Positions 1 to 64,000 of a stretch of DNA of 64,000 nucleotides are shown here, one piece after another. The stretch comes from Chthoniobacter flavus. Lineage in GTDB: Bacteria; Verrucomicrobiota; Verrucomicrobiia; Chthoniobacterales; Chthoniobacteraceae. The notes beneath the pieces are model-generated. The model saw nothing but the letters and a program-made list of their open reading frames with translations. It was not told the DNA's origin and made no database searches. Numbering within the stretch: position 1 is the first letter of the stretch; each line of letters starts with the position of its first letter. The stretch is from NCBI GenBank assembly GCA_945861435.1, contig CAMAUX010000004.1:62001-126000 (forward strand), in the 5' to 3' direction. The position numbers and the translations under genes were made by a program.

Positions 1-678
1 CCCAGCCGCTAGTGCATCAAGCGTACCCAGAGACCCCTCGTCGAGCCCCAGATACAGGTAATAGTCGAACTCTCCAATCGCCTGCTTGATATGCTCGTAA
101 TCGGCGATGCAATCATCCGTCCCGGCAACAACTCGCACCGATGCCCCGCCCGCCCTTAATTGCGCAGCGGTCTTCTCCCAGCCCTTGCCAAAAATCTCGA
201 AGTGGAAGAACTCAAGGTTCAGCTCAGACGCCAGACGAGCAAGAAACCCCTCCCTCTTGCGCCCGTCAGGATAAAGGTTCGTCGTGATTCCCACGCGCAC
301 CCGCCTCGGAGTGATGATGCCGTCGTGCGCCGGGGAAATGTAACAGAGCCCCTCCCTCGGCACCCCTTCCGCAATGAGCGCTCTGACCGTACCCCGCGAC
401 ATGCAGACACCCAGATCCACATTACCCGCCAGGCGATCCCTGATCATCGTGACCTTCAACGGGTCATCCACATGAGTGATGAACATGGTGCTCACAGCCC
501 CCTGCTCAGCCTCGGCAAAGTGAAACATCATGAAGTGGTTGATGTCGACCGCAGGAGACCATGAACTCCCCACCTCCGCCTCCACTCCCAATGCACAAAG
601 GCTGTCGCAAAGCCGCCTCGCCATCTTCTCAATGATCCAACTCCTGCTCCGCTCATCCAGTACAATCCGACATCTCAT
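1..678 (-). CDS. Glycosyltransferase, GT-B type, 3' end beyond the left edge
   Basis: An open frame of 226 codons runs leftward from an ATG at 678 and reaches the window edge with no stop. Its last visible stretch, LDEGSLGTLDALAAG, looks like the nucleotide-sugar-binding region of GT-B (GT1/GT4) glycosyltransferases, and the preceding VRVGITTNLYPDGRKREG resembles the start of the C-terminal Rossmann half. It would transfer a sugar to the growing surface glycan in the cytoplasm. The start lies 26 bases after the stop of the upstream methyltransferase gene, so it is probably the next gene of the same operon. Donor and acceptor cannot be told. TTG 684 and GTG 717 are in-frame alternative starts; ATG 678 is preferred because it avoids overlap. 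The first 100 residues are divergent, so the family call is moderate while coding status is fairly secure. Confidence 0.72.
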   Translation of the reverse strand, partial: MRCRIVLDERSRSWIIEKMARRLCDSLCALGVEAEVGSSWSPAVDINHFMMFHFAEAEQGAVSTMFITHVDDPLKVTMIRDRLAGNVDLGVCMSRGTVRALIAEGVPREGLCYISPAHDGIITPRRVRVGITTNLYPDGRKREGFLARLASELNLEFFHFEIFGKGWEKTAAQLRAGGASVRVVAGTDDCIADYEHIKQAIGEFDYYLYLGLDEGSLGTLDALAAG

Positions 679-703
679 CTTCAAGACCAGTGGAGAGATT
701 GAG

Positions 704-1483
704 CTATCGAATCGCACGTTTGACCGCCGCAAAACAGACTGACCAAGTCTGGTCGGACGCCGGCCCGCCCCCCATCCACTCCTGCGTAAGAACCAAGTCG
801 AACCCGGACTCAGCAAGGAGCATCTCCACCTCCGGTTCGAAGAGGTAGCGCATGACATGTGATTCCTGAAACTCGGAAAAAGAACCGGACTCCTTGTCCA
901 CGCAGTGGATCGAATACCGCACCTCCACCGTGTTGCGGCTGAAGTCCATTTTCGGCTCGGCGATCCGGGTGATAGACACCCTCTCATCTTCCAAACGCCT
1001 GACGCGAACAGATGGCAACTGCGTGAGCACTGCCGGCCCATACCACGCGTCGAATACAAAAACTCCACCCGCGCAAAGGTGCCTCGACGCGCTGCTAAAC
1101 ATCCCCCTCAATCGCTCGTTGGAAGCCTGATAGGAAACGACGTGAAAAAGCGAAATCACGGAGTCGTATACACGCCCTGAATCATACGAAGTCACGTCGC
1201 CCACCGAGAATCCAATACTCCCGTTCCCGCCCGATCGCTCCATCCCTCTCTGTTGGGCCCGTTCCACCATTTCCGGGCTCTGATCCACTCCATGGACGTC
1301 GAATCCGGACGCACCCAAATGTTCAGCGTGCCTTCCTGTGCCGCATCCAAGCTCGAGAACACTCACCGCCTCCGGGCTGAACCGCCGGATCAGCGCCGAA
1401 ACATAGTCGGCCTCAGCCCCGTACTGTTTGCCCTGATAGAGGAGGTCGTAATACCGCGCGTAATCTTTCGCAAATACACTCAT
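704..1483 (-). CDS. Class I SAM-dependent methyltransferase, probably sugar-modifying
   Basis: A 259-residue protein with a textbook SAM-binding motif I (VLELGCGTGRHAEH, about residues 43-56), an acidic motif II (VHGVDQSPEMV) and a DVTSYDSGRVYDSVISLF segment as motif III. The N-terminal ARYYDLLYQGKQY signature is shared with small enzymes that N-methylate dTDP-amino sugars (TylM1/DesVI type), which is a family resemblance and not proof. The ATG overlaps the stop of the DegT aminotransferase gene by four bases (ATGA), so the two are translationally coupled. I infer that it methylates the amino group added by that aminotransferase, giving an N-methyl or N,N-dimethyl sugar for the surface polysaccharide. 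O-methylation or a glycan-terminal target is possible. Confidence 0.85.
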   Translation of the reverse strand: MSVFAKDYARYYDLLYQGKQYGAEADYVSALIRRFSPEAVSVLELGCGTGRHAEHLGASGFDVHGVDQSPEMVERAQQRGMERSGGNGSIGFSVGDVTSYDSGRVYDSVISLFHVVSYQASNERLRGMFSSASRHLCAGGVFVFDAWYGPAVLTQLPSVRVRRLEDERVSITRIAEPKMDFSRNTVEVRYSIHCVDKESGSFSEFQESHVMRYLFEPEVEMLLAESGFDLVLTQEWMGGGPASDQTWSVCFAAVKRAIR

Positions 1484-2595
1484 GCCAAAATCTCACGAAG
1501 CGCGGCCGCCGAGCGCTTGGCTTGGGCGTCCGTGAGCGCCGCTCCGCTGGGAAGATAAAAGCCCCGTTCCCCAATGCGTTCCGCAACCGGACAGGTAACG
1601 CCTCCAAACAGCCCCATCCTTTCAAAGACCGGCTGCCTGTGCATCGGCCAGAAAAACGGCCGCGATCCCACCCCCAACTGATGCAAGTGCTTCATCGCTA
1701 ATTCCGCGTCGAAGGGAACTTCCACCCCAAGCACCACCCCGAAAACCCAATAGACGTTTTCCGCACCGGGGCCAACAGGGGCAGCCAACTGCAACCCCTC
1801 CACGCCAGCCAACTCCTCCTGATACACCGCACCGATCTCCCGCTTCCTGCGCAGCGTCGCGTCCAAGCGCTCCAACTGCGCCACTCCCACGGCCGCCTGC
1901 AGGTTGCTCATGCGAAAGTTCCAGCCAAGCGCCTCGTGACGAAACCGCCACCTCTGGCCGAAGCAGAGGTTGCGCAACTCACGACATCTGCGCGCGAGAA
2001 CCTCGTCATCGGTGAAAACCATGCCGCCCTCCCCGGTCGTAACGTGTTTGTTCGGATAAAAACTCACCGTGCTGATATCCCCAAAACTCCCACACGGTTT
2101 GTCGTAATAGGTCTGCCCAATGGATTCCGCAGCGTCTTCGATCACCCGCAGGCCATGCTCGGCGGCGATCTTCAGGAGTGGCTCCATGTCGACTGGCAAG
2201 CCGTAAAGATGCACCACCATCAATGCCTTCGTCCGCGGCGTGATCAACGCCTCCACTTGATCAACCCGCATGTTCCAGGTGGTCGGATCGCAGTCGACAA
2301 GCACCGGCACCGCCCCGCAGCGCACAACTGCCGCAGCGCAGGAAATAATTGTGAACGCGGGCATGATGACCTCGTCCCCATTCCCCAACCCCAAAGCCGC
2401 AAGCGCGATGTCCAAAGCCACGCTGCCGTTGCAGACAGCCACTCCATAGGCGCGCCCAAGCTTTGCCGAAACACCTGCCTCCAAACGCCCCACAAAAGGT
2501 CCCTCCGACGAAATCCAGCCGGTGTCTATACACTCCGCCAGATAACGTTTCTCGTTGCCCGACAAATCAGGCTCGTTGACGGGGATATAGCTCAT
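1480..2595 (-). CDS. DegT/DnrJ/EryC1/StrS-family PLP sugar aminotransferase
   Basis: A 371-residue enzyme of the family that transaminates nucleotide-linked keto-sugars using glutamate and PLP. The Schiff-base lysine is K183 in SFYPNKHVTTGEGG, and the aspartate pairing with the PLP ring nitrogen is D154 in VIEDAAESIG. The opening VNEPDLSGNEKRYLAECIDTGWISSEG (split by the substrate loop) and NGSVALDIALAALGLGNGDEV resemble perosamine-synthase-like (4-keto) members more than 3-keto members, but substrate position cannot be settled by eye. Its ATG overlaps the cupin stop by four bases, and its own stop overlaps the methyltransferase ATG by four. It sits in a cupin-aminotransferase-methyltransferase triad that points to a modified amino sugar. 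Confidence 0.93.
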   Translation of the reverse strand: MSYIPVNEPDLSGNEKRYLAECIDTGWISSEGPFVGRLEAGVSAKLGRAYGVAVCNGSVALDIALAALGLGNGDEVIMPAFTIISCAAAVVRCGAVPVLVDCDPTTWNMRVDQVEALITPRTKALMVVHLYGLPVDMEPLLKIAAEHGLRVIEDAAESIGQTYYDKPCGSFGDISTVSFYPNKHVTTGEGGMVFTDDEVLARRCRELRNLCFGQRWRFRHEALGWNFRMSNLQAAVGVAQLERLDATLRRKREIGAVYQEELAGVEGLQLAAPVGPGAENVYWVFGVVLGVEVPFDAELAMKHLHQLGVGSRPFFWPMHRQPVFERMGLFGGVTCPVAERIGERGFYLPSGAALTDAQAKRSAAALREILA

Positions 2596-3032
2596 CCGGC
2601 CGCCCCCCCTCCTATATCCGCATCATTACGATTGAAGCGTGTCTTGTCTTGCTCCCCCACGTACGGCCCCTGCTTCACCTCGATCATCTCCAGCGGTTCC
2701 AGAACCTCGAATCCATGCCCGCCCTTGATGAGCAATATGGTGTCACCCGCCGACAGAACCCTGCTCTCGAGGTACTTTTTGGACTGCGAGTAAAAGTCCA
2801 CACGGATGCGCCCTTTTCTTATAAAGAGCGTCTCTTGCGTGTAAGCGACCTCTCGGACCACGGGGTTGTGCACATGGGCCGGAATCACTTTGCCAGCCTC
2901 GTACTTCATGAAGGCGAGTTGCTGAGAGAACTCGTTCGGGGTGAAAAAGTGAATTCCAGACTCCTGATAAAGCGCAGGAATCACCAAAGCCAGCAAGTCC
3001 GCCCCATCCTCTACCCTGATAATGTCACTCAT
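2592..3032 (-). CDS. Small cupin-fold protein of O-antigen clusters
   Basis: A 146-residue single-domain cupin. HVHNPVVREVAY gives the histidine/glutamate metal-binding motif 1, and GDTILLIKGGHGFEVL gives the glycine-rich motif 2 with a further histidine. I chose ATG 3032 (MSDIIRVEDG). The open frame extends upstream to 3188, but that part only shadows the end of the ABC ATPase gene. This start overlaps the ATPase stop by eight bases. Similar small cupins occur beside DegT aminotransferases and sugar methyltransferases in polysaccharide loci. The cupin fold also includes sugar isomerases and epimerases such as FdtA and RmlC, but this protein is not a clear member of either. A role in making the amino sugar, or in binding it, is inferred. 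Confidence 0.82.
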   Translation of the reverse strand: MSDIIRVEDGADLLALVIPALYQESGIHFFTPNEFSQQLAFMKYEAGKVIPAHVHNPVVREVAYTQETLFIRKGRIRVDFYSQSKKYLESRVLSAGDTILLIKGGHGFEVLEPLEMIEVKQGPYVGEQDKTRFNRNDADIGGGAAG

Positions 3033-4350
3033 TAGTACGGGGAATTTCAAAGCTCCCGGCCCTGCCATCAGGCAGCGACCACGTGTACGGCAACACCACC
3101 GGAGCAGCATCCGCGCTGAGCACGGCCGCCGCCTCGCCCACAAAACCCATCCGATTGAGATCGCCGGTGACGTTGAAGAACGCAACATCCTGACTATCCA
3201 TCAGGAGCCTCACCCCGTCTCCCAACCGTGCTCCCATTCGCAACGTGTACTGATTAGGCATCAACTGGAGATAGTGAAAAGTACACCGCAGTCGGCCTCT
3301 TCCCTCTAAGAAGCCGGGACGGAACCCATCGAAGAGCATGCAAGCCCCAAAGGCTGGTCCATGCATACTATGCACTTCAAGCCAGAAGTACGGAGCGACT
3401 ATCCTCATCTGGGCCTCGTATTCCACCTCCACCGTGAGACTCCCACCCGCTCGGAAACGAACGCTGGGAATCTGCGCTTCATCCAGAAGCCTGACGCCCC
3501 GGACCGAGAAGGATTCAATCCCCCGAATCACGGTCTGATCGAGCGCGTGGATGTCGTTGTCATAGGCCTCCAGAACAGCCTCTGTCGGACCATCCATCGC
3601 CACAGCCCCACCGCGGAGATAAATACACCGAGAACACAGAGACCTCACTGCGCCAAGATTGTGGCTCACGAAAAACACCGTGCGTCCCTCCCTCGCAACC
3701 TCGCCCATCCTCCCACTGCACTTCTTCTGAAACTCCGCGTCTCCCACGGCCAGCACCTCGTCAATAATCAGCACCTCCGGCTCCAGATGCGCCGCCACAG
3801 CGAACGCCAGCCGCACGTACATCCCGCTGCTATAGTGCTTTACTGGAGTGTCCAAAAACTTCTCCACCTCCGCAAACGCCACAATCTCGTCAAACTTCCG
3901 CCGGATCTCCGCACGGCTCATCCCAAGAATCGCCCCATTGAGGAAGATGTTCTCGCGCCCGCTCAACTCCGGATGAAACCCCGTCCCCACCTCCAGCAGA
4001 CTCGCCACCCGCCCCCGTAACTCCACCCGCCCCTCTGTCGGCTCGGTGATCCGGCTCAGAATCTTGAGCAGCGTGGACTTCCCCGCCCCGTTGCGACCGA
4101 TGATCCCCACCACCTCACCCTTTTCAATTTCAAAGTCCACGCCCCGCAGCGCCCAGAACTCCTCCCCGCCGCCCACGCCATCCGCATCCAGCGCCGGCCC
4201 GCGTCCCAGCGCACGCCGGATCCGCCGCCACGGTGCCACGGCCGCCTGCGCAATCACATCGCGCAGGGCTGTATACCCCCCGGACTCCTTCCGGCGCAGA
4301 CGGTAAGATTTGCCAAGATTCTGCACCCGGATGACTGCATCTTTTTGCAT
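3025..4350 (-). CDS. Polysaccharide ABC-exporter ATPase with C-terminal glycan-binding domain (Wzt-like)
   Basis: A 441-residue ATPase. Walker A is GRNGAGKST (85-93), the LSGREN loop typical of polysaccharide exporters is at about 129-134, the signature is YSSGMYVR (173-180), Walker B is VLIIDE (193-198) and the switch histidine is H230. Residues from about 255 to 441 form an extra beta-rich domain like Wzt_C, which in characterised systems recognises the modified non-reducing end of the chain before export. With the permease at 8413-9285 it would carry a lipid-linked glycan across the inner membrane. The carboxyl-terminal domain implies that the chain carries a terminal cap. The gene follows the fusion gene after a 91-base gap and overlaps the cupin gene. 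Confidence 0.93.
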   Translation of the reverse strand: MQKDAVIRVQNLGKSYRLRRKESGGYTALRDVIAQAAVAPWRRIRRALGRGPALDADGVGGGEEFWALRGVDFEIEKGEVVGIIGRNGAGKSTLLKILSRITEPTEGRVELRGRVASLLEVGTGFHPELSGRENIFLNGAILGMSRAEIRRKFDEIVAFAEVEKFLDTPVKHYSSGMYVRLAFAVAAHLEPEVLIIDEVLAVGDAEFQKKCSGRMGEVAREGRTVFFVSHNLGAVRSLCSRCIYLRGGAVAMDGPTEAVLEAYDNDIHALDQTVIRGIESFSVRGVRLLDEAQIPSVRFRAGGSLTVEVEYEAQMRIVAPYFWLEVHSMHGPAFGACMLFDGFRPGFLEGRGRLRCTFHYLQLMPNQYTLRMGARLGDGVRLLMDSQDVAFFNVTGDLNRMGFVGEAAAVLSADAAPVVLPYTWSLPDGRAGSFEIPRTNE

Positions 4351-4441
4351 TATGCGTGGGGGTTTTTTAGTCCGCGGAGAGAATGAGCAAAAGCGGTTGC
4401 TTGGCGGGGGTGAAAGAAGTCAGAGCCTGCCTTTACACGCT

Positions 4442-6979
4442 TCATCGCCGGATCGCAGGCCTCACGCCTCGCGCATACAGCGAACACGCGCGACTTGGAT
4501 CGAGCCCCGAAAACTTCACAGCGGCTATCCCCACCGGAAGCACCAGCATCGCCGCCCGGCGGCCCCACGAGCGCTTCACTCCTCCAATCCACTTTTCCAC
4601 CTTGCATAGCCCCGGGGACTCCAGCCCCGCCATCAGATCCACATTAAAGCCCACGGGCTCCAGCAACTGCCGGTACTCATGCTCCGTGTAACCACTGCGT
4701 GGTTCCAAGCCGGCCTTGTGGTCCAAAGCGGCCAGCCGCCGCGTCTCGGGATGCCACCGGAATGGACAGCACAGGTGCAAAACTCCACCCGGGCGCAGCA
4801 GCCGATAGAACTCCCTAACCACCGCCCCATCGCGTTCCGGACGCCCTAGCACATCAAAACAGATGATCTCATCGAAGCTTCGCTGCTCTTGGGCCAACGA
4901 CTCCAGCGCACGAGGTTCGAGCCGCAGCCGGGAAGCACTCGCCTTGTGGCGCCCGAACAACTGCTCCCGTACTGCAGCCGTCTCCCTCGTATCCCCCACC
5001 ATCGCCACGACACGCGCCCCAGACTGGTAAGCGAGCCATGCAAAATACCCATTCCCGCTGCCCGCATCCAAAACATCGCGAGCTCCCTTGCGCCAGAACC
5101 TCGTCAGTTTCGCACGACACCGCATGCGAAGGTCCAGCCCAGGAAAGTCCAGCACCCCGGGAGAAGACGCATGTCGCCACGTCACTTCGGGCAACGGTGC
5201 CAGATTCCATCCACCCATCCCACCCGCAAGGCCGCCGCCGCTGGCACCGCCCCCCGCGACCTCAACCCTGGCCGCACCCTGCCCGGGCGCTAGCGATATC
5301 CCCAATTCAGGGGCATCCTCCGGATTCAGCACCCCAAGATCCTCCGGATCCACCTTCTCAGGCTCCTCTGCCTCGTTCTCTCCCAATCTCACTGGTTCAG
5401 CGACCGGCTGAGCCAACGCCCCTTCAAGCACGTCATCAAAGCTCGCAGGAATGAGAGCGCCCCCGCCCCCCTTCGCCCCCGCAACCGACCCTTTCTCTCC
5501 CTGCTCCCCGTCCTCGGCTGCGCCTCTGCTCTTCGCGGCAGCCTCGACTCCGTGCGATCCCGGCCCGGCCTTCTTCAGCATCGCGTTAATGCTCGCCGCA
5601 ATCTCGTCGCCCATATCGGCGCGTCCCCGCACACCCTCCCCCTTCACCCCACTCTCCACCACAGACGTCTCGTCGACGGTCCCCAACTTCGGGGTCGAGA
5701 GCTCCGCACGGTAGCGCGCCATCATGGATGCCACGCGATCGAGCAGCCGCGGTTCCATCTGCTCCCAACAAAAGAGCGATTGCGCCGCAGCCAGCGCTGC
5801 CGCTCGCGCTTCCTGCAGAGCCCTCGGACTCCCAATGAGCCGGTTCAATGCTTCCGCAAACGCAGCAGGATTCCCCGAGTCATAAAGAAAAACACCACCA
5901 GGCGCCTTCCCCAGAACCTCCCTCTGGCCCTTGGTATCGCTTGCCACCACCGCACACCCAGCCAGCAAATACTGAAGCATCTGCTCGGTGACCGCCACGT
6001 CCCGACCCCGCAAATTACGCGGCTCGATCGAGAGTCCAATGTCGTGCTCCGCCAAACGCCCAATCAACTCGCCATCCGACTCCAGTTCGTCATGAAAAAA
6101 CACATGCGCTCTGCATCCCTTCGGAAACCGGCTCGCAATCCACTCCCTCGCCTCCACCATGTCCGGGCCACGCAGATGGATCTCCACCTCGTGCTGGATC
6201 AGCGGCAGCGCCTTCAAGAGCTCCTCGACTCCGCTTCCGCGACCTAGGGAACGTGACTGCCAGTGCAGCGATGGAATCTCCCGATTCACACGATCCGACA
6301 CCCGAGCCGCCGCATCTCCACGCAATTTCAGCGACGGCGCACTGTATAACGTCACCAACGGCGCTGCCCCACTCATGCGCTGCAACGCCTCGCCCATCGT
6401 CTCCGAAGGACACGAACAATACGCCGCATGCTTGAGCGCCCACTTCTCGAGGTCCCATAGCAGCTGCAACTGCCCTCCGCGCCGCTCCGAAACCGAAAGT
6501 GCTTCCGAAAACCACCGTTCAAAATCCACCGCAAACGGCGGCCGCGCCCCCCCCATGCGCCTCAACGCCCAAATCGCCGCCTCCGAATGCGCAATCACCA
6601 TTCCAGGTTCCAACCTCCTAAACTGTGCCAGAAGCCGCCAACCCACGGGATCCACCTGCCATTCCGACACCCTCCCGGAGGCCTGATGAATTGCGATCCC
6701 GAACTGCCGCCGCAACTCCATGAGCGACCGGCTAATCTTCGCACCCATCCCGCGCTGCATCGCATTCAACACCGGCTCAAACCTCCACCGCACCCCTTCC
6801 ATCAACCGACGGTCCTGCTCGGCAAGGTCCGGATCCGCCCATGCACCCAGCACCACCACATTCCATCCCGCAGCGTCCAGCGCATGCGCCTCCCTCACCA
6901 CGCGCGGGTGCAGACAGAGATGATCGCTCACAGCAATCACCACCAACCTACCCGTCCGCGAGTTCTGTTTGGATGCCAT
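4442..6979 (-). CDS. Glycosyltransferase-methyltransferase fusion protein
   Basis: An 845-residue two-domain protein. Residues 10-425 look like a GT4 (GT-B) glycosyltransferase; EQMLQYLLAGCAVVASDTKGQ (in two pieces around 332-352) is the donor-binding region. Residues 426-595 are a low-complexity linker rich in Ala, Gly and Glu. Residues 600-800 are a class I SAM methyltransferase with motif I VLDAGSGNGYFAWLA (636-650), FDEIICFDVLGRPERDG and a LLRPGGVLHLCCPF strand. A glycosyltransferase joined to a methyltransferase suits an enzyme that adds sugars and then methylates the chain end, as separate or differently fused proteins do in ABC-exported O-antigens. It precedes the Wzt-like ATPase, whose C-terminal domain could read that cap. 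Start ATG 6979; a 198-base gap separates it from the acyltransferase gene. Confidence 0.82.
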   Translation of the reverse strand: MASKQNSRTGRLVVIAVSDHLCLHPRVVREAHALDAAGWNVVVLGAWADPDLAEQDRRLMEGVRWRFEPVLNAMQRGMGAKISRSLMELRRQFGIAIHQASGRVSEWQVDPVGWRLLAQFRRLEPGMVIAHSEAAIWALRRMGGARPPFAVDFERWFSEALSVSERRGGQLQLLWDLEKWALKHAAYCSCPSETMGEALQRMSGAAPLVTLYSAPSLKLRGDAAARVSDRVNREIPSLHWQSRSLGRGSGVEELLKALPLIQHEVEIHLRGPDMVEAREWIASRFPKGCRAHVFFHDELESDGELIGRLAEHDIGLSIEPRNLRGRDVAVTEQMLQYLLAGCAVVASDTKGQREVLGKAPGGVFLYDSGNPAAFAEALNRLIGSPRALQEARAAALAAAQSLFCWEQMEPRLLDRVASMMARYRAELSTPKLGTVDETSVVESGVKGEGVRGRADMGDEIAASINAMLKKAGPGSHGVEAAAKSRGAAEDGEQGEKGSVAGAKGGGGALIPASFDDVLEGALAQPVAEPVRLGENEAEEPEKVDPEDLGVLNPEDAPELGISLAPGQGAARVEVAGGGASGGGLAGGMGGWNLAPLPEVTWRHASSPGVLDFPGLDLRMRCRAKLTRFWRKGARDVLDAGSGNGYFAWLAYQSGARVVAMVGDTRETAAVREQLFGRHKASASRLRLEPRALESLAQEQRSFDEIICFDVLGRPERDGAVVREFYRLLRPGGVLHLCCPFRWHPETRRLAALDHKAGLEPRSGYTEHEYRQLLEPVGFNVDLMAGLESPGLCKVEKWIGGVKRSWGRRAAMLVLPVGIAAVKFSGLDPSRACSLYARGVRPAIRR

Positions 6980-7177
6980 CGAATCCCTCCTCCCCTACTG
7001 CGACTCCGCACAGAGTGCATCCGTTACTTCCAAAATTCCCGAGCTTCCCCCCATTTGCACGTTGCGCCCAAATTCAGACGCAACCGCGCGGCGTCCGGAG
7101 CAACCGCTGCTGCACATGGCGAAAAACCTCTCCATCACCCACCATTTATCCCGAAGGGTCGCATAGGCTGTCGAACA

Positions 7178-8413
7178 CTATTTCCCCCGGCCCATTGCTT
7201 CGTTAGCTAACGAACCTCCGGGACCGCTTCCATCACAACGCACTGAAACCCGGCGCGCGAGGACGCGGCGCTCACACACCCAATACAGTAGGCAGCAAGC
7301 CCCAAGCACCCCAATCGATCCTCCAACCGCCATCCAACCCCTCCCGGGCCTGCCCCCAAACCGGCTCCAACAGAAGGCGCTCAGAAGCACCAGAAGCGGG
7401 AAATGGCACACGTACACACTATAAGAACGCTCTCCCAGCCAGCCTAGAGCGACAATCAGGCTGCCTCTCCACCGCCCTTCCACCGTCCACGCGAGCACCC
7501 CGGAGCAAAGCGCCACGTACCCGCACATTCGTGTCCCCGATGCCCCACCACCACACAGCCAGACACTCACTCCTAAAATCACGCTGCCCACTGCTAGGAG
7601 CCCACCCCGTTTTCGCAACACCCCCTGCCAATCCCACTCTGAAAGCCCAGCCCCTAGGATCCACAACGGATAAAGAGACAGAGTCATCCCCAACCAACCC
7701 CACCCGCTCACTCCCGGCAACAGCATCAGCAGCGGCAGCACTCCAAATGCGAGCAATGGTTGCCGACGCCGCACCGCCAACCATGCTGGATAGGCTAGAT
7801 AATACACCACCTCACATCCCAGCGACCAGAGGGGCCCGTTACTCCCAAACCCTCTGCCAAGCGCGCCAGGAACCATGCACGCAGCCGCCAACACCCCCGC
7901 CACCCCATATCCCCAACCCGAGGCGGTGTGATCCAATAGACCGTCCCCCGTCTGCGCCTCGTAAAGCTCCGGCCATAGAACCCCACCCACCCAGTCGCAC
8001 CCCACCGTCAGCAAGAGCGCAAGCAGGTAGGGCGGCCCCAACCTCCACAACCGACGCACAAAAAACTCCCGCCACACCATCCGCGGATCTCCGCCACGCA
8101 ACAGCGCCGCCGCTGAGCGACGATGGATGACAAATCCACTGAGAGCGAAAAACACCATCACCGCCTCGTGTCCGTAGCGCAGGCCCGCACTCATCCAAGC
8201 CAGTGCATCCGCCCCCCAGTGATGAACCTCCTGTGTCCACTGCGCGTGCCCAATCCACAACAACCATCTTGCATGCCCAGCCAGCACATACAGACAAAGA
8301 AACCCTCGCAACGCTTCCAGTCCGGAGCTTTTTCCCTCTTTCCCCATTTCGCTTGCACAGGCGGTTACCGCGGCTGCTTGGAGAGGGTAATATTCCGCAT
8401 TGGATCCACTCAT
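7178..8413 (-). CDS. Membrane acyltransferase, family 3 (OafA/NodX-like)
   Basis: A 411-residue polytopic membrane protein. GLEALRGFLCLYVLAGHARW holds the R-x10-H signature of the family (R36, H47), followed by roughly ten hydrophobic helices and the internal ALSGFVIHRR typical of acyltransferase 3 enzymes. These move acetyl or similar groups onto extracytoplasmic sugars. The ATG shares one base with the stop of the ABC permease gene (TAATG), so translation is coupled. In this locus it most likely O-acetylates the exported polysaccharide. The C-terminus after the last helix is short and has no SGNH domain, so it may work with a partner or be a single-component enzyme. Confidence 0.9.
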   Translation of the reverse strand: MSGSNAEYYPLQAAAVTACASEMGKEGKSSGLEALRGFLCLYVLAGHARWLLWIGHAQWTQEVHHWGADALAWMSAGLRYGHEAVMVFFALSGFVIHRRSAAALLRGGDPRMVWREFFVRRLWRLGPPYLLALLLTVGCDWVGGVLWPELYEAQTGDGLLDHTASGWGYGVAGVLAAACMVPGALGRGFGSNGPLWSLGCEVVYYLAYPAWLAVRRRQPLLAFGVLPLLMLLPGVSGWGWLGMTLSLYPLWILGAGLSEWDWQGVLRKRGGLLAVGSVILGVSVWLCGGGASGTRMCGYVALCSGVLAWTVEGRWRGSLIVALGWLGERSYSVYVCHFPLLVLLSAFCWSRFGGRPGRGWMAVGGSIGVLGACCLLYWVCERRVLARRVSVRCDGSGPGGSLANEAMGRGK

Positions 8414-9285
8414 TAGATCACGTCAGCAAAACTCTTTTCCGTCCGCCGAAAATACGTCACGCCCACCACCAGAAGGATCACCGTGACTCCAAGAGACACC
8501 AGAAAGCCCGCCCAGTGCATCTGCACCTCCCCCCCCAACACCGCCCACCGGAACCCGTCAATCACACCCACCATAGGATTGAGACTGTAAGCGAGAAATC
8601 CAGACTCACCCAGCTTCTCACGCACCACTGTGCTACTGAACCCCACCGGCGAAACATAAAGCCCGAACTGCACCAAAAACGGGATCACATACCGGAAGTC
8701 CCGATAGCGCACGTTGAGCGCAGTCAGTAGCAACCCGGGCCCCAACGCAGCCGCGCACGCCATGCCCGCAAAAACAGGCAGCGCCAGCAACCGCACCCCG
8801 GGCATGAACCCATGCCATGCCATCAATCCACCGAGTAATCCCAGCGAGATCAGGAAGTCCGCCGAGGCCGTCACCACCGCGCTCGCCGGAACAATGAGCC
8901 GCGGAAAATACACCTTCGAAATCAGGTTCGCATTCCCGACGAGGCTCTGGCTTGCGGACGAAACTGCAGAACTGAAGAACATCCAAGGCAAACCACCGGC
9001 GAACACCAAGATCGCGTAAGGCGCGCCGCCCTCGCTCTGCAGTCCAGCCACGCGTCCGAAGACCACAGTCATCACCCCCATGCTCAACAGTGGCTGTAGC
9101 AGCGCCCAGACCACTCCGATGCTTGTCTGCTTATACCGCACGGCTAAATCGCGCGCCGCAAGAATGTAGAAAAGCTCCCGATACCTCCATAAGTCCCCCC
9201 AATAGTTCCTCTCCAACCGCCCACGCTCGATCACAAGGTCGAATCGCTCCGCATCCCCAGCCCCGGCTCGGCCCGCGGCACCCAT
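8413..9285 (-). CDS. Polysaccharide ABC-exporter permease (Wzm-like, ABC-2 family)
   Basis: A 290-residue permease with six predicted membrane helices. RYRELFYILAARDLAVRYKQT followed by GVVWALLQPLLSM is the conserved N-terminal interface helix and first membrane segment of Wzm-type exporters, and NPMVGVIDGFRWA lies near the C-terminal periplasmic part. A frame from GTG 9291 also exists, but ATG 9285 is preferred: a strong GGAGG at 9291-9295 sits five bases upstream of it and would touch a GTG 9291 start. It pairs with the ATPase at 3025-4350, although two genes lie between them. It should export lipid-linked glycan through the inner membrane. Confidence 0.92.
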   Translation of the reverse strand: MGAAGRAGAGDAERFDLVIERGRLERNYWGDLWRYRELFYILAARDLAVRYKQTSIGVVWALLQPLLSMGVMTVVFGRVAGLQSEGGAPYAILVFAGGLPWMFFSSAVSSASQSLVGNANLISKVYFPRLIVPASAVVTASADFLISLGLLGGLMAWHGFMPGVRLLALPVFAGMACAAALGPGLLLTALNVRYRDFRYVIPFLVQFGLYVSPVGFSSTVVREKLGESGFLAYSLNPMVGVIDGFRWAVLGGEVQMHWAGFLVSLGVTVILLVVGVTYFRRTEKSFADVI

Positions 9286-9287
9286 GG

Positions 9288-10703
9288 TCACCTCCCCCCT
9301 CCACTCAGCATCGTGTAAACAGTCTTCACAACAATGCTCAAATCCAGTTGCAGCGAAAAGTGCCGGATATAGTAGAGATCATATTGGAACTTCTCCACCG
9401 CATCCTCTCTTCCCTCTCCGTAGCGGAAATTCACCTGCGCCCATCCCGTAATCCCAGGGTGCACAAGATGCCTCAGGTGATAGTTCGGAATCTGCCCCTG
9501 ATACACCTCTGCGCACCGCACCCACTCCGCCCTCGGCCCGATCAAGCTCATCTCCCCTCGCAACACATTCCAAAGTTGCGGAACCTCGTCGAGCCGACTC
9601 ATTCGCAGCCACCGCCCTATGCGTGTCACCCGAGTATCCCCCTCGCGTGTGTAAATATCCCCTTCATTCTCCCTCATCGTCCTGAGCTTCAAAATCGTAA
9701 AGACCCGGCCGTCCCGCCCCACACGCGCCTGCCGAAAAATCGCGCCCCCGCGGCTCTCCGTGGAGATCAAAGCCGCAGCCACCAGCAGCACCGGGCTGAG
9801 AACAACGAGCGCGCACGCCGAAAAAACCACATCAAACAGCCTCTTGAGCTGGCTGTATACCGTCCCACGCGCCAGACGAAATTCACACGCAAACAGCCAG
9901 TCCGCGCGCACAGCCCCCACATGGACGCGCCTCCACTGCTGCTCATGGAAGGCGTCGACCGTAAGCACCGGCACATCCTTGCAATGCAACTGCGCCAGTT
10001 GCGCGGACACCTCAGCACCCAGCGTTTCAGGATTGCACGCCAGAAGAATCATTTGGAAACGCAGGCCCTCCAATTCCAGAACCCTCTGTAAATTGCCCTC
10101 GACCCGGGGCGACTCCGGCCCGTCCAAATGTGCGGGCACCGCAGTGTCCTCCAGCCCAACAAGGCGCAGACTCCAAGGCAGTCTGGATGCTTGATAATCT
10201 CGATTGAAGCTTCGCACCGCTTCGCCGTCCCCAAGCACCAGAATCGCAAGACGCGCCCTCTGGGCCATCCACCTCGCCCCGAGCATGCGCCTGCTCATCA
10301 AGGACGCCGAAGCCCAAATCGCGAAGGCAGTCGGCAGTAGCAACCGGCTCGGCTTGATGGACTCGTTGTAACTCGACACCACATAGGTGAACAGCACCGC
10401 TCCAAGCGCCGCTCCAGCCGACGCGATCATGTGCTCACTAAAGTAGTTGAGCCGCACAAACTGCGTGCGCCTGTCGTATCCACCCACAAGGAACAAACCA
10501 AACACCCCTACCACTGGCGAAAAAAACAGCGTCAACCAGTCCAAGACACTCTCCGGCAGCAGCAGCACCGTCAGCCAGAAAGCGCCACCCCATCCAACCA
10601 GATCGGCCAGCAGCAAAAGCGCGGGCGCAATCTTCTGCGACAAACTGCGCACCACCTGCGGCTGCGCAGGCACCGCCTCCACGATGGAATCCAAAGCACT
10701 CAT
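9288..10703 (-). CDS. Polyprenyl-phosphate sugar-1-phosphate transferase (WcaJ/WbaP-like)
   Basis: A 471-residue enzyme that starts glycan assembly by moving a sugar-1-phosphate from a nucleotide sugar to undecaprenyl phosphate. The N-terminal 120 residues hold four hydrophobic helices, the middle is a nucleotide-binding-like CoA-binding fold (LAILVLGDGEAVRSFNRD), and the C-terminal 190 residues are the bacterial sugar transferase domain: KRLFDVVFSACALVVLSPVL membrane hairpin, ILKLRTM, and SRLDEVPQLWNVLRGEMSLI then GPRAEW. ATG 10703 is preferred over TTG/ATG positions further up because it gives a four-base ATGA overlap with the upstream glycosyltransferase stop. Its presence shows that the locus encodes initiation as well as export. 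Confidence 0.95.
   Translation of the reverse strand: MSALDSIVEAVPAQPQVVRSLSQKIAPALLLLADLVGWGGAFWLTVLLLPESVLDWLTLFFSPVVGVFGLFLVGGYDRRTQFVRLNYFSEHMIASAGAALGAVLFTYVVSSYNESIKPSRLLLPTAFAIWASASLMSRRMLGARWMAQRARLAILVLGDGEAVRSFNRDYQASRLPWSLRLVGLEDTAVPAHLDGPESPRVEGNLQRVLELEGLRFQMILLACNPETLGAEVSAQLAQLHCKDVPVLTVDAFHEQQWRRVHVGAVRADWLFACEFRLARGTVYSQLKRLFDVVFSACALVVLSPVLLVAAALISTESRGGAIFRQARVGRDGRVFTILKLRTMRENEGDIYTREGDTRVTRIGRWLRMSRLDEVPQLWNVLRGEMSLIGPRAEWVRCAEVYQGQIPNYHLRHLVHPGITGWAQVNFRYGEGREDAVEKFQYDLYYIRHFSLQLDLSIVVKTVYTMLSGGGR
9291..9297 (-). promoter_or_regulatory. Shine-Dalgarno site deciding the permease start
   Basis: On the minus strand the last codons of the sugar-phosphate transferase gene (Gly-Gly-Arg-stop) read as a purine run ending GGGGAGG, five bases before ATG 9285. 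It is one of few clear anti-Shine-Dalgarno matches in the window, and it supports ATG 9285 over GTG 9291. Confidence 0.75.
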
Positions 10704-11839
10704 GAGCAACACGCCGACGCGCCTCCGTGAAACTCAGCGCCCACTCCCTCCCCCGTCAACAGACTCACCAATCGCGCAAGCCCATCCCCATCACCGCCCC
10801 CAAACTCAGTCACCACATCGAGCGCATATCCGGATGAAACCCGTCCGCAAATCCACTCAGCAAGCGCCTCCGCATCTCCGGGCTCAAAACAAGCTGACCG
10901 ATCCTTTCCCTCCACCAACCGCCAGCACGCCCCATTGCGCGCTCCCACCCAGAGCATCGGCCTCGGCATAGCCAAAAGGAGCGCAAGTTTGCTCGGCCAC
11001 AGCAACCCACGCGCCGACGCGACCTGACTAGCCACCAGACAATCACTCTCCAGCAGCGTCGCCACCAGTTCCCTCTCCGGCACGTAAGGCCGGAACCTGC
11101 AACCCTTCAGCCCCAGCGCCGCCGCGTGCTCCCGGGCAGCGCCCCAACTGCCGCCGCCCCCTTGAAATACCAACTCCGCCTCGATACCCCTCCGCTCAAG
11201 AATGGCCTGCGCCTCCAGCAACGTGCGCCACTCGTGCGCCCGGCCAAGGTTGCCCGAATAAATCCACCTCCACGGGAGCCCCGCATGCAAGGTCCGAGGG
11301 GAGGACTGAACAGATGGAATCGAGCGCCCTTCCAACACCCACGGCTGAACGATCTCGGATTCAACGCCATATCCTCGCAGCGTCGCAGCCATGTCCTCAT
11401 CCAGCACCACCACCCTCTCGCAGCCCCGATACGCCGCACGCTGAAACTCCCCGAGGACCCTGCTCAGCCAGCCTTCGCGGAACTCGCCAAGCGCAACCGC
11501 AAGCTCCGGATACAGATCCATAGCCCAATGCACACTGCGCGCACCATGCCACCAAGCAATCACTCCAGCCACAACCGCAAGACACGGCGGAGAGGAACCG
11601 CTCAACACCACTGCCGGCCGCTCCCGCCGCAACCCCTTCCACGCCAGGCGCAACAACGCTATAAACTCACGGACCAACCTCCTACCCGCACCTTGGGAGG
11701 CAAGGTAATCCGCCGCATCGCTCACAAAGTCCACGATGTGCCCGTGCGCCCTCAAGCCATCGGCAACCTCTCCCAGCAACTGCGCTGTCGGAGCTCGATC
11801 AGGCGGCCCGTACTGGTTGAGAAAAAGAAACCTCATCAC
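10700..11839 (-). CDS. Glycosyltransferase family 4
   Basis: A 379-residue GT-B glycosyltransferase. The N-terminal FLFLNQYGPPDRAPTAQLLG segment is the acceptor-side loop seen in WbuB-like GT4 enzymes, RWIYSGNLGRAHEWRTLLEA opens the C-terminal Rossmann half, and YVPERELVATLLESDCLVAS (residues about 270-290) precedes the donor site. It probably adds the second or a later sugar to the lipid carrier. It is the most upstream gene of the minus-strand glycan operon; the intergenic stretch 11840-11955 behind it is short. An ATG immediately after the first would give MRFLF, one residue shorter. Donor sugar unknown. Confidence 0.9.
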   Translation of the reverse strand: MMRFLFLNQYGPPDRAPTAQLLGEVADGLRAHGHIVDFVSDAADYLASQGAGRRLVREFIALLRLAWKGLRRERPAVVLSGSSPPCLAVVAGVIAWWHGARSVHWAMDLYPELAVALGEFREGWLSRVLGEFQRAAYRGCERVVVLDEDMAATLRGYGVESEIVQPWVLEGRSIPSVQSSPRTLHAGLPWRWIYSGNLGRAHEWRTLLEAQAILERRGIEAELVFQGGGGSWGAAREHAAALGLKGCRFRPYVPERELVATLLESDCLVASQVASARGLLWPSKLALLLAMPRPMLWVGARNGACWRLVEGKDRSACFEPGDAEALAEWICGRVSSGYALDVVTEFGGGDGDGLARLVSLLTGEGVGAEFHGGASACCS

Positions 11840-11955
11840 CCTTTCACCGTTCTATCCCTACTCCCAACAGTAAAAAGCTTCAAGAGGCACCCCACCGTAA
11901 ATACCCGATAGCCCGGCCCCGCGGGCACTTGCCCCCTGTCGAGCGAACCGCGAAT

Positions 11956-12546
11956 TCAACGGCTCAGCGTCGCTGGGCCCACATAGCTCCCACCCACCGC
12001 CATGGTCGGTGCCCCCACCGTACTCCCCTGCACCACCGATCCTCCCGTGATGCTGGTGCTGGTCAGACTCAGCAACGTCCCAGTCAGCTTCGAGGTCCCG
12101 GAAATACGCGGCGCCCCGGTACCCACGTAGTTGAAGAGCACATTGCCCTGGGTCACCCCACCGAGGAGCAGAACCTTGGCCGATGTGATCGTGAAGTTCC
12201 GTTTCACATTAATCACAAAGACCGTATTCGCCGCCCCCTTGAGAGTCAGCACCACATCCTTGCTCAGAGAAAGATCCGTCAGGTTCAGCACCACTTTCCG
12301 GGTGGAACCCACCGTAGCGCCCACTGTTGGCAACCCTGCGTCGATCGTCAGATTTTTCGTCAACGAGAGCGTCGTCAGCCCCGTGTACGTCGACTTGAGC
12401 CCTGCCGCCTTGACGTTCGCCATCTTTGGATTCGCTAGGTCGATTCCCAAATCCTTCAAGCTCGCCGCTCGAGCCCACGTTGCAAAAAACAACAACACCA
12501 ACACCGAAAATCCGACCATCTTACCGAAGATGCGGGAGGGCAACAT
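11956..12546 (-). CDS. Secreted DUF3494 (ice-binding-like) domain protein
   Basis: A 196-residue protein with a signal peptide (MLPSRIFGKMVGFSVLVLLF then FATWARA). LTLKGAANTVFVINVKRNFT, VLLLGGVTQGNVLFNYVGTG and SKLTGTLLSLTSTSITGGSV match the core beta-solenoid of the DUF3494 (PF11999) family. Proteins of this family may bind ice but are also often surface adhesin domains, and ice binding is not shown here. The usual N-terminal part of the domain (the stretch around a TNTGxTxVxGDLGV motif) is not recognisable; residues 30-75 look rearranged. I chose ATG 12546, not the TTG at 12573, because a promoter-like sequence overlaps the longer version. It lies between the glycan operon and the divergent O-antigen ligase gene. 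Confidence 0.78.
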   Translation of the reverse strand: MLPSRIFGKMVGFSVLVLLFFATWARAASLKDLGIDLANPKMANVKAAGLKSTYTGLTTLSLTKNLTIDAGLPTVGATVGSTRKVVLNLTDLSLSKDVVLTLKGAANTVFVINVKRNFTITSAKVLLLGGVTQGNVLFNYVGTGAPRISGTSKLTGTLLSLTSTSITGGSVVQGSTVGAPTMAVGGSYVGPATLSR

Positions 12547-12552
12547 GCTCTT

Positions 12553-12582
12553 TTTATAGCTCCATCGGACCAATCGTGTCGA
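12553..12582 (-). promoter_or_regulatory. Candidate sigma-70 promoter for the DUF3494 gene
   Basis: Minus-strand TCGACA (12577-12582) and TATAAA (12553-12558) are separated by 18 bases, close to the -35/-10 consensus. Transcription would start at about 12546, at the chosen ATG, making the message leaderless or nearly so. The match is by eye only. Confidence 0.4.
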
Positions 12583-12685
12583 CTAAAAACCCCCCTATTT
12601 CGACCCAATTTATAAGCGGGTCCAGTCCCCATTAGTTTGTGGTTCTCTCCGGCCGCTCTTTCCTTCATAATATAGATCCCGTCTA

Positions 12686-15196
12686 ATGTTTCAGGAAAGG
12701 CCCCTCTCCGACCCCTCGCTGCGCTGGCGCGGCATTGTGCTGGTCGGCCTCGGTGCGCCTTCCTTAGGTGGATCCACCTCCCCCGGCGGCCTCGCTCTGC
12801 TGTGCGTCGCCATGGGAACCCTCTTCCTTGTCGCTCCCGCGCAACGGCTCCCTTCAAAAGGATGGCTCCTCCTCGCCGCCGCGCTCATGCTCGCGGGCCT
12901 CACAGCCTTCCTCCCGGCCTCATGGTTTGCACTCCCCCCATGGCGCAGCGCGCTTCAGGAGGCTGGAATCCCGCTGCCGGCCACGCTCTCCCCTCAACCA
13001 TGGAAAAGTGCTGAGTCCCTCCTCACACTCTCCTACGGCCTCCTCTGGTTCCTTTACGTCTTCTCGGAACCGTGGTCCGAAAAGGACCGCCGTCAGGCCC
13101 TCCGCTTCCATGTCGTCGGCATCAGCCTTCTGACCGCGCTCGCCATCCTCGCTCATCTCGCCAAAATCTCCATCCCTCTCTGGCCCAACGATGTCTTCGG
13201 CTTCTTCCCGAATCGAAACCAGACAGCCAACGTCATCGGCCTCGCAGGCATCATGGTCTTCGCCCTCGTCTGGCAAAACACCATCCGCCGCCGCAGGGGC
13301 TCCCGTAAGCTCTTCGCCAGCCTACCCGCCGTCAGCCCGCTCCCCACAGGCGACAGCACCCCAAGGCACACAACCCCTACTTCCGAACGCTTCTCCCTGC
13401 GCCGCCTTTCCCTCAAGGACAGCCGATGGAAGTGGACCTGGTTCTTCACCCTCCCCATCCTCCTCGCCGCCCTCATCCTCGACTCCTCCCGCGCCGGCAT
13501 CGCTCTCTTCTTTTTCGGCGGCGCAGGCGCCATCCTCTGCGCCATCGCATTCTCCTCTTCCCGTAAAAACGCCTCCCTCGGCCTCGCATCCATCCTCTTC
13601 TTACTCAGCGGCTTTTTCCTTTTCGGCGGCAACACCCTCCAGCGCATCCGCAATACGACCGACCCAGTGGGTGAACTGCGCGGCGCCCTGCAGGCCGACT
13701 GCCTCGACCTCGCCGCCATTTCTCCATGGACGGGCATCGGTCTCGCCAACTTCCAAGCCGTCTTCGCCATGCACAGATCCCGCTCCGGCGGTATCGCAGA
13801 TGCCATCCACCCCGAAAGCGACTGGCTCTGGACCGCCGCAGAACTCGGCTGGCCCGCGGCACTCCTTCTCCTCGCTGCCTTCGGTTTCTGGATCTGGAAA
13901 TCCCTCCCCTTCAAACACGGTTCCGACCGTTTCCTGCGTGCCACCACGCTTCTGGCCGGAGTTGCTTTCGCAATCCATGGCTTCTTCGACGTCTCGGGTC
14001 ACCGCCCGGGCTCGCTCTGGCCCGCCATCCTCCTCTTGAGCCTCTCCATCCACCCCAGCCATCGGAGCCCAGTCAGCTCCCGCGCCACCGCACTTTCCCG
14101 TGCATGCGGCGTGGCCCTCCTCATTACCGGCGCGATCGTCCTGCTGGAGTCCACCAACCTCTGCCGTTCAAACGCATCGTCTCCGGACCAAACTCCGCTT
14201 CCGACCGCACTGCCATCGCAACGCCTTGAGCGCATCCATGCCCAAGTGAAGGCCGCGGCCGCGGCTGACGATTACGACGCCATGCTCGCGCTCACCCAAG
14301 CGGGCCTACGCCTCGCCCCCTTGGACGCCACCCTCCACTTCCAGAACGCCGCCGCTCGCGTCCTCCTCGGCCCGGACTCCACTCAGGCCGAAAACACCTT
14401 CGCCATAGTCCAACTCTTACAACCCCGGTGGGTGCAGTCCTGCTGGCAGGAGGGGCAGATTTGGATCGTCGTCGATGAACCCGAACGCGCTTTCACCGCC
14501 TGGCAAAAGGCGCTCAATCGCACCCCAAGCACCAGCGCCTGTGCGGAACTCTACCGGCGCATCCTTGTAGCCACGGGCCCTCGCGCCGCACTCCGCAGCG
14601 CTCTGCGCGAACTCGCCGACCAGAACTCCGAACTCCTCCTCTGCTTTCTTGAAACCTCCCCGGAGGATGAAATCCATCTGGAACTCGAACAACTCCTCGC
14701 CCGCGACCCCTCCCTCCGTGGTCTTACTCCTAGCCTGCGTTCACGCCTCTTCCAGCTCTGGCACGCTCGCGGCCCGCGCGACCAACTCCTCCGACTTCTC
14801 AAGCAGGACTCCACTCTCCTCGCTGATGGCTGGCGCTGGGTCGCAGAGGAGTCCGCCTCCAACCGCAACTTCGAGGCCGCCTACCAACTCGTGCGCAAAT
14901 TCGGAGGCCGGCCTTCCATCCCCTCTCTCAAATCTTCCTCCGCCGTCTCGGAACTCGAACGCAAGTTCGTCTACCAGCCCAGCGACCGCGTTGTCGGCCT
15001 CATGCTCGCCCAAGCACAGCAGCGCGCCGGCAGTCATTCCGACGCTATTAGAACCGTCCGCCAACTCCGCCGACTCCCCGACCCACCAGCCTACCTCGCA
15101 CAGATGGAGGCCGAACTCCACGCACAGCTCAACCAGTGGGAAGCTGCGTGGAACTGCTGGAAGAACCCCTCCCCCGCCTCTCCCCGGCAGCCTTGA
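12686..15196 (+). CDS. O-antigen ligase/polymerase-like membrane protein with C-terminal TPR half
   Basis: An 836-residue protein. Residues 1-490 are polytopic; DSSRAGIALFFFGGAGAILC, GIGLANFQAVFAMHRSRSGG and the HPESDWLWTAAELGWPA loop match the Wzy_C (PF04932) family of O-antigen ligases, polymerases and PglL-type protein O-oligosaccharyltransferases, which use undecaprenyl-linked glycan in the periplasm. Residues about 515-830 are helical TPR-like repeats (DYDAMLALTQAGLRLAPLDA; ERAFTAWQKALNRTPSTSAC). Wzy_C plus TPR is common in ligases that modify proteins. It reads away from the glycan operon and converges on the giant surface-protein gene. No Shine-Dalgarno is seen. Ligase, polymerase and protein-glycosylation roles cannot be separated from sequence alone. 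Confidence 0.83.
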   Translation: MFQERPLSDPSLRWRGIVLVGLGAPSLGGSTSPGGLALLCVAMGTLFLVAPAQRLPSKGWLLLAAALMLAGLTAFLPASWFALPPWRSALQEAGIPLPATLSPQPWKSAESLLTLSYGLLWFLYVFSEPWSEKDRRQALRFHVVGISLLTALAILAHLAKISIPLWPNDVFGFFPNRNQTANVIGLAGIMVFALVWQNTIRRRRGSRKLFASLPAVSPLPTGDSTPRHTTPTSERFSLRRLSLKDSRWKWTWFFTLPILLAALILDSSRAGIALFFFGGAGAILCAIAFSSSRKNASLGLASILFLLSGFFLFGGNTLQRIRNTTDPVGELRGALQADCLDLAAISPWTGIGLANFQAVFAMHRSRSGGIADAIHPESDWLWTAAELGWPAALLLLAAFGFWIWKSLPFKHGSDRFLRATTLLAGVAFAIHGFFDVSGHRPGSLWPAILLLSLSIHPSHRSPVSSRATALSRACGVALLITGAIVLLESTNLCRSNASSPDQTPLPTALPSQRLERIHAQVKAAAAADDYDAMLALTQAGLRLAPLDATLHFQNAAARVLLGPDSTQAENTFAIVQLLQPRWVQSCWQEGQIWIVVDEPERAFTAWQKALNRTPSTSACAELYRRILVATGPRAALRSALRELADQNSELLLCFLETSPEDEIHLELEQLLARDPSLRGLTPSLRSRLFQLWHARGPRDQLLRLLKQDSTLLADGWRWVAEESASNRNFEAAYQLVRKFGGRPSIPSLKSSSAVSELERKFVYQPSDRVVGLMLAQAQQRAGSHSDAIRTVRQLRRLPDPPAYLAQMEAELHAQLNQWEAAWNCWKNPSPASPRQP

Positions 15197-15288
15197 TATC
15201 CCTCCAGCACGATGGCTCTTCGAGCCTTCGCCCTCGCACGCCCGGGGTTCACCCTCCCCATCGCGGCCAAAGGTCAGGGCTGCTCAAT

Positions 15289-18200
15289 CTAGCTCACAAA
15301 GACCAAAGCCGGTTTCGGAGGCACCCCCGTCGTGGGCACCATGATCTCCCGCAAGGCCGCCGTCAGGTTGCTCCCGCGGAAAAGGTTCACCGACATATTC
15401 GGGGCCACATCGGAATCCGCCATGATCTGTGCGCGCAAGCTGTCTGCATCATCCGCCCCAATCACCGTTAGCACGTCCCCTTTGAGCGTCCCAAGGTTCG
15501 CGAAGTTCACACGGTCATTGAAGAACGAGACCGGGGTGGCCGCGAAGACATCCAGCATCGGTTCGTCGCGCCCCACTAACAACTCATCAGAATCCTCATC
15601 AGATCCAAGCTCAATGGTCACCTTGCCCTTGAACTCGCTGATTCCATAAAGGCCGCGCTGTTCAATCTGAACACTATCGGCACCCTCCCGCGTCCGCACA
15701 TTCATGGCTGCCACCGTGGTCACGTTGTCCAGACGCACCTTGGTCACGCCGATGCCTCCGTCGATGTCCATGACAGGAGTTGCAGCAGCCTTCGAACCCG
15801 GCGCCCCACCCACGGAGATGTTCTGAAGGTCAAACACCTCGCTCACAAGGGAGGCGAGCGAAGCAGCGGCAACCTCTCCGAGGCCAGTGTACAACCCGGC
15901 CTGCGAGGCAGAACGGTTACTCAAGGCAACCGCATCCTTGAGCACCAGCCCCCCATAGACACCCGACACACTCTTGAACGAAATCTCCTGCTCCGCATCC
16001 AAACGGTTGATCAGGTAATGATCAACCGTCGAGGCCGGCAGTGAGGTCAGATCGGCCACTGTCGTCTCATCCACAGCATCCACCAACTGGAAGCTGTTCA
16101 GCCCAAGAGTCGGAAGCACCACCTTGTAGGTCTGCCCACTCACCAGCCCCCCAATTGCATTGGAGGACGCGTACACCACAAAATCTCCGTCCTGAAATCC
16201 AAGTCGAACCTCGGCACCTGCGTCCGTCTCATTCGCCAAAGTGATTCTATCCGCCCCCACACTCACACCCACATCCGTGGCCCGCACAAAGGAAATCGCC
16301 GTGTCCTTCACGTTCTCCACCAAATCCACCGCCACAGGCACACCCGCCGCCGCGTCTTCCGCCGTGAGAGCCAACCGCACACTCGTGTCACTCTGCCGGA
16401 TCACATAGTACGCCCCGCCATTGACCGCCTTCGCCGCCAGACGAATGTCTGCGTCTTCAGCATTCGTCTTGGCGAACACCACTGCATCACCCGTGTGCAA
16501 CCGGCCACTATAGGAGCCCAGATCCATCTCGTCCGTGGCCTTATTGAAGTCGCCGCTAGCAACCAAATCCCCGAAGGCCACCGCCACATTCCCCCCCTCC
16601 ACGTCATCTGCCGCAAGCAAGACAAGCACCTTGGACTGATCACCCTCACCAGCAGCCGTCGCATCCTCCGAAGACAACGCCAGCTTCAACTCAGTCCCAC
16701 TGACAGCCACAGCGTACAGCGGCGCATCGCTTCCCACCACACTCGCCACCCGCAAGCTCAAGTCCCCGGGCGCCGTCTTTGTGAACACAACCACGCCCCC
16801 ATCCTTCACATGATCAGCATAAGTCTCGAAAACCACAGCGTCCGTTCCCTTATCAATGGTTCCGATCGTCGTGAGGTCTTCAAACGCGACCGCCACATCG
16901 CCATCGATGAGGTCCAGCACCTTGCTCAGGTCGCCCGGAGTGTTTTCGTCCCCAGCAGCAGCCGCGGCATCCTCCGCTGACAGAGCCAGCTTCAACTCAG
17001 TCCCACTCACCGCCACAGCGTACAGACTGGCTCCGTCCGCGATCACACGTGCAAGACGCACATCCGCGTCCTCCGCTGCCGTCTTCGAAAACACCACCGG
17101 ATCTCCCGTCACCAACACAGACGTACGACCCACAAAAGATCCGATCGTGTCCCCCTCCTTGGAAATCGTCGCTGCCGCCACGAAATCCTCGAACGCAACC
17201 CCTACATCCCCATCGATGAGGTCCAGCACTTTGCTGGAATCGCCTGGTGTAATGCCATCCCCAGCAGCGGCCGCAGCATCCTCCACTGACAGCGCCAACT
17301 TCAACTCGGTCCCGCTCACAGCCACGGCGTACAGACTCGTTCCGTCCGCGATCACTCGCGCAAGACGCACGTCCGCGTCCCCGGAGGCCGTCTTCGAGAA
17401 AATCACCGGATCTCCCGTCACCAAACCCGATGAATGGCCCACGAAAGTTCCCACCGTGTCCCCGCCCTTCGCGATCGTCGCGGTGGCCACGAGATCCTCA
17501 AACGCCACCCCTACGTTCCCATCGATGAGGTCGAGCGCCGCACCCTCCTGCGACAACGCCAGCTTCAACCCCGTCCCGCTCACAGCCACCGCATAGAGGG
17601 GCGTCCCGTCCTCGATCACCCGCGCAAGACGCACGTCCGCGTCCCCGGGTGCTGCCTTGGTAAACTGAACCGCGTCCCCCGTCTGCAGCGTATGGGCGCT
17701 CCCAAAAACCGTATCCGATCCCTTGTCCACGACGCCGCTCCCAACCACATAACTCAACCCCAACGCGCCATCGTCCAGCAGGTTCACCACAGCCGGCGTA
17801 AGATCCCCCTCACTCGGCGCAACCGCAGTCAACTGCAGCTTGGTGTTATCGGCCCCGGTCTTGGCGTAGAAAGTCGTGCCGTCGACAATCTCCCCCGCAA
17901 GTCGGATGTCCGCCGTGCTCGGCTTCACAAACTCCACCGCCTGCCCACTGGCCAGCACAACGGGACTCCCCAGCGTAAACTCATCCGTGTTCTTATCGAA
18001 GCTCCCGAACACCCCGGTGAGAACGTTCACACCCAACTGGTCTGTGATCAAATCCACCACTTTTGTCAAATCCCCGCCCGCCGCGGCCGTGGCATCCTCA
18101 GCCGACGTCGCCAACTGGATCGTCCTGACGCCCGTGCTCACCACCCAGTACGTCTCTCCTCCCACGCTCACCTTTGCCCCGGTCGCAAGCCCGTGGCCCG

Positions 18201-21200
18201 CCACGAACGTGATCGTATCATCCAACGAAGTCTGATCGCCGGTCAGCAGGGTGCTATTCTGCACCACTACCTTCACCGCGCTTGAGTCCGCAGAAAGATC
18301 CTCTGTCACAGGCGTCCCCGCGATCGCATCCGCACGCGTTGCCGCCACTTTGATAACCTTGTTGTCCGCAGTGGTCACCACGTAATGGGTGGCATTCCCG
18401 AAGCGGATCGCATCCCCCGTCGTCAACCCATGGCTCGCCGAAAAGGAGAGCGTTTCGTCGTTGCCCGAAATGCTCGCGCTCAGCACCAGATTCACCCCGC
18501 GCACCCCATTGTCTCCCACATCCAATACGGTCGGCGTCAGCCCCGAGGCATCCCCTGAAGAACCGGCAAAGCGAATGTGTGTGGCCGCACTCTCATCCGT
18601 GGTCACCACCGCATAGTAGGATTTCCCCTGCTCGAGCACGCCCACCTGCTTGTGCAAAATCACACCGTTCGTCTTCACGTACACCACAGTCTGGCCGTTC
18701 GTGAGCCCATGGGGTTGCGTGAATGTCACTTCGTCCGTCCCGGCATCCACCGAGGCGCCGCGACCAATCACCTTGATGTCACCCGCTCCATCATCCGCAA
18801 AGTCCAAGAACTTCCCTGCCGTCGCGTCCTGTGCGTTCTTCGCCAACCGCACAGCGCCCGTGTCCGGATCCACCACGGCGTAGTACGTGTGCGACTGCTC
18901 AAGCACCCCGTCCGCCACGCGTAACGCAGGGTTCGTCTTCGCCAGATACTTCAACGTATCCCCAGTCACCAACCCGTGCGCTCGGGCGGCACCTTCAGCA
19001 TCCAAAAACGAGATGAAATCCGTGGCCGCATTGGTCTTGCCGTTCCCGAGATTCGTCACCGTGAAAGTCCCCGAACCATCGTCCGCAAAATCCAAGAACT
19101 TCCCGGTCATCGCGTCCGTTGCATTCTTCGCCAAGCGCACAACGCCCGTATTCGGATCCACCACGGCGTAGTACGTCTGCGCCGCATCCAACACCCCGTC
19201 CGCCACGCGTAACGCAGGATTCGTCTTCGCCAGATACTTCAACTCATCCCCCGTCACCAGTCCATGCGCACGGGCGACATTTTCCCCATTCAAAAACGAG
19301 ATGACATCGGTCCCCGCACTGGTCCTACCGTTGCCGAGATTCGTCACCGTGAACGTCCCCGAACCGTCATCCGCGAAGTCCAAGAACTTTCCAGCCAATG
19401 CGTCCGGCCCGTTCTTAGCCAACTTCACCGTGCCGTCCTGTACCACCGCATAGTACGTGTGCGACTGCTCAAGGACCCCATCCGCCACGCGCAACGCGGA
19501 GTTCGTTTTCTTCAGATACTTCACCAAATCCCCGGTTAACAAACCGTGTTCGCGAGCCACGCCAGTCCCATCGGCAAAAGTCACGGAATCACTGGTCTCA
19601 TCAGCGCCCGTCATCCCAGACGCGAGATCTGTCAACGTGAACGTCCCGGAACCTGCATCCGCAAAATCCAGCACCTTCCCATCCTTTTCCAAGCGCACAG
19701 CACCCGTTTCCGGATCCACCACCGCTTTGTAGGTTCCACCGTCGCTCAGAACTCCGGAGACGTAGCGCAAGGTCGCCTGCTCCAAATAGGTGAGCTCATC
19801 TCCCGTCACCAGACGGTGCGTGACCGTGGCGCCGACCGCATCCTTGAACGTGATAGCCCCCGTGGTTGCACTCGCCGTGCCAAGACTAAGGTTGGTTAAA
19901 GCAACCCGCCCAACACCCGTGTCAGCAATGTCCAGAACGTTGCCGGCCACTGCATTCTCAAGACTGTCCGCCAACTTCACCGTGCCGTTCTCCACCACCG
20001 CATAGTAGGTGCCCCCGTCTGTGATCACCCCGGACACCACCCGCAGGTCCGCGTTCTTCACATAGTTCACCAAATCCCCCGTCTGCAACCCGTGCGCTGT
20101 CGCGAAGGTGACCACATCGCTGTCTGAATCACCATTGGTCGCCAGACTCGCCGCCACCACCGGAGTCGCAGTCGCGTTGAAACGCAAAGCCGGCAGCTTT
20201 ACCCCACCAAGATCCACCGCCACCTTCGTCGTGAAATACCCGTCCGCAATCACATCGAAGGAATCCGCCCCTGAGCCCGTCGTCACATTCACGCCGCCCG
20301 CGCTCTGCAGGTCAGCCGCCACAATCTGGAAACTCGCCGGCCCGCTCACCTGCTTGGAAGCGATGTCGGATTTGAGCACCAATTTGTCGACACCCACAGC
20401 CACTGTCACTTGGGCGTCCTCAGGCCGTTCCAACACCGGTGCAGTGTTATAACCCACCACTGCAATCGAGGCCGTCTGCTGTGCCGTCAGCGCCGCAGTC
20501 TGCTGCGCGGTCATGCCGACGGTTGCAGCAGGCGCCAACTTCACGATCCCCGTCGCAGCGCCCAGCGATAGCATGCCACCCGTGAGGGACACATCCACCA
20601 CCCGCGCCCCAGTCGCCGTCTGAAAATTCACCTCCAAACCACCGCTCGCCGTCAGGTTATCCACGTCCAGATTCAATCGATCACTCGCCGTCCCTGCACC
20701 GCGCCCAAGGAAGAGTAACGAAGTGCCCGCCCCAGCGTCCGACACCGTGGTCGGCTTCAGCGTGCTGGCACCTAGTTTGAGAACAGGTGTGCTCGCCAGC
20801 ACCTGGTTGAGACCTGCGCCGGGATCAAACACAATGCCCCCAAGCGACAAATCCATCGACTGCGCAAACAGCGCCAGAGTGTCATCGTCAGCCCCGCCAG
20901 CGTAATCAATCACGTTGCCGCTGGCGTTCTTCGCCGAGCCTTTCACCGTCGTGCCACCAAAGGTCACGGAATTCGCTCCCGCCCCCCCCGAGAAACTCAG
21001 AGCTCCAAGAGTGAGCGAATCGACGGTGCTCATGAAGGAGTCGCTACCATCCAGCCCGACGTACTCGATCGAATTACCCATGCCAGCCGCCGGCAAGGCC
21101 GCCTGCGTCGCCGCAAACCCGAGCACCGCGCTCGTGCCCGTGAGAGTGAGCGAGTTGCCCCCCCCAAACCCCTGCACCTTGAGCGCGCCAACCGTCGTCG

Positions 21201-24200
21201 CTGACTGTGACTCAATCCTCACCGTGTCGGCATCCGCCCCACCGCTGAAAGCAAGGGAGTGGCCCGTGGAAAGCGATCCCAACTTTGCCGTGTCGCCGGC
21301 GATCCGCAGACTGTTCTCACCAGCCTTTGCGTCGATGCTCACGCCCCCGGCCAGCACCGAAGTCGCAGACAAAATCTCCACGCGATCGACTCCCGCCCCC
21401 CCGTCAAAAAACACCGACGGCCCAAAAGCTGTTTTTCCGGTGGCTTTGACACCCAGCGTCGCCTGTGTTCCGGATACCGTCAGACTATTCTCACCCCCAC
21501 CCGCGGTCACCGAGACCGATCCAGCTGCCGCCAGAGTTTCCGCCGCAAGGCGAACCGTGTCCTTCATTTCGCCACCCACAAAAAGCACGGAGTCACCACC
21601 CGTCAGCGCGCCCAGCTTCGCACTCAATCCGCCAAGCCTGAACTCATTGATTCCGGTCTTTGCGTCCACAGAAATCCCGCCGGCAAACACCAAGGCGGTG
21701 GACTTGACATCCACAACGTCTTCCGAGGTGCCACCCACCACCTTCAAGGAATCACCGGTGGCCACCTTGCCCAGCGTTGCAGCCCCACCACTAACCTCCA
21801 CCAAATTGCTGCCATTACCCGTCGTTACCTCAACAGACCCCGTCGCCGTAAGCGTATCAGCTCTCAAAAGCACCCTGTCAGCGCCTTGAGACGTTGCCCC
21901 TGTCCCAAGGTATTGAACCGACTGGCCCGTACCCAAAGCACCGAACTTTGCCGAGGCCCCCTCGACGCGCAATTCGTTTGTACCTCCACCCATCTCCGAT
22001 TTCAGACCACCCGCGAGGACGCTGCCAGCAGCGGATACCTCAACGGTGTCATTATCGGTTCCACCGCGGAACACCACCGACGCCCCGAGAAGGACGGCCT
22101 TTGGAGTGACGTTCGCGCCGATCGTCGCCAGCGTCCCCGACACCTTCAACTTGTTCTCTCCATTCCCCAACCCCACAGAAACCCACCCTGCAGCCGCCAG
22201 CGTCTCAGCGCTGAGAACCACCGTATCACTGCCCCCACCACCAGAAGCCACCAAAGACTCGCCCGTACTCAACGTCCCAACTTTCGCATTGGCTCCGCTC
22301 ACAGTGAGCGCATTTAGGCCGGCACCCCCATCGTAGGAGATTCCGCCAGCCAATACGGACGTATCTGCCGAAAATATCACACTGTCGTCGCTATCACCCC
22401 CGGCATAGTTGACCGATTCTCCAGTCACCGGCACCCCCGTAGCCGCCCTCTTGCCCAACGTGATCTGGTTCCCCAACACGGTCACAGAATTGACGCCAGA
22501 ACCCGGCTTCACATCCAAGGAACTCGAGGTGGTCAGGCTCTGCGCTGTCACTGCCACCGTGTCCTTACCGCCCGCCGCCGCAAAACTGATCGACGCCCCG
22601 GTTGCACCAATCGATCCCACCTTCGCCGAGGTTCCCGTCAACACGAACAAGTTGCCCACTTCGCCAGCCCCACCCACATCCACATTCACGCCACCCGCCA
22701 GCACAGACGTGATGGAGACAAGACGCACGGTGTCGTCGCCGGTGGTGCCGACAAACTTCACGGAATCCCCGGCCGTAGCCTTGGCGGTGCCCGGACTCCG
22801 GATCCCCAAAGTCGCTAGAGTGCCCGATACCTCCAGAGAGTTATTTCCAGCGCCAGCAGACACGTCCACGCACCCCGCCGTCGTGAGCGTCTGCGCCCCG
22901 AGGGTGACGGTGTCGTTGTCTCCAAGTCCCGAGAAAAGCACAGACTCCCCGGTCGCTAACGCTCCCACACTCACGCTTCCACCTCCCACGCTCAAAACGT
23001 TCGCCCCAGCGGAACCCTCCATACGAATCCCGCCCGCAAGCACCGATGTGCTGGAAAGAATCTCGACCTTATCCGCCTGCGCTCCGCCGGTAAGAATCAC
23101 GGAACTTCCCAAGCCCAGCTTGAGTGTATCTCCCGTACCCACCGCCGTCTTCTTGCCTAGGTTCGCCAAATTGCCAGAAATGGTCAGCGTGTTGACCCCT
23201 CCATTCCCCGTCACCTCAACGCTCCCTCCGGCAACCAGAGCTCGCGCAGTCAAGGAAACCGTATCGCCGTCGTCGCCCCCAGAATAACTCACCGACTCGC
23301 CCACCGTTCCTGCGGCACCCCCGGCCACCACCCGCGCGCCCAGCTTCACGGAGCTCCCACTGATCGCCAGCGAATTGGTGTTGCTACCAGCGGTCATGCT
23401 GATGCCTCCCCCCAACACCGAGTTGGTCGCCGAAATCCCCACCGAGTCTAACCCCGTTGCCCCGACGAACCGCACCGAATCCCCAGTGGTCTTTTTCAAA
23501 CCAATTGCCACCTGGGTACCAGACACTGCCAGCGTGTTGGTTCCATCAAATCCCAAAAATTCCACCGATCCAGCCGCTGTAAGGTTCGCCGCCTTCAGTA
23601 AAAGGGTGTCGCCACCACCATCGCCGGTGAAGAGCACCGATTCGCCGTCGTTCCTCGCACCTAATTTCACATTAGACCCTCCCACCGTCAGCGCATTGAC
23701 ATCATCGCCACCGTCGCCCCCCGCATCCAGACGAATCCCCCCCGCCAGCACCGACGTGTCCGCAGTCAACTCAAGCGTATCCTTACCCCCAGCACCCACC
23801 AACCTCAACGAATCGCCCTGACCAGCGAGGATGCCAGGCGCACTCGCCGTAACGTTGCGGCCAATCGTGACACTGGCGCCCGACACCGTCACCACGTTCT
23901 CCCCGGCTCCCGCACCAACCTCAACGCTACCGGAAGCCACCAACGTCTGTGCGGAAAGCGACACCGTGTCATTACCCGCGCCTCCCCCTGTGAAGCTCAA
24001 CGACTCCCCGCTCACCAGACTGCCCACTTTCGCCGATGTCCCGCTGACGGCCACTGTGTTGTTGCCCCCACCCGCAGAAAATTTGATCCCACCTGCTGCC
24101 ACAGAGGTTCGCGCGGAGATCAGCAAGCTGTCAGCCTGCCCGCCCCCTTCAAAAAACACCGATTCACCCAAAAGCGGAGTCTTGGGAGCGGCCTTGATCC

Positions 24201-25941
24201 CAATCGTCACCAAGGATCCAGACAACTCCAGCTTATTGACCCCGTCGCCGACCGACATGCTGATGGAACCCGCAAGCGCTGTCGTCTGCGAAGCAAAGGT
24301 CACCAAGTCCCCTCCTCCCGCACCCGAGAAAATCAAAGACTCTCCGCTAGCAATCGCACCAAACTTCGCAGTCGTCCCACTCACCGCCAGAACATTATTA
24401 GTCCCATCCTTTCCAGCAAACCCAACCCCGCCAGCAAGCGTGCTGTTCGATGTCTCAATGCTCAGTCGATCAAAGCCCGAACCACCGAGGAAACTCACTG
24501 ACTCTCCCACTCTCTCTGTGGAGGTGTTCGTCTTGAGTGCATTCTTGCCCACCAGCAGCGTACCCCCGCGCATCGCAAGCCCGTTATCCGCATCCTTGCC
24601 GTCAAAATACAAAGACCCCTTCAGCGTCGTCGTGCCTTGCACGTTGAAAACCATACTGTCCTCCCCCGCGCCCCCAAGGTAGCTCAAGGACCGTCCGTCC
24701 ACTCCTGCAGCACTGGCAATCACGGACACCCCAATCGTCACCGACTTTGCCGTCACATTTGCGGCTTGGGAATATGCAGGCGCCTCCGACTTCGCAGCCG
24801 CCGTCACCGAAACCGTCGCCGCAGCCACCGAATCGTTGAATTCCTCGGTCGCATCCGCAACCTCATCATCCGTCAGAGCACGCCCCAGACTCTCCTCGAG
24901 ATCGCTCAGCTTGCCACTCAACGTCCCAAGCGCATCCAGCGCACCCGGCAGATCCCGGTCCACAAAACGCTGCGTCAGCATGGCAACCGTCGGCGACTCC
25001 CCGAGATTCAAAAACGCATCCTTCGCAATCGTCAAAGTCCCGCCTCCAATCTCAAGCCGCTCGGATTCCTGCCCCCCAATCACCCTCAAGTTCCCAAGAC
25101 TGGTCACCGCCGAGGTGATCGACAACAGTCCGCCCTTCGATCCCGTGCCGCTGAAATCCACCGCCAACTCGCCACCCACAGAAGTAAGGGCCCCTCCGAA
25201 CGCCACCCGATTCCCGTCGAAACTGTCCCCAGCCCCCATGTTCACCAACACGTTGCCGGTCACCGCCACGTTCTTTGCCGAAAACTGATCGTCCCCGCCA
25301 CGCCCATTGAAAGTAAGTGATTTGAGCGTCTTGATTCCCACCAATGAGAAATTGTCCGATCCAGCCCCTTCCGCCGTCCCCTCATTCACCACCAGCGCAG
25401 TGAGCGCACCCGTCAAATCCAGCCTCCCTGTAGCCCCCACACTCTGCTTTCCACCCACCAAAATCTCCTGCGTACGAGCGACCCCTCCCACCAACTCCAA
25501 GGAAGTCCCATCGTCCAAAAGATCCTTCGCCGTTCCCGCCATCGCATTGGTGTAATTCTCCGCAAGCTTGATCTGATTGGGGGCGACTTTAATGACGTGA
25601 TAAGTAGTCCCATCGACCAACCCCCCCACGCTTCCTTCCCCCGCCGTGTAACGAATGGTCTGCCCCGTCACCAGCGGATACACGTCATTCAACGTCACCT
25701 CGTTGCTGTCTGAGTTCACCTCAGCAAATCCCACAGGGAAAGTCTCCCCGGCTGCCTCCACCCGAAAATGCGTCGCATCCACCTGCGCGATCTCCACCTG
25801 AACATCCCCAAACGAGGCCAACTTCAAGGCCCCAACGCTGGCGCTTTTCGCGTCCACCACATAACTCGAAATTACTAGGAGCGCGGGCGCTATCCGGTTC
25901 TCAAGGGGCTCGATGCAGGAGGCGCGTAAGGAGGTCTTCAT
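15289..25941 (-). CDS. Giant repetitive surface protein with LEPLENRIAPA N-terminal motif
   Basis: About 3550 residues. ATG 25941 (MKTSLRASCIEPLENRIAPA) is chosen because this motif normally sits at the extreme N-terminus of giant PVC exported proteins; the frame is open to 26034. After one isolated type-B repeat (about residues 55-145) and a 250-residue unique section come about 24 type-A repeats of 60-70 residues (roughly residues 407-1773; consensus around TSVLAGGI, GESVxFxGG and LTVSGTxATLG). Fifteen type-B repeats of 80-103 residues follow (about 1935-3325; HGLxTGDxVxY, LRVADGVL, TYYAVV, VKLA, LDFADDGSGTF), then a unique C-terminus. A-repeats look like beta-solenoid turns rich in Gly, Asp and Thr. 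I see no membrane anchor, PEP-CTERM or autotransporter barrel. It is probably an adhesin or cell-coat protein. Confidence 0.88.
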   Translation of the reverse strand: MKTSLRASCIEPLENRIAPALLVISSYVVDAKSASVGALKLASFGDVQVEIAQVDATHFRVEAAGETFPVGFAEVNSDSNEVTLNDVYPLVTGQTIRYTAGEGSVGGLVDGTTYHVIKVAPNQIKLAENYTNAMAGTAKDLLDDGTSLELVGGVARTQEILVGGKQSVGATGRLDLTGALTALVVNEGTAEGAGSDNFSLVGIKTLKSLTFNGRGGDDQFSAKNVAVTGNVLVNMGAGDSFDGNRVAFGGALTSVGGELAVDFSGTGSKGGLLSITSAVTSLGNLRVIGGQESERLEIGGGTLTIAKDAFLNLGESPTVAMLTQRFVDRDLPGALDALGTLSGKLSDLEESLGRALTDDEVADATEEFNDSVAAATVSVTAAAKSEAPAYSQAANVTAKSVTIGVSVIASAAGVDGRSLSYLGGAGEDSMVFNVQGTTTLKGSLYFDGKDADNGLAMRGGTLLVGKNALKTNTSTERVGESVSFLGGSGFDRLSIETSNSTLAGGVGFAGKDGTNNVLAVSGTTAKFGAIASGESLIFSGAGGGDLVTFASQTTALAGSISMSVGDGVNKLELSGSLVTIGIKAAPKTPLLGESVFFEGGGQADSLLISARTSVAAGGIKFSAGGGNNTVAVSGTSAKVGSLVSGESLSFTGGGAGNDTVSLSAQTLVASGSVEVGAGAGENVVTVSGASVTIGRNVTASAPGILAGQGDSLRLVGAGGKDTLELTADTSVLAGGIRLDAGGDGGDDVNALTVGGSNVKLGARNDGESVLFTGDGGGDTLLLKAANLTAAGSVEFLGFDGTNTLAVSGTQVAIGLKKTTGDSVRFVGATGLDSVGISATNSVLGGGISMTAGSNTNSLAISGSSVKLGARVVAGGAAGTVGESVSYSGGDDGDTVSLTARALVAGGSVEVTGNGGVNTLTISGNLANLGKKTAVGTGDTLKLGLGSSVILTGGAQADKVEILSSTSVLAGGIRMEGSAGANVLSVGGGSVSVGALATGESVLFSGLGDNDTVTLGAQTLTTAGCVDVSAGAGNNSLEVSGTLATLGIRSPGTAKATAGDSVKFVGTTGDDTVRLVSITSVLAGGVNVDVGGAGEVGNLFVLTGTSAKVGSIGATGASISFAAAGGKDTVAVTAQSLTTSSSLDVKPGSGVNSVTVLGNQITLGKRAATGVPVTGESVNYAGGDSDDSVIFSADTSVLAGGISYDGGAGLNALTVSGANAKVGTLSTGESLVASGGGGSDTVVLSAETLAAAGWVSVGLGNGENKLKVSGTLATIGANVTPKAVLLGASVVFRGGTDNDTVEVSAAGSVLAGGLKSEMGGGTNELRVEGASAKFGALGTGQSVQYLGTGATSQGADRVLLRADTLTATGSVEVTTGNGSNLVEVSGGAATLGKVATGDSLKVVGGTSEDVVDVKSTALVFAGGISVDAKTGINEFRLGGLSAKLGALTGGDSVLFVGGEMKDTVRLAAETLAAAGSVSVTAGGGENSLTVSGTQATLGVKATGKTAFGPSVFFDGGAGVDRVEILSATSVLAGGVSIDAKAGENSLRIAGDTAKLGSLSTGHSLAFSGGADADTVRIESQSATTVGALKVQGFGGGNSLTLTGTSAVLGFAATQAALPAAGMGNSIEYVGLDGSDSFMSTVDSLTLGALSFSGGAGANSVTFGGTTVKGSAKNASGNVIDYAGGADDDTLALFAQSMDLSLGGIVFDPGAGLNQVLASTPVLKLGASTLKPTTVSDAGAGTSLLFLGRGAGTASDRLNLDVDNLTASGGLEVNFQTATGARVVDVSLTGGMLSLGAATGIVKLAPAATVGMTAQQTAALTAQQTASIAVVGYNTAPVLERPEDAQVTVAVGVDKLVLKSDIASKQVSGPASFQIVAADLQSAGGVNVTTGSGADSFDVIADGYFTTKVAVDLGGVKLPALRFNATATPVVAASLATNGDSDSDVVTFATAHGLQTGDLVNYVKNADLRVVSGVITDGGTYYAVVENGTVKLADSLENAVAGNVLDIADTGVGRVALTNLSLGTASATTGAITFKDAVGATVTHRLVTGDELTYLEQATLRYVSGVLSDGGTYKAVVDPETGAVRLEKDGKVLDFADAGSGTFTLTDLASGMTGADETSDSVTFADGTGVAREHGLLTGDLVKYLKKTNSALRVADGVLEQSHTYYAVVQDGTVKLAKNGPDALAGKFLDFADDGSGTFTVTNLGNGRTSAGTDVISFLNGENVARAHGLVTGDELKYLAKTNPALRVADGVLDAAQTYYAVVDPNTGVVRLAKNATDAMTGKFLDFADDGSGTFTVTNLGNGKTNAATDFISFLDAEGAARAHGLVTGDTLKYLAKTNPALRVADGVLEQSHTYYAVVDPDTGAVRLAKNAQDATAGKFLDFADDGAGDIKVIGRGASVDAGTDEVTFTQPHGLTNGQTVVYVKTNGVILHKQVGVLEQGKSYYAVVTTDESAATHIRFAGSSGDASGLTPTVLDVGDNGVRGVNLVLSASISGNDETLSFSASHGLTTGDAIRFGNATHYVVTTADNKVIKVAATRADAIAGTPVTEDLSADSSAVKVVVQNSTLLTGDQTSLDDTITFVAGHGLATGAKVSVGGETYWVVSTGVRTIQLATSAEDATAAAGGDLTKVVDLITDQLGVNVLTGVFGSFDKNTDEFTLGSPVVLASGQAVEFVKPSTADIRLAGEIVDGTTFYAKTGADNTKLQLTAVAPSEGDLTPAVVNLLDDGALGLSYVVGSGVVDKGSDTVFGSAHTLQTGDAVQFTKAAPGDADVRLARVIEDGTPLYAVAVSGTGLKLALSQEGAALDLIDGNVGVAFEDLVATATIAKGGDTVGTFVGHSSGLVTGDPVIFSKTASGDADVRLARVIADGTSLYAVAVSGTELKLALSVEDAAAAAGDGITPGDSSKVLDLIDGDVGVAFEDFVAAATISKEGDTIGSFVGRTSVLVTGDPVVFSKTAAEDADVRLARVIADGASLYAVAVSGTELKLALSAEDAAAAAGDENTPGDLSKVLDLIDGDVAVAFEDLTTIGTIDKGTDAVVFETYADHVKDGGVVVFTKTAPGDLSLRVASVVGSDAPLYAVAVSGTELKLALSSEDATAAGEGDQSKVLVLLAADDVEGGNVAVAFGDLVASGDFNKATDEMDLGSYSGRLHTGDAVVFAKTNAEDADIRLAAKAVNGGAYYVIRQSDTSVRLALTAEDAAAGVPVAVDLVENVKDTAISFVRATDVGVSVGADRITLANETDAGAEVRLGFQDGDFVVYASSNAIGGLVSGQTYKVVLPTLGLNSFQLVDAVDETTVADLTSLPASTVDHYLINRLDAEQEISFKSVSGVYGGLVLKDAVALSNRSASQAGLYTGLGEVAAASLASLVSEVFDLQNISVGGAPGSKAAATPVMDIDGGIGVTKVRLDNVTTVAAMNVRTREGADSVQIEQRGLYGISEFKGKVTIELGSDEDSDELLVGRDEPMLDVFAATPVSFFNDRVNFANLGTLKGDVLTVIGADDADSLRAQIMADSDVAPNMSVNLFRGSNLTAALREIMVPTTGVPPKPALVFVS
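15970..20140 (-). repeat. Fifteen tandem type-B repeats inside the giant gene
   Basis: Successive units encode HG-L-x-TGD, RLARVIADG or LRVADGVL, YYAVV/LYAVAVSG, LKLALS/VKLAKN, and LDLIDGD/LDFADDGSG. Unit length varies from about 80 to 103 codons. Two blocks are almost identical at the DNA level: 18780-19560 with a 288-base period, and 16680-17350 with a 306-309-base period. The remaining units are more diverged. Confidence 0.85.
20620..24720 (-). repeat. About 24 type-A repeats inside the giant gene
   Basis: Units of 60-70 codons end in SGTxATLG or SGxSAKLG. In the middle of the block, units carrying (S/N)SVLAGGI alternate regularly with units carrying TLxAAGSV, so the real period is a dimer of about 130-145 residues. 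Units near both ends are more diverged, which is usual for tandem arrays that turn over from the middle. Confidence 0.8.
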
Positions 25942-26287
25942 AGAATTCAATACCCGAGAGGGCTCTGTCTGGGGATGGATGGAGAGGGGGGAACTGCGTT
26001 TCCTCACCCCGTCATGTCCATAACGACATATCATCAGGAAACTCTGGATGAAAACTCCGGGGTGGAGCCCCAGTTTCTACTGCCACCACCCACCAAGGCG
26101 CAAGCGTGAACCCCGTAGCTAACCTTGCTATATGTTTATCTTAAATCCCTGACTCCTTCCAGCTTCCGCCTTGATCTCACCCCAGTCCTCCCACTATCGA
26201 TTCCCCCCCTGCCGCTCACCCTCCCTTCCCGAGGTCAAGGGCCCCAGGCTTCACAACCCCACACCACACCAACTCCTCCCCTCCATT
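25942..26287. other. Divergent intergenic region, 346 bases
   Basis: It separates the giant gene from the oxidoreductase gene. The only AT-rich stretch is about 26125-26150, which could hold promoters for either side, but no clear -35/-10 pair was found. An imperfect hairpin lies at 26050-26077: AAACT (26052-26056) pairs with AGTTT (26072-26076) and GGGG (26059-26062) with CCCC (26068-26071). No T-run follows. Nothing else is visible. Confidence 0.5.
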
Positions 26288-27502
26288 ATGAGTCGTAAAA
26301 TCCGAATGGGCATGGTCGGCGGCGGCCGCGGTGCCTTCATTGGCGCCGTCCACCGCATCGCAGCCAACGTCGACGGCCAGATCGAACTGGTCTGCGGCGC
26401 CTTCAGCAGCGACCCCAAACGCTCCAAAGACAGCGGCGCAGACTTCTTCCTGCCCCCCTCCCGCTGCTACGGCACATTCCAAGAAATGATCCAGAAGGAG
26501 AAGGCCCTCCCCTCCGATCAGCGCATGGACTTCCTCTCCATCGTCACCCCCAACCACGTCCACTTCCCACCCGCCAAGATGGCGCTTGAGAACGGCTTTC
26601 ACGTCCTCTCCGACAAGCCCGCCACCTTCGATCTTGCCGAAGCCAAGTCCCTAGCAAAAATCGTCGAGCGCACCGGCCTCCTCTACGGACTCACCCACAA
26701 CTACACCGGTTACCCACTCGTCAAAGAGGCCCGCGACCTCGTCCACTCCGGCAAACTCGGCAAGATCCGCAAGGTCATCGCCGAGTACCCGCAGGGCTGG
26801 CTCGCCACACGCCTCGAAGCCTCCGGACAAAAGCAGGCAGGCTGGCGCACTGACCCCAAGCGCTCAGGCGCCGCTGGCTGCATCGGCGACATCGGCACCC
26901 ACGCCGAGAACCTCGCTGAGTACATCACAGGCCTCAAAATCAAGGAACTCGCCGCCGACCTCACCGCATTCGTCGAAGGGCGTCTCCTTGATGACGACGG
27001 CAACATCCTTCTGCGCTTCGACAACGGCGCCAAGGGCGTCCTCCACGCCTCCCAAATCTCGGTGGGCGAGGAAAACAACCTCAACATCCGCGTCTACGGC
27101 GAGAAAGGCGGCATCGAATGGCACCAGAAGGAGCCCAACACGCTCCTCGTCAAATGGATGGACCAGCCCATGCAGGTCTACCGCACCGCCAACGGCTACC
27201 TCAGCAAGGCCGCCGCTGCCGCCGGACGCACCCCTCCCTCACACCCGGAGGGTTACCTCGAAGCCTTCGCCAACATCTACCGCAACTTCGCAGGCCACAT
27301 CCGCGCTCGCCTAGAAAACCGCACCCCGGATCCCCTCGTTCTCGATTATCCAAAGATCGAGGACGGTATCCGTGGCATGGCCTTCATCGAAGCCGTCGTG
27401 CGCTCCAGCAAGAAAAACGCGGCTTGGACAAAGCTCAGCACGGAAAAGCCAAACTCCAAAAAGCCGGCCAAGAAGGCCCCGCGCACCAAACGCGCACGCT
27501 GA
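26288..27502 (+). CDS. Gfo/Idh/MocA-family NAD(P)-dependent oxidoreductase
   Basis: A 404-residue cytoplasmic enzyme. RMGMVGGGRGAFIGAVHR is the Rossmann dinucleotide site and HVLSDKPATFDLAEA carries the conserved lysine of the EKP-type motif. The C-terminal half (GAAGCIGDIGTHAENLAEYI with the catalytic histidine) matches the sugar or inositol dehydrogenase fold. Start ATG 26288 is chosen because translation upstream of it is not family-like. The substrate is unknown; PVC genomes carry many such enzymes for sugar and cyclitol breakdown. The C-terminus ends in an unusual basic tail (KKPAKKAPRTKRAR). A strong terminator follows, so the gene may be monocistronic. Confidence 0.92.
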   Translation: MSRKIRMGMVGGGRGAFIGAVHRIAANVDGQIELVCGAFSSDPKRSKDSGADFFLPPSRCYGTFQEMIQKEKALPSDQRMDFLSIVTPNHVHFPPAKMALENGFHVLSDKPATFDLAEAKSLAKIVERTGLLYGLTHNYTGYPLVKEARDLVHSGKLGKIRKVIAEYPQGWLATRLEASGQKQAGWRTDPKRSGAAGCIGDIGTHAENLAEYITGLKIKELAADLTAFVEGRLLDDDGNILLRFDNGAKGVLHASQISVGEENNLNIRVYGEKGGIEWHQKEPNTLLVKWMDQPMQVYRTANGYLSKAAAAAGRTPPSHPEGYLEAFANIYRNFAGHIRARLENRTPDPLVLDYPKIEDGIRGMAFIEAVVRSSKKNAAWTKLSTEKPNSKKPAKKAPRTKRAR

Positions 27503-27547
27503 CGCTCCGTAGTCTTTCGCGCACTACGCCGCCATCACCTCAACACC

Positions 27548-27586
27548 AAGAGGCCCCGCCGCAACACGGCCGGGCCTCTTTTTTTT
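27548..27586 (+). terminator. Rho-independent terminator after the oxidoreductase gene
   Basis: AAGAGGCCC (27548-27556) pairs with GGGCCTCTT (27572-27580), with an inner CCG/CGG continuing the stem, and the transcript then runs through eight Ts (27579-27586). It is one of the clearest terminators in the window and ends the oxidoreductase transcript before fabG. Confidence 0.93.
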
Positions 27587-27696
27587 CTCTCCGCTTCCGC
27601 TCCAAAAAGAGCCACATTCCCGCCTCCGCCTCCTTCAGTGCGCCCTTCCATTAATCACTCGACTCCACCCCTTTTTTCTCAACACTCCGCCGCCCT

Positions 27697-28440
27697 ATGA
27701 AATTCGCCAACCAAGTCGCCATCGTGACCGGAGCCGGCCGTGGCATCGGCCATGCCATCGCCCTGCGCCTTGCAGCTCAAGGCGCTCGCGTCGCCGTGGT
27801 CAGCCGCACCGAATCCAACGCCAACCGCACCGCCGAGGAGGTCAACACCCGCCACGCCGGCCTCGCGATGGCTTACGCTGTCGACGTCGCCGACCACCGC
27901 GCCGTCAAGGACCTCGGCGAACGCATCCTCACCGACTTCTCCCGCGTCGACATCCTCGTCAACAACGCAGGCCTCACCCGCGACGGCCTCTCCATGCGCA
28001 TGAGCGAGGCCGACTGGGACCTCGTCCTCGACACCAACCTCAAGGGCGCATTCAATTTCTGCCAGGCCGTCATGCGCCCCATGATCAAGCAGCGCAGCGG
28101 TCGCATCATCAACATCGCGTCCGTCGCAGGCCTCATGGGCAACGCCGGCCAGGCCAACTACGCTGCCTCAAAGGCCGGCCTCATCGGCCTCACCAAAACA
28201 CTCGCGCGCGAACTCGCTTCCCGCAGCATCACCGTCAACGCCGTCGCCCCGGGCTTCATCTCCACCGACATGACCGACGTCCTTTCAGACCAGATCAAAA
28301 CCGGCGTCGTATCTCAAATCCCCATGGGCCGCTTCGGCCAACCCGACGACATCGCCTCCGCGGTCGCATTCCTCGCCAGTGCTGAAGCCCAGTACATCAC
28401 CGGCCAATGCCTCACCGTCGATGGCGGCATGGTGATGTAA
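27697..28440 (+). CDS. fabG: 3-oxoacyl-[acyl-carrier-protein] reductase (FabG)
   Basis: A 247-residue short-chain dehydrogenase. The cofactor motif TGAGRGIGHA is near residues 11-20, NNAGLTRDG is the structural NAG motif, and the catalytic Ser-Tyr-Lys lie in ASVAGLMGNAGQANYAASKA. VAPGFISTDMTDVL and the GQCLTVDGGMVM ending are typical of FabG. It reduces beta-ketoacyl-ACP with NADPH in fatty-acid elongation. No fatty-acid synthesis genes are next to it, so another SDR role cannot be excluded, though length and motifs fit FabG closely. The leader is pyrimidine-rich with no Shine-Dalgarno sequence. A 40-base gap separates it from sixA. Confidence 0.92.
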   Translation: MKFANQVAIVTGAGRGIGHAIALRLAAQGARVAVVSRTESNANRTAEEVNTRHAGLAMAYAVDVADHRAVKDLGERILTDFSRVDILVNNAGLTRDGLSMRMSEADWDLVLDTNLKGAFNFCQAVMRPMIKQRSGRIINIASVAGLMGNAGQANYAASKAGLIGLTKTLARELASRSITVNAVAPGFISTDMTDVLSDQIKTGVVSQIPMGRFGQPDDIASAVAFLASAEAQYITGQCLTVDGGMVM

Positions 28441-28480
28441 CCATGCAGATGCGCCCATAAGCGAAACCACCCACCACCCC

Positions 28481-28972
28481 ATGCAGCTCCTACTGCTGCG
28501 GCACGCCAACGCCGATTCACCCGCCCCCAGCGACGACCTCCGAGCGCTCACTCCAAAAGGCCGCGCCCAAGCCCGCCGCGCCGCACTCTTCTGCCGCGCA
28601 CACGGTCTCCTCCCGGAGATCTTCCTCTCCAGCCCCATCCTGCGCGCTCGTCAGACCGCCGAAGAATTCGCACACACAGCGGAGATCACCCATGCGGAAA
28701 TCGCCTCCTTCCTCGCCTGCGGCATGGATCCGGAAACGGCCCTCAACGAACTGTGCGCCTACCAATCCTTCCCCTCCGTGCTCCTTGTCGGCCACGAACC
28801 CGACATCTCCTCCCTCGCCGCCCACCTCCTCGGACTTCCTCTCGCCCAAAACCTCCATGTCCGAAAAGCCACGCTCTTAGTCCTCGAAGTCGAGCAACTC
28901 AGGCTCGGCTGCGCCTCCCTCGAACTCCTCATCCCCTGCAGCTTCATGCCGGACACAACCTCCAACGAATGA
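28481..28972 (+). CDS. sixA: SixA-like histidine phosphatase
   Basis: A 163-residue histidine-phosphatase-superfamily protein. MQLLLLRHANADSPAPSDDL holds the RH nucleophile motif, with Ala in place of the usual Gly, and LLVGHEPDISSLAAHLLG supplies the second catalytic histidine. SixA proteins remove phosphate from phosphohistidine in signalling or phosphotransfer proteins. The family also contains sugar-phosphate phosphatases, but the length and SDDLRALTPKGRAQA segment favour SixA. Its stop overlaps the 6-phosphogluconolactonase ATG (ATGA), so the two are translationally coupled. The leader (ACCACCCACCACCCC) is C-rich with no Shine-Dalgarno. Confidence 0.88.
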   Translation: MQLLLLRHANADSPAPSDDLRALTPKGRAQARRAALFCRAHGLLPEIFLSSPILRARQTAEEFAHTAEITHAEIASFLACGMDPETALNELCAYQSFPSVLLVGHEPDISSLAAHLLGLPLAQNLHVRKATLLVLEVEQLRLGCASLELLIPCSFMPDTTSNE

Positions 28973-29667
28973 AACCCGAACTCCTTCACGTTAAAGATTT
29001 CGCCAGTGACGCCGCCCGCTGGATCCTCGCATGCGCAGTCCAATCCATCGCCACCCGCGGCCTCTTCCGCCTTGCTCTCGCGGGCGGTGAAACCCCGGCT
29101 GCGGTCTACTCTGAAATGGCCCGATCCTCCGATGCACCGGACTGGAGCCGCGTCCAGATCACTTTCGGAGACGAACGCTGCGTCCCTCCGGACGACGCGC
29201 AAAGCAACTACCTCATGGCTCGGCGATCCCTGCTGGATCATGCACCCATCCCCTCGGGCAACATCTTCCGCATCGCGGGCGAAGCGGACCCGGACCACGC
29301 TGCACTCCAGTGTGAAGCCCAACTGCGCGCCGTCGCCACCCGCATGGGCGAACCCTGCTACCGCCACGACCTCGTGCTCCTTGGCCTCGGGCCCGACGGT
29401 CACACCGCCTCACTCTTCCCTGGCTCCCCTGCCCTCGCAGAATCCCAGCGCTGGCTCATCCCCACCATCGGTCCCAAGCCACCGCCACAACGCATCACCA
29501 TGACCTACCCGCTGCTCAACGCCGCGCGGCACGTCGCATTCCTCGTCAACGATCCCAAGAAACAGCCCGTCATCGACGATATCCTCGCCCACCGCGGCAA
29601 CCATCCCGCAGGCGCTGTACAACCCACCGAAGGCTCTCTCACTTGGATTATCGGCCCGGGCAAGTAA
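28969..29667 (+). CDS. pgl: 6-phosphogluconolactonase
   Basis: A 232-residue enzyme that hydrolyses 6-phosphogluconolactone in the oxidative pentose phosphate pathway. LALAGGETPAAVYSEMA, FGDERCVPPDDAQSNYLMAR and LGLGPDGHTASLFPG are the three hallmark motifs of the DevB/Pgl family, in the right order and spacing. ATG 28969 overlaps the sixA stop; the longer open frame from 28753 only shadows sixA. No zwf or gnd gene is near. The pairing with a histidine phosphatase is unusual, though short overlapping genes are common in this window. Confidence 0.94.
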   Translation: MKPELLHVKDFASDAARWILACAVQSIATRGLFRLALAGGETPAAVYSEMARSSDAPDWSRVQITFGDERCVPPDDAQSNYLMARRSLLDHAPIPSGNIFRIAGEADPDHAALQCEAQLRAVATRMGEPCYRHDLVLLGLGPDGHTASLFPGSPALAESQRWLIPTIGPKPPPQRITMTYPLLNAARHVAFLVNDPKKQPVIDDILAHRGNHPAGAVQPTEGSLTWIIGPGK

Positions 29668-29720
29668 ACGGCTCAGGCAAGTAACCCGCTCACCGATCCG
29701 CAGCCCTCGCTCCGCCGCCT

Positions 29721-30266
29721 TTACTTCTTCAGCGCACCTTCAACCGCTGACACCAACTCTGCGGAGTCCGGCTCTACACCCGAATCAAATCGGCCCAGAA
29801 GCTTCCCATCTGCGCCGATAAGGAACTTGGAAAAATTCCACTTCACGGGCCCTGGAAATGCCGAACCCGCACCAGTGAGGGCAGCGTAAAGCGGATGCTG
29901 CTCCGCCCCCTTCGCGTGTAGTTTGTCAAAAAGAGGGAAGCTCACTTCAAAGCGACTGCTGCAGAACTGCTTGATGTCCTCGTTGCTCCCCGGTTCCTGA
30001 GCGCCAAAGTCGTTGCAAGGAAAGCCAAGCACCACAAACCCCTTGTCCTTGTACTTGCGATAGAGCGACTCGAGTCCCGCGTACTGCCGCGTGTACCCAC
30101 ATGCCGAGGCGACATTCACCACCAAAACCGCTTTCCCTGCATAAGCCTTCAACGACGTGTCCTTGCCGTCGATATCCTTTAACGCGATCGCGCCGAGATC
30201 AGCGCCATCCGCAGCTCCGGCTTCCAGCGCAAGTCCAAGAAAAAGTAGTCCGAGGATCAGTTTCAT
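29721..30266 (-). CDS. Secreted glutathione-peroxidase-family protein
   Basis: A 181-residue thiol peroxidase with an N-terminal signal peptide (MKLILGLLFLGLALEAGA), so it should act in the periplasm. NVASACGYTRQYAGLESLY has the peroxidatic cysteine C56, and KWNFSKFLIGADGKLLGRF supplies the Trp and Asn of the catalytic tetrad. In GFPCNDFGAQEPGS the position usually occupied by the tetrad glutamine (NQF) is aspartate. With Cys rather than selenocysteine it probably uses thioredoxin-like reductants to remove lipid or hydrogen peroxides. The 5' region 30267-30325 is AT-rich. Confidence 0.92.
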   Translation of the reverse strand: MKLILGLLFLGLALEAGAADGADLGAIALKDIDGKDTSLKAYAGKAVLVVNVASACGYTRQYAGLESLYRKYKDKGFVVLGFPCNDFGAQEPGSNEDIKQFCSSRFEVSFPLFDKLHAKGAEQHPLYAALTGAGSAFPGPVKWNFSKFLIGADGKLLGRFDSGVEPDSAELVSAVEGALKK

Positions 30267-30327
30267 AAGTGGTGTTTTTAAAGTTCTGTTAGTTTTTTAG
30301 TTTCGATATCTCAAATTTCGAATCCCG

Positions 30328-31788
30328 TCACTTCCTCGGGATCTCGTTCAGCGTGTAATACGCCACGTCGTGCAGCAGAGGCAATCCCATGCCCGAGCGC
30401 ACTCCGGCCATGTGCAACTCGTGGATATGCCCCTTGGTCAGCGGCGCCACCGTGAGGCGCACCGAACGCCCCCCATTCCCCACCTTGGCCGCCGTGATCT
30501 TCGCCTCCACATCGTCCACCTCCGGACTGCCGTACGCCGCCTGATAGATATAAGTGAACTCACGCATCGAGTAACTCGCCACGTCGCCGGCAGCGTTTGC
30601 ATCCACCGGCTCTGTGAAAAACAGCTCAAACCCATCCGGCCGCGCCCGCATCTCCTGCACCTCAAAGGGCACTTTCCCATTCCACTCCAAACGCTCGAAA
30701 CTGTAGGGCTGCCCGCCCTTCGCACCCCAACCACGGTCGGATCCACCGGCGAAAATCTGCCCCTTCTCGTTCATGCGACCACCGATCAGCCCGCTCTTGA
30801 ATCCCTTCCTAAATGGAAACACCACCCCCTGCTGGATTCCATTCACCTCCTCGACAAAAACGCGCGAGATATTGGAGTGGCTCTGGTCGGCGATGAAAAG
30901 CTGCTTCTGGAACGGCCCGAACTTCCCGCCGCTCATGTCGCAGACAATGAACGACGACGAGTTTCCCACCTTCCCGTGCACCATGTACGCAACCGGCGGC
31001 ACCAACTCCTTCACCCGCTCACGCTCCACCACCATCCGACTCTTGTCGTTGGGCTCCACCGGACGAGGTCCCATGTTCGGCGCCTTGTCGTACCAAGCAA
31101 ATCCACCGGGATGCCCTTGGAACGTCCCCGGGATCAAGTGCTGCAGCGTGCACGCACCATGCCATGGCCCCTGATTGTCGGTGTAATACACCTCGCCCTC
31201 TGCACCAAACCCGATCCCGCCGGGCGACCGAATCCCGCTGCACGTCGGCACCATCGTCCCGTCAGGCTTCACTCGCACCGCCCACCCGCGGAAGTCCGTC
31301 TTGCTGCTAAAAGATCCCGTGAGACAGAGCACCAGCCAGAGATCCCCCGCTTTGTCGAAACGCGATCCGAAGCAATACTCGTGGTAATCACCGCTCACAC
31401 CCCACTTGTCGCACACGGTCTGAAAGAGGTCCGATCGCCCATCCCCATCCTCGTCCTTCATCCGCACCACCTCATAGCGGTTCGTCGCAAAGAGCGACCC
31501 ATCCTTCCACGCCAAGCCCATGAGCTCATGCTGCCCTGCCGCGAAGAGTTGGTAACTGACTTTAGTCGGATCCGCCTCCGTGGCTCCGCTTACCGTCCAA
31601 ACCTCGCCACGCCGCGTTCCCAGCGCAAGCTTGTCACCCGGCAGAAGCTCGATCGAACTCACCTCCAGCGCCGTCTCTTTCGGCGTCGGAAATGTCACGA
31701 TCGGGTAATAGTCGCCCTCCGTCGGGGGCGCAGCACGCAGCGAACCGGCGCCAAGCAAGGTCAGGAAAAGGATGCGATTAAGTTTCAT
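30328..31788 (-). CDS. Secreted beta-propeller protein, L-sorbosone-dehydrogenase-like
   Basis: A 486-residue exported protein. ATG 31788 (MKLNRILFLTLLGAGSLRAA signal peptide) is preferred over the TTG at 31809. The body reads as a six-bladed propeller: LPGDKLALGTRRGEVWTVSG, GLAWKDGSLFATNRYEVVRM then KDEDGDGRSDLFQTVCD, and GIRSPGGIGFGAEGEVYYTD then NQGPW. The C-terminal 110 residues, with EPVDANAAGDVASY and AYGSPEVDD, match the C-terminus of the protein at 54101-56485. PVC members of this family are often annotated as PQQ or sorbosone dehydrogenases, but cofactor and substrate are unproven. It lies 21 bases downstream of the plastocyanin-PA14 gene and is probably co-transcribed with it. Confidence 0.85.
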   Translation of the reverse strand: MKLNRILFLTLLGAGSLRAAPPTEGDYYPIVTFPTPKETALEVSSIELLPGDKLALGTRRGEVWTVSGATEADPTKVSYQLFAAGQHELMGLAWKDGSLFATNRYEVVRMKDEDGDGRSDLFQTVCDKWGVSGDYHEYCFGSRFDKAGDLWLVLCLTGSFSSKTDFRGWAVRVKPDGTMVPTCSGIRSPGGIGFGAEGEVYYTDNQGPWHGACTLQHLIPGTFQGHPGGFAWYDKAPNMGPRPVEPNDKSRMVVERERVKELVPPVAYMVHGKVGNSSSFIVCDMSGGKFGPFQKQLFIADQSHSNISRVFVEEVNGIQQGVVFPFRKGFKSGLIGGRMNEKGQIFAGGSDRGWGAKGGQPYSFERLEWNGKVPFEVQEMRARPDGFELFFTEPVDANAAGDVASYSMREFTYIYQAAYGSPEVDDVEAKITAAKVGNGGRSVRLTVAPLTKGHIHELHMAGVRSGMGLPLLHDVAYYTLNEIPRK

Positions 31789-31809
31789 GGAAAGAAGTGT
31801 GCTCCGCAA

Positions 31810-33396
31810 TTACTTGGCGCTCTGGGCAGGCATCGGAGCCGCTGCCCACGTATAGGTCAACTTGATCTCCGGTCGCACCGACACCAGCAGGCTCTCGCCC
31901 ACCAACTGCGCACCCTCCACCGCCACGCGAACCCCCTTCTCAATCTCAAACCCACCCTCCACCTGCCGCAGTTGCTTGCCTCCAGCCACACGGAAATATC
32001 CATTCTCAGGCAGGCGCCCCTCCATGCGAACCGTCCGCACCAACTTCCCTCCACCCTTGATCGCATCACCCTCCACCCCAAACCCGTCACTCACCTTCAC
32101 CCCACTCCACTCGTAACCAAAAGTCGGGAACCGACGCGCATCCAGCCTGTACCCTTTCCACTGGAAATCAGCGGAGCGCTGCCCCGCCGGCAACTGCGGC
32201 CACGCCGCCTGCGTGGAAGCCAGCACCGCAACAGGCAGCGCCGTCTCCCCGCTCGGACTCACCACGTCAAAACCCAAGGGCGGCTGATGCCCGCCACCAC
32301 GGTTGATCCAGTGCCGCGCCGCATCCATGAACGCCCCGCGCCAAACCAGCGCCAAATTCATCGTCTCCGCGCTCCACGTAATATTCATCCCACCGGGATA
32401 TCCCACGCCAATGCCGCGGTTGCCCGCGCCAGCGATGAAGTTACGGTAAATCACGGGTTCCGTCCCCACGACCAGCGGCATGCCCGTCGTATCCTGGGGC
32501 TTCTTGGCACCCGCCCCACCGGCAGACTTCGGATGCACCCACTTTGAAAGCGGCGTGATGCCAAATCCAGGCCCCTTCCAACCCGCATAAAGATCCGCAT
32601 TGCCCGCGGCCTGAAAGTATTCGAGCCGGAACTGATGCTCGCCCGCCTTGAGCTTCACCTTCCCCTCCTTGATGTCGGAAGAGGGATGGATCTTGTCGTG
32701 TTCGACCACCTTCTTGCCGTCAATCAACACCCGCGACCCATCATCGGACGCCACATAAAAACTGTATTCCCCCTCCTTGGCGGCGTTGATTTTACCCTCG
32801 TACACCACACCAAACTGGTTCTTGTAGTCGTCCAGCTTGATCTCCACCAAGTTGCTCGCAATCTCCCCCTCCCGGTGCGGCTTGAGCGCCTTGAAGTCCG
32901 GCAACTGCTCCCAGCTCCCAAGATAAAGTGCAAACCGCAACCCCGTCAGCTTCGTCCCCTCCGCCTGCACGTTCAGCCGACCCTGCATCGTGAGCGCGTG
33001 CCCCGGAAACGTGCACACAAATGGGTACGAACCACCCTTGTCCGGCGCCGTGAACTCCAGCTCCTCCTTCTCCTTCGGATTCAGCAGCTTCGTGTGCAGC
33101 CAGATCCGAGGCTCATCCGGCAGCCAGTTGCGCTTGAGCGCCTCCTCAGGCTTCTCCATCTGCTTGTTCGACACCGCCACCACGTCAGTCCCCTCCTTGA
33201 AAAACACCAGGTTGTGCGGCAGGTCATCCGTGTTCTCAAAAACCAGCTTCACCTTCGCCCCGACCGGCACACTGATCTCCGACTGGTCATAACGCATCTG
33301 CGCCTGCAGCGTCTTGATGTAAATCGTCTGCGTCTCCGCGGCGAAAACTGGCACCGCCACAAGGCCGGCGAGCGCAAATAAGGTGGGTCGGATCAT
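31810..33396 (-). CDS. Secreted plastocyanin-PA14 multidomain copper protein
   Basis: A 528-residue exported protein with a cleavable signal (MIRPTLFALAGLVAVPVFAA). Residues 22-143 are an azurin/plastocyanin-like domain with the four type-1 copper ligands in place: H61 (DLPHNLVFF), then C128, H133 and M137 in FVCTFPGHALTMQG. Residues about 152-278 form a PA14-like carbohydrate-binding domain (GEYSFYVASDDGSRVLIDGK). Residues about 305-520 match the N-terminal domain of the protein at 54101-56485 (from memory DUF6797). It probably carries electrons for the propeller protein encoded downstream. Protein length and intact copper site argue for a working protein. Confidence 0.87.
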   Translation of the reverse strand: MIRPTLFALAGLVAVPVFAAETQTIYIKTLQAQMRYDQSEISVPVGAKVKLVFENTDDLPHNLVFFKEGTDVVAVSNKQMEKPEEALKRNWLPDEPRIWLHTKLLNPKEKEELEFTAPDKGGSYPFVCTFPGHALTMQGRLNVQAEGTKLTGLRFALYLGSWEQLPDFKALKPHREGEIASNLVEIKLDDYKNQFGVVYEGKINAAKEGEYSFYVASDDGSRVLIDGKKVVEHDKIHPSSDIKEGKVKLKAGEHQFRLEYFQAAGNADLYAGWKGPGFGITPLSKWVHPKSAGGAGAKKPQDTTGMPLVVGTEPVIYRNFIAGAGNRGIGVGYPGGMNITWSAETMNLALVWRGAFMDAARHWINRGGGHQPPLGFDVVSPSGETALPVAVLASTQAAWPQLPAGQRSADFQWKGYRLDARRFPTFGYEWSGVKVSDGFGVEGDAIKGGGKLVRTVRMEGRLPENGYFRVAGGKQLRQVEGGFEIEKGVRVAVEGAQLVGESLLVSVRPEIKLTYTWAAAPMPAQSAK

Positions 33397-33609
33397 AAGA
33401 TGGGAGCGAAATTAACTGGGACTCGTCACGCACGGCCTGCAGCACCGCAATAGACTCAGGGCGTATGCAATGCGGAGAACCCGCCTCTTCTAAACTCCAC
33501 ACCCCTGTGCTCGTCTAATCCTTTCGCCCCTCATCCTCTTAGCCTCTTTCTAGCCTCCCCGCGCAGGCTTGCCCGCTCCAAGCGGACCCGATAAAGCGTC
33601 ACTACCCCC

Positions 33610-34962
33610 GTGCAAAACAATTCCTCCCTCCGCCTCGCGCTGGGCGGCGCCATGGCGCTCCTCATCATTTCCGGCGTCTGGTGGTCCTGGCAATCGCTGC
33701 AAAGCAATTCCGCAACAGCCACCACGCGTCCCAACCTCCCTCCACAGCCAACCCGACCACCGGTTCAAAAGGGCGCGGAGTCGGAAAGTGAACCGAGTGC
33801 GTGGCACCCACTCTCCGCAGCCAATAGCAGCATACAAACCACGCTTGAACAGCGCCTCAACCTCACTGCACTCGGCGCACAGACCGCCGCCGCCGACCTC
33901 GACCAAGCCTTCGCCAAACTCGCCACCCTGACAGAAAAGGCAGACTACAGCGCGTTCCTGCGCGGGATGTTCGAGACCGTCGCGCGCACCTCCACTCCGG
34001 ACACCGCACTCGCCGCCGTCCGCCGCCTCGAGGCAAAGGACAAGCGTGGCATCGCCACCCTCACGCTCCTCCGCCTCTGGAGTGGCTCCACCGACGAGGA
34101 GCTCGTCACCAAGTTCGGCGGCTCCATTCAGGGCTTCGGAGAGGCCGGCGCGCTCGGCATCTTCCTCGCAAAAAAAACCGGCTCCGGTTTCACACCAGAA
34201 ATGGCTCGATCGATGTCCGATGAGGTCCCCGGCACATGGCAGAAAACTGAGTTCCTCACACAGAGCGCGGTCGCACTAGCCGCCCGCGATCCCGACGCCG
34301 CACTCGCCCTCGGAGACGGACTCACCGGCGGCGCCCAGCGCCATTTCCAGCGCAACTTCGCCCAAGCCCTCGCCAAGGACGATCTCAGCTCGGCTCTCTC
34401 ATGGGCAAAAGCACAGGGCGAAAACAGCGGCGAACTCCTCGCCTCCCTCATCCCCAAACAAGCCGAGACGGACACCGACGGCGCCCTGCGCACACTCGCT
34501 GAAATCAAAGACCCGCGCGCCGCCGCACGCGCCACCGAACAGCTCGCCGCCTCCTTTGCGTCCAAGGACACCGCCGCCGCGATGCAGTGGATGGAATCCC
34601 TTCAGGACCCAGAACAGCGCAAGGCCGCGGAACGCGGCATTCAACGCGCCGCACCCGTCGGCGTCGGCATCTCCATCGACGCCTCTAACCCGCTTGGCCT
34701 CCAAATTACGAGCCTCGTCGACAACTCTCCCGCCAGTCGCTCAGGCGCCCTCAGGCAGGGAGACCTCATCACCGCCATCGCCGACGGCAATGGCCAGTGG
34801 GTCAGCGCCCAATCCATCGAACTCGGCCGCGCCACCTCCCTCATCCGCGGCAAGGCAGGCACCAGCGTCCAGATCCAAGTCCTCCCCGCCAACGCCGCTC
34901 CCGGCACACAACCGCGCGTGGTCACCCTTCCCCGCGAGCAGATCTTCAACCGCCGCAGGTAA
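33610..34962 (+). CDS. Membrane-anchored helical-repeat protein with C-terminal PDZ domain
   Basis: A 450-residue protein that starts at GTG 33610 after a C-rich leader. An N-terminal helix (LALGGAMALLIISGVWW) anchors it in the membrane or acts as a signal. Residues 60-345 are a regular series of helical pairs (DPDAALALGDGLTGGAQRHF; DTDGALRTLAEIKDPRAAAR; TAAAMQWMESLQDPEQRKAA), resembling the alpha-helical repeat proteins common in Verrucomicrobiota. Residues about 350-440 are a PDZ domain (GLQITSLVDNSPASRSGALR then QGDLITAIAD). No protease domain is seen, so it is more likely a binding or scaffold protein in the periplasm. Exact role unknown. Confidence 0.75.
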   Translation: MQNNSSLRLALGGAMALLIISGVWWSWQSLQSNSATATTRPNLPPQPTRPPVQKGAESESEPSAWHPLSAANSSIQTTLEQRLNLTALGAQTAAADLDQAFAKLATLTEKADYSAFLRGMFETVARTSTPDTALAAVRRLEAKDKRGIATLTLLRLWSGSTDEELVTKFGGSIQGFGEAGALGIFLAKKTGSGFTPEMARSMSDEVPGTWQKTEFLTQSAVALAARDPDAALALGDGLTGGAQRHFQRNFAQALAKDDLSSALSWAKAQGENSGELLASLIPKQAETDTDGALRTLAEIKDPRAAARATEQLAASFASKDTAAAMQWMESLQDPEQRKAAERGIQRAAPVGVGISIDASNPLGLQITSLVDNSPASRSGALRQGDLITAIADGNGQWVSAQSIELGRATSLIRGKAGTSVQIQVLPANAAPGTQPRVVTLPREQIFNRRR

Positions 34963-35018
34963 CCCACCAAGCCGGCACCGCGCTCCCATCCAAGCACCAC
35001 AGCCAGTCAGCCGCCCTC

Positions 35019-35345
35019 ATGCCTTCAGTCCATTACCAATGCCAGCGCTGCACCAACTGCTGCCGCTGGCCCGGCTTCGTAACAGTCACCCAGCAAGAAA
35101 TCGCCGCCATCGCACTCCACCTCGGCATCGACGAGCACTCCTTCATCCAACACCACATCCGTCTGCGACCTCAGCGAGACGGCCTCGCCCTCCTCGACAA
35201 GCCCAACGGTGAATGCGCATTCCTCGATGGACGCGACTGCCGCATCCAAGCCGTCAAACCCATCAAATGCGCCGCCTTACCCAACACTTGGAACTTCCCC
35301 GGCTGGCGCGAACTCTGCGAAGCGGTCCCCAGCATGCGCCACTAA
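35019..35345 (+). CDS. YkgJ/CxxCxxCC-type cysteine-cluster protein
   Basis: A 108-residue protein opening with YQCQRCTNCCRWPGFVTVT, the CxxCxxCC cluster of the YkgJ family (PF03692), with later cysteines in GECAFLDGRDCRIQAVKPIKC that complete a probable zinc- or iron-sulfur-binding site. ATG 35019 is chosen; the longer frame from 34797 is a shadow of the PDZ gene. The family's biochemical role is not established. It follows the PDZ gene by 56 bases on the same strand, so they may be co-transcribed. Confidence 0.85.
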   Translation: MPSVHYQCQRCTNCCRWPGFVTVTQQEIAAIALHLGIDEHSFIQHHIRLRPQRDGLALLDKPNGECAFLDGRDCRIQAVKPIKCAALPNTWNFPGWRELCEAVPSMRH

Positions 35346-35483
35346 ATCCAAGTCCTCATAGGTGCCTAGACCCGGCCCGAGAGTTTATTTCGCTGACTTT
35401 CACGACGAGCACAACCTAAGCGCCTTTTGTCATCTTTGCGTGACAAGAATCCGCAAAGAAAACCAAGAGTAACAATAAAAACA

Positions 35484-35511
35484 TTGATAGTTCACATTAA
35501 TTTGTGATAAT
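35484..35511 (+). promoter_or_regulatory. Sigma-70-type promoter for the 748-residue secreted protein
   Basis: TTGATA (35484-35489) and GATAAT (35506-35511) each match five of six consensus bases with a 16-base spacer, inside the most AT-rich stretch of the neighbourhood. The start ATG 35557 lies about 40 bases downstream of the expected transcription start. It is the best housekeeping promoter found in the window. Confidence 0.7.
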
Positions 35512-35556
35512 TAGTTAAGCAGCGTCTCCGCCGTCCCCCTAACACTCCCCCATCCC

Positions 35557-37803
35557 ATGCGCACGACATCCCACCTCCCGCATCAGCTTGCTGGCCGCCA
35601 GTTCAGGTCACACTTCGCAATCCTCTCCATCGCGGCGCTTCAAGCCGCCCAATCATTGATCGGTTCCGACGCACTCTCCCCAGCGCCCGGATTCACTCCC
35701 ATACTCACGTTCACAGAAAAACACACGGAACGCATCGTCACCGTTTCCGATCCCGACGATTCCTCCCTGAAATGGCCTGAACTCGGCTCGGTCGACTCGA
35801 CCAACCTCCTCATTAAGGCCAGCATGGAAGGTGTCGAACTCTCTGGCATCAACTCCGACACCCCCTTCAGTATCAACTTTGGCGACCTCGCCTTCGACAT
35901 AACCCTCGGATCTGACCCCAATTATTCCGTAAGTAAATCCACAGCTTTCTTCCCCACTCACGGCTGGGACGCAAGTGGCCGACCCGTCGGTTCTGAGGGG
36001 CTTTCGCTCAGTTGGGATCGCGCGATCCTCACCGTACGCCTCGTCAACAACGCTCTTTCTGAAGAGGACGCCGGCCCCTTCCTTCCTGCACTCTCCGCCA
36101 ACTACTCCGGAGAAAATAACGCCAGCATCCGCCACATCGGCAACCTCTCGCTCACCTTCGGCTCTCTAGTGGCCGACGCCACTGTCTTTATCAAGGGTAC
36201 AGCCTCTACTGCCACAAGCCCCTTTGGCTCCGGCTCAAGCACACAACCCTTCGACCTCACCCAAAGCGACCTCTCCGCCGGCCTCGACCTCGCGCCGCCG
36301 TCCGTCGTCGTCTCCGGCACCAAGACAGCCAGCAACCCTCACAGCGACGACACGGGACTCCTGCTGCGTGGAACCGCTTCCGATGGCCACGGCCTCAAAA
36401 CCGTCCAGATTTCCACCGCGCCCGATCTCCCCGGCTCGTGGACTGACCTCGACATCGGTTCCCCAACGCCACTGCCTGCAGAAGAAGACCAGTGGAGCGG
36501 TGGTACCGTCAAATGGAGCTACCTCCTTCCCGAAACAGGCATAGGCACCACCCAGTTTTATATCCGCGCTCTCGACCTCGCCGGAAACTCGTCCACCCTC
36601 GTCTCCTTCACCATCGCAAAGGACGTACCCGAAGCACTCACCGGTCGGTGGGACTCTCTGATCCGCTCCTCCGACGGTTCCAACTCCATCATCGGCTCCC
36701 TTTCCATCTACTGCTCCTCCCTCGGCGCTCTCACCGGCCAGGTCACCCTCAACGGGCGCACCCAACCCTTCATCGGTTCATGGAGCGGCAACCATATTCA
36801 GGGTAAGATCAAGCGTGCATCAGGCGGCGATCTCCGACTCGACGCCTTCATCGGCAACATTGATGTCGAGGGGCCCGAAAGCGCATGGATCGAAGGTTTG
36901 CTCTACCCCCTTGCCTCAAGCACTCAGGCAAAATCAATGGCTGACGGTGAACAACCCACCGCCCTCGGTCAGTTCGCCGCCTTCAGATCCCCCTACTCAG
37001 CAACTTCCCGCGCCGCCGACTCAATCGCCGGCCGCTATCACGCCAGCGTCAGCGCGCCAGCGAATGGCGTACTGGGCAAATGCGTCCTCAGCGCAAACGT
37101 CAACACCGCTGGCGGTGTTCGTATCATTGCAAAACTGGCGGACGGCGCGACTGTTACTTGGGGGGGCGTCCTCGGTGCCGGTGGTCAGATCCCCCTCTAC
37201 GCCCTTCCCTACACTCGCAAGGGAACTTTCGCCGCTACACTCAATGTCGACGGTTATTGGATTAGTGCGGACACCTGCACGTGGACCCGTCCTCCCGGCT
37301 TCCAGACCACATTCCCAGACGGCTTCACCGCCTCCGACCTCCAAATCTCTGGCCAGCTCTATCAGCCACCCGCACAAAACAGTCTGCCACTCGAACTCAG
37401 CGAAGGCCCATCCAACGCCTTCGTCTCCCTGCAGGGGGATGGCTTGGAGACTCCCTACGCCGAGTGGTTCACCCTCGACTCCCGCGGTCGCGCCACCTTC
37501 GACGCACCCAACACCCTGTCCCTGCGCGCTGCCATCAACACCTCCACAGGCATCGCCATCGGTGGGTTCAAACTCCCACCCACGGAAGCCAGCCCCCAAC
37601 CCAGAAACGCCATTCTCTATGGCCTCGTCATTGGTAACACCGTCGAAGGCTACTACGCAGCCCCCAACCCGCGAACACAGAACTCCCTCGGCTCTTTCCA
37701 AATCTCAGCCCAAGACCCCCAAGCGCAAGACCCAGGAAACGAGGACGACGAGGACGGCGAGGACGGCGAGGACGGCGAGGACGACTTCGGGGACATCGAC
37801 TAG
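35557..37803 (+). CDS. Large secreted protein of unknown function with acidic repeat tail
   Basis: A 748-residue protein, probably exported by an N-terminal hydrophobic stretch (FAILSIAALQAAQSLIGSDA). The middle contains an Ig-like or fibronectin-like stretch (TTQFYIRALDLAGNSSTLVS), and from about residue 360 onward a beta-rich repeat pattern (ALTGRWDSLIRSSDGSNSII; GALTGQVTLNGRTQPFIGSW; GKCVLSANVNTAGGVRIIAK) like the autotransporter-associated or delta-60-type repeats of Verrucomicrobiota exoproteins. It ends in an acidic tail with a tandem EDG triplet. No enzyme motif was recognised. It has its own promoter and sits between unrelated genes. Cell-surface or extracellular location is inferred. 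Confidence 0.65.
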   Translation: MRTTSHLPHQLAGRQFRSHFAILSIAALQAAQSLIGSDALSPAPGFTPILTFTEKHTERIVTVSDPDDSSLKWPELGSVDSTNLLIKASMEGVELSGINSDTPFSINFGDLAFDITLGSDPNYSVSKSTAFFPTHGWDASGRPVGSEGLSLSWDRAILTVRLVNNALSEEDAGPFLPALSANYSGENNASIRHIGNLSLTFGSLVADATVFIKGTASTATSPFGSGSSTQPFDLTQSDLSAGLDLAPPSVVVSGTKTASNPHSDDTGLLLRGTASDGHGLKTVQISTAPDLPGSWTDLDIGSPTPLPAEEDQWSGGTVKWSYLLPETGIGTTQFYIRALDLAGNSSTLVSFTIAKDVPEALTGRWDSLIRSSDGSNSIIGSLSIYCSSLGALTGQVTLNGRTQPFIGSWSGNHIQGKIKRASGGDLRLDAFIGNIDVEGPESAWIEGLLYPLASSTQAKSMADGEQPTALGQFAAFRSPYSATSRAADSIAGRYHASVSAPANGVLGKCVLSANVNTAGGVRIIAKLADGATVTWGGVLGAGGQIPLYALPYTRKGTFAATLNVDGYWISADTCTWTRPPGFQTTFPDGFTASDLQISGQLYQPPAQNSLPLELSEGPSNAFVSLQGDGLETPYAEWFTLDSRGRATFDAPNTLSLRAAINTSTGIAIGGFKLPPTEASPQPRNAILYGLVIGNTVEGYYAAPNPRTQNSLGSFQISAQDPQAQDPGNEDDEDGEDGEDGEDDFGDID
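37742..37790 (+). repeat. 9-base tandem repeat encoding an acidic EDG tail
   Basis: A GAGGACGGC unit is repeated, giving repeated Glu-Asp-Gly near the C-terminus of the secreted protein. Perfect short tandem repeats of this kind are prone to slippage, so tail length may vary between strains. In-frame units of nine bases would not break the reading frame. Confidence 0.8.
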
Positions 37804-38147
37804 GCTCAAAACAATCTGGACCACAGCGTCGATCCCGCGGTCTGTGTGTATCAGACCTCCCTCGAATCTCGCGGCGGACACCGCGGACGGTACTAGTCAC
37901 GCGCTCTTCGAGTCAGTGCGACTGACTTCTCACCAGATGGCATCCGCAGACTGAATGTCGTTGGGATTAAAAAACCCTCCCACCTCCGCCACTGATAACG
38001 CACCCAACAGGGCCGCCTGCTTCCCTAGCCTAAAAGTGTGATTAAACGCAGCCTCGGGAACTGCGTCATTCTAACCAAGATAACCCCCTGCGCCGGGATC
38101 GGACCGACCCGCAGGGTTAGAATCGCCGGCGCGCGTGCGCCCTTCCC
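37804..38147. other. Intergenic region, 344 bases
   Basis: Between the secreted-protein gene and the small basic protein gene. No convincing ORF is visible. The last 80 bases contain a nested inverted repeat, described separately. The remainder looks like ordinary spacer with GC content a little below the genes. No promoter match was seen on either strand. Confidence 0.5.
38068..38123. other. Nested inverted repeat, likely structured RNA element
   Basis: ATTCTAACC (38068-38076) is the perfect complement of GGTTAGAAT (38115-38123). Inside it CTGCG (38088-38092) pairs with CGCAG (38110-38114), and further in TCG (38099-38101) with CGA (38105-38107) and GG (38096-38097) with CC (38108-38109). 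This gives three stacked stems with an asymmetric internal loop. It lies about 25 bases past the stop of the 33-residue gene on the minus strand. No T-run follows on either strand, so it is not a classic terminator. Confidence 0.55.
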
Positions 38148-38249
38148 TTACACCTTCTTGGCTGCGTCCTTCACCGCCTTGATGCGCTCAGCCTTGGCTG
38201 CGCGCTTTTGAGTCTTCTTTTTGTTATCCTTGCCTTTGTTGTGTCCCAT
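38148..38249 (-). CDS. 33-residue highly basic protein
   Basis: ATG 38249 gives MGHNKGKDNKKKTQKRAAKA followed by ERIKAVKDAAKKV: 13 lysines or arginines in the first 25 residues and no hydrophobic segment. It is the downstream end of a longer open frame (to 38627) whose first part is a shadow of the cyclase-like gene. Amphipathic, lysine-rich and cytoplasmic, it could bind nucleic acid or ribosomes, but no family is recognised. Amino-acid composition and the abrupt change at the ATG are the reason for calling it coding. The context is a 143-base gap to the cyclase-like gene stop, with a structured element downstream. Confidence 0.6.
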   Translation of the reverse strand: MGHNKGKDNKKKTQKRAAKAERIKAVKDAAKKV

Positions 38250-38392
38250 AAGGCCGCTGACTGAGACGCAACTCCGCTTGATGGGCAAGCCCTTTCGGCA
38301 CCAACAAACATTGCCCCTGACATTTCCCGCTGACCCTCCCTCCTCTGCTTGGGGTCCGCACCCTCCACAGCACTCGCCAAAACCCAACCCGA

Positions 38393-39469
38393 TCAACGCT
38401 GGTAAATAGGCAGATAGTGGTTCTTCACAGCAAGGCTCAGCAGCGCCATCGACGTCGCATACACCTTCCCCGCCTCGCGCCCGTCCCCGCCACCCTGCTC
38501 CCAACTTCCATCGCGCCCCTGCAGCGGCAGCAGCAAATCCATCACCTTCTGACGCGCCGCATCCGCATACTTCCCACCGCGCTGATACATCCCCTGCGCA
38601 TAGTAATAGGTCGCGTAATAAAACCAACGCTCATCCGCACGCACCCCATCGCGCAGCAATCGCTCCGCCGATCCCAACGTCTCCTCCGCCTCGTACTGAC
38701 CGCATACCTGCATCGCCAGCAACCCCTCTGCCGTCGTCGAAATCTCCCGCCCCTTGTTCTGATAACCAAACCCTCCGCCACCTCCAGCGCCACGGCGCCC
38801 ACCCCTGTCCGTCTCCGGATCGTAAAGACGCCGCATGTAAGCCACCGCATCGTCAATTGCATCCCGTGGCACCTCCAAACCCGCGTTACGCGCCGCACGC
38901 AATGCCATCACCTGCCACACGGTCGCCGACAGATCCGAGGACGAGTCATCCGGTGTGTACCGCCATCCTCCCCGCGAATGCTCCGCCTTCGCCACGCGCT
39001 GCGCCCTCAGGATCAGCCTCACCGCCTTCATACACCTTTCCCGAATCAGCGCATCCTGCTCCGCCGCCGCCCCCATTCCCAACATCTCCGAAAGCATGAG
39101 AGTCGTGATCCCGTGGCCGTACATGCGCGAACTATCCTTCTGCCCGAAGTACCCGTCCGCCTCCTGATTGGCAGGCAACAGCACAAAATCCAACGCCCGC
39201 TTCATCCCCCGCCCCTCCTCCGTGGGATCCCCCGGCTGATGCCCCAACGCCGCCAGCGCAAGAATCGAGAGCGCACTCATCGCCGTCTGATTGCGCCCCC
39301 GGATCGCAATCGCCCCGTTTCCCGCATCCTGCTGACTCAACAGAAACTTCCCTCCGCCCTTGAGCGCCTCGTCCACACGCGCCTTTGCGTCGCCATCCGC
39401 TCCTTGCACAGGCGCAGCGATCAACACCCCCGCCAGCATCCATCCCGCCATTAGTCGCATCGCTTTCAT
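38393..39469 (-). CDS. Secreted terpenoid-cyclase/prenyltransferase-fold protein
   Basis: A 358-residue exported protein (signal LMAGWMLAGVLIAAPVQGA). The mature part is a set of alpha-alpha repeats like those of squalene cyclases and prenyltransferase beta subunits (GGGKFLLSQQDAGNGAIAIR; QTAMSALSILALAALG; GITTLMLSEMLGMG; GGWRYTPDDSSSDLSATVWQ; VMDLLLPLQGRDGSWEQGGG). It has no DxDD cyclase motif that I can see. Such proteins occur at the end of MoxR operons in PVC bacteria. ATG 39469 overlaps the DUF4175 stop by four bases, so it is translationally coupled. An extracytoplasmic binding or scaffold role is more likely than terpene synthesis. Confidence 0.82.
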   Translation of the reverse strand: MKAMRLMAGWMLAGVLIAAPVQGADGDAKARVDEALKGGGKFLLSQQDAGNGAIAIRGRNQTAMSALSILALAALGHQPGDPTEEGRGMKRALDFVLLPANQEADGYFGQKDSSRMYGHGITTLMLSEMLGMGAAAEQDALIRERCMKAVRLILRAQRVAKAEHSRGGWRYTPDDSSSDLSATVWQVMALRAARNAGLEVPRDAIDDAVAYMRRLYDPETDRGGRRGAGGGGGFGYQNKGREISTTAEGLLAMQVCGQYEAEETLGSAERLLRDGVRADERWFYYATYYYAQGMYQRGGKYADAARQKVMDLLLPLQGRDGSWEQGGGDGREAGKVYATSMALLSLAVKNHYLPIYQR

Positions 39470-42400
39470 TTCTTAGCCTTCTCTGCAATCACCCGGTAAT
39501 AGGTCTCAATCTGGCGGCGGTACTCGCCCGATACGCTCTCCTGCTGCCCCTGACTGAGCTCCTCGGCCATTTTCTTCGGCAGCTTCCCCCAGTCGCTGCT
39601 CTTCTGCGCGCGGCCTTCTGGAAGTGCCGCATACGCGTTCGCTGCCGCATCCCCCTGTGCCCCGGCTCGCGACTTCGCCTGAAGACTCGCATCTGCACTG
39701 GTGCCGGAAGGCGGTTGCTGGCTGGACTCATTGCGACTGGCTCGCATCGCATCCGCAGCCGCCTGTGCCGCCGCCGCCAGCGCATTCTGCGCTCCCTCCA
39801 TCCCTTGTTGAGCAGCACTCGCATCCCCCTGCTGCGCTTCAGCGTTCTGTGCCTGTTGCGCACCCGCCTGCTGCGCCCCGTCCTGCGCCGCATTCTGCCC
39901 TGGCTTCCCACTCTGCGCCTGTTGCCCCTGCCCATCTTGCTTACCCTGCTGAGCCGCACCCGCCGGCTTCTCCCCGTTCAGCGCCGCATCGAGCTTGTCC
40001 AGAGCCCGCGCCATCCACACCTGCTCCTGCGCGCTCTCCTTCGGGCCTGCACCAGTCTTGGACGCGTCTCCCACCTGCCCGGGCGCGGCCTGATTCCCCG
40101 CCTCCATCCCGTCCGCCGCGTTCCCGTCCGCTGTGTTTGCGGCCGGCGGCGATCCTGCCGGTTGCGATGCAGCCCGGCCCTGTTGCGCCTGCTCCGGCCC
40201 TGCGGCCGCAGGATCCACGGGCTTGCCCTTCGCCATATCCTGCCCCTGCTGCGCAGGCGTCGGTGCTTGTGCATTCCCAGCGGGCTGCAACCCCTGCGCC
40301 TGCTTCAACTGACCAGTCTGCTCCGCCAGTTTGCGCTGCGCAGCCTCCACCGCGGCAAGCCCGTCCGCCGGCCTCTGCGCCGCGTCCAAAGCCTGCCGCG
40401 CCTGCGGGACCTCCTGCTGGGCCGTCGCAGCCACACTGCGTCCAAGCTGTTCCAACGTCTCCCCGGCCGCCTCCTTCTGCATCCGCTGCTCATGGCGCCC
40501 CGCTCTCATCAACTGGTCCCCAGCCTCACCCGCCGCCTGAGCAATCGGCGCTTGCTCCTTCGATGCACCCGCAAGCTGCGCAAGCCTTGGCGCACTCTCC
40601 GGCATCGCCGCCCGCGCATCGGGTTTCTGTAAGTCTCCGGGAATCGCGGGATGCGCCGCCGATGCGTTCATCGGCGCCTTGGCGTTGGCCGCGGTGGAAT
40701 CGTTCGCATTCGCCGCATTTGCCGCACTCGCCGCAGTCGGCGCACTCGCAGTCTTGGCCCCATCAGGCTGCGCATCAGCAGCAGCGGACGCGGGATCCTT
40801 CGCCGCCCCACTCTCGTTCTTCGCTGTCGCCGCCGACTCAGGCTTCCCCTGATCAGCCGCGCCCGCTTCCGGCCTTGAACCATCCCGCCCAGCCAGCTTG
40901 CGCACCTCTTCAGCAACCTTCGCCTCCTGCCGACTCGCCTGCGCCAGCTTCTCAGATGCCTGCTGCACAAGATCCCGCGCGATTCCACTGAGTTCCTTCT
41001 GCATGACCTGACTCGTCGGAAGCTTCTTCTCCAAGTGTGCGAGCAGCTCCTGCGGCGACTTCTTCGCCAGCTCCGCCATCTGCTCGGCCTTCGCGTACCG
41101 GGCATCCAACTCCTCCTTGATCCCTTGTTCCTTCTCAGCCGCACGCAGCGCAACGCGCGTCTCCTCGGCCTTCCCCTGCTCAACCCCAGCGTAATGACGC
41201 GCCAAATCCCCCAGCGCCTGCGCCAACTTCTCCTGATGACGTGCCGCCCCGTTGAGCGCCTCCTCCCTCGCAGGGTTTTTCGCCGCCTTCTCCGCCTCGC
41301 CAAGCGCCGCCGCGGCGCGCACCGGAGGCTCCTTGAGCATCGCCAGCGCATCGTCTCCATCTCTTGCTCGCTCCCGCCCTTCCGCCTGCGTGAGGTCCGC
41401 ACGATTCGCCTCCGCGCGGATCGCATCCTTCACCGCCTCCACACTGGCATTGAGCTGCTGCTGCGCCACCCGCAACTCCTGCACTTCTGGCTGCCCCTTC
41501 CGCTCAGGGGCCGCCTCGGCATTGCGCTTCGCCTCCGCCGCCGTCTTCTCCTTCAGCGCCTCTGCACGCTGCGCGAGAGCGGCCATGGTCTCGTGCAATT
41601 TAGGAACCGATTGCGCCAACTGCGCACGCGTCTCCTCCATCGCAGGACGCAGCAACTTCAGAATCTCCGCCAACTGGGCGGCCACCTGCCCTGCCGCCTG
41701 TTCCGCCGATTTCACCGGACGCCCCACATCAAAACGATCGCGCATCTCCTGCTCCAAGCGCTGGGCTGCCTGGCCCGCAAGCACCGCGCCAAGCCGCCTA
41801 TGAGCCTCCGTCGCCACCGCCCGCACAGCCTCGTCCCTCTGGGCACCAGCCGCCTCCGCTTGCAACGCACGCACACGCCCCTGCACCCACTCCCAACTGC
41901 GCGGCGCAAGCGTGCGCGCGTGCGCCGCCTGCAATTCCCATTGCTCCGCCACCCGCAGTCGCCGGGCCGCGTCTGCGGCCTCAAACACCCCATGCCCAAG
42001 CTCCAGCAACCGCAAAGACTTCTCCGTCTCCCGGAGCGCCGCAGGTACCGAAGCCTCCTCCCGGATACGCAAGGCCTGCAGGCTCATCGTCGCAAGACGC
42101 AGGTCCGCCACAAACGCCGTGTCCGCGTCGAGCCTTGTCTCCTCCACATCCCCATGATTCTTCGCCAACCCCGCCGCCTGATCGACGCGCGCCCACGCAG
42201 CCCCGTCCCCCTGCCTCACCAACTGGCCCCACTCCCCCCTCAAATAATCCAACCCCTGAGCCCCGCTTCCCGCAAGTCGCCCAAGCTCCGCAGCCGCCCG
42301 CTCCTCGCGCCCAAGCACCTCGCGCGCCTGCCCCATCAAAGTGCGCGCCGTCGCGGACACCGATTTGGACAGACTCTGCAGCGGCTCCCGCAGCAAAGGA

Positions 42401-44643
42401 TGTTCCGCCGCCAGCGCCTTCTCCAACACTCCCCTGAGCTTTTCCATGTCCCGCCTTCCCACCCGCAACCGCTCTCCCATCCCCGGCAAGTCTTCCCCGC
42501 ACGTCCCCATCAACTCCTCCATCGCGCGAGTCTCTGCCAACAACACCCGGCTGCGTGCGATCACCGCGGGGCCATCCACCCCTCCGTCTCCCTGTGGTCC
42601 CAGGGACTCCAGCAGACGCTCCTTCTCCTGCGCCAATGCATGCAGGTTTGCCGCGAGAACATCGAACTCGCTGCTGCCCACAAACACCGCCCCCATCTCC
42701 ACCGCAGCCCGCCACCGAGCCATCCATCTACCGCCGGCATCTGAAAGCCTTTTCAAAAGCGGCTGAATCTCCTCCTTGGTCTGCGAACCCTGCAGACGCT
42801 CCAACGCCACCTCCGCCTCATCCATGCCGCCAATCGACACTCGGCCAAGCACACGCCCCAAAAGCACCAGCTTGCCGCTCTGCTGCCCAGGACCGGACGC
42901 CTTGAGCGCTGCCAACAACTGCTGACGCGCCGCGACCAGCTTCGCGTCCGCCTCCGCTCGCGCGGTACCCGCCGCTGCCAAGCTTTGCTTGCGCTGAAGA
43001 TCATCCCCGTTCACCTGCCCCCACTTTTCCTTCAACACGTTCTGGGCCCCCTCCCATGCGGTGAACGCCACACGCATCTCCTGCAGCGCCCGTAGCAAAG
43101 CCCTCTGCGCCTCCAGCGCCTGCAAACGTCCGGCGTCAAACCCGCTCGCAATCAGCGTCACCTGCAACATCCGCGACTCCGCCCGCCCCCCCTTGAGATC
43201 CACTGCCACGAGCTTCATGAAGACCTGATCTCCGGGCTTCGCCCCCAAACCGTACAAGTCCCACAACCGCTCCACATTCACCTCCATGCCTGGCTTCTTC
43301 TCCCAAACCTGCTCCCGCCACGGCCCCTCGTTGATCCGATGCAACTGGCTGAGCTTCGCCAACCCCACATCGTCCGCAGCGCGCCCTTTCACCAGCAATT
43401 GCTCATTCACCGCCGAAAGCAGATCCTTCGCAGGCGCCACCAACTCCACCTCCGGCACAAGGTCCGGCTCCGCGCGAATCGCATATTCGGGGCTGAACCG
43501 ATTCTCAAACCCCGTGGCCGCCGCCTGCAGAAAAACACGGTAGGAACCAGACGCATCCATCGGCAACTCGCCCACCAACCGCGTCCCCTCCTCGATCTTC
43601 AATGGCACCTCGTACTTCCGGTTGCCCTGCTCCACCCGCAACTCCGCCTTGGCCACAGGCTGATCCGCCTGCAACCGCAGCACCGCCCGGCTTCCTTCCA
43701 GCGCCACCAGATCCCCATGCTCCTCTTTTGCCTCGCGAACCCCGCCCACATAAGCGGGCAGTTCAAAGCGCTTCTCAAAAGCCAGCACCTGCGGACGTCC
43801 AGACGCATGCAGCCGAAAGCGCCGCGTCATCGCATCACCGGCCCGAATCCGATACTCCACATCCTCACGATCCACCTGAACACTGGCGCTGAAAAAACCC
43901 GCCCCACCATCGCCAGCCGCCATCGCGACCACCTCGCGTCCAGCCGCCTTGGTGAAAGTCTCCAGCAAAACCCTCTTCACCTCACCACCGCTCACGGACA
44001 CCTGCAGAGGGACCGGTTCTCCAAAAGGCACCGCCATATCACCAGCCGAAGGCTTGAGCACCTCGATCTGAAAACGCGACACCCGCGCCAGATTCATCAT
44101 CGGAACCAGCGCCCGCATCATCAGCGTACCCAGTTGAAAACCCGTCAGTGCGCAACCGCCCACCACAAGCAACACAGCCGCTGCCAGCGCACGCCACTGC
44201 TTGGAAAGCAGTCCGAAGGGCAACAGACGCTCCATCTCCACCCCCTCCATACGCGCCGCCACGTCCTCCTGCACAAGCCGCCGGAACTGCGCCGAATCCT
44301 CCTCGCCGCCTCCCTCCCCAAGCTCCACCGCCGAAAGCAGGTCCTCTCTCAACCGCGGGTCCGCATGCTCCACCAGACGAGCAAGCTGACGCGGTCCGGG
44401 CGCGTAGAGCAGCGGCTTGATGCACCCGCGCCACAGCACGACGAGCACGGCCAAATACGCGACCCCGCTGAGCGCCCACCGCGCCTCATCTGGCAGCACC
44501 AGGACCCAGTCCACCCCCGCCACCACCAGCATCAAACCCAGCAACCATGCGCTTCCCAGTAATGCGCCCCGCCACAGGATGAGCTGCCGGCGGCGTCGCG
44601 CGAATAATTCAAGCTTCGTGAGGATCAGGGGGGTGCCACTCAT
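39466..44643 (-). CDS. Very long DUF4175-family membrane protein
   Basis: A 1725-residue protein. Start ATG 44643 (MSGTPLILTKLELFARRRRQ) lies seven bases after the vWA gene stop; the TTG at 44688 is rejected because it would overlap that gene. Two hydrophobic helices lie near residues 20-75 and a third near 160-190 (LAAAVLLVVGGCALTGFQLG), which fits the DUF4175 N-terminal layout. An Ig-like or beta-rich middle follows, then a very long alpha-helical, probably coiled-coil region from about 700 to 1400. The last 330 residues are extremely rich in Ala, Gln and Gly. The family has no assigned biochemical function; here it is coupled in a MoxR operon and is likely a periplasmic scaffold anchored in the inner membrane. 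Confidence 0.85.
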   Translation of the reverse strand: MSGTPLILTKLELFARRRRQLILWRGALLGSAWLLGLMLVVAGVDWVLVLPDEARWALSGVAYLAVLVVLWRGCIKPLLYAPGPRQLARLVEHADPRLREDLLSAVELGEGGGEEDSAQFRRLVQEDVAARMEGVEMERLLPFGLLSKQWRALAAAVLLVVGGCALTGFQLGTLMMRALVPMMNLARVSRFQIEVLKPSAGDMAVPFGEPVPLQVSVSGGEVKRVLLETFTKAAGREVVAMAAGDGGAGFFSASVQVDREDVEYRIRAGDAMTRRFRLHASGRPQVLAFEKRFELPAYVGGVREAKEEHGDLVALEGSRAVLRLQADQPVAKAELRVEQGNRKYEVPLKIEEGTRLVGELPMDASGSYRVFLQAAATGFENRFSPEYAIRAEPDLVPEVELVAPAKDLLSAVNEQLLVKGRAADDVGLAKLSQLHRINEGPWREQVWEKKPGMEVNVERLWDLYGLGAKPGDQVFMKLVAVDLKGGRAESRMLQVTLIASGFDAGRLQALEAQRALLRALQEMRVAFTAWEGAQNVLKEKWGQVNGDDLQRKQSLAAAGTARAEADAKLVAARQQLLAALKASGPGQQSGKLVLLGRVLGRVSIGGMDEAEVALERLQGSQTKEEIQPLLKRLSDAGGRWMARWRAAVEMGAVFVGSSEFDVLAANLHALAQEKERLLESLGPQGDGGVDGPAVIARSRVLLAETRAMEELMGTCGEDLPGMGERLRVGRRDMEKLRGVLEKALAAEHPLLREPLQSLSKSVSATARTLMGQAREVLGREERAAAELGRLAGSGAQGLDYLRGEWGQLVRQGDGAAWARVDQAAGLAKNHGDVEETRLDADTAFVADLRLATMSLQALRIREEASVPAALRETEKSLRLLELGHGVFEAADAARRLRVAEQWELQAAHARTLAPRSWEWVQGRVRALQAEAAGAQRDEAVRAVATEAHRRLGAVLAGQAAQRLEQEMRDRFDVGRPVKSAEQAAGQVAAQLAEILKLLRPAMEETRAQLAQSVPKLHETMAALAQRAEALKEKTAAEAKRNAEAAPERKGQPEVQELRVAQQQLNASVEAVKDAIRAEANRADLTQAEGRERARDGDDALAMLKEPPVRAAAALGEAEKAAKNPAREEALNGAARHQEKLAQALGDLARHYAGVEQGKAEETRVALRAAEKEQGIKEELDARYAKAEQMAELAKKSPQELLAHLEKKLPTSQVMQKELSGIARDLVQQASEKLAQASRQEAKVAEEVRKLAGRDGSRPEAGAADQGKPESAATAKNESGAAKDPASAAADAQPDGAKTASAPTAASAANAANANDSTAANAKAPMNASAAHPAIPGDLQKPDARAAMPESAPRLAQLAGASKEQAPIAQAAGEAGDQLMRAGRHEQRMQKEAAGETLEQLGRSVAATAQQEVPQARQALDAAQRPADGLAAVEAAQRKLAEQTGQLKQAQGLQPAGNAQAPTPAQQGQDMAKGKPVDPAAAGPEQAQQGRAASQPAGSPPAANTADGNAADGMEAGNQAAPGQVGDASKTGAGPKESAQEQVWMARALDKLDAALNGEKPAGAAQQGKQDGQGQQAQSGKPGQNAAQDGAQQAGAQQAQNAEAQQGDASAAQQGMEGAQNALAAAAQAAADAMRASRNESSQQPPSGTSADASLQAKSRAGAQGDAAANAYAALPEGRAQKSSDWGKLPKKMAEELSQGQQESVSGEYRRQIETYYRVIAEKAKK

Positions 44644-44650
44644 AAACTCG

Positions 44651-47392
44651 TTATAGAAGGCCAAGCCTTTTGCGGAGGTACCACTCAAGGCCCAGCAGGA
44701 TTGCCAGCGGAAAAAACCAGTAATAACTCTGCCACAGCGCCGTATCCAGTTCGATCACCTTCCCCTCGCTCAGGGGCTCCAGCAGTTTCTCCAAGACCCC
44801 GGCCTCCTCCTCGCGCAGATACCGGCCGCCGCTCGCCACCGACACCCGACGCAAAAGCTCCTCATTAAGGTTCAGCAAAGAAAGCTCCCCGGTCTCCCTC
44901 CCCGCCACTCGGAAACCCGTGCGCGCCTTGTTCTCCGCTGCAGGAATCACCGGAGACTCGATGCTCACCTCGTAATCCCCAGCCTCCAGCCCCGCCGTGC
45001 TCCCACGGAAAAGACCGCCCTGATTCTCCTCCGCTGACAGTGCGATGCTCGCCACCCGCTCCCCATTCTTCCACAGGACCGCCTCGATCCTCGCCTCGCT
45101 GACCGGCTTCCCCTCCCCATCGCGCAAACGCACTCGCACCTGAGCCGACTCGCCGGGCCGATACACCAGCGCGCCGGCGTCGAGCGAAACAAACCGATCC
45201 CTCACCGCAAACGGCAACTCCGCCAGCCAGTTCGCCACCTGATTCCAATAGCGCGTATGATGTTGGTCGGCCACCTCGCGCCGCCACCGCCACGACTCCT
45301 CAAAACCGTGGTAAAGAACCTTGCCAGCCCCAAACGCCCTAAACACCACCGCAGCAGAACTGCCGCCCGCGTGCGTCACGTCCATCAAAGCCTCCGCACC
45401 AGGCAACGCCGCCGCCGAAGACACCCACCGCGGTCCCTCCAACTGTCCCCACACCTCTGCATTCTGCGCACGCTCAGGAGCCAGCAGCATCGCAGCGACC
45501 GAACCTCCACGCTCACCAGCAACCCAGCGCCCCGCCTCAATCCGCGCACCGCCCTTCTTCCATTCCACTGGGAGCAGCGGTCCCAGCGGCCCCTGCGCAT
45601 ACTCACGCAGATTTTCACGCGCACCATCAATGAGCACCAGCGCCCCGCCCCGCTGCCCCACATAATCCCGGAACCACTCCAACTCCTGATCCCCGCGGAA
45701 AAACCGCCGGGGTATATCGCCTAATATCACAAGGTCGTACCCATTCACCTCCGTGGCACTCGTCGGCAGTTTTCCCGGACCGGCCCCCCTCAAGAACCCT
45801 TCCTCCTCGGACGTCGCGCCAGCCACCACCGCATTGATCTCCCACTGCTCATCCCGCTCGAAGAGGTTCCGCAAGTAACGCCCTTCCCACCGTGGACGCC
45901 CCTCCACCAGCAGGATCTTGCGCTTCTGCGTCACCGCGCGCACCCGCAGACTCCCGGAGTCGTTGGCGGACTCCTGGTCGCCGTCCAGCCCGCTCACCAC
46001 AGCCTCCAATTGCAGCGCCACCCCGCTGAGTTGCACGCCCGCAGCCTGCGCCTGCAACTGCGCCGCCGCGGAATCCGCCACCGACACATCGAAGGGCACC
46101 TTGCGCACCTGCGCCCCATCGCCTTGCAGCTTCTTCTCCCAAAGCACCCTCTCTCCCTCGCGCACCGTAAGCTTGTAGGGAACCCCCACAGGCACGTCCT
46201 GCTTCAGCGTCACCGTTCCCCGCAGACGATCCTGATGAAACACCGTCGCAGGCCCGTCCACACTCACCACCGCGAGATCACGCGCGCGCACTTCACTCCC
46301 CATTCCCACGCTGTAAACAGGCACGCTCCTCTTCCCAAGCGCCGCTCCAAGCTCCAGCGGTGAAGGCCCGTCGTTGTGCTGGCCATCGCTCAGCAGCACC
46401 ACCGCGGTCTTTTGCGAAGCCTCCGTGCCAGCCACCGATCTCAGCGCTGTGGCAAGGTCCGTGAATGCACCAGCCGCCACCGGCAACTCCTGCGGCGGAT
46501 TCGAGCTCTTCACATCAGGCTTCCACACCCGACTCGCCTCCGACCCCTCCAGCGCATAAAGCTCCACCTCGTGCTTGCCTGCGAGGCGCGCCATCATCGA
46601 TTCCGGCCCACCCCGCAAAATCAACGCCTGCATGCGCTGCGCCCGGGTAAGCGAATCAAAACGCTGCACCGCGCGCGCCACAGTAGCAGCCTGCGGCCCC
46701 TGTTGGTTCTCCTTGGAAAACACCTCGCCCAGCACTCCCTCCCAACGCACCGCCACAGTCCCAAGCGTCTTCAATTCCGCCAACGCCCGCTCCCTGTCGC
46801 TGATCTGCTGGAAAGGCCGCCGACCAAGCGCTGTCATCGGCTGCAAAAGCTCCTTCTCAAACAAAGCACCCTGCTCCCTGCGCCCCAGCGCAGCGCGCAC
46901 CTCCTGAAGCCGCTCCTGCAGGATCGCCACCTCCTTGTGGAACCCCTCCTCATCCGCAACCGCCGCCGCGTCAAGATCCTGGGCGCGTCTCGCAATACCG
47001 CCCACAAGCACAGACGCGCGCACAAGGGACGCATCCATCCCGTCCGCCGCCAACATCTGCAGGCTCTCGAGAACCGCCAGCTTACGCACAAGCGGCATCT
47101 CACGATCCGCCAGTCCCATGCTCCGGGAGCCGTCCACAAACACCAGCAACCGCCCAAGATCCCCCACCACCTTGCGGTGATGCAGCACCGGACCGCTGAG
47201 CATCAGCACGACCATCCCCACCGCAACCGCACGCACCGTGGGAAGCAACCACCTCCAACCACGCCCGAGCGCACGCACCTCCCGCCAGTATAAAACCCAC
47301 GCGAACGCACCCAGCACCACCGCCCCAAGCACCCCTGCCCATGCAGGCCAGTCCCCGACAAAACGCAGCGTTGTCTCCACTCGCTCCCTCAT
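44651..47392 (-). CDS. vWA-domain membrane protein with glutamine-amidotransferase-like fold region
   Basis: A 913-residue protein starting at ATG 47392 ([20 protein letters not shown]), which overlaps the BatA-like stop by four bases; the longer frame is a shadow. Two N-terminal helices (GVLGAVVLGAFAWVLYW; VRAVAVGMVVLMLSGPVLHH) precede a vWA domain whose MIDAS reads VDGSRSMG (DxSxS). The middle contains VNGYDLVILGDIPRRFF and the NLFERDEQWEINAVV region, resembling the flavodoxin- or class-I-amidotransferase-like folds often fused to these proteins. A C-terminal helix (YYWFFPLAILLGLEWYL) closes it. The topology puts the vWA part in the periplasm. It is the second of three vWA-type proteins in the operon. 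Confidence 0.88.
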   Translation of the reverse strand: MRERVETTLRFVGDWPAWAGVLGAVVLGAFAWVLYWREVRALGRGWRWLLPTVRAVAVGMVVLMLSGPVLHHRKVVGDLGRLLVFVDGSRSMGLADREMPLVRKLAVLESLQMLAADGMDASLVRASVLVGGIARRAQDLDAAAVADEEGFHKEVAILQERLQEVRAALGRREQGALFEKELLQPMTALGRRPFQQISDRERALAELKTLGTVAVRWEGVLGEVFSKENQQGPQAATVARAVQRFDSLTRAQRMQALILRGGPESMMARLAGKHEVELYALEGSEASRVWKPDVKSSNPPQELPVAAGAFTDLATALRSVAGTEASQKTAVVLLSDGQHNDGPSPLELGAALGKRSVPVYSVGMGSEVRARDLAVVSVDGPATVFHQDRLRGTVTLKQDVPVGVPYKLTVREGERVLWEKKLQGDGAQVRKVPFDVSVADSAAAQLQAQAAGVQLSGVALQLEAVVSGLDGDQESANDSGSLRVRAVTQKRKILLVEGRPRWEGRYLRNLFERDEQWEINAVVAGATSEEEGFLRGAGPGKLPTSATEVNGYDLVILGDIPRRFFRGDQELEWFRDYVGQRGGALVLIDGARENLREYAQGPLGPLLPVEWKKGGARIEAGRWVAGERGGSVAAMLLAPERAQNAEVWGQLEGPRWVSSAAALPGAEALMDVTHAGGSSAAVVFRAFGAGKVLYHGFEESWRWRREVADQHHTRYWNQVANWLAELPFAVRDRFVSLDAGALVYRPGESAQVRVRLRDGEGKPVSEARIEAVLWKNGERVASIALSAEENQGGLFRGSTAGLEAGDYEVSIESPVIPAAENKARTGFRVAGRETGELSLLNLNEELLRRVSVASGGRYLREEEAGVLEKLLEPLSEGKVIELDTALWQSYYWFFPLAILLGLEWYLRKRLGLL

Positions 47393-49581
47393 CGGCTCCT
47401 CCCTTCCACAGGCTTCTTCGCAGCCATCGCCGGTCGCGTGAAACGCTGCTGCAGCCAGAGCTCGCCAAGAAGCAGAACCAGCACCGCGACAAGAATCGGC
47501 TGCCACAATTCCCGGCCAAAACGGCGCTGCCGCTCCAAATCCTGATACTGCGTGCCGTCACGCACCACAGCCACGTGGTTCTCCCCCCCAAAACGCTCGA
47601 TCTCCCGACTCGCAAGCCTCTGAAGGTCCGACTCCCGCCTCGCCGCATTCACCACGAAGTGCGTCTTCCCTCCATCCGGCGCCTCCACCGTATAAAGCCC
47701 AGGACGCTGGGTGCCCCCGTATTCCACCATCGCCCGCCCGCCCCGTCGCTGTGCCGTCAACTCAAGGGACCCACCACCCGGCGTCCCAATGCGCACCTTC
47801 TTCTCGGCCGCTCCCGCAGGCAGCAGTGCCACCAGACGCTGCCCCACCTCGAGATTGCGCTCCGTCTCCACGCCGGACGCAAGATCCACCGTCAGGCGCT
47901 GGAGCAGCGGCACGTAAAACGGCCTCATCGGCAGATTCCCCCAATCCGCGTCCAACGCCGTGCACGCCGCCACCACCCGCCCCGTCCCGAAAGCCTTTTC
48001 CACCAAGAACGGAGCGCCTGTCTCCAACCTCGCAATCGTGCGCGATGGCGCCGCCTCCGCAGGATTCTCTGCAAAGCTCATCCACAAACGCACCGCCCCC
48101 TCCGCCAGACTCCCATTGCGCGGGTCATTGAAAAAATCCAGCGCCGGATGCTCGAACCGTTGTGCCGCAAGCGCCACGGTGCGCCCTCCCTCCTTCGTGT
48201 CCCCCTGCACCGCATCATAGGCCTGCGGAAGCAAACCCGCGCCCCCATTGAAAAGCACCTTCCGGTACCAAGCCACATCCACTCGGCTGCCAGGCCAGAT
48301 CATCAGTCCACCACCGTCAGACACGAACCCTTCCAGCGCACGCACCTGCACCTCCGTGAGCCGAGCCACATTCGCCAACACCACCACTGCACACTCCGAA
48401 AGGCGTTTCGCATCCAGCTGCTCCGCCGGAATCACCCGCGTCCCAAGCAGGTCCGCCTGCGCCACGCGCCCCGCACTGAAAGGCTGCAGCCCGATCTCCG
48501 CAAAGTCCGTCTCCCCGCGCAACGGCTGCGCACTAGGCTCCCCGTTGACCAGCAGCACCGGCAGACGGTCCCGCACCGGAATGCTCGCCATCCACACATT
48601 GTCCGCCGCCAGCGAATCCCCTGTGATCGACACCTCCACCACATGGGAACCCGCCGTCGAGAACGTGTGATTGAAGTTCACCTGTCCGCTCTGGTGCGCA
48701 CCAAGCGTCACCTGTGCAGCCGCCTTCTCCTCCCCATCCACGCGAAAATACACCGGCAGATCACTCCGCGGTGTGTCTCCGAAATTGCGCACATGCGCCT
48801 TGAACGCCAGCTTCTGCCCGACACCCACCATCAACCGCGAATACTCGAGCGCCTCGACTGCAAGGTTGTCGTGCACATCCTGCCCCACGTCAAAGAACAC
48901 CACCTCCGCAGGCTGCTCCCCGCTGCGCAACCGCTCCAACGCCCGGGAGAGAGCGGGAGCCTCCGGTGCAGTGAAACTCACGCGCTGGAAATCCGTGAAC
49001 ACCACCACCTGCCGCGATGCCTCGTGCATCTGACCCATCACCCCCGAAGCAAACTCCAGTGCGGCGGGCACGGTCGCCGTGCCGTACCCCGCGTCGAGCC
49101 CGCGCAGCGCTTCCGCCGTATAACCCGCATCAAAGCTGGGCCTCTCAAACAGCGTCCCCCCACCCTGCCCCATCAAAACCACCTGCATATCCGAACCTCG
49201 CGGCAACGCCCCAAGGAGACGCACAGCCTCCTCCTTTGCCAGCCCAAATGCCGTGGCCCCAGTGCGTCCCGCTTCCATCGAGTAACTGTTGTCGAGAAGG
49301 ACCACCGTCGACGTCTTCCCTCCTCCCAACAAGCTGCGCCCCGCCTGCCACACAGGCCGTGCCATCGCCAACGCCAGCAGCAACGGAATCGCCATGCGCA
49401 CCAGCAGGAGAAGAAGCTGCTGCAGCTTCAGCCGCCGCTGATTCTCCCTCAGCACTCGCTCGAGCAAATGCATCGCCCCCCAGCGCACTTTCTCAAAGCG
49501 ATGACGGTGCAGCAGATGAATCACCACCGGTATCCCAGCTGCCGCCATCCCGCCCAGTAATGCAGCGTTGAGAAAACTCAT
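47389..49581 (-). CDS. BatA-like membrane protein with vWA domain
   Basis: A 730-residue protein. ATG 49581 ([20 protein letters not shown]) is chosen because [20 protein letters not shown] is the BatA N-terminal (PF07584) signature; this start overlaps the DUF58 gene stop by four bases. A second helix ([20 protein letters not shown]) leads to a vWA domain with [16 protein letters not shown]. Then comes a beta-rich region ([20 protein letters not shown]) and a C-terminal helix ([16 protein letters not shown]). The Bat (Bacteroides aerotolerance) system and related MoxR partners act at the inner membrane, possibly in protein assembly under stress. Its position directly after moxR and DUF58 fits that arrangement. 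Confidence 0.9.
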
Positions 49582-50474
49582 GCCCGCGCCATCCGAAGAT
49601 TCATGTAGGCCGCCAGCGCATCCGCATACGGCTGGTCTGTAACAAACGGCACAATATCCACCTTGTGCCGCCGGCACCCCTGCGTGAGCTCCTCCCGGAA
49701 ACGCGCCAGATTCTCAAGGTACGTATTGCGCAACTGCACGGGATCCAGCAGGTGCTTGTGCCCCGCACTCTCCAAGGACTCGAACTCCGTCCACTTCCGA
49801 AAGGGAAAGTCGAGTTCGTCTCGATCCCAAATCTGAAACACCAACACCTCGTGATGCGCATGGCGAAGATGCGCCAGAGCCTTGAGCAACTCCGGCACGT
49901 CCGCAAAACAATCCGAAATCACCACCAGCAACCCTCGGCGGTGCAGCTTCGGCACCAAATCCCGGAACACCGTGCCCAGCTCCGTCTCCCCACCGGGCTT
50001 CGCGGCCTGCAGCGTGTCCAGTATCAACTGGAGATGCCTCACCCGCGACCGTGGCGGGATCACCGTGCCCAGGCGCGAGTCGAACGTCGCGAGCCCCACA
50101 CTGTCCTGCTGCTGCAACATCAGGTAGGAAAGGCACGCAGCAAGACGCACCGCGTACTCCCACTTAGTCACCCCTCCCCTCCCATAGTTCATCGAGCCGC
50201 TCAGGTCCACCAGCAGCGTCGCCCGCAGGTTCGTCTCCTCCTCGTATTCCCGAATGTAAAACCGGTCGCTGCGAGCGAACACCCGCCAGTCAATGTGCCG
50301 GATCTCATCCCCGGGCACGTACGCCCGGTGCTGCCGGAACTCCACGCTGAACCCCTTGTGCGGTGAGCGATGCAGCCCCGAACAGAATCCCTCCACCACC
50401 TGGCGCGCCAGCACGTGAAGGCTGCTGATCCTTTGCAGGTCAGAGGGCGTCAGCAGTTCGGAAATATGGGCCAT
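49578..50474 (-). CDS. DUF58 domain protein, MoxR partner
   Basis: A 298-residue protein. [20 protein letters not shown] then [20 protein letters not shown] is the signature of the DUF58 family (PF01882), followed by [16 protein letters not shown], a vWA-like MIDAS start, and [20 protein letters not shown]. These proteins are encoded next to MoxR ATPases and are thought to be their substrate or adaptor. No signal peptide or membrane helix, so it is probably cytoplasmic. It starts 36 bases after the moxR stop and its stop overlaps the BatA-like ATG. The leader is pyrimidine-rich (GTCCGCCCCG before ATG) with no Shine-Dalgarno. Confidence 0.94.
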
Positions 50475-50510
50475 CGGGGCGGACCAGGAAGTTCAACCTG
50501 CGCCAACGCC

Positions 50511-51572
50511 TCAGATCGACCTGCCAGCCTCACCCCGCGGAACCGCTTGCAGGATGCGCTTCAAAATCTCATCCACCTTCATCCCCTCCGCCTCCGCACT
50601 GAAAGTGGGAACCACCCGGTGCCTCAAGACCGGTAGCGCCAGCGCCTCAATGTCGTCGATGGTCACATGAAAGCGCCCGCGCAAAACCGCTCGCACCTTG
50701 CCAGCCATCACAAGGTTCTGACACGCACGCGGCCCCGCACCCCACTCCAGCAGATCCTTCACAAATGCTGGGCCCCCCTCCTCACCCGCACGCGTGAAGC
50801 GCACAAGATCCAGCACGAAGTCCGTCACATGATCCGGAACCGGAACCCGCCGCACAATGCGCTGGATCTCCACGATCTGCTCCGCGTTGATCACCGGTTG
50901 CAGCTCAAAACTCGCAGTCCCCGTCGTCCGGTTGATGATCTGCCGCTCCTCCTCGCGACTCGGATACGCAATCCGCACGAGGAAAAGAAACCGGTCGCGC
51001 TGCGCTTCGGGAAGCGGATAGGTCCCTTCCTGCTCAATGGGATTCTGGGTCGCCAGCACGAAGAACGGCTCCTCCAGCTTCATCGAATGCCCTCCCACCG
51101 TCACCGAGTGCTCCTGCATCGCCTCCAGAAGCGCGGCCTGCGTCTTTGCCGGCGTCCGGTTGATCTCATCCGCCAGCACCATCTGAGCAAATATAGGCCC
51201 CTTCTGGAAAACAAACCGACGCTGCCCGCTCACGGGATCCTCCTGAATGATGTCCGTGCCCGTGATGTCCGCAGGCATCAGGTCCGGCGTGAACTGGATG
51301 CGCCGGAAACTCAGCTCCATGCAGCGCGCAAGCGAGCGGATCATCGCAGTCTTCGCAAGCCCAGGCACCCCCTCCAACAGGCAGTGCCCCCCTGCCAGAA
51401 CCGCAATCAACAACTGCTCCACCACCTCGGTCTGCCCCACGATGAAACGCCCCATTTCCGCGCTCACCTTCCCAAACGCCTCGACCAGCAACGCCGCACC
51501 CGCCTTGTCGTCGACTGGTGACTGCGTAGAACTCTCCGTAGCGTTTGCAGCAGGCGTTTTCTCAGAATGCAT
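50511..51572 (-). CDS. moxR: MoxR-family AAA+ ATPase
   Basis: A 353-residue AAA+ chaperone-like ATPase. Walker A is [13 protein letters not shown], Walker B is [15 protein letters not shown] with the sensor region [20 protein letters not shown] (split around the Gln), and the arginine finger and lid follow ([27 protein letters not shown] at the end). MoxR proteins remodel or insert metal into vWA-containing partners; three such partners are coupled downstream. It starts at ATG 51572 after a C-rich leader (CCACCCCAAACCACCCCA) with no Shine-Dalgarno. The terminator at 51622-51660 separates it from the sigma/anti-sigma genes, so it probably has its own promoter in 51573-51621. Confidence 0.95.
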
Positions 51573-51621
51573 TGGGGTGGTTTGGGGTGGTAAATTGAAA
51601 GACTAAGGCGGCGGCCCACCC

Positions 51622-51660
51622 GAAAAGAAAAGCGCCGCTCTTGTCAGGGACAGCGGCGCT
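51622..51660 (-). terminator. Rho-independent terminator of the sigma/anti-sigma operon
   Basis: On the minus strand AGCGCCGCT (51660-51652) pairs perfectly with AGCGGCGCT (51639-51631), and TTTTCTTTTC follows to about 51622. It lies just past the stop of the anti-sigma-like gene and before moxR. Confidence 0.92.
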
Positions 51661-51700
51661 GCATTGCCTTCCGGAGGCGATGATACAGGAAGCAAAAACA

Positions 51701-52255
51701 CTAGAGACTGGCTGCGTTCACACTCGAACCGTCGGAGTCCAGCCACGAGGGCGGCGTACACACAACGGGATCGCGCATGTCCGCAGCCGCACCCAGCCAT
51801 GAAATGCCGTCATCAGCCATCGCCGAAATATTGGCAAGCGGCGCCGCGAACCTCACGCTGCCAGGCCCCATGGCCGCTGCAACGATCGCGGAAAAGTGCG
51901 AGGAAGCCTCTGCCACCTTGCCCGCCGAATCACCCGCATGCCACCAGCGCGGATGCATCACCAAAAGAGCCCCGCACGCCACCGCAGCCACGCTCGCGGC
52001 CGCTCGGTGCCAAAGCGAAACCGGCCTCACAAACTCCACAAGACGACCACGCTGCTCAGCGGTCAGACCCAAAGCCAAACTCTCCTGCCCCTCAAACCCC
52101 TCCTCAAGCATCTGCCCGAGATCGATCATCCTGTACACATCCTCACGGCTCGGCTCCGACACCGCCAGCAGCGACTCCACATAAAGCCGCTCCTCAGGCT
52201 GCAATTCGTTGCACGCGTAGTCCGTCAGATCTTGCTCGCTCAATCGACCTCTCAT
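51701..52255 (-). CDS. Single-pass membrane anti-sigma-factor-like protein
   Basis: A 184-residue protein starting at ATG 52255 (MRGRLSEQDLTDYACNELQP), four bases after the sigma-factor stop. The N-terminal 75 residues (ELQPEERLYVESLLAVSEPS) resemble the cytoplasmic helical domain of ECF anti-sigma factors but have no HxxxCxxC zinc motif. Residues 84-101 form a membrane helix (HRAAASVAAVACGALLVM), and the rest would be periplasmic. The membership is mainly a context call: it directly follows an ECF sigma gene and the pair ends with a terminator. It would hold the sigma factor at the membrane until an envelope signal arrives. Confidence 0.75.
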   Translation of the reverse strand: MRGRLSEQDLTDYACNELQPEERLYVESLLAVSEPSREDVYRMIDLGQMLEEGFEGQESLALGLTAEQRGRLVEFVRPVSLWHRAAASVAAVACGALLVMHPRWWHAGDSAGKVAEASSHFSAIVAAAMGPGSVRFAAPLANISAMADDGISWLGAAADMRDPVVCTPPSWLDSDGSSVNAASL

Positions 52256-52259
52256 GAAT

Positions 52260-52814
52260 TCAGGCAGCTCCCTTCCTAAGGTAAATAATCTTCTCGTCCT
52301 TCTCGTCGCGCTCCATCTTGCCACGCAAATTGCGCATCGCCGCGTTGAGTAGGAAACCCACGTTCCCGACGCTCAACCCCGTGATGTCACTCACCTCCTG
52401 ATAGGAGTGATGATGATGAAAGCGCAGGCGCACGACCTCCTGCTGGTTCTTGGGCAACTCCTTCACCAATTCCATCAACCGAGCCACGCGCTCCTTGCGC
52501 TCAAGCTCCATCAGCGGCGTCAGCGCCTCGCAGCGCTTCTGCTCAAAATGCTCCGCCTCAAGGTAAACGTACCGGTCCTCCTTCTTGAGAGACTTCAGCG
52601 AGCAATTGCGGCACACCGTGAAAAGCCACTGCGAAAGGTGCCCCTCGATTGCAGACTGCTCCTGATTGTGCAGCCGCATGAAAGTCTCCTGCACCACGTC
52701 GCGCGCACGCTCAATCTCGCCGACGATGCTCATCGAGTACTGGAGAAGCGGACGCTCATAGCGCTCCAGCGCAGACTGCACCCAGATTGCCTTACGTTTT
52801 TGTTTACCGAACAT
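52260..52814 (-). CDS. ECF-type RNA polymerase sigma factor
   Basis: A 184-residue sigma-70 family protein with regions 2 and 4 only. Region 2 holds ERARDVVQETFMRLHN and SQWLFTVCRNCSLKSLK; region 4 holds ELPKNQQEVVRLRFHHHHSY then QEVSDITGLSVGNVGFLLNA, the helix-turn-helix for the -35 element. It is followed after four bases by the anti-sigma-like gene. The target regulon is unknown; the MoxR operon just downstream is the nearest candidate but has a terminator in between. The leader CAGCCCCCCACTCCC is C-rich. Confidence 0.94.
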   Translation of the reverse strand: MFGKQKRKAIWVQSALERYERPLLQYSMSIVGEIERARDVVQETFMRLHNQEQSAIEGHLSQWLFTVCRNCSLKSLKKEDRYVYLEAEHFEQKRCEALTPLMELERKERVARLMELVKELPKNQQEVVRLRFHHHHSYQEVSDITGLSVGNVGFLLNAAMRNLRGKMERDEKDEKIIYLRKGAA

Positions 52815-52967
52815 GGGAGTGGGGGGCTGAGGTTTTCGCGGCTTTCAGGAACACCCGGAAACGCCACGCCCCTCCCTGATAACCGCAAACGGGCCTTTTT
52901 CTTAAGCAAAATCTTCGGGTGGCATGCCCACTCGGGGTCGACCACTTCCTCCCTATTCCCAACCCTT

Positions 52968-53948
52968 TCAACCGACCCGCCTGAGAACCTCCCAGATCCG
53001 CGTGAAATGCTCCGGCCCAAAACCCATCGCCCGCTTCAACTGAAAGTCCCTCTCCAACGGGTTGGAGATCCTCTGGCAGGCCCGGAAATCTTCCCAAGAG
53101 ACGAACCCCTGTATCCACGCCCAGTGCCCGAGCACCGGAACCGGGAAGTCGCTCCCATGAACCAACCGCGACACCGTCGGCTCCCGCAGACAACGCCGCA
53201 CATGCCTCCCCCGAATCGGCACATTGAACGCACTCGTATCCCCGTACAACCCGGGATACCGCCCCAGCATCTCCTCAAACACGTGGAAGTATTCCGGATC
53301 AAACAACCCGCTCTTCGTCGCACAATGCGCTGCGACCACTTTGACCCCAATCTCCAGTGGTCGCCTCAGCACCCGCGGATCCGCGAACTCCTTGCGCACC
53401 ACAGGCACCGTGTGCTCGCCGCCCGTGTGCGCCAGCAACGGCAACCCCGCCTCCGCCATCCGCTCCCAAAACCTCGTGAAGCGCCGGTCCCCGCAGTCAA
53501 TGTTATGGCAGTTAGGCAGGCACTTCATCATCACCGCCCCACCCGCCAAGCAGCGCTCTAATTCTTCGAGCGCATCCGCACGCGCCGGATGAATGGACAC
53601 CGCCGGCAAAAACTCCGCATGCTTGCGGGCCAAATCCAGCACGTACTCGTTGGGTACATAAAACGACCCCACCTCCGGAAGAACACACCCGCCGCTGTCA
53701 TACACCTGTTCATGGGCAAGGATCACCGCGCATCCCATCGAGGACTCACGCACCCACTGCAGCACCCGCTCCACAACCAACCGGTCCAAAGCCCCGTCGA
53801 GATCGGAGCGACTCAACCCCATCTGCCTCACCATCAATCCCGCCAGCAGCCGATGCCGCCCACTCAGACGCAGCCAGCACCCACTTCCCTCCCTGCCGTT
53901 TCCAACAAGGTGTACATGCGCATCTACCGGCGGCCGCAGCTCATTCAT
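52968..53948 (-). CDS. Amidohydrolase-superfamily metal-dependent hydrolase (amidohydrolase 2)
   Basis: A 326-residue TIM-barrel hydrolase. VDAHVHL has the HxH metal ligands (H11, H13), VSIHPARADALEEL and LLAHTGGEH lie on later strands, KVVAAHCAT supplies another metal-ligand histidine and LVHGSDFPVP the catalytic aspartate. This layout is that of amidohydrolase family 2 (uronate isomerase, decarboxylase and lactonase relatives). The substrate cannot be told. It has one of the few plausible Shine-Dalgarno sites (GTGGAGCCCGC before ATG 53948). It lies immediately upstream of the sigma gene on the same strand, 153 bases apart; a functional link is not evident. Confidence 0.87.
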   Translation of the reverse strand: MNELRPPVDAHVHLVGNGREGSGCWLRLSGRHRLLAGLMVRQMGLSRSDLDGALDRLVVERVLQWVRESSMGCAVILAHEQVYDSGGCVLPEVGSFYVPNEYVLDLARKHAEFLPAVSIHPARADALEELERCLAGGAVMMKCLPNCHNIDCGDRRFTRFWERMAEAGLPLLAHTGGEHTVPVVRKEFADPRVLRRPLEIGVKVVAAHCATKSGLFDPEYFHVFEEMLGRYPGLYGDTSAFNVPIRGRHVRRCLREPTVSRLVHGSDFPVPVLGHWAWIQGFVSWEDFRACQRISNPLERDFQLKRAMGFGPEHFTRIWEVLRRVG

Positions 53949-54100
53949 GCGGGCTCCACGTTAAGCGATCATCCCCAGGATTGACCAGCAATTCACCCCA
54001 ACCAACCTCAGGCACACCCTAATTTCCTCCCTGTGCGCGGGTTGGAGAAATGCCTGTTCACAACGGCACCCCCCACCCAATCTCCGCGCCCAGTTCACCC

Positions 54101-56485
54101 ATGAAGCTCCGAATCCATACCCTACTCACTCCCGCACTCGGTCTCGCCGCCTTTGCCGGGCTCGCACAAAACCCCGCCCCCAAGAAGTTCGAGGCGATGG
54201 ACTATGGCCGTTTTGTCTCCGCCACCTTCAACAACGCCGAAGGCAAAAACACTCTCGGCTCCACCGGGGCCCGCAAGGATGGCGCCGCACCCGCGAAGGC
54301 CTACGGCTGCACCGCAGACAAGGGCATCGCCATCAAGCTCGAGAACGACTCCACCGTGGTCTTCGACACCGACCTCGTCCGCATGGCCGGTGGCTGGTCC
54401 AACGGCTTCATCCAACTCAAGGGCGTCGTCTTCGAGGGCGGTCACGGCCCCAACCCCGGTCCAGCACCCGGCGCCAAAATCGTCTTCCAAACCAACCCCA
54501 CCCCAGGCTGGAGCACCGACGCCACTTTCGCCGATACCCGTAAGCTGCCCACCGGACCCGGTGCGGCAACCCGCCCCTTCGGCCCCCTCCCCCGCGAGTT
54601 GGCCAAGTACAAGGGCCTCTACCTCCATGGCGACCAAGTCGTCCTCAGCTACACCGTAGGCTCGGCCTCCGTCCTCGAATTGCCAGCCGCCGAAAAAATC
54701 GGCGAACGCGGCATGCTCACCCGAACCTTCAACGTCTCTGGCAAGGGTTCACAGCAGGCAAGCCTCCTCGCCGCGGAAGCCATCGACGGCGCCGCCTCCC
54801 AACTTCTTGAAGACGGTAAAGTCGCCGCTCTCGCCGACGATCCCAAGAACCCAGACTCCCGCCTCCTCGTCGCCCTCCTCAGCGCCCCAGCCGGCACACA
54901 GCTCGACGCAGGCCCCGCGCGCATCAGCGTGAAACTGCCACGCTTTGCCGGTGGCGAATCCTTCAAGGTCGTCTACGGACGCGGAACCACCGCAGACGCG
55001 GCCGCCTTCGCCGCTGACACCGCGCGCCTCAGTGCTCCTGCAAAACTCGCAGAACTCACCAAAGGCGGCACACCTCATTGGACAAAGACCGTAACCACCA
55101 AAGGTGAACTCGGCACGGAATCCAACGGCTTCCCGTACGTTGTCGACTCCATCACCCCGCCCCTCGAAAATCCCTACAATGCATGGATTCGCTTTGGCGG
55201 ACTCGACTTCTTCTCCGACGGCCGCGCAGCCCTCTCCACATGGAGCGGCGACGTGTGGATCGTCAGCGGCGTGAACGGCGATCTCAAGGAGCTCACATGG
55301 AAACGCTACGCCAGCGGCCTCTATCAGGCACTCGGACTCAAGGTCGTCGACAACGTCGTCTACGTCCTCGGCCGCGACCAGATCACCCGCCTCCACGACC
55401 TCAACAACGACGGAGAGGCCGACTTCTACGAGAACTTCAACAACGACGTCCAGGTCACCCCGGGCTTCCATGAATTCGCCCTCGATCTCCACACCGACCC
55501 CCAAGGCAATTTCTACTTCGCCAAGGGTGGCCCCGTGAATCCCGGCGGCCGCGGCTGGGGCCCGCTGAGCGACCACAACGGCTGCATCTTCAAAATCTCC
55601 AAAGATGGACAGAAGTTCGAGGTCTACGCCACCGGCGTGCGCGCCCCGAACGGCATGGGGGTCGGCCCCAAGGGCGAAGTCACCTGCGGCGACAACCAAG
55701 GGACATGGGTGCCCGCCTGCTACGTGCACATGGCCAAGCAGGGCGAATTCATCGGCGTCACCGACCTCGCTCACCTGCCCACCAAACCCACCGCTCACAG
55801 CAACCACATCTGCTACCTGCCGATGGACGTGGACAACTCCGGCGGCGCTCAAGTCTGGGTCACCAGCAAACAGTGGGGGCCCTTTGAAAACCGTCTCCTG
55901 CACCTCAGCTACGGCCAGGCCACCGCAAATCTCATCCTCTCCGAGCAGGTCGGCGACACCCTCCAAGGCGGGGCGGTCAAACTCCCCCTCAAGTTTGAAA
56001 CCGGCGTCATGCGCGCACGCTTCCATCCCACCGATGGCCAGCTCTACCTCACCGGCCTCCGCGGCTGGCAGACCAAGGGCGGCAAGGACGGCGCCTTCTA
56101 CCGCGTGCGCTACACCGGCAAACCCGTCACCCTCCAGACCTCCCTGCGCGTCACCGACAAGGGCATCCACCTCGGATTCACCAACCCGGTGGACGCCGCC
56201 GCAGCAGCCGATCTCCAGAACTACTCCATCCAGCAGTACAACTACCGCTGGACCGAGGCCTACGGCTCGCCTGACTTCAAGCCCAGCAACCCCGAGGAGA
56301 AGGGTCGCGACGACGTCGAGATCAAGTCCGTCAAACTATCCGCAGACGCGAAAACCGTCTTCCTCGAGGTCCCAGGCCTCAAGCCCGTCGATCAAGTCCG
56401 CATCAAGATGAACCTCAAGGCTGCCGATGGCGCCGACATCCCCAAGGAGGTCGTCCACACCATCAACGCCATCGGCAAGGAATAA
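54101..56485 (+). CDS. Secreted fused DUF6797-like plus sorbosone-dehydrogenase-like propeller protein
   Basis: A 794-residue exported protein; ATG 54101 (MKLRIHTLLTPALGLAAFAG) gives a clean signal peptide, the upstream frame to 54050 does not. Residues 30-320 are a beta-rich domain (VVFDTDLVRMAGGWSNGFIQ; GLYLHGDQVVLSYTVGSA; GMLTRTFNVSGKG) related to the C-terminal domain of the protein at 31810-33396. Residues about 350-660 are a propeller (LDFFSDGRAALSTWSGDVWI; GVRAPNGMGVGPKGEVTCGD then NQGTW) like that at 30328-31788, and the C-terminus (NPVDAAAAADLQNYSIQQYN) matches that protein too. It thus combines in one chain what is two proteins elsewhere in the window. No haem or copper site is present in it. 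Confidence 0.86.
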   Translation: MKLRIHTLLTPALGLAAFAGLAQNPAPKKFEAMDYGRFVSATFNNAEGKNTLGSTGARKDGAAPAKAYGCTADKGIAIKLENDSTVVFDTDLVRMAGGWSNGFIQLKGVVFEGGHGPNPGPAPGAKIVFQTNPTPGWSTDATFADTRKLPTGPGAATRPFGPLPRELAKYKGLYLHGDQVVLSYTVGSASVLELPAAEKIGERGMLTRTFNVSGKGSQQASLLAAEAIDGAASQLLEDGKVAALADDPKNPDSRLLVALLSAPAGTQLDAGPARISVKLPRFAGGESFKVVYGRGTTADAAAFAADTARLSAPAKLAELTKGGTPHWTKTVTTKGELGTESNGFPYVVDSITPPLENPYNAWIRFGGLDFFSDGRAALSTWSGDVWIVSGVNGDLKELTWKRYASGLYQALGLKVVDNVVYVLGRDQITRLHDLNNDGEADFYENFNNDVQVTPGFHEFALDLHTDPQGNFYFAKGGPVNPGGRGWGPLSDHNGCIFKISKDGQKFEVYATGVRAPNGMGVGPKGEVTCGDNQGTWVPACYVHMAKQGEFIGVTDLAHLPTKPTAHSNHICYLPMDVDNSGGAQVWVTSKQWGPFENRLLHLSYGQATANLILSEQVGDTLQGGAVKLPLKFETGVMRARFHPTDGQLYLTGLRGWQTKGGKDGAFYRVRYTGKPVTLQTSLRVTDKGIHLGFTNPVDAAAAADLQNYSIQQYNYRWTEAYGSPDFKPSNPEEKGRDDVEIKSVKLSADAKTVFLEVPGLKPVDQVRIKMNLKAADGADIPKEVVHTINAIGKE

Positions 56486-56514
56486 GCTCCACCGCTTCAT
56501 CAGCCTCTCATCTC

Positions 56515-56550
56515 AAGGGCTGCGCCTGACTCTCAGGCGCGGCCCTTTTC
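56515..56550 (+). terminator. Rho-independent terminator after the fused propeller gene
   Basis: AAGGGCTGCGCCTGA (56515-56529) pairs with TCAGGCGCGGCCCTT (56533-56547) around a three-base loop, with a single T-G wobble, and the Ts continue to 56549. A 15-bp stem next to a short T-run. It lies 30 bases after the stop of the propeller gene and before the cytochrome genes. Confidence 0.85.
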
Positions 56551-56608
56551 CTTCCCACACTGAAACCAACCCGCTTCGCTCCAACTCAGGTTGCCCTCCT
56601 AAAAAGCC

Positions 56609-58717
56609 ATGTCCCGCATCCGCCTCACGCTTCTCCTCCTCGTCGCCCTCGCCTCCTCCCTTCCGGCACACGCAGACTCCCCCGGCGTCCAGTCGCCCGC
56701 GCTCCCCGAAGCCAATCCCAAAAAGGCCCCGGGCCTCATTCTCACATTCCTTCAAGGCGAGCAAACCGACTCCCGCGAAAGCCGGCACCTCGCGCTCCAC
56801 ATACCCGCGGACACCATCCCGTCCCCCTTCCTTTCCAAGGGCCCGTTCACCGCGCGCTGGGAGGGCTTCATCGCCTCCCCGCTGCGCGCCGACCACAGCT
56901 TCCAAGTCCGAGTACGTGGCCACTTCAAGCTCACCCTCAACGGCACCCAAATCCTCGACACCCATTCCCCAGAACTCACCCTCGGTGAACCCAAACGCGC
57001 TCAACTCAACAAGGGCGCCAACCTCCTCGTAGCCGAGTTCACCCCTGAACCCGCTGGCGATGCCACCGTCCAACTCCTCTGGAGCTCCAGCGAGTTCCCA
57101 CTCGAACCCGTCCCCTCCATCCTCTTCACACACGAAAGCGCCACACCCGCACTCCGCTCTGGCAACCGTCTGCGCGAAGGCCGCCTCCTCTTCGCACAAC
57201 TGCGCTGCGCCGCCTGCCACGCCGACCCCATCCTCCTCCCCGCACCCACTCCCGGTGAAGCCATGCCGGAGCTCGCACAGGACGCCCCCGTCTTCGCCGA
57301 CCTCGGTGCCAAGTTCAACGCCCCATGGCTCGCACACTGGATCAACGATCCGCACTCCACACGCCCCCATGCGCTGATGCCCCGCGTCTTCTCCGCCCCC
57401 GAAGGCACCATCGCGCAAGAGGCCGCAGACCTCGCCGCTTTCCTCCTCTCCTCCGGCACCCGCAACGACCAAGCCCCTTCCGACGATCTCGCACCCGCGG
57501 GCGGCGCACTCTTCGCAAACCTCGGCTGCATCGCATGCCACACGCCTCCGGATTTCAATGGCAACGACGAACACGCACGAACCCCGCTCGCCCACCTCAA
57601 AGCCAAGTGGCAACCCACAGCCCTCGCCGCTTTCCTCAAGGAGCCCGCAAAAAACTACCGCTGGACCCACATGCCCAACTTCCGCCTCACCGACGAAGAG
57701 GCCGCCCAACTCACCAGCTTCCTGCTCTCCGGCACCCAACGCGACTTCCCTCCGACTCCCAACGGCGACCCCGCCCGCGGCGCTCAACGCCTCGTCTCCA
57801 GCGGGTGCCTCAACTGCCACGCAGGCCTGCCCCCCACCACCCAACCCACGCTCTCAGCCACCCTCCAATCAGGATGGATCAAAGGCTGCATGGCCCCTCA
57901 AAAATCCGCACGAGGCAGCGCCCCGGACTTCGCTCTCACCGATTCCCAACGCGATGCACTCCGCACATTCGCCGCCTCCGGCTTCGAATCCCTCCGCCAC
58001 GACACCCCCGCGGAATTCGCAGACCGTCAGACCAAAGCCATGCGCTGCACCGCATGCCACAGCCGCGACGGCGCGCCCAGCACGTGGTCCCAACTCGACG
58101 ATGAGACCGCCCCGCTCCAAGCCGCAGCACCGCAGCCCGAAGGCGAGGGAAACCCCGTCGCCACCACCGCGCTCCCCCTCTTCCATTGGTTCGGAGAGAA
58201 ACTGCAACCCTCATGGATGGCGCGCTTCATCACCGGCGAGCCGCTTCCCAAGCCCCGCCCATGGCTGATCGCGCGCATGCCCGGTTTCCCCGCCGTCGGC
58301 GAAGGCATCGCACACGGCCTTTCCCACTCCCACGGCCTTTCCCTCACCAGCCCTCCGGAACCACCACCCGCCGAGGAACACGCTCGCAACGGCGCCACCC
58401 TTCTCGCGGAAAATGGCGGCTTCAACTGCACCACCTGCCATGGCGTCGGAGAACGCCCACCCACCGCCGTCTTCGAAGCTCCGGGCATCAACCTCGCATG
58501 GGCCTCCCAACGCCTGCGCAAAGACTACTTCCAACGCTGGCTCCTCCACCCCCTGCGCATTGATCCCGAAACCAAGATGCCTCGCTTCGCCGATGAAGAC
58601 GGCCGCACCCAACTCACCGACCTCTACGAAGGCCGCGCACGCGACCAGTTCGACGCCATCTGGCAGTACCTCCGAACCCAAGCCCCTCAGCCTCAGAAAT
58701 CCCAAGCCGCCCAATGA
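56609..58717 (+). CDS. Five-haem c-type cytochrome with PA14-like N-terminus
   Basis: A 702-residue exported protein (signal MSRIRLTLLLLVALASSLPA). Residues about 75-165 resemble a PA14-like domain (GPFTARWEGFIASPLRADHS). Five CxxCH haem sites follow: CAACH (200-204), CIACH (307-311), CLNCH (400-404), CTACH (480-484) and CTTCH (607-611). Methionines in MPxF contexts after several of them (M257, M355, M557 and a C-terminal KMPRF) are likely distal ligands. This arrangement is that of large PVC extracellular cytochromes. It is translationally coupled (ATGA) to the one-haem gene. An electron-carrying role in the periplasm or on the surface is inferred; partner unknown. Confidence 0.9.
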   Translation: MSRIRLTLLLLVALASSLPAHADSPGVQSPALPEANPKKAPGLILTFLQGEQTDSRESRHLALHIPADTIPSPFLSKGPFTARWEGFIASPLRADHSFQVRVRGHFKLTLNGTQILDTHSPELTLGEPKRAQLNKGANLLVAEFTPEPAGDATVQLLWSSSEFPLEPVPSILFTHESATPALRSGNRLREGRLLFAQLRCAACHADPILLPAPTPGEAMPELAQDAPVFADLGAKFNAPWLAHWINDPHSTRPHALMPRVFSAPEGTIAQEAADLAAFLLSSGTRNDQAPSDDLAPAGGALFANLGCIACHTPPDFNGNDEHARTPLAHLKAKWQPTALAAFLKEPAKNYRWTHMPNFRLTDEEAAQLTSFLLSGTQRDFPPTPNGDPARGAQRLVSSGCLNCHAGLPPTTQPTLSATLQSGWIKGCMAPQKSARGSAPDFALTDSQRDALRTFAASGFESLRHDTPAEFADRQTKAMRCTACHSRDGAPSTWSQLDDETAPLQAAAPQPEGEGNPVATTALPLFHWFGEKLQPSWMARFITGEPLPKPRPWLIARMPGFPAVGEGIAHGLSHSHGLSLTSPPEPPPAEEHARNGATLLAENGGFNCTTCHGVGERPPTAVFEAPGINLAWASQRLRKDYFQRWLLHPLRIDPETKMPRFADEDGRTQLTDLYEGRARDQFDAIWQYLRTQAPQPQKSQAAQ

Positions 58718-60003
58718 AGCACGCCCGCCTCGCCCTCCTCGCGGCGTTTCTCCTTCTCCTCCGCGGCGGGGGCGCACACAGCGAGGATTTCCAAGGCGCC
58801 ACGCATCAACTCGACTACGACCAGCCTCCGATCAGCTACAGCAAAGCATCTCCCGCCGACCCCATCACGCGCCTTCAGGAGAAAATCCTCCGCCGCGAAA
58901 TCAAACTCCACTGGGACGACACCCACGGATACCTCCCCGCGCTCCTAGAAGCCCTCTCCATCCCCGTCTCCTCCCAACTGCTCGTCTTCTCCAAAACCTC
59001 CCTCCAACGCAAACTCATCTCCGCCCAAACCCCACGCGCCCTCTACTTCAACGACGACGTCTACATCGGCTACATCCCGGGATCGCCCGTCTTGGAAATC
59101 AGCGCAGCCGATCCCACCCTCGGCGCCACCTTCTACCATCTCGATCAGGAGGAAGTCCGCCGCCCACGCATGGAACGCGACGCCAACTGCCTCGGCTGCC
59201 ATGGCGGCACACGTTCCCTCGGCATCCCGGGCCATGTGCTGCGCTCTGTCGCAAACGACTCAATCGGCGAACCCGACCCCGCCACAGAAACCTCCAACAT
59301 CAACCACTGCACCCCCGTTCACGAGCGCTGGGCTGGCTGGTTCGTCACGGGCAGCCACGGCTCACAGAACCATCGCGGCAACCTCATCAACGCCGCCACC
59401 TTCGCGAGCGTCGAAGCCGCCCTCAACCCCTTCGACAACCTCCAGAACCTCGCTGCCATTGCCTCCAGCGGCATCTCTCTCCAACACGCATCCTTCCCCG
59501 CCACCACCAGCGACATCGTCGCCCACCTCGTCCTCGACCACCAGGTCCACATGCACAACTACATCGCGCGCCTCAGCTTCGAGGCCCGCATCATGGAGGC
59601 CAGTTACGGACACCTCCGCTACCTCAAACCCCAGACCGACGCCTTCCTTCGCTACCTCCTCTTCGCCGAAGAAGCACCGCTCGACGCCCCAGTCTCCGGC
59701 GACCCCGCATTCACAGAAGCCTTCCGTCGCATGAGCCCGCGCGACTCCAAGGGCCGTTCCCTGCGCGATTTCAACCTCCAAACCCGCCTCTTCAAACACC
59801 CCTGCAGCTACCTCATCTACAGCGACGCCTTCGCCAAAATGCATCCCCCCATGAAGTCCGTCGTCATGGAGAGACTCCTCGCCATCCTGAACAACTCCGA
59901 CCGCGATCCTCAATTCGCACGCCTCACAACAGAGGATCGAAGCACCCTCCTCGAAATCCTCCGCGACACCCTGCCGGACCTCCCGGAATCCTGGCGCCCC
60001 TGA
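58714..60003 (+). CDS. Secreted one-haem c-type cytochrome-like protein
   Basis: A 429-residue exported protein (signal AFLLLLRGGGAHS). One haem motif CLGCH sits at residues 159-163 in ERDANCLGCHGGT, followed by a second histidine-rich stretch (NHCTPVHERWAGWFVTGSHG). The C-terminal 170 residues are helical (MHNYIARLSFEARIMEASYG; FLRYLLFAEEAPL). It resembles a family of large mono-haem proteins next to multihaem cytochromes in PVC genomes, with no assigned reaction. ATG 58714 overlaps the five-haem stop by four bases, so the two are made together. It is probably a redox partner or a haem-dependent enzyme. Confidence 0.82.
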   Translation: MKHARLALLAAFLLLLRGGGAHSEDFQGATHQLDYDQPPISYSKASPADPITRLQEKILRREIKLHWDDTHGYLPALLEALSIPVSSQLLVFSKTSLQRKLISAQTPRALYFNDDVYIGYIPGSPVLEISAADPTLGATFYHLDQEEVRRPRMERDANCLGCHGGTRSLGIPGHVLRSVANDSIGEPDPATETSNINHCTPVHERWAGWFVTGSHGSQNHRGNLINAATFASVEAALNPFDNLQNLAAIASSGISLQHASFPATTSDIVAHLVLDHQVHMHNYIARLSFEARIMEASYGHLRYLKPQTDAFLRYLLFAEEAPLDAPVSGDPAFTEAFRRMSPRDSKGRSLRDFNLQTRLFKHPCSYLIYSDAFAKMHPPMKSVVMERLLAILNNSDRDPQFARLTTEDRSTLLEILRDTLPDLPESWRP

Positions 60004-60045
60004 CTCGCAAACCTGCGCCTCACAACTGAGGCCGGGCCGTCACCC

Positions 60046-60432
60046 TCAGCGCTCCGCACACGGCATGGCCACAGGGCCACTCACCGCAGAACGCTCCGCA
60101 ACCGAACCCGCCTTTCCATCCATCACCGCCAACCACTCCGGCTTAGCCACCACCCTGCGCACAATGTTCGGCCCCGCCACCACTGTCTTTATCCCATTTG
60201 GATAACAGTCGGTCTGCGGAAAGGGCGGCCCACTCCTGTGTTGCACCGCCCGGATCTCGTACCCGTCTCCCGAGCGCCACCACACACCCTCCGCGATCCA
60301 TTCCGCCAGCAACTCACCACGCGGATTCGTCACGCGAAAGAGCGTGTATTTAGGCCCGCCCAACACACCCACAGACCCGCACCCGGCTAGCGCAACAACA
60401 CCCGCAACAAGGATCAAACGTAACAGACGCAC
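60046..60432 (-). CDS. Small lipoprotein of unknown function
   Basis: A 128-residue protein with a lipoprotein signal: MRLLRLILVAGVVALAGCGS, lipobox LAGC with C18 as the probable acylated residue. The mature part (YTLFRVTNPRGELLAEWIAE; EIRAVQHRSGPPFPQTDCYP) is small and beta-rich; no family is recognised. It is convergent with the one-haem gene (43 bases apart) and followed on the same strand by mnmA upstream. An outer-membrane or inner-membrane anchored periplasmic location is expected. Confidence 0.78.
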   Translation of the reverse strand: MRLLRLILVAGVVALAGCGSVGVLGGPKYTLFRVTNPRGELLAEWIAEGVWWRSGDGYEIRAVQHRSGPPFPQTDCYPNGIKTVVAGPNIVRRVVAKPEWLAVMDGKAGSVAERSAVSGPVAMPCAER

Positions 60433-60511
60433 CCACCCACACTGTCAGCGCCTACCACGCACCTCAAGTGCGTTTCCACCACCCGCCCCAGCCCTTTCTC
60501 ATCCAACCCCA

Positions 60512-61633
60512 TCACGCCGGAACCGCCGCCACACTCTGGCGTGCAATCCATCCGCCCCCAAGCACTTCGTCCCCGCGATAACACACCGCCGCCTGCCCCG
60601 GCGTCACCGCCCGCTGCGGCTTGTGCAGACGCACTCGCGCCTTCCCATCCGCCGCAGGATACACCGTCGCCTCCGCTCCCGCATGCCCGTAGCGGATCTT
60701 CACCGTCGCCTCAAAAGGCTCCTCCCCGCAGTGATGCCAGTACGCATGGTCCATCTCGAACTCCCCCGTCACCAGATCCTCCGCATCCCCCACGATCACC
60801 CGGCTGTTCTGCGGATCGATATCGATGACATAGCGCGGCTGAGCGCTCCCGCCCGGCAACCCCTTGCGCTGACCGATCGTGAACAACTCGATCCCCTCGT
60901 GATCCCCCAGCCGGTTGCCCGCCTTGTCGTAAATCCCACCCTTGTGAAATTCCTCAGGCCCAAGGTGCGAGCGCAGGAACGCCTTGTAATCATTCCCAGG
61001 AACGAAGCAGATCTCCTGACTGTCCACCTTGTCCGCCGTCTTCAACCCGAGCTCCCGCGCAATCGCTCGGATCTGCGGCTTCTCCATCGCCCCCAGCGGA
61101 CACAACGCCCGCTGCAACTGCTCCTGCCGCAGGCTGAAGAGAAAATAACTCTGATCCTTGCGCGGATCCCGCCCCTTGCGCAGCACCGCACGCCCCTCCA
61201 AATGCTCGATGATCGCGTAATGCCCCGTCGCAATGAACTGCGCCCCGATCGCCTTCGCCTTCGACCACAAATTGCCAAACTTCACCTTCTCATTGCACAT
61301 CACGCACGGATTCGGTGTCCGGCCCGCTTTGTACTCCGACGCAAAGTAATCAATCACCAGCTTCTCGAACTGGTCCGCCTCATCCACCACGTAATGCGCA
61401 ATCCCCAGCGCATGCGCCACACCGCGCGCATCCGCGATCGCCTGCGGCCCGCAACACTTGTCCTCCGCACGCGAAATACAGTCCTGCGGCCACACCTTCA
61501 TCGTCACCCCCACCACGTCGTACCCCTGCTGCTTGAGCAAGTACGCCGCCACGCTCGAATCCACACCGCCGCTCATGCCGATTACCACACGCGCGCCGGC
61601 CGGCCCCACAGTTTGAGAGGATGCTGAGTTCAC
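60512..61633 (-). CDS. mnmA: tRNA-specific 2-thiouridylase MnmA
   Basis: A 373-residue enzyme that puts sulfur on U34 of Lys, Glu and Gln tRNAs using ATP. VVIGMSGGVDSSVAAYLL is the PP-loop; NPCVMCNEKVKF holds the catalytic cysteine and DSQEICFVPGNDYKAFL the second cysteine; TIGQRKGLPGG and the C-terminal barrel complete the family pattern. GTG 61633 is preferred: it gives the usual length and has GGGGAGAG about ten bases upstream. The open frame extends to 61750, but that part runs to within 25 bases of the tRNA gene and is not family-like. It diverges from tRNA-Ser. Confidence 0.94.
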   Translation of the reverse strand: MNSASSQTVGPAGARVVIGMSGGVDSSVAAYLLKQQGYDVVGVTMKVWPQDCISRAEDKCCGPQAIADARGVAHALGIAHYVVDEADQFEKLVIDYFASEYKAGRTPNPCVMCNEKVKFGNLWSKAKAIGAQFIATGHYAIIEHLEGRAVLRKGRDPRKDQSYFLFSLRQEQLQRALCPLGAMEKPQIRAIARELGLKTADKVDSQEICFVPGNDYKAFLRSHLGPEEFHKGGIYDKAGNRLGDHEGIELFTIGQRKGLPGGSAQPRYVIDIDPQNSRVIVGDAEDLVTGEFEMDHAYWHHCGEEPFEATVKIRYGHAGAEATVYPAADGKARVRLHKPQRAVTPGQAAVCYRGDEVLGGGWIARQSVAAVPA

Positions 61634-61774
61634 AAGCCGCGCACTCTCCCCGCGATCCCGCGCCCGCTCAAACCAAATCTCCTTTTCACCCCCATCCCGA
61701 ACTCCGGAGCTTCTCCGGGGAGATTCTCCTTGCCCATCCGCCCCGCCCACACGAATAATCCTAGCTCTCGTTCA

Positions 61775-61866
61775 GGAAGGGTGGCTGAGTCCGGTTTAAG
61801 GCACTCGACTCGAAATCGAACGTGGGGTAATTCCCACCGCGGGTTCGAATCCCGCCCCTTCCGCCA
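61775..61866 (+). tRNA. tRNA-Ser, anticodon CGA
   Basis: A 92-base cloverleaf with encoded CCA. Acceptor GGAAGGG (61775-61781) pairs with CCCTTCC (61856-61862), discriminator G, then CCA. The anticodon loop CTCGAAA gives CGA (reads UCG). The long variable arm (GTGGGGTAATTCCCAC) is diagnostic of a class II tRNA, and the T arm GCGGGTTCGAATCCCGC is perfect. The first anticodon-stem pair is C-A (27-43), leaving four good pairs. Confidence 0.97.
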
Positions 61867-61920
61867 TTTTTCCCGCGGCCACGGTCGCCGTACCCACCGC
61901 ATCCCTCCATCGAGGGGCGC

Positions 61921-63204
61921 TCAGGCAAACAGCTCCTTCACCGGCTTCGCGTTGTTGCCCACCTTGAACGGCCTCTGACTCGGCGACATCACCTCGCGCC
62001 CCGTCGGGAATCCCGCCGCCCACCCAATCGATGCGTGCAACGCCCCCACCGACATCTCCCCGTCCGTCACCTCCGCACCCGCCTCGTCGGTCGCCCCGTA
62101 CACAAAACCACGCTTCACCCCAGCCCCCGCAAGCACCGTCGAAAACGCCTTCGGATAATGTCCCCGCCCGGATCCGTCGAAATTCGGCTTTCTCCCAAAC
62201 TCACTCGCCACCACCACGAGTGTGGACTTGAGCAACCCGCGCGAATCCAAGTCCCCAAGCAACGCCGCGAACGCCTTGTCAAAATCCGCCCCCACCTCCT
62301 CCATCCGATCCTCGAGTCCCGTGTGCATGTCCCATCCACCGCTGCTCACCTCGATGTAACGCACCCCGTGCTCCACGAGCCGCCGCGCCAGCAAGCACCC
62401 ACGCCCAAACTTCGAGCGCCCGTAGGACTCCCGCACCTTCTCCGGTTCCCCGGAAATATCGAACGCCTTCAAATCACTGCTCTTCATGAGCTGCAGCGTG
62501 GCGTCGTAGAAATCGCTGTAGGCCTTCACATTCTCATCGGGAAACTTCTCCCGAAATGCCCTGTCGATGTCCTTCACAAGACTCAGCCGTTTCTCCACCG
62601 CCGCCACTCCCGCCGCAGGCTGCGAATGCTGCAGCCCGCTCTCCGGATCAAGAATGGGCAACGGACTCAGCGTCGCCGGGAAAAAGCCGTTCCCGTGCTC
62701 CGAACCGTGGTTCACGCACACCGACGACGGCAGCGTCTTATTACTCGGCCCCAGAAACGTCTGCGCCCACGCCCCAAGGCACGGATGCTTGATCGTCCCC
62801 CTCTGCTCATACCCTGTGCGCATGAAATACTGCGCCGACGCGTGCACACCCACCTTCGCCGTCATCGAACGAATCACCGCGATCTTGTCCGACACCTTCG
62901 CAATGTTCGGCAGAAACTCCGAAAGCTGCATCCCACCCTTCGCCGTCATCCCCCCCTTGGGCCCCTTCGTAGCACCGCTCTTCGGATCAAACGTGTCGAT
63001 GTGACTCATCCCCCCGCGCAGCTGCAGAAAGATGATGTGCTTCGCCAACCCAAACCCGGGGCCACCATCCGCCGCCATCGCTTCCGAACGCATCCACGGC
63101 AGCACCGAAAGCCCAAAGGCCATGCTCGCGCAACGCTCCACAAAAAGCCGCCGGCTGAACGGATCCCGCAGAATCTGAGGCTGGGTAGGGTCGAGGGGGG
63201 ACAT
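61921..63204 (-). CDS. DUF1501 family secreted protein
   Basis: A 427-residue protein of the DUF1501 family (PF07394), a PVC hallmark with an alkaline-phosphatase/sulfatase-like fold. The N-terminus (SRRLFVERCASMAFGLSVLP) is a twin-arginine-type signal. IIFLQLRGGMSHIDTFDPKS is the first metal-site motif, and WDMHTGLEDRMEEVGADFDK, VVASEFGRKPNFDGSGRGHY are the later conserved ones. The enzymatic activity of the family has not been settled. It is preceded on the same strand by the DUF1553 gene (80 bases), a standard partner, so the two are probably co-transcribed. A purine-rich AAAGAGAACAAC precedes ATG 63204. Confidence 0.95.
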   Translation of the reverse strand: MSPLDPTQPQILRDPFSRRLFVERCASMAFGLSVLPWMRSEAMAADGGPGFGLAKHIIFLQLRGGMSHIDTFDPKSGATKGPKGGMTAKGGMQLSEFLPNIAKVSDKIAVIRSMTAKVGVHASAQYFMRTGYEQRGTIKHPCLGAWAQTFLGPSNKTLPSSVCVNHGSEHGNGFFPATLSPLPILDPESGLQHSQPAAGVAAVEKRLSLVKDIDRAFREKFPDENVKAYSDFYDATLQLMKSSDLKAFDISGEPEKVRESYGRSKFGRGCLLARRLVEHGVRYIEVSSGGWDMHTGLEDRMEEVGADFDKAFAALLGDLDSRGLLKSTLVVVASEFGRKPNFDGSGRGHYPKAFSTVLAGAGVKRGFVYGATDEAGAEVTDGEMSVGALHASIGWAAGFPTGREVMSPSQRPFKVGNNAKPVKELFA

Positions 63205-63285
63205 AAGGTTGTTCTCTTTCTAAAAGGGGGGGCTGTGTCTTGGATCTGAATGGACTGACGATGAATGCGGAAATGCGGCCGCTGC

Positions 63286-64000
63286 TCACTGCACAAACAT
63301 GAACTCGCGCGTGTTGAAGAGCACCCAGGTCAAATCCGGCAGCTTCATCCCCTCGCTCATCAACTTCACCGCGTACTGACGCTCCGTGATCGCCGGCCGC
63401 CTCCCAAGGAAGCTGAAGTACAGGCTCTCCACCTGCTTCTCCACCGTCTTCTCCTTGGCCGCATCCCGCAGCGCCTTCGAGTTCTGACTCGCGATCACCT
63501 TCTGCACATCCCCGTTCATGAGCATCAGCACCTGCGGCACTCCGCCCTCCACACTGTCGCTGTCCGCAATCTGACGATCCGACTGCCCAAACATCCTCAA
63601 AAAATGCGACTCCCGCGAAGGCTGCGGCAACTCCGAGGCGCGCGCCATCGTCATCCCCTCAAACTGCGGCGGCGCATACCCGCCGAAGTCGGCGCTATCC
63701 AGTTTATCGCCCCCCTTCTTACCCCTCCGCGCCTTCCCCTTCCCCTTCCCCTCACCGCTAAGCTCCTGGACCTTCGCCACCACGGCCTCCACGCTCAACG
63801 GCCCATCGAGGTCCACATCCCGGATCTGCTGCGCGCGCTGCAGCTTGAACTGGTCGAGCTCCGTCCCAATCACCAGCGCCAGCACCGAGTCCCACGTCTG
63901 CGATGCGCTCATGCGCCGCAGCACCGGCCCTTGGAAAAGGTACGGCCCCTTCGCCAGATCCGGCGTCACACTCACCTGCCGCTGATAAGCCTGCGTGTTG
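63286..64000 (-). CDS. DUF1549/DUF1553-type protein, 5' part beyond the right edge
   Basis: The frame is open to the window edge; 237 codons are visible. PYLFQGPVLRRMSASQTWDS then VLALVIGTE and the C-terminal ESLYFSFLGRRPAITERQYA are the DUF1553 (PSD1) signatures, and the protein ends LPDLTWVLFNTREFMFVQ, as complete members do. These large secreted proteins are usually 700-1100 residues with DUF1549 and often a cytochrome c or PA14 domain before this part, none of which is in the window. A Lys/Gly-rich insert (GKGKGKARRGKKGGDK) sits between the two halves. The gene precedes the DUF1501 gene. Confidence 0.93.
   Translation of the reverse strand, partial: NTQAYQRQVSVTPDLAKGPYLFQGPVLRRMSASQTWDSVLALVIGTELDQFKLQRAQQIRDVDLDGPLSVEAVVAKVQELSGEGKGKGKARRGKKGGDKLDSADFGGYAPPQFEGMTMARASELPQPSRESHFLRMFGQSDRQIADSDSVEGGVPQVLMLMNGDVQKVIASQNSKALRDAAKEKTVEKQVESLYFSFLGRRPAITERQYAVKLMSEGMKLPDLTWVLFNTREFMFVQ

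Follow-up and report, generated by a model that had tools for sequence, protein, structure and literature searches.

What kind of protein results when a single gene carries two unrelated repeat families, and how could such a gene have arisen? The question is raised by a giant open reading frame in a 64,000-nucleotide stretch of Chthoniobacter flavus DNA (contig CAMAUX010000004.1), the whole of which is called the window below. An earlier note, made by reading the letters, had described about 24 A units followed by 15 B units, with one stray B copy, in a single frame of about 3550 residues. Repeat HMMs bear this out: they return the same unit counts, with 33 A-half and 16 B matches in the real 3550-aa sequence and none in 50 whole-protein shuffles. 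The frame opens with an ATG at 25941 and closes with the stop at 15289-15291; another ATG in the same frame is present 31 codons further upstream (26034), but the relatives begin at the 25941 position. No significant match to the whole protein was found in Pfam, NCBIfam or PDB sequences. Its parts are as follows.

15289..25941, minus strand: whole gene, 3550 aa, 352 kDa, pI 4.4, two cysteines (values computed from the composition of the protein)
25882..25911, minus strand: EPLENRIAPA tag, residues 11-20, a variant of E-x-L-E-x-R-I-A-P-A
24700..25881, minus strand: N-terminal core, residues 21-414, common to A-only relatives and interrupted by one B module
25486..25713, minus strand: early 'stray' B unit, residues 77-152, inserted in the N-terminal core, with PHROG tail-fibre and baseplate-wedge profile matches
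20542..24699, minus strand: A array, residues ~415-1800, 24 units of ~53-64 aa with two half-coils each, predicted right-handed beta-helix
20197..20334, minus strand: conserved coil, residues 1870-1915, directly before the B array, matched by the C-terminal profile of B-less relatives
16042..20136, minus strand: B array, residues 1936-3300, 15 units, predicted small beta-barrels, inserted in the core
15292..16008, minus strand: conserved C-terminal core, residues 3312-3550, where A-like coils resume; no recognised anchor

The window comes from a draft genome of 105 contigs, and the earlier note had itself raised a misassembly of two genes. However, the order N-core, A, B, C-core recurs in a single 1651-aa ORF of an independently assembled congener, a Lake Erken Spartobacteria MAG (G003, Erken-D2_bin-0191, CAIURC010000177.1), whose protein consists of the tag, N-core, A coils, six B units and C-core, with its B array at the site corresponding to that of the window. 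Because an independent MAG shows the same order, we do not regard the gene as a misassembly, and the chance that two genes were joined artificially appears negligible.

Two repeat families with different predicted folds

Each A unit comprises two half-coils of about 24 aa, and the units are mostly paired as dimers of about 112 aa in the repeat HMMs, with 35–57% identity among dimers. An AlphaFold model of a 226-aa A segment (pLDDT 91.8, pTM 0.89) predicts a right-handed parallel beta-helix. The model aligns with Cthe_2159 (Z 16.2, rmsd 2.9), the Awp3b adhesin (Z 14.2, rmsd 3.2), HxuA (Z 13.1, rmsd 2.9) and the Ca-dependent antifreeze protein 3p4g (Z 12.2, rmsd 2.7), matches that support a fold class and not kinship, as repeats often score high. 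The predicted helix is called right-handed because right-handed beta-helices align at an rmsd of about 3 Å, whereas left-handed ones (LpxA, GlmU) fit only above 11. Foldseek gave no significant match of the A model in the PDB, and tblastn with the window's own A block gave no phage match. A contains more RTX-like motifs than expected (21 against 4.6).

For B, the predicted structure of two units (pLDDT 86.3) is a small beta-barrel that, judged from this model, would be closest to the FCCH domain of E1 enzymes. The FCCH region accounts for 18 of the first 20 rows of a VIA comparison, at Z up to 4.5 and rmsd 3.1–3.3 over about 80 residues, a level of Z that can arise by chance arrangement; Foldseek against the PDB returned no significant match. 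The earlier claim of two unrelated modules would have failed on a common fold, which the two structure models rule out, one being a predicted beta-helix and the other a predicted small beta-barrel.

Sequence profiles of B point in the same direction as its model, with matches to the P22 coat I-domain (E 0.005), endosialidase (0.08) and, in the same FCCH stretch, Uba1 (0.78). The Pfam family End_beta_barrel (PF12195) was detected in 5 of the 14 B pairs (best 5.7e-5), the first window pair giving none, and the best PF16190 value among the 14 pairs was 0.093; the B pairs stay below the curated cut-off of both families, and the whole congener protein scores 13.5 bits against a cut-off of 35. Phage profiles add to this. 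The stray B unit matches the PHROG tail-fibre (38233; 3.4e-6) and baseplate-wedge (2885; 1.6e-5) families, as does the congener B array (4.3e-42 and 9.7e-53, respectively), which places both in this phage module family, while the window B block alone matches only phrog_7530 (3.2e-4). Identity between the congener array and cyanophage tail fibres reaches 43% (Prochlorococcus phage P-HM2); the window's own B block, an array too diverged, gave no phage match by tblastn. Kinship of B with phage-type barrels is proposed because the methods agree, although each gives only a weak signal for the units of the window protein.

Among the B units there are subgroups, two of which have 68–81% internal identity, and TRF arrays in the B region have periods of 309 and 288. 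At the level of sequence, subgroups of up to 81% identity mark recent tandem duplication. Giant proteins of a gammaproteobacterium, Bradyrhizobium and planctomycetes contain B-like units as well. In addition, one congener protein (L038:3023-6508, plus strand) has a Sec-like signal peptide with one B unit directly after it and a cyclophilin-like stretch, the signal and the cyclophilin having been assigned by eye.

B modules within an A-type core

The A-type beta-helix family, to which the window protein belongs by its N-core, A coils and C-core, includes A-only proteins of 555–588 aa in the same bacterial family and an A-only 960-aa paralogue on contig C21 of the window's genome. Two other congeners have no A matches, and a C-core search of a phylum-wide sample of 240 genomes yielded, apart from the genes of the window's own genome, only three weak matches.

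Profiles built from the B-less relatives show how the two repeat families are arranged. A C-terminal model, built from their last ~240 aa, matches the window protein in two segments, model positions 12-57 at residues 1870-1915 (4e-7) and 63-165 at 3338-3451 (7e-14), which adjoin in the model, whereas in the protein the B array separates them by 1400 residues. Likewise, the N-terminal model matches with positions 4-58 at residues 7-66 and 60-195 at 165-312, the early B unit lying between, and the congener, whose protein has no early B copy, matches this model without a break. Since both profiles split around B stretches, these stretches are insertions in an otherwise collinear core of A type, which took up B modules at two sites.

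This arrangement modifies the earlier description. Two modules in series had been suggested: the families are indeed distinct, but the B array and the stray copy both interrupt the A-type core. The 24-unit A array and the 15-unit B array stand as separate blocks, yet not without mixing, as A-like coils also occur in part of the N-core (~165-312) and after the B array (~3338-3520), the latter coils matching the C-terminal part that is conserved in A-only relatives. The C-terminus, said to lack a recognised anchor, does lack one but is not featureless, being a conserved family region. The premise of a single repeat family in most giant adhesins is unsafe, as a tagged 2498-aa paralogue in the same genome (L011:5169-12665, minus strand) combines a glycine-rich GGxGG repeat, four B units and flagellin-hook-like repeats (glycine-rich and flagellin hook IN labels assigned by eye).

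A recurring N-terminal tag and export

The N-terminus had been quoted as LEPLENRIAPA and taken for an export or surface-targeting signature. The letters read CIEPLENRIAPA, not LEPLENRIAPA; what holds is a recurring tag that precedes diverse large proteins. The window's genome has nine copies of the pattern E-x-L-E-x-R-I-A-P-A, and 15 of the 40 genomes of its family carry it, with 1–25 copies each; the reversed control pattern gave zero matches. It heads 34 large proteins that are for the most part unrelated, and is often preceded by a basic stretch. These occurrences make it a real tag of the lineage. The ending APA would fit an A-x-A cleavage site, in which case cleavage would follow it.

The tag region lacks a hydrophobic core of the Sec type: no 15-residue segment around the tag is strongly hydrophobic, the mean Kyte-Doolittle value in tagged proteins staying at or below about 1.8. 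The LEPR-XLL model NF012209 has no match at the N-terminus of the window or congener protein, while a gammaproteobacterial protein used as positive control scored 25.5 bits against a cut-off of 17. Pfam gave no autotransporter barrel or TPS domain in the window protein, and no signal peptide or secretion system was identified for it. The C-terminal PEP-CTERM signal has seven matches in the genome and none in this protein. Two PEP-CTERM matches in the same genome (G000:C18:81023-81094 and G000:C3:117783-117854) fall within open frames 9072 and 5247 aa long, which are further giant proteins with a different sorting signal.

The tag is patchy in distribution and near all-or-none in each of the genera g5 and g9, the pattern to be expected if a machine were gained or lost whole; in g5, genomes G007, G013, G017, G021, G028 and G031 carry it and G025, G035 and G323 do not. 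Two candidate exporters were rejected. A secondary SecA_DEAD plus HlyD module, a hybrid with type I secretion suggested by earlier work (PMC4452313), fails on genomes G000 and G007, both of which have many tagged genes and a single SecA_DEAD. Type I HlyD does not go with the tag, as it exceeds the cut-off in genomes that have no tag, while most genomes with the tag lack it; the one HlyD over the cut-off in the window's genome adjoins another repeat protein. No type I secretion genes lie beside the window gene, where the neighbours examined are polysaccharide and oxidoreductase genes. Elsewhere, type I secretion ABC-like and HlyD genes directly follow an LTSTQVAAL-type repeat protein (L085:1-5105, L086:2-5884); such genes are present in the two congeners with an A+B giant, and HlyD over the cut-off is absent in the two without the giant.

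A literature search returned no paper on E-x-L-E-x-R-I-A-P-A. We tentatively suggest, with rather less than even confidence, that an undescribed system for export or sorting uses the tag as its signal and handles whole sets of large surface proteins in some Spartobacteria; the window protein would be a very large client of this system, grown by multiplication of a phage-tail module within a beta-helix. As related genomes in a single family have either as many as 25 tagged genes or no such gene, a comparison of tag-bearing with tag-free genomes is a way to look for the machine concerned and offers a handle on an unexplained export tag.

Proposed role and likeness to known systems

We lean slightly towards a protein that a planktonic lake-water Spartobacterium exports, very probably to its cell surface or matrix, and that most likely serves as an adhesin or matrix tether; in it, a beta-helix stalk would bear inserted phage-tail-type barrels. 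In outline, N-core, A array and C-core would together form a right-handed parallel beta-helix serving as a stiff stalk, which may have grown longer by duplication of two-unit blocks. Two sites of the core took up the phage-tail-type B module, and at one of these sites it was multiplied to 15 copies; the barrel array would leave the stalk before the chain comes back to the conserved coils at the C-terminus. The probable role of the barrels is surface contact or spacing, and the tag would mark the protein for export or sorting. We infer the surface location, the adhesion or matrix role and what the barrels bind. In an Aeromonas hydrophila RTX adhesin, domains leaving a split host domain tend to be ligand-binding (PMC12077191), and by this analogy the B array would be the first candidate for binding. 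No ligand site was found in the window protein, and Pfam gave no match to a toxin, enzyme or known adhesion domain.

The barrels could instead be plain extenders that set reach and spacing in a purely structural matrix or surface-layer element, binding nothing in particular. Recent local duplication of B, evident in the subgroup identities and TRF periods given above, fits length variation, as does a copy number that differs freely between congeners (15 in the window protein, 6 in the congener). However, the split-domain precedent of the characterised adhesin and the occurrence of B relatives in phage tail fibres and baseplates speak for binding, and we consider the purely structural role possible but somewhat unlikely. 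A contact weapon against other microbes, as which giant proteins of the PVC lineage have been interpreted (PMC12057145), is highly improbable here given that neither Pfam nor NCBIfam detects a toxin or hydrolase domain.

The neighbouring genes bear on a further alternative:

12686..15196, plus strand: Wzy_C (O-antigen ligase family) with a TPR-like tail, convergent neighbour; a 42% identical gene adjoins the A-only C21 paralogue
4442..11839, minus strand: polysaccharide biosynthesis genes (glycosyltransferases, acyltransferase, bacterial sugar transferase)

The B units might bind glycans, their target being a polysaccharide, perhaps the product of the neighbouring cluster, which the adjacent Wzy_C would make or attach. 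Besides the glycosyltransferase cluster next door, the endosialidase barrel as closest Pfam family of B and the recurrence of a convergent Wzy_C at the paralogous C21 locus (834 aa aligned) are consistent with such a role. Yet the C21 paralogue has a Wzy_C neighbour and no B units, so Wzy_C does not track B, and the congener locus has no Wzy_C neighbour. These observations weaken the case for Wzy_C acting on B units in particular and make glycan binding of this kind improbable; the neighbourhood gives a hint of a connection to surface glycans rather than to B.

The preferred reading, a beta-helix stalk with inserted barrels, has several partial counterparts. RTX adhesins with split domains, such as AhLap of A. 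hydrophila (PMC12077191), are likewise giant surface proteins with a solenoid host domain from which another domain leaves and returns, but the window protein inserts a 15-barrel array in place of one domain and has no type I secretion genes beside it. The RTX nonapeptide family PF00353 has no match in the window protein and reaches 0.24 in the congener C-terminus. HxuA, Awp3b and MpAFP, right-handed beta-helix adhesins or exoproteins, share the predicted fold of A, although without a significant sequence match, and no two-partner-type secretion domain was found in the window protein. LEPR-XLL proteins (NF012209) are likewise giant repeat proteins with a short L-E-x-R motif close to the N-terminus, and one of them, from a gammaproteobacterium, bears B units as well; the window tag differs in reading E-x-L-E-x-R-I-A-P-A and falling outside the LEPR-XLL model.

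For B, the phage endosialidase beta-barrel (PF12195), E1 FCCH (PF16190) and the P22 coat I-domain would share its predicted fold class and give weak, concordant sequence matches. All three are themselves inserted in larger host proteins. In the window, by contrast, B is tandemly multiplied in a bacterial beta-helix protein and lies below Pfam cut-offs. The module also stands in tandem in cyanophage tail-fibre and gp7 baseplate-wedge repeat proteins, from which the window differs in the host protein. The locus illustrates how a giant, probably surface-located protein grew: unit duplication lengthened a conserved core, predicted to be a beta-helix, and a module type common to phage tail fibres entered the core at defined sites and then multiplied. 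Compared with these systems, the novelty is in the combination of modules and tag, not in either fold.
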